Shown here: one piece after another, positions 1 to 34,458 of the stretch | Numbering within the stretch: position 1 is the first letter of the stretch | How the letters are laid out: every line of letters starts with the position of its first letter | Source of the DNA: Oscillospiraceae bacterium | Lineage (GTDB): Bacteria > Bacillota > Clostridia > Oscillospirales > SIG530 | Reading direction: 5' to 3' | DNA: 34,458 nucleotides | Assembly (NCBI GenBank): GCA_015067075.1 | Contig: SVND01000028.1 | Coordinates: 1-34,458 of the forward strand | Notes under the pieces: model-generated | What the model saw: only the letters and a program-made list of their open reading frames with translations | What the model was told of the DNA's origin: nothing | Databases searched by the model: none | Program-made: the position numbers and the translations under genes

Positions 1-206
1 CTGAATTTTTGGATGATGAAATCATTCTTACAGATCATACTTCAGTCAGCAAATTAAAATACAGCAATATTGAGAAAATAAAAGAAAAAAACAATGTTGT
101 TATGATATTTATGAATAATAATATGGCATTAAGGTTGTATAAAGATGCTTTTGTAGAAGGCTCTTGGGAAGAATGTAAGAAAAAAATCAATGATATGCTC
201 AAATAA
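1..206 (+). CDS. YcxB-like protein, C-terminal fragment (gene starts before the window)
   Basis: The reading frame is open from the first bases of the window to a TAA at 204-206, so only the last roughly 68 residues are visible. The segment has the look of the C-terminal domain of YcxB-like proteins: a short hydrophobic strand, a Ser/Lys-rich turn followed by a 'I-x-K-I' strand, a second strand and a final amphipathic helix ending in Lys. YcxB-like proteins are usually small membrane proteins of unknown role whose two transmembrane helices would lie upstream, outside the window. The first possible in-frame start (TTG at 9) is not credible as the real start because the frame continues upstream. 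A strong hairpin terminator follows two bases after the stop. Family assignment is tentative because so little is visible. Confidence 0.55.
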   Translation, partial: EFLDDEIILTDHTSVSKLKYSNIEKIKEKNNVVMIFMNNNMALRLYKDAFVEGSWEECKKKINDMLK

Positions 207-207
207 G

Positions 208-246
208 AATAACCCCGATAGATTTAAAATCTGTCGGGGTTATTCT
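208..246. terminator. Strong hairpin terminator, probably bidirectional
   Basis: An 18-bp stem with one G-T wobble is formed by 208-225 and 227-244 with a very small loop, and is followed on the plus strand by a T-rich run. It lies right after the first gene's stop and also downstream of purC on the opposite strand, so it can separate the two converging transcripts. Confidence 0.8.
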
Positions 247-276
247 TTGCCTTCTGCAATGCAATTATGTCTTATC

Positions 277-302
277 GGACCGTCGAGGACGCCGGTCCCT
301 AC
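277..302. repeat. Short dispersed palindromic repeat, copy 1
   Basis: This imperfect inverted repeat (GGACCG...CGGTCC, then CTAC) closely matches a second copy at 17984-18008 (about 22 of 25 positions). Both sit in gene-free DNA at the ends of convergent or neighbouring genes. The layout is that of a REP-like element. Confidence 0.55.
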
Positions 303-363
303 AAGGAGAAATCAAACATCCTTATGAGAAGTAGCCTTTGCAGATGGCTTTTTTGAAGTGTAT

Positions 364-1047
364 TTATCTGTTGAGAATAAGCTTTGTAAGTTCAACGGGC
401 TCGACGATCTTATCGCCCTTGTAAACGCGCATATTGCCGGAAGCAATTTCGTCGATAAGGATGACCTCGTCGCCGTTGTAGCCGAATTCAAATTTAATAT
501 CCCAAAGGTCGAGACCGATGGACTTAAGGTCATCAGCAACGATCTTTGTAATCTTGAGAGTCTGCTCCTTCATGCTTTCAAACATAGCAGGAGACATTAC
601 GCCGAGAGCGGCAAGACCTTCGCTTGTAACAAGGGGATCGCCCTTTGCGTCGTTTTTGAATGTACATTCAACGTATCCGCCTTCAAGGGGAGTACCGTCA
701 GCGATATATTCGCCGTATCTGCGAATGAAGCTTCCTGTAGCGACGAGGCGGCAGATAACCTCAAGACCGTGACCGAAAACCTTTCCGGGGAGAACTTCCA
801 TCGTTGCATCGTCAACGTTAGCGGAAACATAGTGAGTTTTAATGCCTGCAGCTTTAAGAAGCTCAAAATAGTAAACGGATGTCTGCAAATTTGCCTTACC
901 AATACCTTCAATGGTCAAACCGACAGTATTTTCGCCGGGATCAAAAACGCCGTCTTTACCTGTGCAATCGTCCTTGAACTTGAGCATTACGTTGCCGTTG
1001 TCAAGACTGTAAACGTCCTTTGTTTTTCCTTCGTAGATCTTCTTCAT
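364..1047 (-). CDS. purC: Phosphoribosylaminoimidazole-succinocarboxamide synthase (SAICAR synthetase)
   Basis: PurC joins CAIR and aspartate using ATP to make SAICAR in cytoplasmic de novo purine synthesis. The 227-residue protein has the usual short bacterial length. It starts with the family's '[12 protein letters not shown]' nucleotide-binding opening, has the central '[16 protein letters not shown]' segment and the 'WDIKFEFG...LIDEI' segment near the end that carries metal- and ATP-binding acidic residues. AAGGAG lies seven bases upstream of the ATG. A promoter is visible at 1115-1143 with a small hairpin in the leader. The gene stands alone, without other pur genes nearby, and is divergent from sfsA. 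No defect is apparent. Confidence 0.96.
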
Positions 1048-1077
1048 AACAATACTCCTTTATGCAAATATATGATT

Positions 1078-1092
1078 ACCGCTTTGCGCGGT
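1078..1092. other. Small hairpin in the purC leader
   Basis: ACCGC (1078-1082) pairs with GCGGT (1088-1092) across a 5-base loop, inside the roughly 60-nt purC leader. It is too small to be a known purine riboswitch, and no riboswitch consensus was recognised here. Confidence 0.3.
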
Positions 1093-1114
1093 ATCCTTCA
1101 AGCTAAGATAATTT

Positions 1115-1143
1115 ATTATACACCTTTTTCAGCCGTTTGGCAA
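1115..1143 (-). promoter_or_regulatory. purC promoter
   Basis: Read on the minus strand: TTGCCA (1138-1143), a 17-bp spacer, and TATAAT (1115-1120), about 68 bp upstream of the purC ATG. It is a near-consensus sigma-A site. Confidence 0.7.
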
Positions 1144-1164
1144 TGCCTTTGAAAAAAATTTTTC

Positions 1165-1193
1165 TTGTAATGCAATAAAATATATGATATAAT
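1165..1193 (+). promoter_or_regulatory. sfsA promoter
   Basis: TTGTAA (1165-1170), a 17-bp spacer and TATAAT (1188-1193) with an upstream TGA giving an extended -10. It lies about 30 bp before the sfsA start. Confidence 0.7.
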
Positions 1194-1222
1194 CAGCAAA
1201 AAACGGGGAAAAGCGGTGCAAA

Positions 1223-1903
1223 ATGAAATACAGCAACGTAATTGAAGGAATATTTTTAAAAAGACCGAACAGATTTATCGCAAACGTGCTGATAAACGGC
1301 GAGGAAAAGACGGTCCACGTGAAAAACACGGGGCGATGCAGAGAGCTTTTACAAGAGGGCTGCAAGGTATTTTTGCACGGTCCTCACAGCGGTGAAAGAA
1401 AAACGGAATACGACCTTATCGCCGTGGAAAAGGAAGGCGCTATAGTAAACATGGATTCACAGGTAGTCAATACCGTTGCGGCGCAGTGGCTTAAAACGTG
1501 CGGATTGTTTTCTGAAAACGCCGTTATACGCCGTGAGGTGACGTACGGCAAGTCGCGCTTTGATATATTCGTCGAGGACGGTAAGCGCAGGGCTTTTGTT
1601 GAGGTCAAGGGCGTTACGCTGGAAAACGGCGGCGTTGCCATGTTCCCCGATGCACCGACTCAGCGCGGGGCAAAGCATATGCGTGAGCTTGTAAGCTGTC
1701 TGGCGCAGGGATATGAGGCGTATGTGATTTTCGTGGTGCAAATGGAAGGAGTGCATACCTTCCGCCCGAATGCCGCAACGGATGGGGATTTTGCCCGTGC
1801 GCTGAAAAGCGCAAAGGAGGAAGGGGTTAAAATTATTGCCGTAAATTGCAACGTAACGGCTGATACTATTGAGATAAAAAGAGAAATTGAAGCGGAAGTT
1901 TGA
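1223..1903 (+). CDS. sfsA: SfsA family DNA/RNA nuclease
   Basis: SfsA proteins combine an N-terminal OB-fold with a C-terminal PD-(D/E)XK-type nuclease domain; the E. coli protein was first named for sugar-fermentation stimulation and is now annotated as a nuclease. The 226-residue length is normal. The N-terminus shows 'RPNRFIANV' and 'VHVKNTGR', family signatures. The nuclease core is visible as an Asp in 'SRFDIFV' followed by 'AFVEVKGVTLE', with the conserved E-x-K, and then 'FPDAPTQRGAKH'. The start is preceded by only a weak purine-rich site, but the frame and signature positions fit. The gene is divergent from purC and followed by its own space, so it looks monocistronic. Its physiological role in Clostridia is not established. 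Confidence 0.94.
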   Translation: MKYSNVIEGIFLKRPNRFIANVLINGEEKTVHVKNTGRCRELLQEGCKVFLHGPHSGERKTEYDLIAVEKEGAIVNMDSQVVNTVAAQWLKTCGLFSENAVIRREVTYGKSRFDIFVEDGKRRAFVEVKGVTLENGGVAMFPDAPTQRGAKHMRELVSCLAQGYEAYVIFVVQMEGVHTFRPNAATDGDFARALKSAKEEGVKIIAVNCNVTADTIEIKREIEAEV

Positions 1904-1944
1904 GCTAAGTGTAAAAATAAGTGTATAAAAACTGAAAAAATTTC

Positions 1945-1973
1945 TTGATTTCCGTGTTGATATATGCTACAAT
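1945..1973 (+). promoter_or_regulatory. Promoter of the lipoprotein gene
   Basis: TTGATT (1945-1950), 17 bp, TACAAT (1968-1973) preceded by TGC (extended -10), about 48 bp before the ATG. Confidence 0.65.
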
Positions 1974-2020
1974 AATATTAGCTTAAAATATAAGCAATAA
2001 CATTTTGTGGGAGGAAACAT

Positions 2021-3568
2021 ATGAAAACAACAATTAAGAGAATTATTTTCACGGCGATTTCCATTTTACTGCTTTGCGCCATGGTTTTCGGATTGAGTTC
2101 ATGCGCATTTTTCAAGAAGAATTTTGCCGCACCGCATGAATATTTTAAGTACGTTCAGGAGCGAGGCATAACTACCGCTATGAAAAATGCCGTAGCGATG
2201 TATGATACATACAAAAATGCGGCACAAAGCGCCGCCACAGACTCAGAGAGTATTGTGAGAGTTTCAGCAGGCGAGGACACGGTGTCTGCGATGGAAGCGG
2301 CGATGGGCATGGATATGTCATGGGTGAACGACCTTGTCATAAAGATCAGCGCAAAAACGGAGGGCAAGCTTAGCCGCGAGGAAATGAGCCTTTTGGCGAA
2401 GGATGATATGCTGGCGTCACTCTCGCTCATATCTGACGCGGAAAACGGCGTACACTATGTGTCGATTCCCGAATTTTTCGCTGAAGCGCTGAAAATTCCC
2501 GCGGAGTATGTTTCGGAGACGGATTCCGTAAATATAATTGAAATGCTTCCCGACGGTGCAAAGGTGGCAAGACTTATCAATAAGTACGTTTCCCTCTATC
2601 TCAGCTTCATAACAGCGGCGGAAAAGAAAGAGGATATACTTAACGCCGGCGATGTTATGCAGAAATGCACCGTTCTGACAGTTAAGTTTACGGACAGAGA
2701 GCTTTCGGAGCTTTCAACGGCAATAATAAACGAAGCTAAAGAAGATGCGGAGCTGAAGGAGCTTGTTTTTGAGCTTTGCGAGATAATGTCGACGGTAGAT
2801 ACATATGAGGAGTACGACGGCGAGCAAATATGGGCTGAGTTTGTGGATGAGGCTGAAAATATTCTTGCCGAGATCGAGGATGAGCAGGAATTTCTTGACG
2901 ATGAGACTGATCTGATACTTGAAAGCTATGTTGACGGCGGTTCAAATATTATCGGCTGGGATATGGAATTTGTTGATGATGACAGCTCTGTATTTTACAG
3001 AACTGTTCAAGACGGCGGCAAATTCGGAATCGTATTCGGAGTCATTTCCGAGGACTATGACACGTTTTTCCTTGAAGGAAGCGGGGCGAAAAATAAGGAT
3101 AAGACGGACTTTGAGATGGCTGTATACGCATATGACGAGGAGCTGCTGAAAATTAAGGCTACGGAAATCGACTACAAGCTTTTAGAAAAGGAATGCAGAC
3201 TGTCGGGTACGGTTGAGCTCTTTGTTGATAGCTACATTGACGAGTATACAATGGCTGAGCTTGGACTTGATGAAAGTATGTCCGTTTCACTTGTGGTGCA
3301 ATCACAAGAGTACGGCAAGGCGAAAATTGCCATTATGCTTGACGGCGAAGAAGCTATAGCCTTGAACGTTGAAAGCGTAATGGCAGAAAACGGCGGCGAA
3401 GCCATCGTAATACCGACAAATTTTATCGAGGACGAGGAAGAGTGGATGGCAGGCATGAGCTTTGATAAGTTTTTTGAGAATATCCAAAAGTCATCCTTGC
3501 CCGACGAGCTTATTCAGGTGATACAAATGGCGATCATGAGCGCCATGATGGGCGGTATGATATACTGA
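2021..3568 (+). CDS. Large acidic surface lipoprotein of unknown function
   Basis: The 515-residue product begins with a lysine-containing n-region, a hydrophobic core and a lipobox 'LSSC' with the modified cysteine at residue 28, so it should be lipid-anchored on the outer face of the cell membrane. GGGAGGAAACAT precedes the ATG. The mature part is rich in Glu and Asp, with a strongly acidic helix-rich stretch at about residues 255-300. The rest alternates helix-like segments with strand-like segments containing repeated 'VDS', 'VDD' and 'SVSLVV'-type runs. No catalytic motif, repeat unit or second membrane segment is visible. Its N-terminal 'HEYFKYVQERGI' opening resembles large clostridial lipoproteins of unknown function, but I cannot name a family with confidence. 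It is monocistronic with its own promoter. Confidence 0.8.
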   Translation: MKTTIKRIIFTAISILLLCAMVFGLSSCAFFKKNFAAPHEYFKYVQERGITTAMKNAVAMYDTYKNAAQSAATDSESIVRVSAGEDTVSAMEAAMGMDMSWVNDLVIKISAKTEGKLSREEMSLLAKDDMLASLSLISDAENGVHYVSIPEFFAEALKIPAEYVSETDSVNIIEMLPDGAKVARLINKYVSLYLSFITAAEKKEDILNAGDVMQKCTVLTVKFTDRELSELSTAIINEAKEDAELKELVFELCEIMSTVDTYEEYDGEQIWAEFVDEAENILAEIEDEQEFLDDETDLILESYVDGGSNIIGWDMEFVDDDSSVFYRTVQDGGKFGIVFGVISEDYDTFFLEGSGAKNKDKTDFEMAVYAYDEELLKIKATEIDYKLLEKECRLSGTVELFVDSYIDEYTMAELGLDESMSVSLVVQSQEYGKAKIAIMLDGEEAIALNVESVMAENGGEAIVIPTNFIEDEEEWMAGMSFDKFFENIQKSSLPDELIQVIQMAIMSAMMGGMIY

Positions 3569-3804
3569 TTCGAATCGTGACGGAAAAAGGTGCACAGATC
3601 GAGATCAGTATCAGCGAAATAATCAGTATCATTCAGCAGATGCATACGTTTGCTTAAAATGAGACATCGCTATATCTACGATAACAGCGATAATAAGGTT
3701 ATGACGATATGGCATAAGGAGTAAAGACCACCATAGTTGGTGGATTTAAAAATATTTGCTTGCGGCATTTTTCATCATATTTGCGCAGCAAATTTGAAGG
3801 AAAC

Positions 3805-3846
3805 AAAAAGGACGAAGAGTGTTTAAAACTCTTCGTCCTTTTTTCT
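3805..3846. terminator. Terminator hairpin of the composite repeat
   Basis: A perfect 16-bp stem (3805-3820 with 3828-3843, core GGACGAAGAGT) and a 7-base loop are followed by T residues. The same terminator-plus-downstream arrangement recurs at 10932 and, for the hairpin alone, at 11615. Confidence 0.75.
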
Positions 3847-3985
3847 TGACAAGCACTTTTTTACGGCGATATATTTGCTTTCGCAAACGTGATATATTTT
3901 TACTCACGCTAAAATGCGATATAACCTCCCTTGCGGTCGGTTGCGATATGATTTAAATCCACTTCACGTCCGATAGGGCACTACG
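3844..3985. repeat. Degenerate GCGATAT-type dispersed repeat block, copy 1
   Basis: After the hairpin come CTTGACAAGCACT, a GGCGATAT...TTTGC...GCAAACG small palindrome, GCGATATAACC, CTTGCGGTCGGTTGCGATAT and CCGATAGGGCA. The same words occur in the same order at 10972-11100, so this is a second copy of one composite element. It contains no open frame. Confidence 0.6.
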
Positions 3986-4047
3986 CATATAAATTTCCTA
4001 TCCTTTTAACGTATAGCGGAAAAAGAGAGACTGTACGATAGCCGATT

Positions 4048-4737
4048 TCATCGAATTTTCACTTGCTTCAAAATCTGCTTGCAAGCTTTCCAATCGGGAG
4101 CGGTTTTTTCAAGCTCGCGATAAAAATCCTTCGAATGGTTTGCGTGCAAAAAATGAGTGAACTCGTGAAGCACAACGTATTTGGCGCATCTTATGGGCGC
4201 GCACATAAGGTAAGAGCTGAAGGTTACAATGCCCTTTGCGGGATGACAGCTGCCCCAACGGGAGACCATTTGCTTTACCTTTATCTGTGGAAAAGCAATG
4301 CCGTATTTTTGAAAATAGGGATAGACCTCGCGGCAAATCGGCGTTACCGTGTCAAGGCAAAGCTGTTTGAGGTAGCTTTCAAAAATACGCTTTGCGTCGG
4401 CGTTTTCCGTTGCGGTCACAATTATATTATCGTCTGCAAGCTCGACGGAATTTTTTTGTCCTTTACTAATAAAAACGGCGCGCTCCTTGCCCAAAATCGC
4501 AATTTTTTCACCGTTTTTAAATGAGAAGGTATCTTTGTCCCCGCGCTTTTCCACGGCGCTGATGATACGGTCACTGTTTGCCTGTATAAAATTTTCAATG
4601 ACAGCTAAAGGTACGAGCTTGCTTGCGGAAACGGCGACGGAGCCGTCAGGGCGGATGCGAAGATTGATATTTTTGACGCTTTTTCTCGTAAGCACATATT
4701 CAAGGGCTTTGCCGTTTAAAATAATGGTCTTTTTCAT
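4048..4737 (-). CDS. YgjP-like (M48-related) zinc metallopeptidase
   Basis: This is a cytoplasmic protein of the YgjP/DUF45 metallopeptidase family, 229 residues, close to the usual 220-240. The zinc site is HEFTH at residues 191-195 with the third ligand His201 in 'HANHSKDF', giving the HExxH-x5-H arrangement. The upstream 'MVSRWGSC' segment and the N-terminal 'LTRKSVKNINLRIRPDGSVAVSA' beta-sheet are also typical. Substrates are unknown. Originally it lay nine bases behind the smpB stop codon. The first 71 bases of the gene plus that junction are duplicated at 8257-8366, so a 3.48-kb insert now separates it from smpB and its promoter. No good ribosome site is visible upstream of the ATG, consistent with former translational coupling to smpB. 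Confidence 0.9.
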   Translation of the reverse strand: MKKTIILNGKALEYVLTRKSVKNINLRIRPDGSVAVSASKLVPLAVIENFIQANSDRIISAVEKRGDKDTFSFKNGEKIAILGKERAVFISKGQKNSVELADDNIIVTATENADAKRIFESYLKQLCLDTVTPICREVYPYFQKYGIAFPQIKVKQMVSRWGSCHPAKGIVTFSSYLMCAPIRCAKYVVLHEFTHFLHANHSKDFYRELEKTAPDWKACKQILKQVKIR

Positions 4738-4776
4738 AACGAACGATCAGTAGCGCTCTTTCATGGCGCGGTCGAT
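4667..4776. repeat. 110-bp direct duplication, left copy
   Basis: Positions 4667-4776 and 8257-8366 agree at 108 of 110 bases (differences at 4684 and 4694). The copy spans the first 71 bases of the metallopeptidase gene, the 9-bp spacer and the last nine codons plus stop of smpB. The two copies bracket 3480 bp of foreign-looking DNA. Confidence 0.92.
4747..4776 (-). pseudogene. 3'-terminal fragment of smpB
   Basis: The 30 bases encode IDRAMKERY plus a stop, identical to the end of the intact smpB at 8337-8366. Upstream sequence diverges at once, so this is only the duplicated tail of the gene. Confidence 0.85.
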
Positions 4777-4814
4777 TTAAAATGGATGGATTGGTTACAC
4801 AACGGTTTTGAAGA

Positions 4815-4851
4815 AATAAGTATCCGCCCACTATGCGGGTGGATACTTATT
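4815..4851. terminator. Hairpin downstream of the GH28-SLH gene
   Basis: A 15-bp stem with one G-T wobble (4815-4829 with 4837-4851, loop 7 bases) lies 13 bp beyond the stop of the minus-strand GH28-SLH gene. The T-run on the minus strand is short, so termination may be partial. Confidence 0.65.
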
Positions 4852-4863
4852 GTTTACTTGTCT

Positions 4864-7077
4864 TTACAGAGCACCCCAAAGTCTGTAAACCGTAAGGATA
4901 GACTGTTCTCTTGTGTATGTGCGAAGGGGGCTGAAGTTGGGAGGTGTTGTCGTGCTTGTGCCGTTCATAACACCTATCGTATTTACATAGTAAATGAACT
5001 CTTTTGCCCATGCATAGATATCGTCTGCGTCTGCGAAGGCTACTTCGCTTGCTGTGATGTCAGCGCCAAGTACCTTTGCCGCAAGTGCAAGCATCTTCGC
5101 AGCTTCCTGTCTTGTAATATTTGCTGTGGGATCGAATGCACCGCTGGATCTGCCGTTTACGATACCCAGCTTTGCTGCTGCGATTACGTTTGCGCTATCT
5201 GTATCGGGGAAGGATACGTCAGCCTTTGCATCTGCATAGCCTGCGATTACGTCAGCTATAGCCTTGCTTGATTTCTTTTCGATCATCTTTATGATAAGAT
5301 CGCAGAAATCACTTCTTGTGATGTCTGTTGTGTAATTGCTGTTAACGTGTTCGGGAACGAGGTCTGCTTCAAGAGCCTTGAAGATCTCTTCCTTTGCCCA
5401 TGCAGAAGGCTCGCCGTTAAGTGTGGGAGCTACAGGCATATCTTTAAGAGATATCTTGCCTCCTACAACAGTGCCTTCTACCGCCTTGATATTGCGTATT
5501 GTGAGATTGTCCCAGGAAACATTTGCAGTTCCCACATACACGGCACTGTTCGCACGGGAAGTAACGTTCGAAACCGTAACACGATCGATATCTCCCGGTT
5601 CGTTTTGTTTGACGGTGGAATATCCCGATTCACCAATGCGAAGCAGCCCTTGCTTGCAGCGGGGACCGCCCTTATCGATGGACATATCGTACACCGTATC
5701 AATGGTAATATCCTGCACCTTATTACCATCCTGAGCCAGCAAGCGAATTACACCGTGAGCGCCGGAACACAAGGCTCGGATATTCGTAATGTTGATATGA
5801 TGAATGTTTGTGTCCTTCCCTTCCACAAGCCAGCGGGTATCAAACTTATGAAGCAGGGCGGTGAGGGCTACGGTGTCATCCCCGGTCACACCGGTAATAT
5901 TGTTAATCTTGATATTGTTACAACCGATACGCAGATCAATTCCGTCTTGGTTTGGTGCGGTGTTTCGCGCATCAAAAATAATGTCCTCAACGATCCCGTT
6001 TTCACAGAAAATGAAGGTGCTTGCCCACCAACGAGAGTTTTTCATCGTGAGATTTTTCACTTCAAACCCGTCAACATTGCGGAAAAAGATAAAGGTATTT
6101 TGCACAATATCGGGATAACCAGCTGTGGATTCAGTTTGTCCGTTATGATTTCCGCCATCTAACACCGCGTTGCCTTTACCGATAATTCTAATGTTTTTCT
6201 GTTCTTCTTCGGCAGTCAAAGTTTCGGCATAGGCAGTTTCCGAATAAAAGATATTGCAGAACACGTCATCTGCTAATCGTAGAATAGCATCATCAATATA
6301 TACGGTAATATCTGAAGGTAAGTGGATTGCTTGCCCGATCTCCCAATTGCGATCTCCGGTGCGAGGGTTGATTCCAATGGTAACTTCGCTTCCGGAAGGA
6401 GCTTCGTCAATCATTTTTTGAATGACAGGTGAATCATTGAATGTGGGTACATATTGGTTCATAATCACTTCGGCTCCTGTTGTTACGATGTACAAATCAG
6501 TAATGCGGAAAGCCCCGACAGCATAGACGCCATCAAAAGGAATGATTTTTAAATTGGTAATCACCTTATTTTTCACCACTTCGCAAATGTTGGAGGTGGT
6601 TACTGTGTAAACCTTGCCTTTTACTGATATATCTTGGTCGCAAATAGCAACTTTACCGGTGTCGGTTACCGTAATGGGCAATTCATTTTCCCAAGTGAAA
6701 CCATTGTCGGTGGAATAATAAATCTTTATATTCAGATCCGGATCAGGACCGCTTGACTTTTCATTATGCCAACAGGTAAAGGAAAGCTCTGCCGACGAGC
6801 AAGCAGCGGTATCTAAATTTATTGTGGGCGAATACACCTGCAGAGGCTCGCCAATATTGTTCGTCAAAATCCACATAGAAAAGGTTTGAGGTGAACCGCC
6901 GTCAATAGAAACGGTATAATCGCGGTTTAACACGCGATCAGAATTACTCTTCCATTTAGCCCCTGCCTCTTTGTTGAAATCGTATACATAGGTCTCCTCA
7001 GCAGCCAAAACACCAAATGAAAACAATGTGTTCAAAATACAAAGCAGCAATAACCAAGAAACGAGTTTTTTCATCAT
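4864..7077 (-). CDS. Secreted GH28-like beta-helix protein with C-terminal SLH domains
   Basis: The 737-residue product has a signal peptide (about residues 1-26, ending near 'VLAAEE'). An N-terminal beta-sandwich-like region (30-200) contains a BNR-like 'YYSTDNGFTW' turn. A right-handed parallel beta-helix follows (about 205-545), then three S-layer homology repeats (about 555-600, 620-670, 680-737) that would anchor it to cell-wall secondary polymers. In the helix, 'NQDGID' (376-381), 'GDD' (399-401) and His441 match the positions of the NTDG, DD and GHG catalytic signatures of family 28 polygalacturonases. The third signature is altered ('GAHG'), so substrate and activity are uncertain; pectin-like or other uronate polysaccharides are likely. 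It lies 13 bp behind the LacI-type gene and probably shares its promoter. It is part of the 3.48-kb insert. Confidence 0.82.
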   Translation of the reverse strand: MMKKLVSWLLLLCILNTLFSFGVLAAEETYVYDFNKEAGAKWKSNSDRVLNRDYTVSIDGGSPQTFSMWILTNNIGEPLQVYSPTINLDTAACSSAELSFTCWHNEKSSGPDPDLNIKIYYSTDNGFTWENELPITVTDTGKVAICDQDISVKGKVYTVTTSNICEVVKNKVITNLKIIPFDGVYAVGAFRITDLYIVTTGAEVIMNQYVPTFNDSPVIQKMIDEAPSGSEVTIGINPRTGDRNWEIGQAIHLPSDITVYIDDAILRLADDVFCNIFYSETAYAETLTAEEEQKNIRIIGKGNAVLDGGNHNGQTESTAGYPDIVQNTFIFFRNVDGFEVKNLTMKNSRWWASTFIFCENGIVEDIIFDARNTAPNQDGIDLRIGCNNIKINNITGVTGDDTVALTALLHKFDTRWLVEGKDTNIHHINITNIRALCSGAHGVIRLLAQDGNKVQDITIDTVYDMSIDKGGPRCKQGLLRIGESGYSTVKQNEPGDIDRVTVSNVTSRANSAVYVGTANVSWDNLTIRNIKAVEGTVVGGKISLKDMPVAPTLNGEPSAWAKEEIFKALEADLVPEHVNSNYTTDITRSDFCDLIIKMIEKKSSKAIADVIAGYADAKADVSFPDTDSANVIAAAKLGIVNGRSSGAFDPTANITRQEAAKMLALAAKVLGADITASEVAFADADDIYAWAKEFIYYVNTIGVMNGTSTTTPPNFSPLRTYTREQSILTVYRLWGAL

Positions 7078-7090
7078 GATTCCTCCGAAT

Positions 7091-8074
7091 TCATAAATTT
7101 AATCGGGTAGTGCGACGCAAAACCAGATTACTTTCAATTTTTATTTCTTGAGGAGGATCTTTCAAAGTGCCACGGATTCGTTCCAAAAGTAAGTTCACTG
7201 CAATCTCACATTGTTTTTCTTCAAACAGTTCGACAGATGATAATCCGATTTCCGGCAGAGTAGCGTATTTTGTATTGTTGTACCCCAAAATTGCCACTCG
7301 CTGAGGAATCGCAACATCGTGGTAATTCAACTCCTCCATGACACCCAAGGCAATCTCGTCGTAAGGGGTAATAATCGCATCGGGAATATATCCATTTTGT
7401 ATCATCCGCCGCACAGCGTAACGCCCGGCTTCTTGAAACCGTTTTTCATCGGTATATACCGATGCTGCATGTGCAGGAAAGCCTGCATCCTTCATGGCTT
7501 GCAAAAATGCTCTTTGTTTGGCTTGGGTTTTCTCTTCTCCCACAAAAGCAATCTCACGATACTGTTGCTGTTTAAAAAAGTTCACGGCCTTTTTCATGGT
7601 ACCTAAAACATCGCTGTACACCGAATCCACTTGTCCTTTGCAAGCCATTTGTACTACGGGAATTGCTAAAGGAGAAGTTATAGGATGTATACTGCAACTA
7701 AGGATCCCATCAACCGAAATATCAGTTTGCAGTTTGCCAAGCATCTCGGTTTCTTTTTGCAAGTCAAAGCCTACGATGTGAAGTTTCATATCGATGCCCA
7801 GATTTTCTAATCTGCGATAAACAATAGCTACCGTTCGAGAATATTCGGTGCTGTCAATTTCAGGAACCAGCAAACTTACTGTGAGGGGATTCCTTGGTGA
7901 AAGTTGTCTCCGTTGCATGCGTTTCTCTTCAAAATAACCGCAGTTAAGAGCCACGGTATATACCTTTGCAGCGGTATCTTCACTCACCTCGTTGCTACCG
8001 GACAACGCCTTTGATACGGTGGATACCGCTACATTAGCCATTTTAGCAATTTTTTGATAAGTAAGATTCCCCAT
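7091..8074 (-). CDS. LacI-family transcriptional regulator
   Basis: The protein has an N-terminal LacI helix-turn-helix ('YQKIAKMANVAVSTVSKALSG') and a C-terminal periplasmic-binding-protein-like sensor domain (about residues 60-325, with 'GILSCSIHPITSPLAIPVVQM' and 'LGYNNTKYATLPEIGLSSVE' landmarks). The ATG at 8074 is chosen over the upstream TTG at 8080 because the AGAGGA ribosome site is 9 bases from the ATG but only 3 from the TTG. It heads a two-gene unit with the GH28-SLH gene, so it likely controls polysaccharide-dependent expression of that surface enzyme and its own synthesis. The effector is probably a sugar released by the enzyme, but the sequence does not identify it. Confidence 0.9.
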   Translation of the reverse strand: MGNLTYQKIAKMANVAVSTVSKALSGSNEVSEDTAAKVYTVALNCGYFEEKRMQRRQLSPRNPLTVSLLVPEIDSTEYSRTVAIVYRRLENLGIDMKLHIVGFDLQKETEMLGKLQTDISVDGILSCSIHPITSPLAIPVVQMACKGQVDSVYSDVLGTMKKAVNFFKQQQYREIAFVGEEKTQAKQRAFLQAMKDAGFPAHAASVYTDEKRFQEAGRYAVRRMIQNGYIPDAIITPYDEIALGVMEELNYHDVAIPQRVAILGYNNTKYATLPEIGLSSVELFEEKQCEIAVNLLLERIRGTLKDPPQEIKIESNLVLRRTTRLNL

Positions 8075-8096
8075 GCACAATCATCCTCTATGTGTT

Positions 8097-8125
8097 ATTA
8101 TAGCGATTGTTCGAAAAATTGTCAA
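8097..8125 (-). promoter_or_regulatory. Perfect consensus promoter of the LacI/GH28 unit
   Basis: Read on the minus strand: TTGACA (8120-8125), exactly 17 bp, TATAAT (8097-8102). It is a full sigma-A consensus 23 bp upstream of the start codon, which suggests strong transcription that must be held down by a repressor. A CGAAA-3-TTTCG-type inverted repeat (8138-8150) just upstream could be an operator. Confidence 0.85.
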
Positions 8126-8137
8126 CCAATTAAGCAA

Positions 8138-8150
8138 CGAAACTTTTTCG
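8138..8150. promoter_or_regulatory. Candidate LacI-type operator
   Basis: A 5-bp inverted repeat (CGAAA and TTTCG, 3-bp centre) lies 13 bp upstream of the -35 hexamer. It is short and may be chance. Confidence 0.25.
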
Positions 8151-8256
8151 AGTTACAAGACGATAGGCCAACAGCAAAACTAGTTATTATTCGGCAATAA
8201 ATCAATTCATGCCTCGTTATGTTAAGATTTAGAATTGTATAATATATCAAGCTACC

Positions 8257-8327
8257 ATATTTTTGACGCTTTTCCTCGTAAGCTCATATTCAAGGGCTTT
8301 GCCGTTTAAAATAATGGTCTTTTTCAT
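8257..8327 (-). pseudogene. 5'-terminal fragment of the YgjP-like metallopeptidase gene
   Basis: It starts with the same ATG context nine bases after the smpB stop and encodes the first 23 residues of the metallopeptidase with one Val-to-Glu difference (residue 15), then runs into unrelated insert sequence. It cannot encode a functional enzyme. Confidence 0.85.
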
Positions 8328-8366
8328 AACGAACGATCAGTAGCGCTCTTTCATGGCGCGGTCGAT
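8257..8366. repeat. 110-bp direct duplication, right copy
   Basis: This is the partner of 4667-4776 (108 of 110 identical). It includes the intact smpB 3' end and an orphan copy of the metallopeptidase gene start. Confidence 0.92.
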
Positions 8367-8804
8367 CTCGCGGCTTGCACTCTTTTCGGCGGCGGCGTCA
8401 CGCTTATCGTAAAGCTTTTTACCGCGGCAAAGACCGAGCTCGACCTTAACACGAGAGCCTGAAAAATACAGGGACAGGGGGATTATGGTCATCCCGTCCT
8501 GCTTGACGTAGCCGAAAAGCTTCATTATTTCCTTTTTGTGCATTAAAAGTCGGCGAACACGGACAGGATCGCGGTTGAAAATATTGCCCTTTTCATAGGG
8601 GCTTATATGCATACCGTTTACGAAAATTTCACCGCCTTCGATACTGCAATAGCTATCCTTGAGGTTGACACTGCCGAGACGGATCGATTTTACCTCCGTA
8701 CCGCAAAGGGAAATGCCTGCCTCATATTTATCCTCAACGAAATATTCGTGGAAAGCCTTTCTGTTCGTCGCGATAATCTTTTTTGCTTCGCCTTTTTGAG
8801 CCAT
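8337..8804 (-). CDS. smpB: SsrA-binding protein SmpB
   Basis: SmpB binds tmRNA and brings it to stalled ribosomes for trans-translation. The 155-residue protein has the standard opening ('[32 protein letters not shown]'-type oligonucleotide-binding core), '[13 protein letters not shown]' and 'LLMHKKEI' motifs, and a basic C-terminal tail ('[22 protein letters not shown]') that reaches into the decoding centre. Length and motifs are complete. AGAGGT precedes the ATG. The promoter at 8854-8882 overlaps the end of the AraC gene. It once continued into the YgjP-like gene; the insert now lies directly downstream. No ssrA gene was recognised in the window. Confidence 0.96.
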
Positions 8805-8853
8805 AAAAATACCTCTTTATATAGTGCTTTAAAAATTATTCCTTATTTAAATT

Positions 8854-8882
8854 AGTATAACACATAACGGCTATATTTGCAA
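8854..8882 (-). promoter_or_regulatory. smpB promoter
   Basis: Minus strand: TTGCAA (8877-8882), 17 bp, TATACT (8854-8859) with an upstream TG giving an extended -10. The -35 lies inside the 3' end of the AraC gene. Confidence 0.65.
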
Positions 8883-9725
8883 TGATTTTTTTCGTTCGTC
8901 GCCCGGTGTAACGCCGTACTTTTCTTTATACCTGACGATAAAATTGCTCGTTTGAGCAAAACCCACCGCATCTGCCACGGCGGAAATGGGAAGCTCCGTG
9001 AAAACGATAAGCTCACGCGCTTTTGAAAGACGGACGTGATTGAGATATGCGTGGGGTGTGTAGCCTGTTTCCTCGCGGAAGGTTTTTATCATATGCTGAA
9101 TGGAAAGATAGGAAGATGCGGCAATATCCTTAATTTTGATTTTTTTGCCGTAATTTGCGCCGATATAGTCCATGACCTGCTCGCTGACGCGGCGATGGGG
9201 AGTGTGACTCTCCTCCATATCGCGGCAAAGCCTGCAAAGTATGCGGGAAACATATTCAAATATCTTCATTTTTTGTTGCGCTTCGTTTTCAAAAGCTAAA
9301 ATCGACTCAAAAATATCGCCGTAGACGTGAACGGGCATGGAGGCGACAGCCGCCTGTGACGCTTTTAGCTGTTGCATAAGATAGCGTAAAATTCGTTCGC
9401 TCGCCGCACCTGTTGGGTGCATCCAATAAAATTCCCACAGCTTATCTACCTTTGTGCGGTATTCATTCATAACATTGGGCATAATGATAGCCACGCTTGA
9501 TGGAGAAAGTGTATAAGTTTTTTCCTCTGTGACAAGCTCACCTTCGCCGCTTACCGTGAAAATCAATAGAAATTCATCCGAGCCGTTAGGTCGTGAAATG
9601 CCGTAAAGACGGTTGCATTCATGCCATCCGAGTGCGGAATAAGCCGTAAAAGTATCGGCTTCAAGGGGCAAAAAAGCAGGAGTAGATATCCTTAACGAGC
9701 CGTAATTTAAATCGCGCGTTTCCAT
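8871..9725 (-). CDS. AraC-family transcriptional regulator
   Basis: The 284-residue protein has an N-terminal cupin-type sensor domain (about 20-150, with 'SPSSVAIIMPNVMNEYR' and 'WEFYWMHPTG' as in sugar-responsive AraC proteins). The C-terminal double helix-turn-helix (about 185-280) has 'IKIKDIAASSYLSIQHMIKTFREETGYTPHAYLNHVRLSKARELI' and 'ISAVADAVGFAQTSNFIVRYKEKYGVTPG' landmarks. GGAGG lies just before the ATG. It is divergent from the UroD-superfamily gene, with overlapping promoters in 120 bp of shared DNA, so that gene is its likely target. The ligand cannot be told from sequence; proteins of this kind usually respond to sugars or small organic molecules. Confidence 0.92.
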   Translation of the reverse strand: METRDLNYGSLRISTPAFLPLEADTFTAYSALGWHECNRLYGISRPNGSDEFLLIFTVSGEGELVTEEKTYTLSPSSVAIIMPNVMNEYRTKVDKLWEFYWMHPTGAASERILRYLMQQLKASQAAVASMPVHVYGDIFESILAFENEAQQKMKIFEYVSRILCRLCRDMEESHTPHRRVSEQVMDYIGANYGKKIKIKDIAASSYLSIQHMIKTFREETGYTPHAYLNHVRLSKARELIVFTELPISAVADAVGFAQTSNFIVRYKEKYGVTPGDERKKSLQI

Positions 9726-9778
9726 ATTACCTCCGATAATATCAAAAAATGAATATTATAGTGTTAAATGATGAAGTT

Positions 9779-9807
9779 ATTATACACGTATTTACAAGCA
9801 AAGTCAA
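9779..9807 (-). promoter_or_regulatory. AraC gene promoter, overlapping the divergent promoter
   Basis: Minus strand: TTGACT (9802-9807), 17 bp, TATAAT (9779-9784). Its -35 lies in the spacer of the plus-strand promoter at 9791-9819. Confidence 0.65.
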
Positions 9808-9819
9808 GCGTGATATAAT
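9791..9819 (+). promoter_or_regulatory. Promoter of the UroD-superfamily gene
   Basis: TTTACA (9791-9796), 17 bp, TATAAT (9814-9819), 26 bp before the ATG. It overlaps the divergent AraC promoter, so RNA polymerase can probably occupy only one at a time. Confidence 0.7.
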
Positions 9820-9845
9820 AAAACAAACTGAAAGGAGCGATTTTT

Positions 9846-10910
9846 ATGGCAATGACAACGAAAGAGCGCATGACAAGAATGCTCAACCATCAGGAAGCTG
9901 ACAGAATTCCCATAATCGACAGCCCGTGGGCAGGTACTATTCGCCGCTGGAAAAAGGAAGGAATGCCTGAGGATGCCGATTGGCGCGATTATTTCGATGT
10001 GGACAGAACGCAGGGAATCGGCGTTGATATTTCCCCCCGCTATCCCGGAAAGGTGCTTGAGGAAACGGACAGATACATTATTGCAACATCCGGATGGGGC
10101 GTTACGATGAAGCATTTCAAGGAGGAGGACTCCTCGCCTGAATTTATTGATTTTACCGTGACGACACCGCAGGCATGGGAAGAAGCTAAATCTCGCATGA
10201 CTGTCAGCCGCGACAGAATAGATTGGAACTATCTTGAAAGGGAATATCCAAAGTGGCGCAAAAACGGCGACTTTGTTGAGGCAGGCTTTTGGTTTGGCTT
10301 CGACGTTACGCATTCGTGGATGATGGGCACGGAAAATCTGCTTATCGCCATGTATGAGGAGCCGGAAATGGTTGTGGATATGTTCAATACGTACCTTGAC
10401 CGCTGTATCGCTCATTTTGAAATGATATGGGATGCAGGCTATCATTTTGACAGCATTTCTTGGCCCGACGACATGGGATATAAAAACACGACGTTTTTCT
10501 CCCTTGATATGTACCGTGAAATGCTTAAGCCCGTTCATAAAAGAGCGGTGGATTGGGCGCATAACAGAGGAATTTTCGCTCGCCTTCATTCCTGCGGAGA
10601 TATTATGACCTTCGTTCCCGACCTTGTGGAGATAGGTATCGACTCTCTCAATCCCCTTGAGATAAAGGCAGGAATGGATCCGCTGAAGATCAAGGCTGAA
10701 TTTGGCGATAAGCTGACGCTCAACGGTGGTATAAATGCAGTTTTGTGGCCTGAAAAGGATGCAATAATTGCGGAGATCGAGCGCCTTGTACCGAAGCTTA
10801 AGGAAAACGGCGGATATATCTTCTCCTCCGACCATTCCATACCGAACAGCGTTTCCCTTGAAAATTTCAAGGCGATCGTAGATGCGGCAAAGCGCTGCGG
10901 CACATATTAA
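9846..10910 (+). CDS. Uroporphyrinogen decarboxylase-superfamily protein (MtaA/CmuA-like)
   Basis: The 354-residue protein has the (beta/alpha)8 UroD-superfamily layout: an N-terminal 'MLNHQEADRIPI' segment, a central 'FDSISWPDDMGYK' segment, 'LHSCGDI' with His248 and Cys250, and 'LTLNGGIN'. The His-x-Cys pair fits the zinc-binding motif of methylcobalamin:thiol methyltransferases (MtaA type) better than true HemE, which carries a different N-terminal signature. No corrinoid protein, methyltransferase partner or heme gene is adjacent, so a heme role is unlikely and a methyl- or small-molecule-transfer role is only possible. AAAGGAG lies 8 bases before the ATG. It is divergent from the AraC gene, which probably controls it, and is closed by a terminator. 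Confidence 0.85.
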   Translation: MAMTTKERMTRMLNHQEADRIPIIDSPWAGTIRRWKKEGMPEDADWRDYFDVDRTQGIGVDISPRYPGKVLEETDRYIIATSGWGVTMKHFKEEDSSPEFIDFTVTTPQAWEEAKSRMTVSRDRIDWNYLEREYPKWRKNGDFVEAGFWFGFDVTHSWMMGTENLLIAMYEEPEMVVDMFNTYLDRCIAHFEMIWDAGYHFDSISWPDDMGYKNTTFFSLDMYREMLKPVHKRAVDWAHNRGIFARLHSCGDIMTFVPDLVEIGIDSLNPLEIKAGMDPLKIKAEFGDKLTLNGGINAVLWPEKDAIIAEIERLVPKLKENGGYIFSSDHSIPNSVSLENFKAIVDAAKRCGTY

Positions 10911-10931
10911 AGAGCAATATCAAATAAATAG

Positions 10932-10976
10932 GAAAAGGACGGAGATCGCAGTTGCTTCCTCCGTCCTTTTTTCTTG
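10932..10976. terminator. Terminator of the UroD-like gene
   Basis: A 12-bp perfect stem (10933-10944 with 10959-10970) is followed by six T residues, 22 bp after the stop. The hairpin and its flanks are nearly identical to 11615-11661. Confidence 0.85.
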
Positions 10977-11130
10977 CAAGCACTGCATCGGTGTCCACAG
11001 ATGCTATTTTATTTGGCGATATGCTTGCGCGCAAACGCGATATAACCTTGCGGTCGGTAGCGATATGATATAAAGCTCTCTCTCGCCCGATAGGGCATAT
11101 CGCTGCACAGTGTCCTTAAGGGCACTGTGC
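10972..11130. repeat. Degenerate GCGATAT-type dispersed repeat block, copy 2, with terminal hairpin
   Basis: The words CTTGCAAGCACT, GGCGATAT, GCAAACGCGATATAACC, CTTGCGGTCGGTAGCGATAT and CCGATAGGGCA appear in the same order as at 3844-3985. The block ends in a stem-loop at 11105-11130 (GCACAGTG...CACTGTGC). Confidence 0.6.
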
Positions 11131-11414
11131 AACGCTTACGGCTGTTTTATCAGTAAAAAAGTTTCCGTGCGGAGCATTTATCCCCGATGCTCAACAAACA
11201 ATGTGAAATGGAAGAAAGTTTGCGGAGCGGATAAGAGGTGAACCTATGTTTGCGGTAAAAAATAATTAAAAAACCAACAATTTAAGCTTTAAAATCACGT
11301 CAAAACCCACCAAGCATATTTTACAGACAAAGCAAAAAGCACTTTTTCATAAAGCCAAGTTATAAAATTTTGAGTAGGTAAAATGATGAAAAAGTCGTTT
11401 GAGTAGGAGGGGTA

Positions 11415-11492
11415 TTTAGGGGAGGAAGGGATCGAAACCTTCCTCCCCTAAACGGCTTCTTTTGCCTATTTCTTCTCCGCAGAAGAAATAGG
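11415..11492. repeat. Two adjacent strong hairpins
   Basis: The first has a perfect 15-bp stem (11415-11429 with 11438-11452, core TTTAGGGGAGGAAGG). The second has a perfect 12-bp stem (11465-11476 with 11481-11492, core CCTATTTCTTCT) and loop CCGC. Neither is followed by a clear T-run. They could be a structured RNA, a paired terminator relic or a dispersed repeat. Confidence 0.5.
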
Positions 11493-11614
11493 TGTATAAG
11501 CAATAAATCAATGTCAAAGCAACAAATCTATCGTATTGTACCCTTTAGTCACAACTTAGGTGGCGATATTTTCCTTCCCTCTTCAGATGGAGCCTTATTA
11601 TACGGCTACCTAAA

Positions 11615-11661
11615 GAAAAGGACGGAGATCGCAGTTGCTTTCTCCGTCCTTTCTTGCAGGC
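11615..11661. terminator. Terminator at the end of the phage block
   Basis: This is a near copy of 10932-10981 that differs by one loop-proximal base and a shortened T-run. It starts directly after the stop of the tail-tube gene on the minus strand and should end the phage transcript; the stem can work in both directions. Confidence 0.75.
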
Positions 11662-12108
11662 TTATTTAAACGCTTCCAAAAGCTCTGCATCGTCGAAGGT
11701 AAACTCGATCTTTTCATCAAGCACCTCGGCGTCTATATCTATTCTCGCCAGCGCGATGCTGTCAAGGTTTACCCCCTTGAGCATAACTGTCTGACCGCCT
11801 GCGGAGCTGGACGGGTCGTCGTTTTCAACGACCAGATCGAAATACGTATCCTTGCCAGTTTTGATATAATCTATCATCAAGCGGCGGAATACCGACGTTG
11901 CGTAATATATACTCATCGTGCCCCTGCCTGACCAGCCGCCTGCCCTGTACTGCACGGAGGCGGAGCCGATAACAGGCACCTGAGTTTTATGCTTTATTGC
12001 AGTTGCCGTAATGTTTTTTACATACAGCATCTCCTCATTACGTCCGTCTATAGTTGCATAAACACGTCCCAGCCTGCCGCTGACCGTATCTGATGCTTTA
12101 AGATACAT
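11662..12108 (-). CDS. Phage tail tube protein (XkdM-like)
   Basis: This is the inner tube protein of contractile phage tails or phage-like particles of the PBSX type, about 148 residues (usual about 145-150). The start ATG at 12108 is preferred to an in-frame ATG seven codons upstream because AAAGGAGG lies at the right distance before it. The protein opens 'MYLKASDTVSGRLGRVYATIDG', typical for this family, and has the beta-rich 'YVKNITATAIKHKTQVPVIGSASVQY' and 'YFDLVVENDDPSSSAGGQTVMLKGVNLDSI' segments. It follows the sheath gene by 13 bp and is the last gene of the block. The tail chaperones and tape measure that normally follow are absent. Confidence 0.85.
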   Translation of the reverse strand: MYLKASDTVSGRLGRVYATIDGRNEEMLYVKNITATAIKHKTQVPVIGSASVQYRAGGWSGRGTMSIYYATSVFRRLMIDYIKTGKDTYFDLVVENDDPSSSAGGQTVMLKGVNLDSIALARIDIDAEVLDEKIEFTFDDAELLEAFK

Positions 12109-12121
12109 CCTGTCTCCTCCT

Positions 12122-13429
12122 TTACTCAATAGTTATACTCATATACAGTTTTTCCATGCTGTCCACGGGGATAACGCTTATTTCGGCAACCACGTCGCGT
12201 TTTGTTGCGCCCTGCAGTACGTTGATACTCTGCGCATCCACGCGTTCAATTGCGCCCATGGAGTAAAGCTTATCAAAATAGCTTATGAGCGATGATTTAA
12301 AAAGACTTCTTCCGCTTTTACTGTTGGTCATATTGCCCATGAAGCTTTGAGTAAAAAGCTTCGTTACGTCGTTTACTATGCCGTCTGCAACGCGGATAAC
12401 TCTGTTGCTTTTGAAGTCGACGCTTTTGTTATCCGTAAGCGTTACAAGGCTGTTTATATCGGAAAGTATGCGCGCACTCTGACCGTCCGTATAAAATACC
12501 ATTGCGCCCTGTGCCGTAAGCTGTTCAAGCTGAGAAGGGCTGTATTTTACGTCTGCGCTTACAGCGTCGGGATATACGGCGTTTGTAAGAGAAGTGCTCA
12601 CGCTTGCCGCGGCGCTTGCGGCGGCTACGAATGCAACTGCCTTGTCACCGTTTACTACTGTACCGTCGCTGAGTATAACGCCGTTTTTAAGGTTTATCAC
12701 GCCCTCGTAATCGCCGTCAAAGTCGTAAAGCACGCATTGTACCATGCGTCCCTGCTCCTCGCGCATACTGCGCACGAAATCAGCAAACTTATTTTTTATC
12801 GCCGTATCGTTTCCGCAATATGTGATCGTATTAAAGCTTTCCGTTGCCATAAGCGCAAAATACGCATCGTATACAGCCTCGGTCACGGCAATGTTCGTAC
12901 CGCCTGCGAGGGAAACAGCAGGGGAAACGGTAAGCTCGGAATGGGGCTCAAAGGTGACAAAGCCGTTAGCTTTAAGCTGTGAACCGTCGCTTACCGTCTG
13001 CCTGTCAAGCTGAGCGCCGTCAAGCACGGTTACAACGTCGAAAAGTGCGCCGTTTTGCTCAACGCTTATTTTAATGCTGTTGCCGCGCGTACCGCCGTAA
13101 AGCGCCGTCGCCGTCACACCGCCAACCTGCGCCGTGGCTTTAGTGCCGCCGCCGTTTGTTCTGTAAAGCACAAGCTCGCTTGCCGCCTTGAGCGCTTCCC
13201 GTATGCATAAAAGCTCCGCGCTGTCGGCGCTGTAACCAAAAAGACGAAGAGCATCGCTTGCAAACTGTGTCGGAGTAACATGTATAAGAATGTTTTCTGC
13301 GCCCCAATCCACTTCTGTAGGCATTGTCATTATGCCTCGCGTGCCGACCATACCCGATGCCTGCGTTTTGCCCTGAAAGCGTACGTATACGCCCGGCAGG
13401 ACTTTATTATAATCAGTAAATGTTGCCAT
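12122..13429 (-). CDS. Phage tail sheath protein (XkdK-like)
   Basis: This is the contractile tail sheath subunit, 435 residues, close to the PBSX XkdK length. The N-terminus 'PGVYVRFQ' followed by 'GTRGIMTMP' is the sheath signature. 'GYSADSAELLCIREALKAASELVLYRTNGG' and the C-terminal 'GRSLFKSSLISYFDKLYSMGAI' plus a final beta strand ('VIPVDSMEKLYMSITIE') follow the family pattern. GGAGGT lies 5 bases before the ATG, inside the end of the preceding gene (17-bp overlap). The gene is intact, which is notable in a block missing the machinery a contractile tail needs (baseplate, tape measure, fibres). Confidence 0.92.
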   Translation of the reverse strand: MATFTDYNKVLPGVYVRFQGKTQASGMVGTRGIMTMPTEVDWGAENILIHVTPTQFASDALRLFGYSADSAELLCIREALKAASELVLYRTNGGGTKATAQVGGVTATALYGGTRGNSIKISVEQNGALFDVVTVLDGAQLDRQTVSDGSQLKANGFVTFEPHSELTVSPAVSLAGGTNIAVTEAVYDAYFALMATESFNTITYCGNDTAIKNKFADFVRSMREEQGRMVQCVLYDFDGDYEGVINLKNGVILSDGTVVNGDKAVAFVAAASAAASVSTSLTNAVYPDAVSADVKYSPSQLEQLTAQGAMVFYTDGQSARILSDINSLVTLTDNKSVDFKSNRVIRVADGIVNDVTKLFTQSFMGNMTNSKSGRSLFKSSLISYFDKLYSMGAIERVDAQSINVLQGATKRDVVAEISVIPVDSMEKLYMSITIE

Positions 13430-13898
13430 TTGCCACCTCCATATCTAACCGCTCCATCTGTTCAAAAACATTATCATCTTGTGCGGCAAATAATTCTATA
13501 TCAAAATAAATGTGCAGCTCGCTTTCGCCGTGCATGGTCATACCTTGTATGCGGCGCTCGGCGTTTTTTCTTTTCATACGCCTGTTTTGCAATCGCAAAA
13601 CATCGCCGTCAACGGTTATGTACTCCAAAAGGTCCATGACCTTTGCGCCGAAGCAGTAAAGGTCAAGTCCGTTTTTCTCTGTCGGGTCAATTTTGGGAGC
13701 AAGACAAGTAAGGTCGAAGGAACATACGTATTTTCGTCTGTCGAAAAGCACTATATCAGCCTTCACCTGCTCAATTCCGATGAAAAAGCATTCATGCTCG
13801 CCCGTTACGCTGACCTGCTCCGAAAAGACCTGCGCCAAGGGATATGACGTTTTCAGCCTGTCCGCAATGGCTGTAACTATATTTGAAAGCAATATCAT
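13413..13898 (-). CDS. Phage tail/neck protein of unknown type (161 aa)
   Basis: The start is set at ATG 13898, which overlaps the previous gene's TGA by four bases (ATGA) and has AGAAGGAGAG upstream; a longer in-frame extension to 13988 is unlikely. The protein opens 'MILLSNIVTAIADRLKTSYPLAQVFSEQV' and has mixed helix and strand character. In PBSX-type clusters the gene between the head-closure protein and the sheath (the XkdJ/YqbJ position) is usually a small tail-terminator or tail-completion protein, and length and place fit that role. No recognised motif supports the exact function. Confidence 0.65.
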   Translation of the reverse strand: MILLSNIVTAIADRLKTSYPLAQVFSEQVSVTGEHECFFIGIEQVKADIVLFDRRKYVCSFDLTCLAPKIDPTEKNGLDLYCFGAKVMDLLEYITVDGDVLRLQNRRMKRKNAERRIQGMTMHGESELHIYFDIELFAAQDDNVFEQMERLDMEVANGNIY

Positions 13899-14248
13899 AA
13901 TCTGTCTCTCCTTCTGAGCATATGCTCCCCGTGAGTCGGATAAATGAACGGCTCGCCGCAGCTTGCGTACCATATTTCCTCGCCGCATCGCGTTACCTTT
14001 ACGGCATCGGATGGTTTAAGCCTATAGCCCGACGGCAAAAACAGCTTCGTATCGTAATCGATGATGTTCACCGTGTCCGTCTGACCACTGTGGCGAAGCT
14101 GTCGCTGAGACACACGGCAGGGGACTGCGCTGTAAACACAGTCCCATTTTTCCGCCGTAATACTGCCGTTTGACACGTTTGACGCTCTGTAGACGTCGCA
14201 TCTGTCAGTCATTAAAAGCCTAAGGGCTTTTGCTGTTTTATGGTTCAT
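13895..14248 (-). CDS. Phage head closure or minor head-tail protein (117 aa)
   Basis: This is a small basic protein with a central 'DTVNIIDYDTKLFLPSGYRLKPSDAVKV' beta-rich segment, as in SPP1 gp16/YqbH-type head-completion proteins that close the portal channel. Position, size and neighbours fit. It overlaps the connector gene by 4 bp (ATGA) and the next gene by 4 bp, so translation is coupled. Similarity to a named family is by pattern only. Confidence 0.65.
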   Translation of the reverse strand: MNHKTAKALRLLMTDRCDVYRASNVSNGSITAEKWDCVYSAVPCRVSQRQLRHSGQTDTVNIIDYDTKLFLPSGYRLKPSDAVKVTRCGEEIWYASCGEPFIYPTHGEHMLRRRDRL

Positions 14249-14550
14249 TTGCTGAGCCTCCTGTATGCGCGGAGCACGGATAAATAGGGAAGCAAAAGCG
14301 TGTTCATATGTGCGGAGCTGTCGCTGTAGGTGACGGTCGTATCGCCCTGCTTTATGGCTTTCACGCCGTTTTTTGCGCCGTCGAAAATGTCAGAAGCCAT
14401 CGCCGCTGTAACGGGCGCAAGCTCGTGGGGAAGCTCGTCAAGGTTACAGTAGCTTTTTATAATAAGCTCCGCCTGCATTATGCAGTTTTCCGCCTGTGCA
14501 TCCGTTGCCGTACCGTCGGTAAGCATATTGAATACATCAACTATCGCCAT
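14245..14550 (-). CDS. Phage head-tail connector protein (YqbG-like)
   Basis: The 101-residue, mostly helical protein opens 'MAIVDVFNMLTDGTATDAQAENCIMQAELIIKSYCN' and closes 'LLPYLSVLRAYRRLSK'. This matches gp6/YqbG-type connectors, whose helical core sits below the portal. GAGGT precedes the ATG. It lies between the small 103-residue protein and the head-closure gene. Confidence 0.7.
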   Translation of the reverse strand: MAIVDVFNMLTDGTATDAQAENCIMQAELIIKSYCNLDELPHELAPVTAAMASDIFDGAKNGVKAIKQGDTTVTYSDSSAHMNTLLLPYLSVLRAYRRLSK

Positions 14551-14565
14551 TTTTATTACCTCACT

Positions 14566-14877
14566 TTATCCGCATACGGCAAAGACCTTAACGCCGTCCG
14601 TATTGCCTTCAAAATCAATATACAGCACCTCGTCGGGGGAGAAAAGCTCGTTTTCCGCAACGATAACAGCTGTTTCGCCTTTGTTCAGGGTGACCTGACG
14701 CTCCTCTGAGCCAAACATACGGAGCGTAGTGAGCCCGTCGCTTGTTTTCACGGCGATAAGCCTTGTAAACTCGTCAAATTCCTTAAGCTCCATTCCGTTT
14801 TCGCCGTCGGCATCACATATTTCGCAAAGCGTTACCGCGTCATATCCCAAATAAATTATGGGGATACTTTTTCTCAT
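14566..14877 (-). CDS. Small phage head-region protein of unknown function (103 aa)
   Basis: This gene lies directly behind the major capsid gene, 12 bp away, with GAGGTG as ribosome site. The protein is acidic and beta-rich ('IIYLGYDAVTLCEICDADGENGMELKEFDEF', 'VTLNKGETAVIVAENELFSPDEVLYIDFEG'). Position would suit a capsid decoration or head-stabilising protein, but no family was recognised. Confidence 0.6.
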   Translation of the reverse strand: MRKSIPIIYLGYDAVTLCEICDADGENGMELKEFDEFTRLIAVKTSDGLTTLRMFGSEERQVTLNKGETAVIVAENELFSPDEVLYIDFEGNTDGVKVFAVCG

Positions 14878-14889
14878 CCGATCACCTCA

Positions 14890-15762
14890 TCAGATAAGTG
14901 CTTCGGGACGGGCAACGGTAAGAAGACCGATGGAGTCGGGCTTGACTATCTTTGCTCCGTAAAGGTGAAGACCCTTTACAGCATCGGCAAAGCGCTTTTC
15001 AGGTCTGTATGCCTCGACTTCTGTGATCTGCTCGGCGTAGGCAATGCTGTTTTCATAGCCTGCCATTACCTTGTAACACAAGGTGTCGTCTGCGCCCGTA
15101 ACCGTAGCGACGTTGTTGGAGGTGTAGATATCGAAGCCTGCCGCCTTGCCTACAAGACCGCAGGAAAGAGCGTTGTCGCTCATAGCTGTGCCTGCGGCGA
15201 CGAAGCGTTCATCCTTGAGCAAAAGTCCGATGTACCATGCAGGCACGACTACCCATCTTCCGTTTTTCGGCACGTTTGCCTCGGAAAGCTTAACGCTCAA
15301 GGAAACGAGCGCCTCGTATGCATCGCCGACGGCCGTGAACTTTTTTGGCGCATCGTCTGTACCGATGGTATTTGTGATGCTTTCATCGCTGTAGAGATTG
15401 GCGATATATTTGTCTGCAACGTCGGCAAGACCGTAAGCTGCCTCGCGCATTGCGGCATCCATAAGCTTGGGAGTCTGCTGTGCGGCGTCGATGTCGTCGA
15501 TCTGGAAGTTGAAATATTTTCCCTGATCGATAATGAGTGTCTTCTGCGCGTCCGTCAGCGTTTCGGGCGCGCCGATATCTGTGTTTTTCGTGTAATCGCC
15601 GATGGTTATTCTGCCGATACCGTTAATGTGCACTCTGTCGCCGAAGGCACGGATATCACCTGTGTACGCCTTGTTGCAAACGGAGGCAAAAACGTGAGTT
15701 TTGTTGAGATTTTCGAGCAAACGTGCGCTCCATATCTGAGGAATAAAATTATCAATTGCCAT
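14890..15762 (-). CDS. Phage major capsid protein (P22/gp5-like, HK97 fold)
   Basis: The 290-residue protein opens 'MAIDNFIPQIWSARLLENLNKTHVFASVCNKAY', contains 'GDRVHINGIGRITIGDYTKNTDI' and 'YFNFQIDDIDAAQ', and later 'RWVVVPAWYIGLLLKDERFV', all features of the clostridial prophage coat proteins related to P22 gp5. Length is normal for this group. It follows the scaffold gene by 18 bp, the usual order. The gene is intact. Confidence 0.9.
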   Translation of the reverse strand: MAIDNFIPQIWSARLLENLNKTHVFASVCNKAYTGDIRAFGDRVHINGIGRITIGDYTKNTDIGAPETLTDAQKTLIIDQGKYFNFQIDDIDAAQQTPKLMDAAMREAAYGLADVADKYIANLYSDESITNTIGTDDAPKKFTAVGDAYEALVSLSVKLSEANVPKNGRWVVVPAWYIGLLLKDERFVAAGTAMSDNALSCGLVGKAAGFDIYTSNNVATVTGADDTLCYKVMAGYENSIAYAEQITEVEAYRPEKRFADAVKGLHLYGAKIVKPDSIGLLTVARPEALI

Positions 15763-15780
15763 ATAAATATCTCCTTTTTA

Positions 15781-16245
15781 TCAGTAAAGTTCTTTGTTGG
15801 AAAGCGCTTTTGAAACGGCTTCCCAATTGCTGTTTATCCAAGTAGGATCGTTTTTATTTTCGCCGAAGCTTTCCTTTGTCATTTGCGGCTGTGTCTGACG
15901 TGACGACATGGGCGCCGTGCCTGTCAGACGGGAATCTTCGCAAAAGAGGAAGGGCTTATCCTGGCGAAGCTTTGCTATCTGCTCCGTAACGCCGCATACC
16001 TTCGTGCCGTCAACGGTGATACAGCTTTTGTCGAGCATGGCTTTTACCATGTCGCTGTCGTGTACCGCGCCGCGAAGCTGTGCATCTATTTCCATTTCCA
16101 CGGCAATATCGTGAAGCCGGGCAAGAGCTGCCTGACGTGTTACGTATCGCTGTTCAACGGCGCAGTTTATCTGCTCGCCCAGCTCCTGTGTAAGCTCTGT
16201 GCCGTTTGCCTCAAAAATTTCTTTAAGCCATTCCATTGCTTTCAT
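15781..16245 (-). CDS. Phage scaffolding protein (GP20-like), short form
   Basis: The C-terminal two-thirds show the GP20 scaffold pattern: 'DAQLRGAVHDSDMVKAMLDKSCITVDGTKVCGVTEQIAKLRQDKPFLF', where 'D..AV..ML' and 'G..EQI..L....P.LF' are typical. At 154 residues it is shorter than the usual 180-200, with a reduced N-terminal coiled coil. It overlaps the portal gene by 23 bp. It would guide capsid assembly inside the prohead. The start could also be the in-frame ATG three codons later. Confidence 0.72.
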   Translation of the reverse strand: MKAMEWLKEIFEANGTELTQELGEQINCAVEQRYVTRQAALARLHDIAVEMEIDAQLRGAVHDSDMVKAMLDKSCITVDGTKVCGVTEQIAKLRQDKPFLFCEDSRLTGTAPMSSRQTQPQMTKESFGENKNDPTWINSNWEAVSKALSNKELY

Positions 16246-17635
16246 CGTCCTTTCCTGCTGAGATCTCCGACTTTTTTGCAGTCATTTCCTTTTCAGCATC
16301 CGTTACCCACGGATGGTTTGCGATTATGGTCTTTTCGGAAATCATGCCAGCGCTCTGCTTGCAAGCATCGATAATGTCCTTTTCATTGACGAGCATATCG
16401 CAGTTGAAGATAAATTCCACGCGGCTACCGAAAAGGCTTTTGCCTGTGCGAATAGCAATATCGCTGAATATGAACCAAACAAGCTTGTCCAGCGAAGCGG
16501 AGATCTCGTTTGCAAAGTTGTTGCAGTCAAGCTCCAGGTCGGAATAAATAAAGCGCATTGCAATGCCTGACGGCGCGTTGCCGACGGTCTGCCCCATGGT
16601 GTCAACGCCACGTCCGTTTTTAATAATAGCGGCGCGAAGCATTTTCTCCGCCGTTTCATAAACGGCAGGGTCTACCTTGACCGACAGCGTTTCAACGCCG
16701 CCGTCATCGCATACCTTTACTGCACCGTAAGTGCAAAGATTACGCCTGAATTCGCCTAAGTCCTGACCGTCGTAATTGCGGAGCACGAGAATACTGCTTC
16801 GCGGGTCCTCCTCAATGGCGTTCATCATGTCCGATAAGATCTTGTCATATGCATCGTTGAGGCTTTTGATGGACGAGGTGAGCGTTTTTTCATTCTGATT
16901 ATACTTTATGGGTATAAAGGGAATGATGTCCCACGTCATCTCCGTATCGCCCTTGCGGAAGTGACCGCTTTCAAAGCCTGCTTCAATGTCGGGCAAAAAT
17001 TCGCCGCCGACCTGTATAAACCTGCGCACACCCTCGTGTGTGTAAAACTCCGCTCTGACCAGCACCTGATTTGCGCCGTTTTCATAAACGTCAGTTTCAT
17101 AAACGCGGAGCACTCCGTCAAGCTCCGTATGAGCATCGTCTGCCCAAAAGGGGATCACCTGCTCGGACGGGATAAGCTTTAAACAAAGCTTTCCGTCGTC
17201 GCTGTAATATACGTTCAGCCACGCAATTCCCTTGATTATTGCTTCTGTCCCTGCATTTCGAAGCAAATTCCACATTTTCGTGTCAAAATAACCCTCCAAT
17301 AATTCGGAGACCGATGCATCGTCGCTTTTTATGGAAGGCGTTTTTGAAAGCAAATAGGCTGTTTTCTGGTCAGCTAAAAGCTTTGTAAAATTGCTTTTGC
17401 ATCGATTGTTCGGCACGTTGTCGATCGCTGTTTTAATGCCGTTTTCACCGATGACCTGACGCACGCGGCGTGTAATGTCGCTGTCGCCTGCATAATAGCG
17501 GCTGCCCTCCGCCATTTCTGCCAGCTTTTTCGACGTACGCCATGCGTCGTATTCCGCTTTCAAAAAGCTCGACTGACCGAGATTTTCCGTTCGCGATAAG
17601 GCGATATTCGCCCATATCCTTTCGGTTTCAGTCAT
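16223..17635 (-). CDS. Phage portal protein (SPP1 gp6-like)
   Basis: The 470-residue protein has the SPP1-type portal landmarks: 'YYAGDSDI' near residue 48, 'NNRCKSNFTKLLADQKTAYLL', 'IIPFIPIKYNQNEKTLTSSIKSLNDAYDKILSDMMN' and 'GNAPSGIAMRFIYSDLELDCNNFA' in the clip and stem region. It forms the dodecameric channel for DNA packaging. AAAGGAG precedes the ATG by seven bases. It is the first gene of the block. Terminase genes, which normally lie directly upstream, are missing and replaced by a hairpin RNA element and repeats. The MuF-like minor head protein usually found after the portal is also missing. Confidence 0.92.
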   Translation of the reverse strand: MTETERIWANIALSRTENLGQSSFLKAEYDAWRTSKKLAEMAEGSRYYAGDSDITRRVRQVIGENGIKTAIDNVPNNRCKSNFTKLLADQKTAYLLSKTPSIKSDDASVSELLEGYFDTKMWNLLRNAGTEAIIKGIAWLNVYYSDDGKLCLKLIPSEQVIPFWADDAHTELDGVLRVYETDVYENGANQVLVRAEFYTHEGVRRFIQVGGEFLPDIEAGFESGHFRKGDTEMTWDIIPFIPIKYNQNEKTLTSSIKSLNDAYDKILSDMMNAIEEDPRSSILVLRNYDGQDLGEFRRNLCTYGAVKVCDDGGVETLSVKVDPAVYETAEKMLRAAIIKNGRGVDTMGQTVGNAPSGIAMRFIYSDLELDCNNFANEISASLDKLVWFIFSDIAIRTGKSLFGSRVEFIFNCDMLVNEKDIIDACKQSAGMISEKTIIANHPWVTDAEKEMTAKKSEISAGKDDESNGMA

Positions 17636-17673
17636 AAAAATCTCCTTTCGTCTGTTCTCGCGGCTTTCCCTGC

Positions 17674-17733
17674 AAAAAAGCCGTGTACCGAAGTCTCCTT
17701 ACCGGTCAGAAGACTGTTTTCCCCGGCACGGCT
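17674..17733 (-). ncRNA. Candidate structured RNA or transcription attenuator before the portal gene
   Basis: Read on the minus strand: GCCGTG (17727-17732) pairs with CACGGC (17680-17685), the next CCG with CGG across a 2-base bulge, and AGTCTTCT (17708-17715) with AGGAGACT (17692-17699), closing an 8-base loop GACCGGTA. Six T residues follow at 17674-17679. It is an elaborate terminator-like hairpin 39 bp before the portal start. The loop contains the self-complementary ACCGGT and could pair with CCGG in the 5' side or with a second molecule. It could be the terminator of a lost upstream terminase gene, an attenuator or a small RNA. No clear promoter was found upstream. Confidence 0.45.
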
Positions 17734-17937
17734 ATATATTACAGCTTAATTTTGGACAAAAGCTGACACGATGCGAAAAAAAATTAAAAAAATTTTCACT
17801 TTCGAATGATGAAAATCACGATAAAACTTACGGCAATGTTTTCGATCCCTCAGTCTTTTATATGGCTACTCTCAAGGCAAAGTAGGGATGAACTGCGTTC
17901 GTCTGCGCATTCCAAGACGAGCTTTGTTTACGCATGC

Positions 17938-17957
17938 GGGCGATTCATGAATCGCCC
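17938..17957. repeat. Perfect 20-bp palindrome
   Basis: GGGCGATTCATGAATCGCCC is its own reverse complement and is followed by ACTAC. Similar GATTCATGAATC palindromes next to CTAC words are widespread in gut Clostridia genomes. Confidence 0.7.
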
Positions 17958-17983
17958 ACTACTTACAAAACCACTACTTTTTT

Positions 17984-18008
17984 GGACAGTCGGGACGCCT
18001 GTCCCTAC
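17984..18008. repeat. Short dispersed palindromic repeat, copy 2
   Basis: GGACAGTC, GGGACGCC and TGTCCCTAC form an imperfect inverted repeat matching 277-302. Confidence 0.6.
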
Positions 18009-18047
18009 GGTGGAAAAATGCGATGAAAGAGGGCGTGAATATGAAAA

Positions 18048-18083
18048 AAAGCTCACCGCAATCTGATGCGGTGAGCTTTGCAA
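18048..18083 (-). terminator. Terminator of the trans-editing gene pair
   Basis: A perfect 13-bp stem (18048-18060 with 18067-18079) and a 6-base loop are followed on the minus strand by seven T residues, 17 bp past the ybaK stop. Confidence 0.85.
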
Positions 18084-18096
18084 ACGGATATATAAT

Positions 18097-18564
18097 TTAT
18101 ACGCAAAGGTCGGTTATCTGCAAGCGTATGACCTTTTGAAGCGACGACAGGGGAAGCTCCACCTGATAGCCTATCTTACCGGCGCTGAACATAATGGTGT
18201 TGAAATCCTGCGCTGTAGTATGGATAGCCGTCGGGAAGAACTTTTTCATTCCGATAGGGGAGCAACCGCCGTGAATATAGCCCGTCAACGGCAAAAGCTC
18301 CTTTGACTTTATCATTTCAATTTTCTTTTCACCCACAGCCTTCGCCGCCTTTTTTAAGTCCAGCTCGCGGCATACGGGAATAATAAATACATAATATTTA
18401 TTGGGCGAGCCGACGGTGACGAGCGTTTTGAAAACCATGTCGGGATCCTGTCCCAAGACGGCGGCAACCTCTGCGCCGCTGATAGCGTCGGTGTCGGCGT
18501 ATGTATGAGCCTTATACTCTATCTTTTTTTGATCGAGCACTCGCATTACGTTTGTTTTTTCCAT
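18097..18564 (-). CDS. ybaK: Cys-tRNA(Pro)/Cys-tRNA(Cys) deacylase, YbaK/EbsC type
   Basis: YbaK hydrolyses Cys mischarged on tRNA(Pro). The 155-residue protein has the family landmarks 'KTLVTVG', a conserved Lys in 'ELDLKKAAKAVGEKKIEM', and 'LTGYIHGGCSPIGMKK', the substrate-pocket glycine-rich loop. It ends with the 'AGKIGYQVELPLSSLQKV' strand. Length and motifs are complete. It follows the ProX-like gene by 9 bp and ends in a strong terminator, so the two editing proteins form one transcription unit. Confidence 0.93.
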   Translation of the reverse strand: MEKTNVMRVLDQKKIEYKAHTYADTDAISGAEVAAVLGQDPDMVFKTLVTVGSPNKYYVFIIPVCRELDLKKAAKAVGEKKIEMIKSKELLPLTGYIHGGCSPIGMKKFFPTAIHTTAQDFNTIMFSAGKIGYQVELPLSSLQKVIRLQITDLCV

Positions 18565-18573
18565 ATGTACCTC

Positions 18574-19110
18574 TCAAAGCTTGACCATTTGCGGCTCGTG
18601 TGCCAGCGCAGGGATTATTTTATCCATCATATCGGATGTTTTTATGCGCAGACTTGACGTGTTTATGCAGGGGTGACAGCCAATATACTCACCGTTTAAA
18701 ACATCCTCGTCGATGAGCAAGCGCACTTTGTTTTCCTTGTCGTTCATAAGCCCTAAAATGCTTACGGACCCCGGTGTTATATCAAGGTAGCGGAGCATAT
18801 GCTCCTCGCCTGCAAAGGAAAGACGGGATGAGCCGATCTGGGCGGAAATGTCCTTCGTTTTGAATTTTTTATCGCCCGGTATCATTAAAAGATAAAAATC
18901 AGTTTCCTGCCTATTGCAAAGGAAAAGATTTTTACATATTGTAGCGCCCAGTGTCCGATCTATCTGCTCACAAATTTCCATCGTCATTGCCGCTTCGTGA
19001 TCCACGCGCATATATTCGACTCCCAGCGAGTCCAAAAGATCGTAGACGCGCATCTCCTTTTCCAAACGCCCTTCAGTGGAAGCAGGTCTGCCTTTTTCCA
19101 AAATCATCAT
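18574..19110 (-). CDS. ProX-like prolyl-tRNA trans-editing protein (YbaK/ProRS-associated domain)
   Basis: This stand-alone relative of the prolyl-tRNA synthetase editing domain probably hydrolyses Ala-tRNA(Pro) or a similar mischarged tRNA. It contains 'YDLLDSLGVEYMRVDHEAAMTM', 'GATICKNLFLCNRQ', 'FYLLMIPGDKKFKTKDI', 'ITPGSVSILGLMNDKENKV' and 'YIGCHPCINTSSLRI', the usual order of the family. The start at ATG 19110 is chosen because homologues begin near this 'MILEKGRPAS' segment and AAGG lies 9 bases upstream. A TTG at 19137 behind AAAGGAG is a real alternative, and the frame is open to 19155. Confidence 0.88.
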   Translation of the reverse strand: MMILEKGRPASTEGRLEKEMRVYDLLDSLGVEYMRVDHEAAMTMEICEQIDRTLGATICKNLFLCNRQETDFYLLMIPGDKKFKTKDISAQIGSSRLSFAGEEHMLRYLDITPGSVSILGLMNDKENKVRLLIDEDVLNGEYIGCHPCINTSSLRIKTSDMMDKIIPALAHEPQMVKL

Positions 19111-19164
19111 TTCTTTTTGCCTTGCGAAAGGGTGCAAAGCTCTCCTTTTATACATTGTTTTTTT

Positions 19165-19193
19165 ATTTTAAACCAATACAGTAAAAAAATCAA
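19165..19193 (-). promoter_or_regulatory. Promoter of the ProX-ybaK pair
   Basis: Minus strand: TTGATT (19188-19193), 17 bp, TAAAAT (19165-19170). Confidence 0.55.
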
Positions 19194-19234
19194 TAAAAAT
19201 TCGTAATATTTTTTTAAATATTTTCGTTTGGCTC

Positions 19235-19263
19235 TTTACAAAAAGCAAAGTTTGTGATATATT
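19235..19263 (+). promoter_or_regulatory. Distal promoter of the [2Fe-2S] gene
   Basis: TTTACA (19235-19240), 17 bp, TATATT (19258-19263). It would give a leader of about 235 nt. Confidence 0.5.
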
Positions 19264-19373
19264 TAACATACACAGAGCAAGCAGACAGGCTTAGCCGTTT
19301 TTCGGCAAAAGCCGCGCCTATTATTTGTGTCGCAAAGAAAGAAGAAAAAATAATAAAAAAATCGAAAAAGGTC

Positions 19374-19402
19374 TTTTCAAAAGGAATAAAGTGTGATATA
19401 AT
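19374..19402 (+). promoter_or_regulatory. Proximal promoter of the [2Fe-2S] gene
   Basis: TATAAT (19397-19402) preceded by TGA (extended -10), with a weak TTTTCA at 17-bp spacing. Confidence 0.6.
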
Positions 19403-19436
19403 AGTAGGGTTGATAAAAAATTATCATACTTGAGAA

Positions 19437-19453
19437 TGTTTAAAATTTAACAA
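19437..19453. promoter_or_regulatory. Candidate Rex (NADH/NAD+ sensor) operator
   Basis: TGTTTAAAATTTAACAA is an imperfect AT-rich palindrome. The right half (TTAACAA) matches the Rex half-site exactly, but the spacing is shorter than the usual 18-20 bp site. It lies between the promoter and the start codon, where binding would block transcription. Confidence 0.3.
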
Positions 19454-19504
19454 TTTAAATAAAGGCTTTCCGTCGCAGACGGAAGCTGAGGGAGGAAAGA
19501 AAAA

Positions 19505-19744
19505 ATGAAAATTACCGTATGTATCGGAAGTGCGTGTCACCTTAAGGGGTCGGGAAGAGTTGTTGACGCTCTTCACAGACTTATCGCTGAAAACGGCGTC
19601 GGCGACAAGGTTGAGCTCGGCGGTGCTTTTTGCACGGGCAACTGCCAGCAGGGCGTTTGCGTAACCATCGGAGAGCAGGTCTTTTCTGTGACTGATGAAA
19701 CGGCAGAGGAGTTTTTCAAAACACAGGTTCTTGCAAATTTATAA
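19505..19744 (+). CDS. Thioredoxin-fold [2Fe-2S] protein (NuoE-like domain, stand-alone)
   Basis: The 79-residue protein consists only of the thioredoxin-like [2Fe-2S] ferredoxin domain found in NuoE/HydA-associated subunits. Cys6 and Cys11 in 'CIGSACHLKGS' plus Cys43 and Cys47 in 'FCTGNCQQG' give the C-x4-C...C-x3-C pattern, and Cys52 is an extra. GGGAGGAAAG precedes the ATG. It lies 184 bp upstream of the dehydrogenase-fumarase-Hdr-fumarate reductase operon. It may serve as a soluble electron carrier or partner of the Flx module, but this is context only. No NuoF or HydB-like partner is in the window. Confidence 0.85.
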   Translation: MKITVCIGSACHLKGSGRVVDALHRLIAENGVGDKVELGGAFCTGNCQQGVCVTIGEQVFSVTDETAEEFFKTQVLANL

Positions 19745-19821
19745 AAGTTGCGGATAACGGCGAAAAAACGCTGTTTAAGGAGCTTTTCGGAGATATTTGC
19801 GAATATACGGAGAGTAAAAAC

Positions 19822-19851
19822 TTTGCAAAAATCCGAAAAGAGTAGTATAAT
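19822..19851 (+). promoter_or_regulatory. Promoter of the malate-to-succinate operon
   Basis: TTTGCA (19822-19827), 18 bp, TATAAT (19846-19851), 77 bp before the dehydrogenase ATG. A 9-bp inverted repeat (CTTTTCGGA at 19783-19791 and TCCGAAAAG at 19832-19840) has its second arm inside the promoter spacer, a suitable place for a repressor or looped control. Confidence 0.6.
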
Positions 19852-19928
19852 AATCAATTGGTCGAAACTTAAATTTTTATGTAAATTAGGATGCTGTCAG
19901 CGTTCTGAATAATGAAAAGGAGAAAACT

Positions 19929-20873
19929 ATGAACAAGATTACAATCATCGGAACCGGAAGCGTAGGTTCCACCATCGCTTACACTCTTACAATTTCTTCT
20001 CTTGCCTCCGAGATCGTTATGATCGACATCAACGGCGAGAAGGCAATGGGCGAAGCTCTTGATATACGTCAGGGTACACCCTTTACAAATTCCTGCAACA
20101 TCTATGCTGGCAGTTATGCAGATGCAGTAGGCTCTGACATCGTTATTCTTACATCCGGTGTTGCAAGAAAGCCCGGTCAGACAAGACTTGATCTTGCTCA
20201 GATAAACGTAAACATCACAAAGAGCATCATCCCCGAAATTACAAAGTATGCACCTGACGCAACTTATATCATCGTAAGCAATCCCGTTGATATTCTTACA
20301 TATACATTCTGCAAGTATTCAGGACTTCCCCAGTCCCGCATTATCGGTTCCGGTACGTTGCTTGACACGGCTCGTCTTCGTTCAAGACTTTCCGAGTACT
20401 ATTCCATCAACCAGCAGAACGTACATGCATATGTTTTCGGTGAACACGGCGATTCTGCTTTCGTTCCCTGGTCCTTTGCAAACATTTCCAACGTCCCCAT
20501 CGACGAGTATCACGATTCCGTTCTCAAGGCTGACAAGATATATCCCGAGCTCAAAAAGGATGAGGTTGAGGAATACGTTCGCAAGTCCGGTGCCCGCGTT
20601 ATCCAGAGAAAGGGCGCAACGTTCTATGCAGTATCCGTTTCCGTTTGCCACCTTTGCAAGTGCCTTCTCAACGGTATTGACACAACTCTTACAGTTTCCA
20701 CAATGCTTAACGGCGAATACGGAATCAGTGACGTTTGCTTGAGCCTTCTCAACATCGTAGGCCGCGAAGGTGCACACAGTAAGATACTTCTTCCTCTTAA
20801 CGATGAAGAGCTCGTTGCTCTTAACAAGAGCGCTGACACTCTCAAGCAGATCATCAACGGTATTGAATGGTAA
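19929..20873 (+). CDS. L-lactate/malate dehydrogenase family protein, malate-type specificity residue
   Basis: This is an NAD-dependent 2-hydroxyacid dehydrogenase of the LDH/MDH superfamily, 314 residues. 'GTGSVGS' (8-14) binds NAD and Asp33 the adenosine ribose. Catalytic His173 lies in 'GEHGDS', with Asp146 and Arg149 in 'LDTARLR' and Arg86 in the mobile loop. The loop reads 'ARKPGQTRLDL': the residue equivalent to LDH Gln102 is Arg80. In this superfamily Gln there gives lactate dehydrogenase and Arg gives malate dehydrogenase, although the later 'KGATFY' segment is LDH-like. Automatic annotation would say L-lactate dehydrogenase. Its position 39 bp before fumarase in a fumarate-reducing operon favours oxaloacetate reduction to malate. 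AAAAGGAG precedes the ATG. Confidence 0.9.
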   Translation: MNKITIIGTGSVGSTIAYTLTISSLASEIVMIDINGEKAMGEALDIRQGTPFTNSCNIYAGSYADAVGSDIVILTSGVARKPGQTRLDLAQINVNITKSIIPEITKYAPDATYIIVSNPVDILTYTFCKYSGLPQSRIIGSGTLLDTARLRSRLSEYYSINQQNVHAYVFGEHGDSAFVPWSFANISNVPIDEYHDSVLKADKIYPELKKDEVEEYVRKSGARVIQRKGATFYAVSVSVCHLCKCLLNGIDTTLTVSTMLNGEYGISDVCLSLLNIVGREGAHSKILLPLNDEELVALNKSADTLKQIINGIEW

Positions 20874-20912
20874 TATATATAGGTAATATAATATTTGTGA
20901 GGTTAATCAGAT

Positions 20913-22289
20913 ATGGAATATCGTATTGAACACGATTCTATGGGCGAAGTCAAGGTGCCTGCAGATAAGCTTTGGGGTGCACAGACAGAGCGCAGCCATG
21001 AGAATTTCGAGATCGGCGTAGGCATTGAAACCATGCCCGGTGAAATAATTCATGCGTTTGGTATTTTGAAAAAAGCGGCAGCTATCGCAAACGGAGCTCT
21101 TCGCCCCGAAAAGATGACTCAGGCAAAGCTTGATGCTATTTCTCAGGCTTGTGACGAGGTCATCAGCGGTAAGCTTTGCGAGCATTTCCCCCTCGTAGTA
21201 TGGCAGACAGGCTCGGGCACACAGTCCAACATGAACTCCAACGAGGTTATTGCAAACCGCGGCAATCAGATAGCGGGCGAGAAGATACTTCATCCCAACG
21301 ATGACGTAAACATGAGCCAGTCCTCCAACGATACGTTCCCCACGGCTATGCATATTGCCGCCGTGCTTATGATCGAGGATAAGCTTATCCCCGCCGCACA
21401 GACACTTATTGATACGTTTATCAGACTTGAAGCTGAAAACGAAGGCATCGTAAAGAGCGGACGTACTCATCTTCAGGATGCAACTCCCATCAAATTCAGC
21501 CAGGAGATCAGCGGCTGGCGTTCCAGCCTTGAGCGCGACGTTGAGCTTCTCAAGATCGCTGTAAAGCCTCTTTACGAGCTTGCTCTCGGCGGTACGGCTG
21601 TCGGTACGGGACTTAACGCTCCCAAGGGCTTTGCTGAAAAGGTCGCTGCTGAAGTTGCTGCTCTTACAGGTAAGCCGTTTATCACAGCGGAAAACAAGTT
21701 CCACGCTCTCACATCCAAGGATGAGCTTGTATTTGCCCACGGCGCTATCAAGGCACTTGCGGCAGATATGATGAAGATAGCAAACGACGTTCGTTGGCTT
21801 GCAAGCGGTCCCCGTGACGGTCTCGGCGAAATATTCATTCCCGAAAATGAGCCCGGCTCTTCTATCATGCCCGGCAAGGTAAACCCGACACAGTGCGAGG
21901 CTGTAACCATGGTTGCCGTTCAGGTAATGGGCAACGATGTTGCCGTAGGCATTGCCGCATCGCAGGGTAACTTTGAGCTTAACGTATTTATGCCCGTTTG
22001 CATCTATAACTTCCTTCAGTCGGGAAGACTTCTTGCTGAAGCTATCCTTTCCTTCAACAAGAACTGTGCAGTAGGCATCAAGGCAAATAAAGAAAAAATG
22101 CACCATAACCTTCACAATTCTCTCATGCTCGTCACAGCGCTCAATCCGTATATCGGATATGAAAACGCCGCGAAGACAGCGAAGAAGGCATTCCGTGATA
22201 ATATCTCCTTGAAGGAGGCTTGCGTCGAGCTTGGCTTCTTGACAGCAGAAAAGTTTGACGAGGTATTCCATCCGGAGCAAATGGTATAA
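20913..22289 (+). CDS. fumC: Class II fumarate hydratase
   Basis: FumC interconverts malate and fumarate without an iron-sulfur cluster. The 458-residue length is standard. The signature '[16 protein letters not shown]' lies near residues 315-330, with '[14 protein letters not shown]' and '[11 protein letters not shown]' and '[11 protein letters not shown]' forming the other active-site regions. The start is preceded by GTGAGG. It is the second gene of the operon, 14 bp before hdrB. Here it would supply fumarate for the downstream fumarate reductase. The iron-free class II type is unusual for a strict anaerobe, many of which use class I enzymes. Confidence 0.95.
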
Positions 22290-22303
22290 AGGAGGAGCTT
22301 AAA

Positions 22304-23092
22304 ATGAAAGTAAGCTATTTTCCGGGCTGTACCTTAAAAAATAAGGCGATCGACCTCGATAATTACGCTCGCTTGAGCGCCGAGGCTCTCGGAATTACTT
22401 TGGAAGAAATCGAAAATTGGCAATGCTGCGGCGGCGTATTTACCACATCCAAGGATGAGGTCGCAACGAAGCTGTCCTCCGTGCGCGCTCTTAAAGCGGC
22501 ACAGGATAAGGCTCAGCCCCTTGTAACAGTATGCTCCGCTTGCCACAACGTAATAAAACAGACGAACAGCGCAATGCAAAACGACGGCGAATTTGCAAGC
22601 AAGGTCAACCGTTATATGGCTGACGATCAGTATTACGGCGGTACAAGAGTATATCATTACCTTGAAATGCTTCGCGATCTCGTCGGTTTTGAAAACATAA
22701 AGGCAAAGGTCGTAAATCCTCTTACAGGTAAGAAGATCGGCGCATATTACGGCTGTCTGCTTCTCAGACCCAATACGGTCATGCAGATGGACGATCCTGA
22801 AAATCCCAGCATAATTGAGGACTTTATCCGCGCTATCGGCGCAGAGCCCGTCGTATATCCCTACCGTAACGAATGCTGCGGCGGATATATCGCAATGGAG
22901 AGCCCTGAATTTGCAAAGAAAAAGAGCAAAGCAGTTGTAAACAGCGCCGCAAAGGCAGGCTGTGACTGCATCGTTACGGCATGTCCCCTTTGCAAGTACA
23001 ACCTTGTAAAGAATACGTCCGACGTGCCCGTAATATATTTCACAGAGCTGCTTGCGCAGGCTCTCGGAGTAAAGGAGGATACAAATGAGTAA
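22304..23092 (+). CDS. hdrB: HdrB-like subunit with two CCG domains
   Basis: HdrB of heterodisulfide reductase carries two CX(31-39)CCX(33-34)CXXC (CCG) motifs that bind noncubane [4Fe-4S] clusters. Both are complete: Cys9, Cys41-Cys42, Cys77, Cys80 and Cys151, Cys191-Cys192, Cys227, Cys230. The 262-residue protein is close to methanogen HdrB (about 290). It would hold the high-potential end of the electron path. In a bacterium without coenzyme M/B a heterodisulfide is not expected, and the neighbouring fumarate reductase is the probable acceptor. GGAGG precedes the ATG; the 3' end overlaps hdrC by 8 bp. Confidence 0.93.
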   Translation: MKVSYFPGCTLKNKAIDLDNYARLSAEALGITLEEIENWQCCGGVFTTSKDEVATKLSSVRALKAAQDKAQPLVTVCSACHNVIKQTNSAMQNDGEFASKVNRYMADDQYYGGTRVYHYLEMLRDLVGFENIKAKVVNPLTGKKIGAYYGCLLLRPNTVMQMDDPENPSIIEDFIRAIGAEPVVYPYRNECCGGYIAMESPEFAKKKSKAVVNSAAKAGCDCIVTACPLCKYNLVKNTSDVPVIYFTELLAQALGVKEDTNE

Positions 23093-23477
23093 TAAAAATG
23101 AGTATCTTCGAGACGAGATAATCCGCATCAGCGGAGTAAACCCGAAAAAATGTATGCGTTGCGGTAAGTGCTCAGGTACGTGCCCCGCATATGATGAGAT
23201 GGAATATCATCCCCATCAGTTTGTATATATGGTTGAAACGGGCGATATTGAACCGCTTCTCAATTCACAGTCCCTTTATAAATGTCTTTCCTGCTTTGCC
23301 TGCGTTGACAGATGCCCCAGAGGCGTCGAGCCCGCAAAGGTCGTCGAGGCGGTACGCCTTATGGCTATACGCAAGCAGGGTGCAAACCATATGACTGCAA
23401 ATGACGTTCCCGAAAAGCTTGATGACGATATGCCACAGCAGGCTATCGTAAGTGCATTCAGAAAATATACGAAGTAA
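23085..23477 (+). CDS. hdrC: HdrC-like 4Fe-4S dicluster subunit
   Basis: The 130-residue protein has two classic [4Fe-4S] motifs: Cys23, Cys26, Cys29, Cys33 and Cys67, Cys70, Cys73, Cys77, each closed by CP. It links HdrA to HdrB. It is shorter than methanogen HdrC (about 185). GGAGG lies 6-8 bases before the ATG, within the end of hdrB. No membrane segment is visible, so this is the soluble (HdrABC) type. Confidence 0.92.
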   Translation: MSNKNEYLRDEIIRISGVNPKKCMRCGKCSGTCPAYDEMEYHPHQFVYMVETGDIEPLLNSQSLYKCLSCFACVDRCPRGVEPAKVVEAVRLMAIRKQGANHMTANDVPEKLDDDMPQQAIVSAFRKYTK

Positions 23478-23492
23478 GGAGGAGAGGACAGA

Positions 23493-25487
23493 ATGCAAAG
23501 AATAGGTGTTTTTGTATGTTGGTGCGGAAGCAATATCGCAGGTACCGTTGACGTACACGCTGTCGCTGAAGCTTTAAAGCTTGAGCCGGGCGTAGTCTTC
23601 TCCATCGACTATCAGTATATGTGCTCCCAGGCGGGACAAAACATAATCAAGGAAGCTATCGCCGAGCATAAGCTTACAGGTATCGTCGTATGCTCCTGCT
23701 CGCCGCGTATGCACGAGGCTACGTTCAGAAAAACTGCTCAGGCGGCAGGCATCAACCCCTACATGGTTGAGATCGCAAACATCCGTGAGCAGTGCTCTTG
23801 GGTACATAAGGAAATGCCCATCGGTACAGAGAAGGCTATCATCCTCGGTAAAGCCGCGATCGCTAAGGTAAACCTTAACGCGCCCCTTACTCCCGGTGAA
23901 TCTCCCGTAACAAAGCGTGCGCTCGTTATCGGCGGCGGTATCGCAGGTATCCAGACGGCGCTTGACATTGCAGACGCAGGCTTTGAGGTAGATATCGTTG
24001 AGAAAAAGCCCACCATCGGCGGTAAAATGGCTCAGATAGATAAGACGTTCCCCACCCTTGACTGTGCCGCTTGTATCCTTACACCGAAGATGGTTGACGT
24101 TGCTCAGAATGAAAAGATCCGCATCTTCTCTTACAGCGAAGTAACGCAGGTAAAGGGATTTGTAGGTAATTTTGACGTAACTATTAAAAAGAATGCCCGC
24201 TATGTAAAGGAAGACCTTTGCACAGGCTGCGGCGCTTGCGTTGAAAAATGTCCGCAGAAGAAAGTACCCAACGAGTTCAATCTCGGCATGGATAACCGCC
24301 GTGCAATATACATTCCCTTTGCACAGGCTGTACCCAAGGTCGCTACTATCGACCCCAACGCTTGCAATATGCTTAAAAACGGCAAGTGCGGCGTATGCTC
24401 CAAGGTATGCGCGGCAGGTGCTATCGATTATACACAGAAGGATGAATTTATCGAAGAGAAATACGGCGCTATCGTCGTTGCAACGGGCTTTAATCCCATC
24501 AGCATGGATAAATTCGATGAATTTGCATACAGCCAGTCTAAGGACGTTATCACATCCTTGGAGTTTGAGCGTCTTACGAATGCGGCAGGTCCTACAGCAG
24601 GTAAGCTCCTTCGTCCCTCCGACGGAAAGCATCCTCACACCATCGTATTCGTACAGTGCGTAGGCTCCCGTTGCTCATCATGCGCTGAAAAGGGCAAGGA
24701 ATATTGCTCCAAGATCTGCTGCATGTACACAGCGAAGCACGCAATGCTCACAAGAGATAAATATCCCGACACAGAAGTATACGTATTCTATATCGACGTA
24801 AGAACACCGGGCAAGAGCTTTGACGAGTTCCAGCGCCGCGCAGTTGAGGAATACGGCGTACATTACATCAAGGGTATGGTCGGTAAGGTCGCACCTGAAG
24901 GCGATAAGCTCATGGTACATGCTTCCGATATGCTTGCAAACAAGCAGCTTCATATTGAAGCGGACCTTGTCGTTCTTGCCGCGGCTATCGAGCCAGACAA
25001 GTCTGCAAGACCCTTGGCAACCATGCTCACAGCCAGCATGGATACAAACGATTTCTTTACAGAAGCTCATCCCAAGCTTCGTCCCGTAGAAAGCCCAACA
25101 GCAGGTGTATTCCTTTCCGGCGCATGCCAGGGTCCCAAGGATATTCCCGAAACAGTATCTCAGGCAAGTGCCGCCGCCGCAAAGGTTATCGGCTTGCTTG
25201 CTAAGGATAAGCTGACGGGTAACCCGTGTATCGCTCATTCTGATGAAATGATGTGTAACGGCTGTTCCTCCTGCGAAAGAGTTTGCCCCTACGGTGCTAT
25301 CACATATCAGGATAAAGAGTTCCGCATGCCCAACAGAACGACGGCTATCCGCCGCGTAGCTTCTGTAAATCCTGCAGTATGCCAGGGCTGCGGCGCATGT
25401 ACGGTTGCTTGCCCGTCAGGTGCTATGGACCTTCGCGGCTTTGCAACTAAACAGATCATTGCGGAGGTGGATGCAATATGCAAGTAA
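23493..25487 (+). CDS. hdrA: HdrA-like flavoprotein, electron-bifurcating candidate
   Basis: HdrA carries the FAD that bifurcates electrons in Hdr-Mvh and Hdr-Flx complexes. The 664-residue protein is full length: an N-terminal cysteine-containing domain (1-130, Cys9, Cys11, Cys54), the FAD motif 'VIGGGIAGIQTALDIADAG' (145-163), 'GGKMAQIDKTFPTLDCAACILTPKM' (186-210), a dicluster insertion near 230-310 ('CTGCGACVEKCPQK' and 'CGVCSKVCAAGA'), and two C-terminal [4Fe-4S] motifs ('CNGCSSCERVCPYGAI' near 590 and 'CQGCGACTVACPSGAM' near 632). It overlaps mvhD by 10 bp. In the Hdr-Flx complex its FAD receives electrons from the NADH-oxidising Flx unit through MvhD/FlxD. Confidence 0.94.
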   Translation: MQRIGVFVCWCGSNIAGTVDVHAVAEALKLEPGVVFSIDYQYMCSQAGQNIIKEAIAEHKLTGIVVCSCSPRMHEATFRKTAQAAGINPYMVEIANIREQCSWVHKEMPIGTEKAIILGKAAIAKVNLNAPLTPGESPVTKRALVIGGGIAGIQTALDIADAGFEVDIVEKKPTIGGKMAQIDKTFPTLDCAACILTPKMVDVAQNEKIRIFSYSEVTQVKGFVGNFDVTIKKNARYVKEDLCTGCGACVEKCPQKKVPNEFNLGMDNRRAIYIPFAQAVPKVATIDPNACNMLKNGKCGVCSKVCAAGAIDYTQKDEFIEEKYGAIVVATGFNPISMDKFDEFAYSQSKDVITSLEFERLTNAAGPTAGKLLRPSDGKHPHTIVFVQCVGSRCSSCAEKGKEYCSKICCMYTAKHAMLTRDKYPDTEVYVFYIDVRTPGKSFDEFQRRAVEEYGVHYIKGMVGKVAPEGDKLMVHASDMLANKQLHIEADLVVLAAAIEPDKSARPLATMLTASMDTNDFFTEAHPKLRPVESPTAGVFLSGACQGPKDIPETVSQASAAAAKVIGLLAKDKLTGNPCIAHSDEMMCNGCSSCERVCPYGAITYQDKEFRMPNRTTAIRRVASVNPAVCQGCGACTVACPSGAMDLRGFATKQIIAEVDAICK

Positions 25488-25912
25488 ATGAACATAAGCC
25501 TTTGATAGTAGCATTTTGCTGTAACTGGTGCTCTTACGCAGGTGCTGACCTTGCGGGTAACAACCGTTTGGCATATCCTGCCGACGTAAAGATCATCCGT
25601 GTACCTTGCTCCTGCCGTGTAAATCCCATGTTCGTGCTTCGCGCATTCCAGCGCGGCGCTGACGGCGTTATCATCTGCGGCTGCCATCCCGGCGATTGCC
25701 ACTATACATCGGGTAACTATTTCACACGCCGCCGTATGGCTTTGCTTTTCTCGATGCTTGATTATCTCGGCATAGAGAAGGAGCGTACACGCGTTGAGTG
25801 GGTATCCGCGGCTGAAGGTGCAAAATTTGCCGCAACGATGAACGACTTTGCTGAGAAGGTCGCTTCTCTCGGTGAAAACAAGAGATTGGAGGATCTGAGA
25901 TGCAAAAAATAA
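25478..25912 (+). CDS. mvhD: MvhD/FlxD-type iron-sulfur adaptor
   Basis: The 144-residue protein belongs to the MvhD [2Fe-2S] family that joins an electron-donating unit (MvhAG, FdhAB or FlxABC) to HdrA. Landmarks are 'FCCNWCSYAGADLAG' with Cys14, Cys15, Cys18, 'RVPCSC' with Cys44 and Cys46, and 'GCHPGDCHYTSGN' with Cys69 and Cys74. GGAGG lies before the ATG inside hdrA. It overlaps the next gene by 13 bp. No hydrogenase (MvhAG) is present, and the following FlxA-like gene points to NAD(P)H as donor. Confidence 0.92.
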   Translation: MQVNEHKPLIVAFCCNWCSYAGADLAGNNRLAYPADVKIIRVPCSCRVNPMFVLRAFQRGADGVIICGCHPGDCHYTSGNYFTRRRMALLFSMLDYLGIEKERTRVEWVSAAEGAKFAATMNDFAEKVASLGENKRLEDLRCKK

Positions 25913-26901
25913 CTCGTAACGCTTTGGTCGAAAAGGCTGTAGCCATGCTTAATGACGGCGCTGTAAGCCGTGTACTCGGTTGGCGTGCAGGCGAATTCGG
26001 CTACGATATAACACCCTCCGTTTTTACGGAAGCAAAGGATATTGAGGAGAATTTCGTCTGGAATGATTTTTGCGGCGCAAACTTCTCCAAATATCTTGTA
26101 GCACAGACAAGAAAGGGCGAGGGCAAGATCCTTGTTTTCCTCAAGCCCTGCGATACATACAGCTTCAATCAGCTTCTTACAGAGCATCGTTTTGACCGTG
26201 AAAAGGTCTACGTTGTCGGCATTCCCTGCGAGGGCATGGTTGATATCGCAAAGGTCAAAAAGCTTTGCGGCGACGGTATCAGCGCAATCGAATGCGGCGA
26301 GGACAGCCTTGCTGTAACGACAATATATGAGGATGCACCTATAGCTGTATCCACAAAGGATGTTTTAGCTGAGCGCTGCCTTAGCTGTAAGAGCAAAAAG
26401 CACGTTGCTTACGACGAGCTTTTGGGCGAGGAGGGCGAAGTGCTCGACTCTAACCGTTTTGATGAAGTAGAAAAGCTTGAAAAGATGACTGCCGACGAAA
26501 GATTTGAGTTCTGGCAGAGCCAGCTTTCCAAGTGCATCCGTTGCAACGCTTGCCGTGATATATGCCCGGCTTGCACCTGCGAAAAGTGCGTATTTGACAA
26601 CCCCAATTCCGGAGCTGAAAATAAAGCACCTGCAACGAGCTTTGAAGAAAAGATGTTCCACATCATCCGCGCGTTCCACGTTGCGGGCAGATGTACGGAC
26701 TGCGGCGAATGCTCTCGCGTATGTCCGCAGGATATACCGCTTCACCTGCTTAACCGTAAGTTTATCAAGGATATCGACGCATTCTACGGCGATTATCAGG
26801 CAGGCGAGGAGGTTGGCTCAAGAGCACCTCTCGTAAACTACACGAAGGAAGACCTTGAACCGTCCGAAGTATTTGAAAGGGGTGACGGCGCAAATGCGTA
26901 A
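25900..26901 (+). CDS. FlxB-like iron-sulfur protein with FrhB-type domain
   Basis: The 333-residue protein starts with an FrhB/FdhB-like region ('VFLKPCDTYSFNQLL', 'VYVVGIPCEGMVD', then Cys160 and Cys163 in 'RCLSCKSKKHV'), followed by two [4Fe-4S] motifs: Cys212, 215, 218, 222 with a Cys-rich tail (Cys225, 227, 230) and Cys265, 268, 271, 275. This layout matches iron-sulfur subunits of FlxABCD-HdrABC complexes and related formate dehydrogenase beta chains. It probably carries electrons between the FAD/NAD(P) subunit and MvhD. It overlaps both neighbours in frame-shifted ATG/stop contexts, which suggests translational coupling and equal stoichiometry. Confidence 0.8.
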   Translation: MQKITRNALVEKAVAMLNDGAVSRVLGWRAGEFGYDITPSVFTEAKDIEENFVWNDFCGANFSKYLVAQTRKGEGKILVFLKPCDTYSFNQLLTEHRFDREKVYVVGIPCEGMVDIAKVKKLCGDGISAIECGEDSLAVTTIYEDAPIAVSTKDVLAERCLSCKSKKHVAYDELLGEEGEVLDSNRFDEVEKLEKMTADERFEFWQSQLSKCIRCNACRDICPACTCEKCVFDNPNSGAENKAPATSFEEKMFHIIRAFHVAGRCTDCGECSRVCPQDIPLHLLNRKFIKDIDAFYGDYQAGEEVGSRAPLVNYTKEDLEPSEVFERGDGANA

Positions 26902-27919
26902 GTGTTCTTTAACAGCTCTCGACAGTATTTTTGAAACTATTGCAAAGTCTGCCGTTTTGTATCTCCCCGTTGATACTGAGGAGAACAAGTCTGAATATAA
27001 GATGTGGGAGAAGGGCGCTAAATGGAGCGACCGTCTCAACACAAACAAAAGCCCTAAGGATTTCTTCTTCCCGCAGGTTGAGGATCTGATGAAATTCAAG
27101 GTAACGGGCAAGAATATCGAGCTTACGGATATCCGTAAAGCTGCTGAGGATTTCGTAGTTTTCGGCGTTCGCGCTTGCGACGTAAAAAGCTTCGATGTGC
27201 TTGACCGCGTTTTCCTTACAACACCTACCGACAGCTATTATGCTTCCCGCCGCGAGCACGGTGTAATAATCTCCGTCGCTTGCACAAGACCCACGGAAAC
27301 GTGCTTCTGCCAGACCTTCGGCATTGATGCTACAGAGCCTCAGGGCGATATCATGGTCTGGAAGACGGAAAGCGAGCTTTTCTGGAAGGCTGTAACGGAA
27401 AAGGGCGAAAAGATAATGAGCCTTATTGAGTCCATGACAGAGCAGTGCACAGAAGAGGCTGTCGAGGCTCAGAAGGCGAAGACGAAAGCTATAATGAAAA
27501 AGCTTCCCCTTGCAAACCTTAAGGCAGACGCCTTCGGCGCAGGAAAAACAGATGAATTTTTCAATGCACCCGAATGGGCGGAGCTTTCTCAGTCATGCCT
27601 TGGTTGCGGCACGTGCACCTTCGTATGCCCCACCTGCCAATGCTATGATATCAAAGATTTCAATACAGGAAACGGCGTAGTGCGTTTCCGTTGCTGGGAC
27701 TCCTGCATGTACTCCGACTTCACGAAAATGTCGGCAGGCCAGCCTCGTTTGACGCAGGTTGAGCGCTTCCGCCAGAGATTTATGCATAAGCTCGTTTACT
27801 ATCCTGAGAATAACGAGGGAATGTTCGGCTGTGTAGGTTGCGGAAGATGTCTTGCCAAGTGCCCCATTTCAATGAATATAGTTAAAGTAATGAAAGCGAT
27901 CGGAGGAAAAGCAGAATGA
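26894..27919 (+). CDS. FlxC/AsrA-like iron-sulfur protein
   Basis: The start is ATG 26894, overlapping the previous stop by 8 bp, with AAAGGGG upstream; the open frame to 26855 is an extension without a start signal. The 341-residue protein resembles anaerobic sulfite reductase subunit A: 'VVFGVRACDVKSFDVLDRVF', 'YYASRREHGVIISVACTRPTETCFCQ' (Cys130, 137, 139), then [4Fe-4S] motifs at Cys235, 238, 241, 245 and Cys313, 316, 319, 323. AsrA-like subunits pair with AsrB-like FAD/NAD(P) subunits, and the next gene is exactly that. No sulfite reductase catalytic subunit (AsrC) follows, which argues against a sulfite role. It ends with a 4-bp ATGA overlap. Confidence 0.82.
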   Translation: MRKCSLTALDSIFETIAKSAVLYLPVDTEENKSEYKMWEKGAKWSDRLNTNKSPKDFFFPQVEDLMKFKVTGKNIELTDIRKAAEDFVVFGVRACDVKSFDVLDRVFLTTPTDSYYASRREHGVIISVACTRPTETCFCQTFGIDATEPQGDIMVWKTESELFWKAVTEKGEKIMSLIESMTEQCTEEAVEAQKAKTKAIMKKLPLANLKADAFGAGKTDEFFNAPEWAELSQSCLGCGTCTFVCPTCQCYDIKDFNTGNGVVRFRCWDSCMYSDFTKMSAGQPRLTQVERFRQRFMHKLVYYPENNEGMFGCVGCGRCLAKCPISMNIVKVMKAIGGKAE

Positions 27920-28749
27920 ACGGACACACAGAACCCCTGATTCCGAAGATCGGTGTTATAACCGATATACGTATAGACACACCTGACGTAAAAACCTTCA
28001 GAGTTGTCACTTTGGACGGAGAAAAGCCCTTTGACCATATGCCCGGTCAGTGTGCAATGCTCTCCATCCCCGGCGTAGGCGAAGCAATGTTCTCCATAAC
28101 TTGCTCCCCCACAAATACAGAATATATGGAATTTTCCATTAAAAAGTGCGGATGCGTCACCGAATGGCTCCATCAGGCAGAGGTCGGTCAGCAGGTAACT
28201 ATCCGTGGACCTTACGGCAATCCCTTCCCCGTAGATACGGAATTTGCGGGTAAGAATTTGCTCTTCATCGCAGGCGGTATCGCTATTGCACCCCTTCGCT
28301 CCGTAATCAACTATTGCCGTCATTATAAAGACCGCTACGGTAAGATAGATATTATCTACGGCGCTCGCTCCAAGGATGACCTTGTTGATTACAACGAGAT
28401 AATCACCGAATGGGTAAACGACGAGGGCGTTGACGTACACCTTACCATCGACCGCGAGCAGGAGGGCTGGGACGGCCACGTAGGCTTCGTACCCAACTAC
28501 GTTAAGGAGCTCGGCTTTGATACGAACAGAACGGCTATCCTTTGCGGACCTCCCATAATGATCAAGTTTACTCTTGCAGGCTTGCAGGAGCTTGGCTTTG
28601 GCAAGGAGCAGATTTATACAACGCTTGAAATGCGCATGAAATGCGGTATCGGCAAATGCGGCAGATGCAACGTCGGCTCGAAGTACATCTGCAAGGACGG
28701 CCCCGTATTCCGTTTTGATGAGCTTGACGAATTACCGGATGAGTATTGA
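27916..28749 (+). CDS. FlxA/AsrB-like FAD/NAD(P)-binding oxidoreductase
   Basis: This ferredoxin-reductase-type protein is the expected NAD(P)H entry point. Residues 10-110 form the FAD beta-barrel ('PGQCAMLSIPG', 'SIKKCGCVTEWLHQ', 'IRGPYGNPF'). Residues 113-235 form the NAD(P) fold ('LLFIAGGIAIAPLRSVINYC', 'IIYGARSKDDLVDYNEI', 'AILCGPPIMIKFTLAGLQELG'). Cys243, 248, 251, 259 form the PyrK/AsrB-type [2Fe-2S] site. The 277-residue length is normal. NADH versus NADPH cannot be decided by eye. Together with the two preceding genes and mvhD it forms an FlxABCD-like donor module for HdrABC. Confidence 0.88.
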   Translation: MNGHTEPLIPKIGVITDIRIDTPDVKTFRVVTLDGEKPFDHMPGQCAMLSIPGVGEAMFSITCSPTNTEYMEFSIKKCGCVTEWLHQAEVGQQVTIRGPYGNPFPVDTEFAGKNLLFIAGGIAIAPLRSVINYCRHYKDRYGKIDIIYGARSKDDLVDYNEIITEWVNDEGVDVHLTIDREQEGWDGHVGFVPNYVKELGFDTNRTAILCGPPIMIKFTLAGLQELGFGKEQIYTTLEMRMKCGIGKCGRCNVGSKYICKDGPVFRFDELDELPDEY

Positions 28750-28767
28750 TATACGAGGAGAATAGAT

Positions 28768-29442
28768 ATGGAAAATATGGTAAACATTTTTCTGTTCGGA
28801 AAGAAGTATCAGGTTCCGGACAATTTAACGATAATGTGCGCGATGGAATATGCTGGCTATCAGCTTGTCCGCGGTTGCGGCTGCCGTAACGGATTTTGCG
28901 GCGCTTGCGCAACTATCTATCGCATAAAGGGCGACAAGGAGCTTAAGAGCTGTCTTGCTTGCCAGACAAAGGTTGAGGACAATATGTATATTGCTACTCT
29001 TCCGTTCTTCCCGCTTGTAAAGCAGGTATACGACATAAACAAGGTCAAGGTAACTGAGCAGATAATGATGCAGCTCTATCCCGAGATCTATGCTTGCATC
29101 GGCTGCAACGCTTGCACAAAGAGCTGCACGCAGGAGCTTAACGTAATGCAGTACATCGCATACGCACAGCGCGGCGACTTTGAGAAGTGCGCTGAAGAGT
29201 CCTTCGACTGCGTAATGTGCGGAGTTTGCTCCAGCCGTTGCCCCGCAGGTATCTCTCATCCGCAGGTAGCAATGCTTGCTCGCAGAATCAACGGCAAGTA
29301 TCTTGCACCCAAGTGCGATCATCTTGAAAACCGTGTTCAGGAGATCAAGGACGGTACGTTCGTTGAGCTTATTGAGGCTCTTATGCAAAAGCCCATTGAC
29401 GAGATCAAAGAGCTTTACAACAACCGTGAGATCGAGAAATAA
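28768..29442 (+). CDS. frdB: Fumarate reductase iron-sulfur subunit (FrdB/TfrB-like)
   Basis: The 224-residue protein has an N-terminal [2Fe-2S] domain (Cys37, 39, 44, 47 in 'GCGCRNGFCGAC' and Cys62, 65) and two [4Fe-4S] motifs (Cys110, 113, 116, 120 and Cys148, 151, 154, 158). This resembles the front part of TfrB of methanogen thiol:fumarate reductase but without the CCG (HdrB-like) part, which here is supplied as a separate hdrB gene in the same operon. It is not a classical SdhB/FrdB, whose third cluster is [3Fe-4S]. It should pass electrons from the Hdr side to the flavoprotein. It lies 14 bp upstream of frdA. AGGAG precedes the ATG. Confidence 0.85.
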   Translation: MENMVNIFLFGKKYQVPDNLTIMCAMEYAGYQLVRGCGCRNGFCGACATIYRIKGDKELKSCLACQTKVEDNMYIATLPFFPLVKQVYDINKVKVTEQIMMQLYPEIYACIGCNACTKSCTQELNVMQYIAYAQRGDFEKCAEESFDCVMCGVCSSRCPAGISHPQVAMLARRINGKYLAPKCDHLENRVQEIKDGTFVELIEALMQKPIDEIKELYNNREIEK

Positions 29443-29456
29443 GGAGGGCGCTTTAA

Positions 29457-31061
29457 ATGTATTCTGAGAAATTTCAAAAATCTTTAAAGGCTGTCGAAGC
29501 AGCAAGAGAAAAGAATATCGCTTTGGAGCCTGCCCGTATGACGGCACAGCAGAAGGAAGACCTTCTTGCGGCATACCATCCCGACTATAAGCAGGATCAG
29601 TTTGAGGTCCTTAAGATAGGTCCGAACAAGGGTGAAAAGGTTCCCCGCGAGCTTGCTGCAATGCTTCAGGCACACAGCCGTATCACTGCTGACTGCGTAG
29701 ACCTTGAAAATCCCGACTATGACGTTGACGTTCTCGTTATCGGCGGCGGCGGCGCAGGCTCATCTGCGGCGATCGAAGCTCACGAAGCAGGCGCAAACGT
29801 AATGATGGTCACAAAGCTTCGCATTGGCGACGCTAACACAATGATGGCTGAAGGCGGCATTCAGGCTGCCGATAAGCCCAACGATTCTCCCGCTATCCAC
29901 TTTGTAGATGCTTTCGGCGGCGGACATTTCGCGGCAAAGAAGGAGCTTCTTGCAAAGCTTGTTAACGAAGCACCTGAAGGCATTCAGTGGCTCAGCGATC
30001 TCGGCGTTGAATTTGACAAGGACGCTGAGGGCACAATGATAACGACTCACGGCGGCGGAACATCCCGCAAGCGTATGCACGCGGCAAAGGACTATTCCGG
30101 CGCAGAAATTATGAGAACGCTTCGCGACGAGGTTCTCAACCGTCAGATCCCCGTAGTAGATTTCACATCTGCTATCGAGCTTATCCTTGACGAAAACGGC
30201 AACGCTGCAGGCGCAGTTTTGATGAACATGGAAACGAAGGAGCTGCTCGTTGCTAAGGCAAAGACAGTCATCATCGCAACAGGCGGTGCAGGCCGTATGC
30301 ATTATCAGGGCTTTCCCACATCCAACCATTACGGCGCAACGGCTGACGGCCTTGTCCTTGGCTACCGCGTAGGCGCAAAGCTTCTTTACGCCGATACACT
30401 TCAGTACCATCCTACGGGTGCGGCATATCCCGAACAGATCTTCGGCGCACTTGTTACGGAAAAGGTTCGCTCTCTCGGTGCAAAGCTTATCAACGTAAAC
30501 GGCGAAGCATTTATGCATCCCCTTGAGACCCGTGACGTTTCCGCGGCATCCATTATCCGCGAATGCAGCACGAGAGGCAACGGCGTTGAAACGGGAAGCG
30601 GCTATGCAGTATGGCTTGACACACCGATGATCGAAAAGATCGGCGGCGAAGGCACTATCGAAAAGCGTATCCCCGCTATGATGCGTATGTTCGGCAAATA
30701 CGGTATCGATATCCGTAAAGAGCCCATCCTCGTTTATCCCACGCTTCACTATCAGAACGGCGGTCTTGATATTACTCCCGACTGCATGACAACGAACGTA
30801 AACAACCTGTTCGTTGCAGGCGAAGCTGTCGGCGGTATCCACGGAAGAAACCGTCTTATGGGTAACTCCTTGCTTGACATCATCGTATTCGGACGCAGTG
30901 CAGGTAAGAGCGCGGCGGCTAAGTGCAAGGATGTAACGGTAGGCAAGCTTACTCTCGATCACATTGCCGCATTTGAAAAGGAAATTTCCGATGCAGGCAT
31001 TGAAACTGAAGCCGTATCTCCCAAGCTTCTTCCCGATTATACCCGCAAGGTAAATGAATGA
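29457..31061 (+). CDS. frdA: Fumarate reductase/succinate dehydrogenase flavoprotein, soluble type
   Basis: The 534-residue flavoprotein reduces fumarate to succinate. About 87 residues of unknown role precede the FAD motif 'DVDVLVIGGGGAGSSAA'. The active-site residues of the family are present: 'QYHPTG' (His318), 'TRDVSAASI' (Arg359), 'HYQNGGL' (His431) and 'GRNRLMGNSLLD' (Arg466). The His that binds FAD covalently in E. coli FrdA ('SHTVAAEGG') is Asn127 here ('ANTMMAEGG'), so FAD should be non-covalent, as in soluble fumarate reductases and L-aspartate oxidases. A NadB role is unlikely given FrdB next to it and the retained substrate residues. No membrane anchor (FrdC/D) follows. GGAGG lies before the ATG. 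Confidence 0.9.
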   Translation: MYSEKFQKSLKAVEAAREKNIALEPARMTAQQKEDLLAAYHPDYKQDQFEVLKIGPNKGEKVPRELAAMLQAHSRITADCVDLENPDYDVDVLVIGGGGAGSSAAIEAHEAGANVMMVTKLRIGDANTMMAEGGIQAADKPNDSPAIHFVDAFGGGHFAAKKELLAKLVNEAPEGIQWLSDLGVEFDKDAEGTMITTHGGGTSRKRMHAAKDYSGAEIMRTLRDEVLNRQIPVVDFTSAIELILDENGNAAGAVLMNMETKELLVAKAKTVIIATGGAGRMHYQGFPTSNHYGATADGLVLGYRVGAKLLYADTLQYHPTGAAYPEQIFGALVTEKVRSLGAKLINVNGEAFMHPLETRDVSAASIIRECSTRGNGVETGSGYAVWLDTPMIEKIGGEGTIEKRIPAMMRMFGKYGIDIRKEPILVYPTLHYQNGGLDITPDCMTTNVNNLFVAGEAVGGIHGRNRLMGNSLLDIIVFGRSAGKSAAAKCKDVTVGKLTLDHIAAFEKEISDAGIETEAVSPKLLPDYTRKVNE

Positions 31062-31079
31062 TAAAGGAGCTTTCGCAAA

Positions 31080-32342
31080 ATGAGTTTGTTTAACGGCGTA
31101 ATCTCGATCAGCAACATTTCAACATTGCTGTTCGTAGTATTTGCAGTTCTTCTTCTGGGCTATGCCCTCGGAAGAATCACGATAAAAGGCGTATCCTTAG
31201 GCGACGCGGGCGTATTTATCATCGCCCTCATCGCAGGCGCGCTTTGCTTCAGCGTAAACGATGCAGGTCAGCTTCTTTTCAGCGCATCCGCAAAGCCTTA
31301 TGACTTTTCAAGCGGACTCAGCCTTGTTGAAAGCCTCGGACTTGTCCTTTTCGTAACGTCCGTCGGCTTTATCGCAGGCCCGAAATTTTTCGGCAACTTC
31401 AAAAGAAACTTCAAATCCTACGTTCTTCTCGGCCTTGTAATCATTTTGGCAGGCGGACTTTCCGCCGCCGCTTGCATCGGCATGGGTGAGATCGTCGGCT
31501 ACGGCGCATCCATTAAGGAGCAGGACGGATTTGTAGCAATGATCGTCGGACTTCTTTCAGGCTCACTTACATCGACTCCCGCATTTTCTGCCGCAAAAGC
31601 GACGGTAGCGGAGCAGTACACATCTCTCGTTTCCGTTGGACACGGTATTGCGTACATTTTCGGTGTTATCGGCGTTGTTCTTTTCGTTCAGCTTATCCCC
31701 AAGCTCACAAAAGCTAATATGGACGAGGAAAGAGCAAAGCTCGTTGTCAAGGAAGAGGAAACGAAAAAGAAATTCACAGGAAAGCTTTTTGATATCGACC
31801 ATATGGGTATCGCGGCATTTTCTCTCGCCGCTATCCTCGGTACGTTTATCGGTCAGATAAAGATACCTCTTTCCTCTGCAGGACTCAGCGGAACGTGCTT
31901 CTCCCTTACAACTACAGGCGGATGCCTTCTTGTAAGCCTTATTCTCGGACATTTCTCCAGAATCGGAAGCGTAAACATCATGCCGCAGGCAAGCACACTC
32001 AAGCTTTTCAGAGAGCTTGGACTTGTTTTGTTCCTTGTCGGCGCAGGTATCCCGGGCGGTGCGGAATTTGTTGTAAACTTTGACCCGATCTACTTCGTAT
32101 ACGGCATCGTAATGACGATATTCCCCATGGTAGTCGGTTATATCTTCGCAAAATACGTACTCAAGCTGAGCCTTCTCAACAACCTCGGCTCACTTACAGG
32201 CGGTATGACAAGTACACCTGCCCTCGGCACGCTTATCGGCACGGCAGGCACGGAGGATGTTGCCGCAGCATATGCCGCAACGTATCCCATAGCGCTTATC
32301 GCTGTCGTTCTGGTATCGCAGTTCCTTATCATATTGTTCTAA
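31080..32342 (+). CDS. AspT/SucE-family (AAE) transporter, likely dicarboxylate or succinate exporter
   Basis: The 420-residue membrane protein has about ten transmembrane helices in two halves, each with the family signature loop: 'LLSGSLTSTPAFSAAK' near residue 165 and 'LTGGMTSTPALG' near 385. It belongs to the aspartate:alanine exchanger (AAE) family, whose members include AspT and the succinate exporter SucE of Corynebacterium. The usual central TrkA-C/RCK-like domains are missing; only a charged cytoplasmic loop (about 215-245) joins the halves. Last in the fumarate-to-succinate operon, 18 bp after frdA, it most likely exports succinate or exchanges it for fumarate, malate or aspartate. 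AAAGGAG precedes the ATG. Confidence 0.85.
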   Translation: MSLFNGVISISNISTLLFVVFAVLLLGYALGRITIKGVSLGDAGVFIIALIAGALCFSVNDAGQLLFSASAKPYDFSSGLSLVESLGLVLFVTSVGFIAGPKFFGNFKRNFKSYVLLGLVIILAGGLSAAACIGMGEIVGYGASIKEQDGFVAMIVGLLSGSLTSTPAFSAAKATVAEQYTSLVSVGHGIAYIFGVIGVVLFVQLIPKLTKANMDEERAKLVVKEEETKKKFTGKLFDIDHMGIAAFSLAAILGTFIGQIKIPLSSAGLSGTCFSLTTTGGCLLVSLILGHFSRIGSVNIMPQASTLKLFRELGLVLFLVGAGIPGGAEFVVNFDPIYFVYGIVMTIFPMVVGYIFAKYVLKLSLLNNLGSLTGGMTSTPALGTLIGTAGTEDVAAAYAATYPIALIAVVLVSQFLIILF

Positions 32343-32346
32343 ATAT

Positions 32347-32388
32347 ATATGGCGTTGTATCCCAAAGGATATGACGCCATATTTTTTG
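32347..32388 (+). terminator. Operon terminator
   Basis: ATATGGCGT (32347-32355) and TATCC (32358-32362) pair with GGATA (32367-32371) and ACGCCATAT (32374-32382), followed by a run of T residues. It ends the roughly 12.5-kb transcript. Confidence 0.85.
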
Positions 32389-32905
32389 ATGCCCCAAAAT
32401 CCCCTAAAAAAGTTTTACTGGAGGAGCGGTAGACGAGCGGAGCTACAAAAAGAAGGGCAAGCTACAAGCAAGCCTGAAAAAAGCCTCCACTGTGCAAGGG
32501 GAGGTGGCACGCGAAGCGTGACGGAAGGGTTGTAAACGATCCCTCACCCGACTTCGTCGGGAGCTCCCTTTACATAAGAGAGCCTATGGAAGTTCCCGTT
32601 TACGGGCCGCGGTGCGAGTGATGCTATAGTATAATTCGATGACCATTTAGTGGTTTAGCCGATAGTTATTTTTTGTGAGATCACGGCAGCTCTGTAGGGG
32701 ATATCATTTTCCCGCAAAAAAGCGAACTTCGTTCGCCATAAGGCAATAAAAAAACTTTGCTGATTTCAATTCCAAATCTTTCGCCATATTTGCACAGATA
32801 AAAGCTTATTCTAATATGAATAGATATATAAATACATTTTTTTAACTCAAAACGCATACAAACCAAAAAATTCTTAAAATACCTAATAAAAACGAAAAAA
32901 AGCCC
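32389..32905. other. Gene-free stretch with MITE-like element
   Basis: Apart from the repeat at 32482-32606 this region shows no supported gene. The 32680-32900 part is AT-rich leader sequence of the next promoter. Confidence 0.5.
32482..32606. repeat. MITE/REP-like palindromic element
   Basis: AGCCTCC at 32482 and GAGAGCCT at 32578-32585 are near-complementary ends. Inside are the hairpins CACGC-GAA-GCGTG (32509-32521) and CCCGA-CTTCG-TCGGG (32547-32561), with a 'GGGGAGGTGGC' and 'GAGCTCCCTTTA' pair. A further CCCG/CGGG hairpin lies at 32595-32606. This 'AGGGGAGGTGGCACGCG...' pattern recurs in many gut Clostridia genomes as a non-coding mobile repeat. Confidence 0.65.
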
Positions 32906-32934
32906 TTGACATATAAAATTCATTGTGCTATACT
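32906..32934 (+). promoter_or_regulatory. Strong promoter of the cohesin-like protein gene
   Basis: TTGACA (32906-32911), 17 bp, TATACT (32929-32934) with TGC upstream (extended -10). The site is nearly full consensus and suggests high expression. Confidence 0.8.
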
Positions 32935-32988
32935 TATGCTAACTATATAAGGCTCAATGGGCTTTTATAATATTTAGGAGGAAACAAA

Positions 32989-34458
32989 ATGAAAACGGCT
33001 TTCCAAAAGACTATGTCTTTAGTGCTTGCTTTTATCATGGTATTCAGCATGCTTACCATTACTGCAAGCGCAGAGCTCACTTACGACGGCGAAGCTACTC
33101 TTTCTGCTGTAGTTGCTGACGGAACATACGAGCTCAACGACACATTTGACGTTACTGTTGTTTTGACAGGCGGCAAATTCCACGGTATTGAGTATGCTCT
33201 TACATACGACAGCACCGCGCTCCAGCTTTATCAGGTTTATAATGCAGATGAGGAAGCATTTGTTGAAGCAAATGAAACAAATGTTGTTACCGCAATGGAA
33301 GTTGATATGGCAGGTATGCCTGAATGCACATTGTCTGCAGGTGTTGTATCCGTAGCTTGGGCAAAATCAGGCTCCGCAAAGACTTTCAACGATGCAGCTA
33401 TCCTTACACTTAAGTTCAAAGTAATTGCTGAAACAGGCGCAACAGCTTCCTTCGATTTCAGCAAGTTCCTTGCATCTGTTTGCGTTGACGAATCGGGTGC
33501 TCCCACAACAGTTGCCGCCGGTAACCCCGCAACATATGCAACGATGAACAAAGTTGCTGCTTCCGTAACGATTGCGGCAGCTCCCGCAACACCCACACCG
33601 GAAGCGACACCCACAGAAGCTCCCACAGCAACACCCACACCGACTCCTTCTCTTGTAAACCTTCTTAAGGTAAGCGAAGAAAGCGCATCTTCTATAGTTG
33701 ATGGTGCATGGCCGGGTGCTGTTTCTTCCGCAAATGGTGGTTTTAATGCAAACTTGGGCTCTTGGGTATCCGGTGCAACAATTACTATCGATACAATAGC
33801 ACCTCACTATGGCGAAAAGACAATAAAAATTGCATCTACAGGCGGAAATCCCCATGCTATAGTATATCAGAATTGGGCTGATCTTACTATAGAACGCGGC
33901 AAGACATACACATTCTTTGCTAAAGTTCGCGGCGAAGGCTTTGACAGTCAAAAGTTAGGCGGCTTTACAGCATTAAATGTTTACTATTGTGATGAATTCT
34001 ACAATGCAAACATTGGTGCAGTAGTAGATATTGAAACCGGACATACGGGCGATGCCCCGGCATGGCGCGGAGCAACAATAGACGGTGATAAATTCGGCTG
34101 GACAACAGTTAAAATGACGTTTACTGTTCCTACTGATGATGCTGATTTGACTGCAAACGATGGTGCTGAGGTATGTGTGGCTGAAGCAATTAAGTTCTGC
34201 CTTTGTGGTTCCAGTGCAGCTGATACTACGGTTTACTTTGATTGCCTCGGTCTCGTAGAAGGCTCCTATGACCATGCAACACTTAATTCTACAGTTATCC
34301 CCACACTCTTCGGCGAGCCCAACGCTCAGCCCACACCGGAACCGACAGCGACACCTGTTCCCACAGCAACACCCACACCGGAACCGACGGCAACACCTGT
34401 TCCGACGGCTACTCCTACACCTGTTCCTGAAGGCATCAGCCTTACAGCTTCCGCATCA
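32989..34458 (+). CDS. Secreted modular protein with cohesin-like domain and Pro/Thr linkers (partial, runs past the window)
   Basis: The frame is open from ATG 32989 (AGGAGGAAAC upstream) to the window end, 490 codons. Residues 1-28 are a signal peptide ending 'TASA'. Residues about 35-190 form a beta-rich domain with 'FDVTVVLTGGKFHGIEYALTYDSTALQL' and 'AAILTLKFKVIAETG', the pattern of cohesin/CBM2-related domains. A Pro-Thr-Ala linker (about 197-220) leads to a second beta-sandwich-like module (about 221-438, 'GEKTIKIASTGG', 'GKTYTFFAKVRGEGF', 'VYFDCLGLVEG'), typical of CBM4/9-like carbohydrate-binding modules. A longer Pro-Thr linker follows (about 444-481). No catalytic domain is visible yet. 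It could be a scaffoldin-like or adhesin-like surface protein; the missing 3' part would decide. Confidence 0.75.
   Translation, partial: MKTAFQKTMSLVLAFIMVFSMLTITASAELTYDGEATLSAVVADGTYELNDTFDVTVVLTGGKFHGIEYALTYDSTALQLYQVYNADEEAFVEANETNVVTAMEVDMAGMPECTLSAGVVSVAWAKSGSAKTFNDAAILTLKFKVIAETGATASFDFSKFLASVCVDESGAPTTVAAGNPATYATMNKVAASVTIAAAPATPTPEATPTEAPTATPTPTPSLVNLLKVSEESASSIVDGAWPGAVSSANGGFNANLGSWVSGATITIDTIAPHYGEKTIKIASTGGNPHAIVYQNWADLTIERGKTYTFFAKVRGEGFDSQKLGGFTALNVYYCDEFYNANIGAVVDIETGHTGDAPAWRGATIDGDKFGWTTVKMTFTVPTDDADLTANDGAEVCVAEAIKFCLCGSSAADTTVYFDCLGLVEGSYDHATLNSTVIPTLFGEPNAQPTPEPTATPVPTATPTPEPTATPVPTATPTPVPEGISLTASAS

Follow-up and report, generated by a model that had tools for sequence, protein, structure and literature searches.

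A putative LDH-like malate dehydrogenase, labelled as lactate dehydrogenase, at the head of a probable succinate operon in gut Clostridia

Gene content of the locus

The window, meaning the whole stretch of 34,458 nucleotides that was analysed (contig SVND01000028.1 of an Oscillospiraceae bacterium), carries an operon on the forward strand. Its genes, from the window malate dehydrogenase (MDH) gene through the AspT/YidE-type exchanger, are joined by short gaps or overlaps. The following features were located.

19823..19851, +: promoter-like TTGCAA-17-TATAAT match ahead of the leading operon gene (consensus scan; match only)
19929..20873, +: putative malate dehydrogenase of the LDH superfamily, L-LDH by models (profile matches, solved-structure alignment, residues)
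20166..20168, +: AGA, which encodes specificity residue Arg80 (=Arg102); Arg in 91/91 orthologues
20913..22289, +: class II fumarase FumC, 458 aa (TIGR00979 712 bits, cut-off 665)
22304..23092, +: HdrB-like CCG-domain subunit (PF02754 above cut-off; TIGR03288 and NF042965 below)
23085..23477, +: HdrC-like 4Fe-4S subunit (TIGR03290 68 bits)
23493..25487, +: HdrA-like bifurcating flavoprotein, 664 aa (NF040770 HdrA2 781 bits over positions 1-641)
25478..25912, +: MvhD/FlxD-like subunit (PF02662 186 bits; matched by the C-terminal portion of HdrA2)
25900..26901, +: FlxC-like 4Fe-4S subunit (from operon position and Fe-S matches)
26855..27919, +: FlxB-like (AsrA/sulfhydrogenase beta-like) Fe-S subunit (NF040829 178 bits, TIGR02910 134 bits)
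27916..28749, +: FlxA-like FAD/NAD(P)H subunit (PRK08345 226 bits, AsrB 192 bits)
28768..29442, +: FrdB-like subunit with 2Fe-2S and 4Fe-4S (TfrB/dhsB/Fer2/Fer4 matches)
29457..31061, +: FrdA/TfrA-like fumarate reductase flavoprotein (best match NF004900 TfrA 342 bits, cut-off 718)
31080..32342, +: AspT/YidE-family exchanger, probable dicarboxylate transporter, the substrate being inferred (PF06826 173 bits)
32347..32382, +: strong intrinsic-terminator-like hairpin of 16 pairs with T tract at the operon end (computed)

Subunit names in the Flx part were assigned by gene order together with matches below family cut-offs, and FrdA and the Hdr subunits likewise score under the cut-offs of the families after which they are named. 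The FrdA motifs QYHPTG and HGRNRLMGNSL align with E. coli FrdA and are kept as in fumarate reductases. The first-pass annotation had placed the dehydrogenase gene directly before fumarase in a succinate-forming operon; fumarase does start at 20913, 39 bp past the dehydrogenase stop codon, and the operon is larger than had been claimed.

Directly upstream of the MDH gene, positions 19505-19744 (+) encode a small 2Fe-2S protein that resembles the C-terminal part of NuoE. No counterpart turned up beside the MDH gene at other loci, an unreliable negative because the query began one base out of frame. Elsewhere in the window, a phage structural cassette lies between bacterial genes at 11662-17635 (-), with portal, scaffold, major head protein, two head-tail adaptors, tail sheath and tail protein. 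An AraC-type regulator-like ORF (8871-9725) adjoins an ORF for a MtaA/CmuA/HemE-like methyltransferase (9846-10910, +), which scores far below all family cut-offs. The ORF at 32989-34458 (+), cut by the window end, begins like a signal peptide, contains PTPEPTATPVPT-type repeats and probably encodes a secreted protein.

Diagnostic residues of the dehydrogenase

The ORF at 19929-20873 (+) encodes 314 aa and contains both Ldh_1 domains (N and C). The catalytic set of the LDH/MalDH superfamily is complete, with Arg109, Asp168, Arg171 and His195 all present (D146, R149 and H173 being catalytic in its own numbering). The second strand ends in MIDIN, Asp included, as expected for NAD use.

The specificity loop TSGVARKPGQTR carries Arg80 at LDH position 102. 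Positions 20160-20200 translate as VARKPGQTRLDLAQ, where Val78 starts at 20160, the loop VARKPGQTRL covers 20160-20189 and the codon of Arg86 (=Arg109) lies at 20184-20186. Upon alignment with solved LDHs (Bacillus selenitireducens AAQKPGETR, Thermotoga VPQKPGETR), Arg80 falls on Gln102, so that the first-pass claim of an Arg where LDH has Gln was borne out by both translation and alignment. Its further statement, that changing this Gln to Arg switches Bacillus LDH to oxaloacetate, agrees with the account of B. stearothermophilus Q102R in PMC4109310, which cites Wilks 1988 for a change from a 10^3-fold preference for pyruvate to a 10^4-fold preference for oxaloacetate. Canonical LDHs have Gln at this position and all known MDHs have Arg (PMC4109310).

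The remaining positions give a mixed signature, as had also been proposed at first pass. Thr231, in the KGAT segment at residues 228-231, corresponds to the LDH-like Thr246; the other diagnostic residues are V235 (=250), A177 (=199), R151 (=173) and H166 (=188). Among orthologues, residue 250 is Val (Ile in 10/91) and residue 199 mostly Ser, Cys or Ala and so non-acidic, against Ile250 and Asp/Glu199 in canonical L-LDHs. The canonical L-LDH residue Gln102 is thus replaced by Arg, and of the type-3 malate dehydrogenase signature (R102, M199, A/S246, P250) only R102 is shared. Position 68 was dropped as a diagnostic, Ala being found there in many Gln102 LDHs of the sample as well.

Mixed residues of this type are those of the intermediate group of LDH-like MalDHs with R102/T246 signatures (Brochier-Armanet and Madern 2021, as related in PMC9486893). 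As the mixed signature is a hallmark of that group in this account, it is not peculiar to the window gene.

Conservation and gene neighbourhood

The sample consisted of 80 loci from GTDB genomes supplemented with extra matches from 98 relatives, and yielded an orthologue set of 91 sequences at 65% identity or more. Arg102, Thr246 and His188 were each found in 91/91 orthologues, as were Arg109, Asp168, Arg171 and His195, with Arg173 in 89. The comparison rows with Gln102 were more distant homologues from the relatives and the wider phylum; Gln102 occurred in 48 of the 99 rows of the tree described below, nearly all of them canonical LDHs. The presence of Arg102 is beyond chance, being invariant in the orthologues against Gln in canonical LDHs of the same sample. 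A sequencing error at the Arg80 codon was rejected in view of the 91/91 conservation, and a single-base error is unlikely in any case because the change from CAA or CAG to AGA takes at least two base changes.

The gene order is strongly conserved. FumC was the next gene in 80/90 testable loci and HdrB in three more, while fumarase was found next to Gln102 LDHs in none of 21 loci. Where at least 9.5 kb of downstream sequence was available, the full ten-gene set fumarase-HdrBCA-MvhD-FlxCBA-FrdBA followed in 42/46 loci. The operon with MDH as first gene is conserved in many uncultured gut Clostridia.

Co-occurrence was scored in the 98 relatives, counting genes of at least 59% identity as window-type. 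The operon FrdA was present in all 12 relatives carrying a window-type gene, which in turn was found in 12/13 genomes with this FrdA (Fisher p 1.6 x 10^-14 before correction for kinship, which inflates it). The sole FrdA genome lacking the window-type gene, G092, has Hdr-Flx-Frd with neither MDH nor FumC directly in front, and carries a different Arg102/Thr246 gene elsewhere (L020, of the 1y6j type). Two relatives, G049 and G081, carry a separate Gln102 LDH (L117 and L120) in addition to the operon gene. Tandem MDH paralogues, both with Arg102, were observed at L064:10001-12052 and L079:8844-10948; the second copy in L064 (59% identity) is immediately followed by HdrB, without an intervening fumarase.

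Profile models and annotation

The NCBIfam L-LDH models scored above cut-off (NF000824 356 vs 339 bits, TIGR01771 335 vs 304) and the malate dehydrogenase models below it (PRK06223 280/283, TIGR01763 222/352). The best PDB sequence match was 1y6j, deposited as L-lactate dehydrogenase, and a fold search with an AlphaFold model (pLDDT 73.5, low at 174-230) returned LDHs as the nearest structures. Ranking by fold was dropped as evidence, since fold says nothing decisive on specificity; the model itself is of moderate quality.

The first-pass suspicion that automatic annotation is wrong on substrate is supported by the residue, the alignment, the tree, the synteny and the genome-wide co-occurrence. 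On these grounds the LDH label is to be read as a systematic misannotation of a predicted malate dehydrogenase. Profile models now label a whole clade of probable gut-bacterial malate dehydrogenases as lactate dehydrogenase, and metabolic models built on such annotation would predict lactate from organisms that probably make succinate, and would lack the step by which these turn oxaloacetate into malate.

Phylogenetic placement

A maximum-likelihood tree of 99 sequences was made with positions 102, 199, 246 and 250 left out and was rooted on type-3 MalDH (R102/A246/P250); the A. fulgidus MalDH sequence in it matches PDB chain 2x0i end to end. The window gene fell in a clade of 21 rows with support 100/99, all Arg102/Thr246, and 1y6j with its kin formed a separate Arg102/Thr246 group (98/96). 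A weakly supported branch (66/25) set the canonical LDHs (55 rows, almost all Gln102) apart from both groups. A tree had been proposed in the first-pass annotation as a check; it establishes a clade of its own for the window gene, and the place of this clade outside the canonical LDHs holds in the best tree on that weak branch. There the clade lies between type-3 MalDH and the canonical LDHs, apparently where the known intermediate group belongs, the branch on the LDH side being weak.

Since the best tree puts the clade outside the canonical LDHs and in the intermediate zone, Arg102 is more likely to have been retained from MalDH-like ancestors than regained, as far as the weak branch allows. 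All sizeable Arg102/Thr246 groups lie outside the canonical Gln102 LDHs in this tree with its type-3 MalDH root, and retention requires fewer changes. A true LDH lineage in which Arg replaced Gln102 by reversion, so that nature repeated the switch engineered in 1988, appears unlikely. In its favour, the window clade is LDH-like at 246, 250, 173 and 188, the separating branch is weak, and isolated Arg102 rows (L188, L204, L187) nest among Gln102 LDHs.

A further group in other Bacillota (L188, L190, L191, L160) combines Arg102/Thr246 with Glu199 and has a loop of the PRKPGQSRR type; its member L188, which nests close to Gln102 LDHs in the tree, may represent a true reversal from Gln to Arg. In some superfamily members position 102 is Ile, Val, Tyr, Pro or His (L184, L186, L129, L203, L135, L181, L134); these may have other 2-hydroxyacid specificities, which LDH models would catch too.

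Two Arg102/Thr246 proteins with a solved structure differ from the window clade. A. fulgidus MalDH (2x0i), an example of the intermediate group, has Arg102 and Thr246 like the window gene and stands between type-3 MalDH and canonical LDH; it is an oxaloacetate-specific MDH, and a malate dehydrogenase role is likewise proposed for the window gene. It has Pro250 and Met199, whereas the window clade has Val/Ile250, Ser/Cys/Ala199 and the LDH-like Arg173 and His188, and is bacterial and operon-bound. The 1y6j protein shares Arg102, Thr246 and the overall fold, likewise bears an LDH label despite its Arg102, and has Ile250; it differs by its separate clade and Gln199, and its relatives adjoin rplT or other genes, not fumarase. 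No malic enzyme was found among the neighbours of 1y6j-type genes, rplT being there instead. The 1y6j structure is presumably of a Clostridium thermocellum protein, and the malate shunt of that organism reportedly has a characterised MDH; a literature search by locus tags and 1Y6J found no link between the two. The logic of residue 102 is already known and the operon-bound MDH clade is new: no description of an MDH clade of such residue make-up heading a succinate operon was found in open-access papers. The clade consists of natural enzymes at the LDH/MDH boundary.

Substrate preference

The window gene is read, with a probability of roughly 0.9, as encoding a NAD-dependent LDH-like malate dehydrogenase that functions in the succinate operon. 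Arg80 (Arg102) on the mobile loop would pair with the second carboxylate of oxaloacetate, and Arg171, Arg109, His195 and Asp168 would act as in all family members. The nearest published match found to its residue combination appears to be the P250I mutant of A. fulgidus MalDH (R102/T246/I250), with an efficiency of 1.3 x 10^5 per M per s on oxaloacetate, a raised Km of 1.3 mM and no detectable activity on pyruvate; the wild type (R102/T246/P250) reaches 4.3 x 10^6 per M per s, again with pyruvate not detectable (PMC9486893, Table 1). The common Arg102 combinations listed there for the intermediate group carry Pro250.

Dual use is the main rival, since some R102/T246 enzymes accept pyruvate too (a statement in PMC9486893 that cites Roche et al. 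2019). Such an enzyme would turn over oxaloacetate and pyruvate at useful rates in a site opened by Thr246 and Val250; the LDH-like Thr246 is held to be unfavourable for oxaloacetate binding (PMC9486893). A genome with no other L-LDH candidate of the superfamily would profit from a secondary activity in lactate metabolism: no second LDH/MDH-superfamily gene was found in the own genome, which is 96% complete, so that an LDH may have been missed, and neither Ldh_2 nor malic enzyme was found in the same assembly. The undetectable pyruvate activity of both A. fulgidus enzymes, the separate Gln102 LDH kept by relatives and the linkage to fumarase instead of lactate genes speak against dual specificity, which is considered improbable. 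A genuine lactate dehydrogenase, as annotated, with Arg102 displaced or neutral, would fit the L-LDH model scores, the LDHs as nearest structures and the LDH-like T246, R173 and H188, but is very hard to reconcile with an invariant Arg102 of the kind found in all known MDHs, with fumarase adjoining in 80/90 loci and with a loop that, in contrast to apicomplexan LDH, has no insertion able to displace residue 102.

The malate dehydrogenase reading leaves room for a doubtful extension. Having kept the LDH anion-site residues Arg173/His188 and an LDH-like residue 250, the clade might be allosteric, in which case fructose 1,6-bisphosphate could control how much flux enters the bifurcating succinate pathway. 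Arg173 and His188 are also kept in some non-regulated LDHs and are necessary at most, not sufficient. Complete allosteric regulation is unreported for any intermediate-group MalDH (PMC9486893).

The probable succinate operon

The operon as a whole is read as quinone-independent and succinate-forming, and as probably electron-bifurcating. GTP-PEPCK, PYC_OADA and RnfC are present in the own genome, and no MenD above cut-off was found in it. In the proposed pathway, GTP-PEPCK would supply oxaloacetate, which the window enzyme would reduce to malate; FumC would dehydrate malate, and the resulting fumarate would be reduced to succinate by the FrdBA flavoprotein. A soluble Flx-Hdr complex would feed FrdBA, probably by oxidising NADH with electrons bifurcated to fumarate and ferredoxin, and Rnf would use the resulting ferredoxin. 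Sequence, conservation, place in the tree, operon and co-occurrence are observations; substrate preference, complex formation and bifurcation are all inferred; bifurcation by Flx-Hdr-Frd, taken alone, is somewhat favoured. A single operon would hold a quinone-independent route to succinate, which could be tested as one unit.

The closest known system is the 'succinate operon' of Pseudoclostridium thermosuccinogenes, for which it has been proposed that electrons from NADH are bifurcated to ferredoxin and fumarate (PMC7282089). Fumarase, seven Flx-Hdr genes, two fumarate reductase genes and a putative transporter occur in the same order in both, and both genomes have a GTP-PEPCK feed. As described, the P. 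thermosuccinogenes operon does not include an MDH, whereas the window operon begins with one and so has the set complete from oxaloacetate.

Methanogen thiol:fumarate reductase TfrAB is related through TfrA, the best family match of the window FrdA (below the TfrA cut-off), and through TfrB, whose profile hits the FrdB-, HdrC- and HdrB-like proteins; unlike in TfrAB, the window parts are separate genes accompanied by HdrA, MvhD and Flx subunits. Desulfovibrio FlxABCD-HdrABC has the same kinds of subunits (NADH-flavin, two Fe-S, MvhD-like and HdrA/B/C) and is joined to sulfur metabolism, whereas the window Flx-Hdr is joined to fumarate reductase. A related Flx-Hdr-TfrAB arrangement occurs in tubeworm symbionts and Chromatiaceae (PMC6315080).
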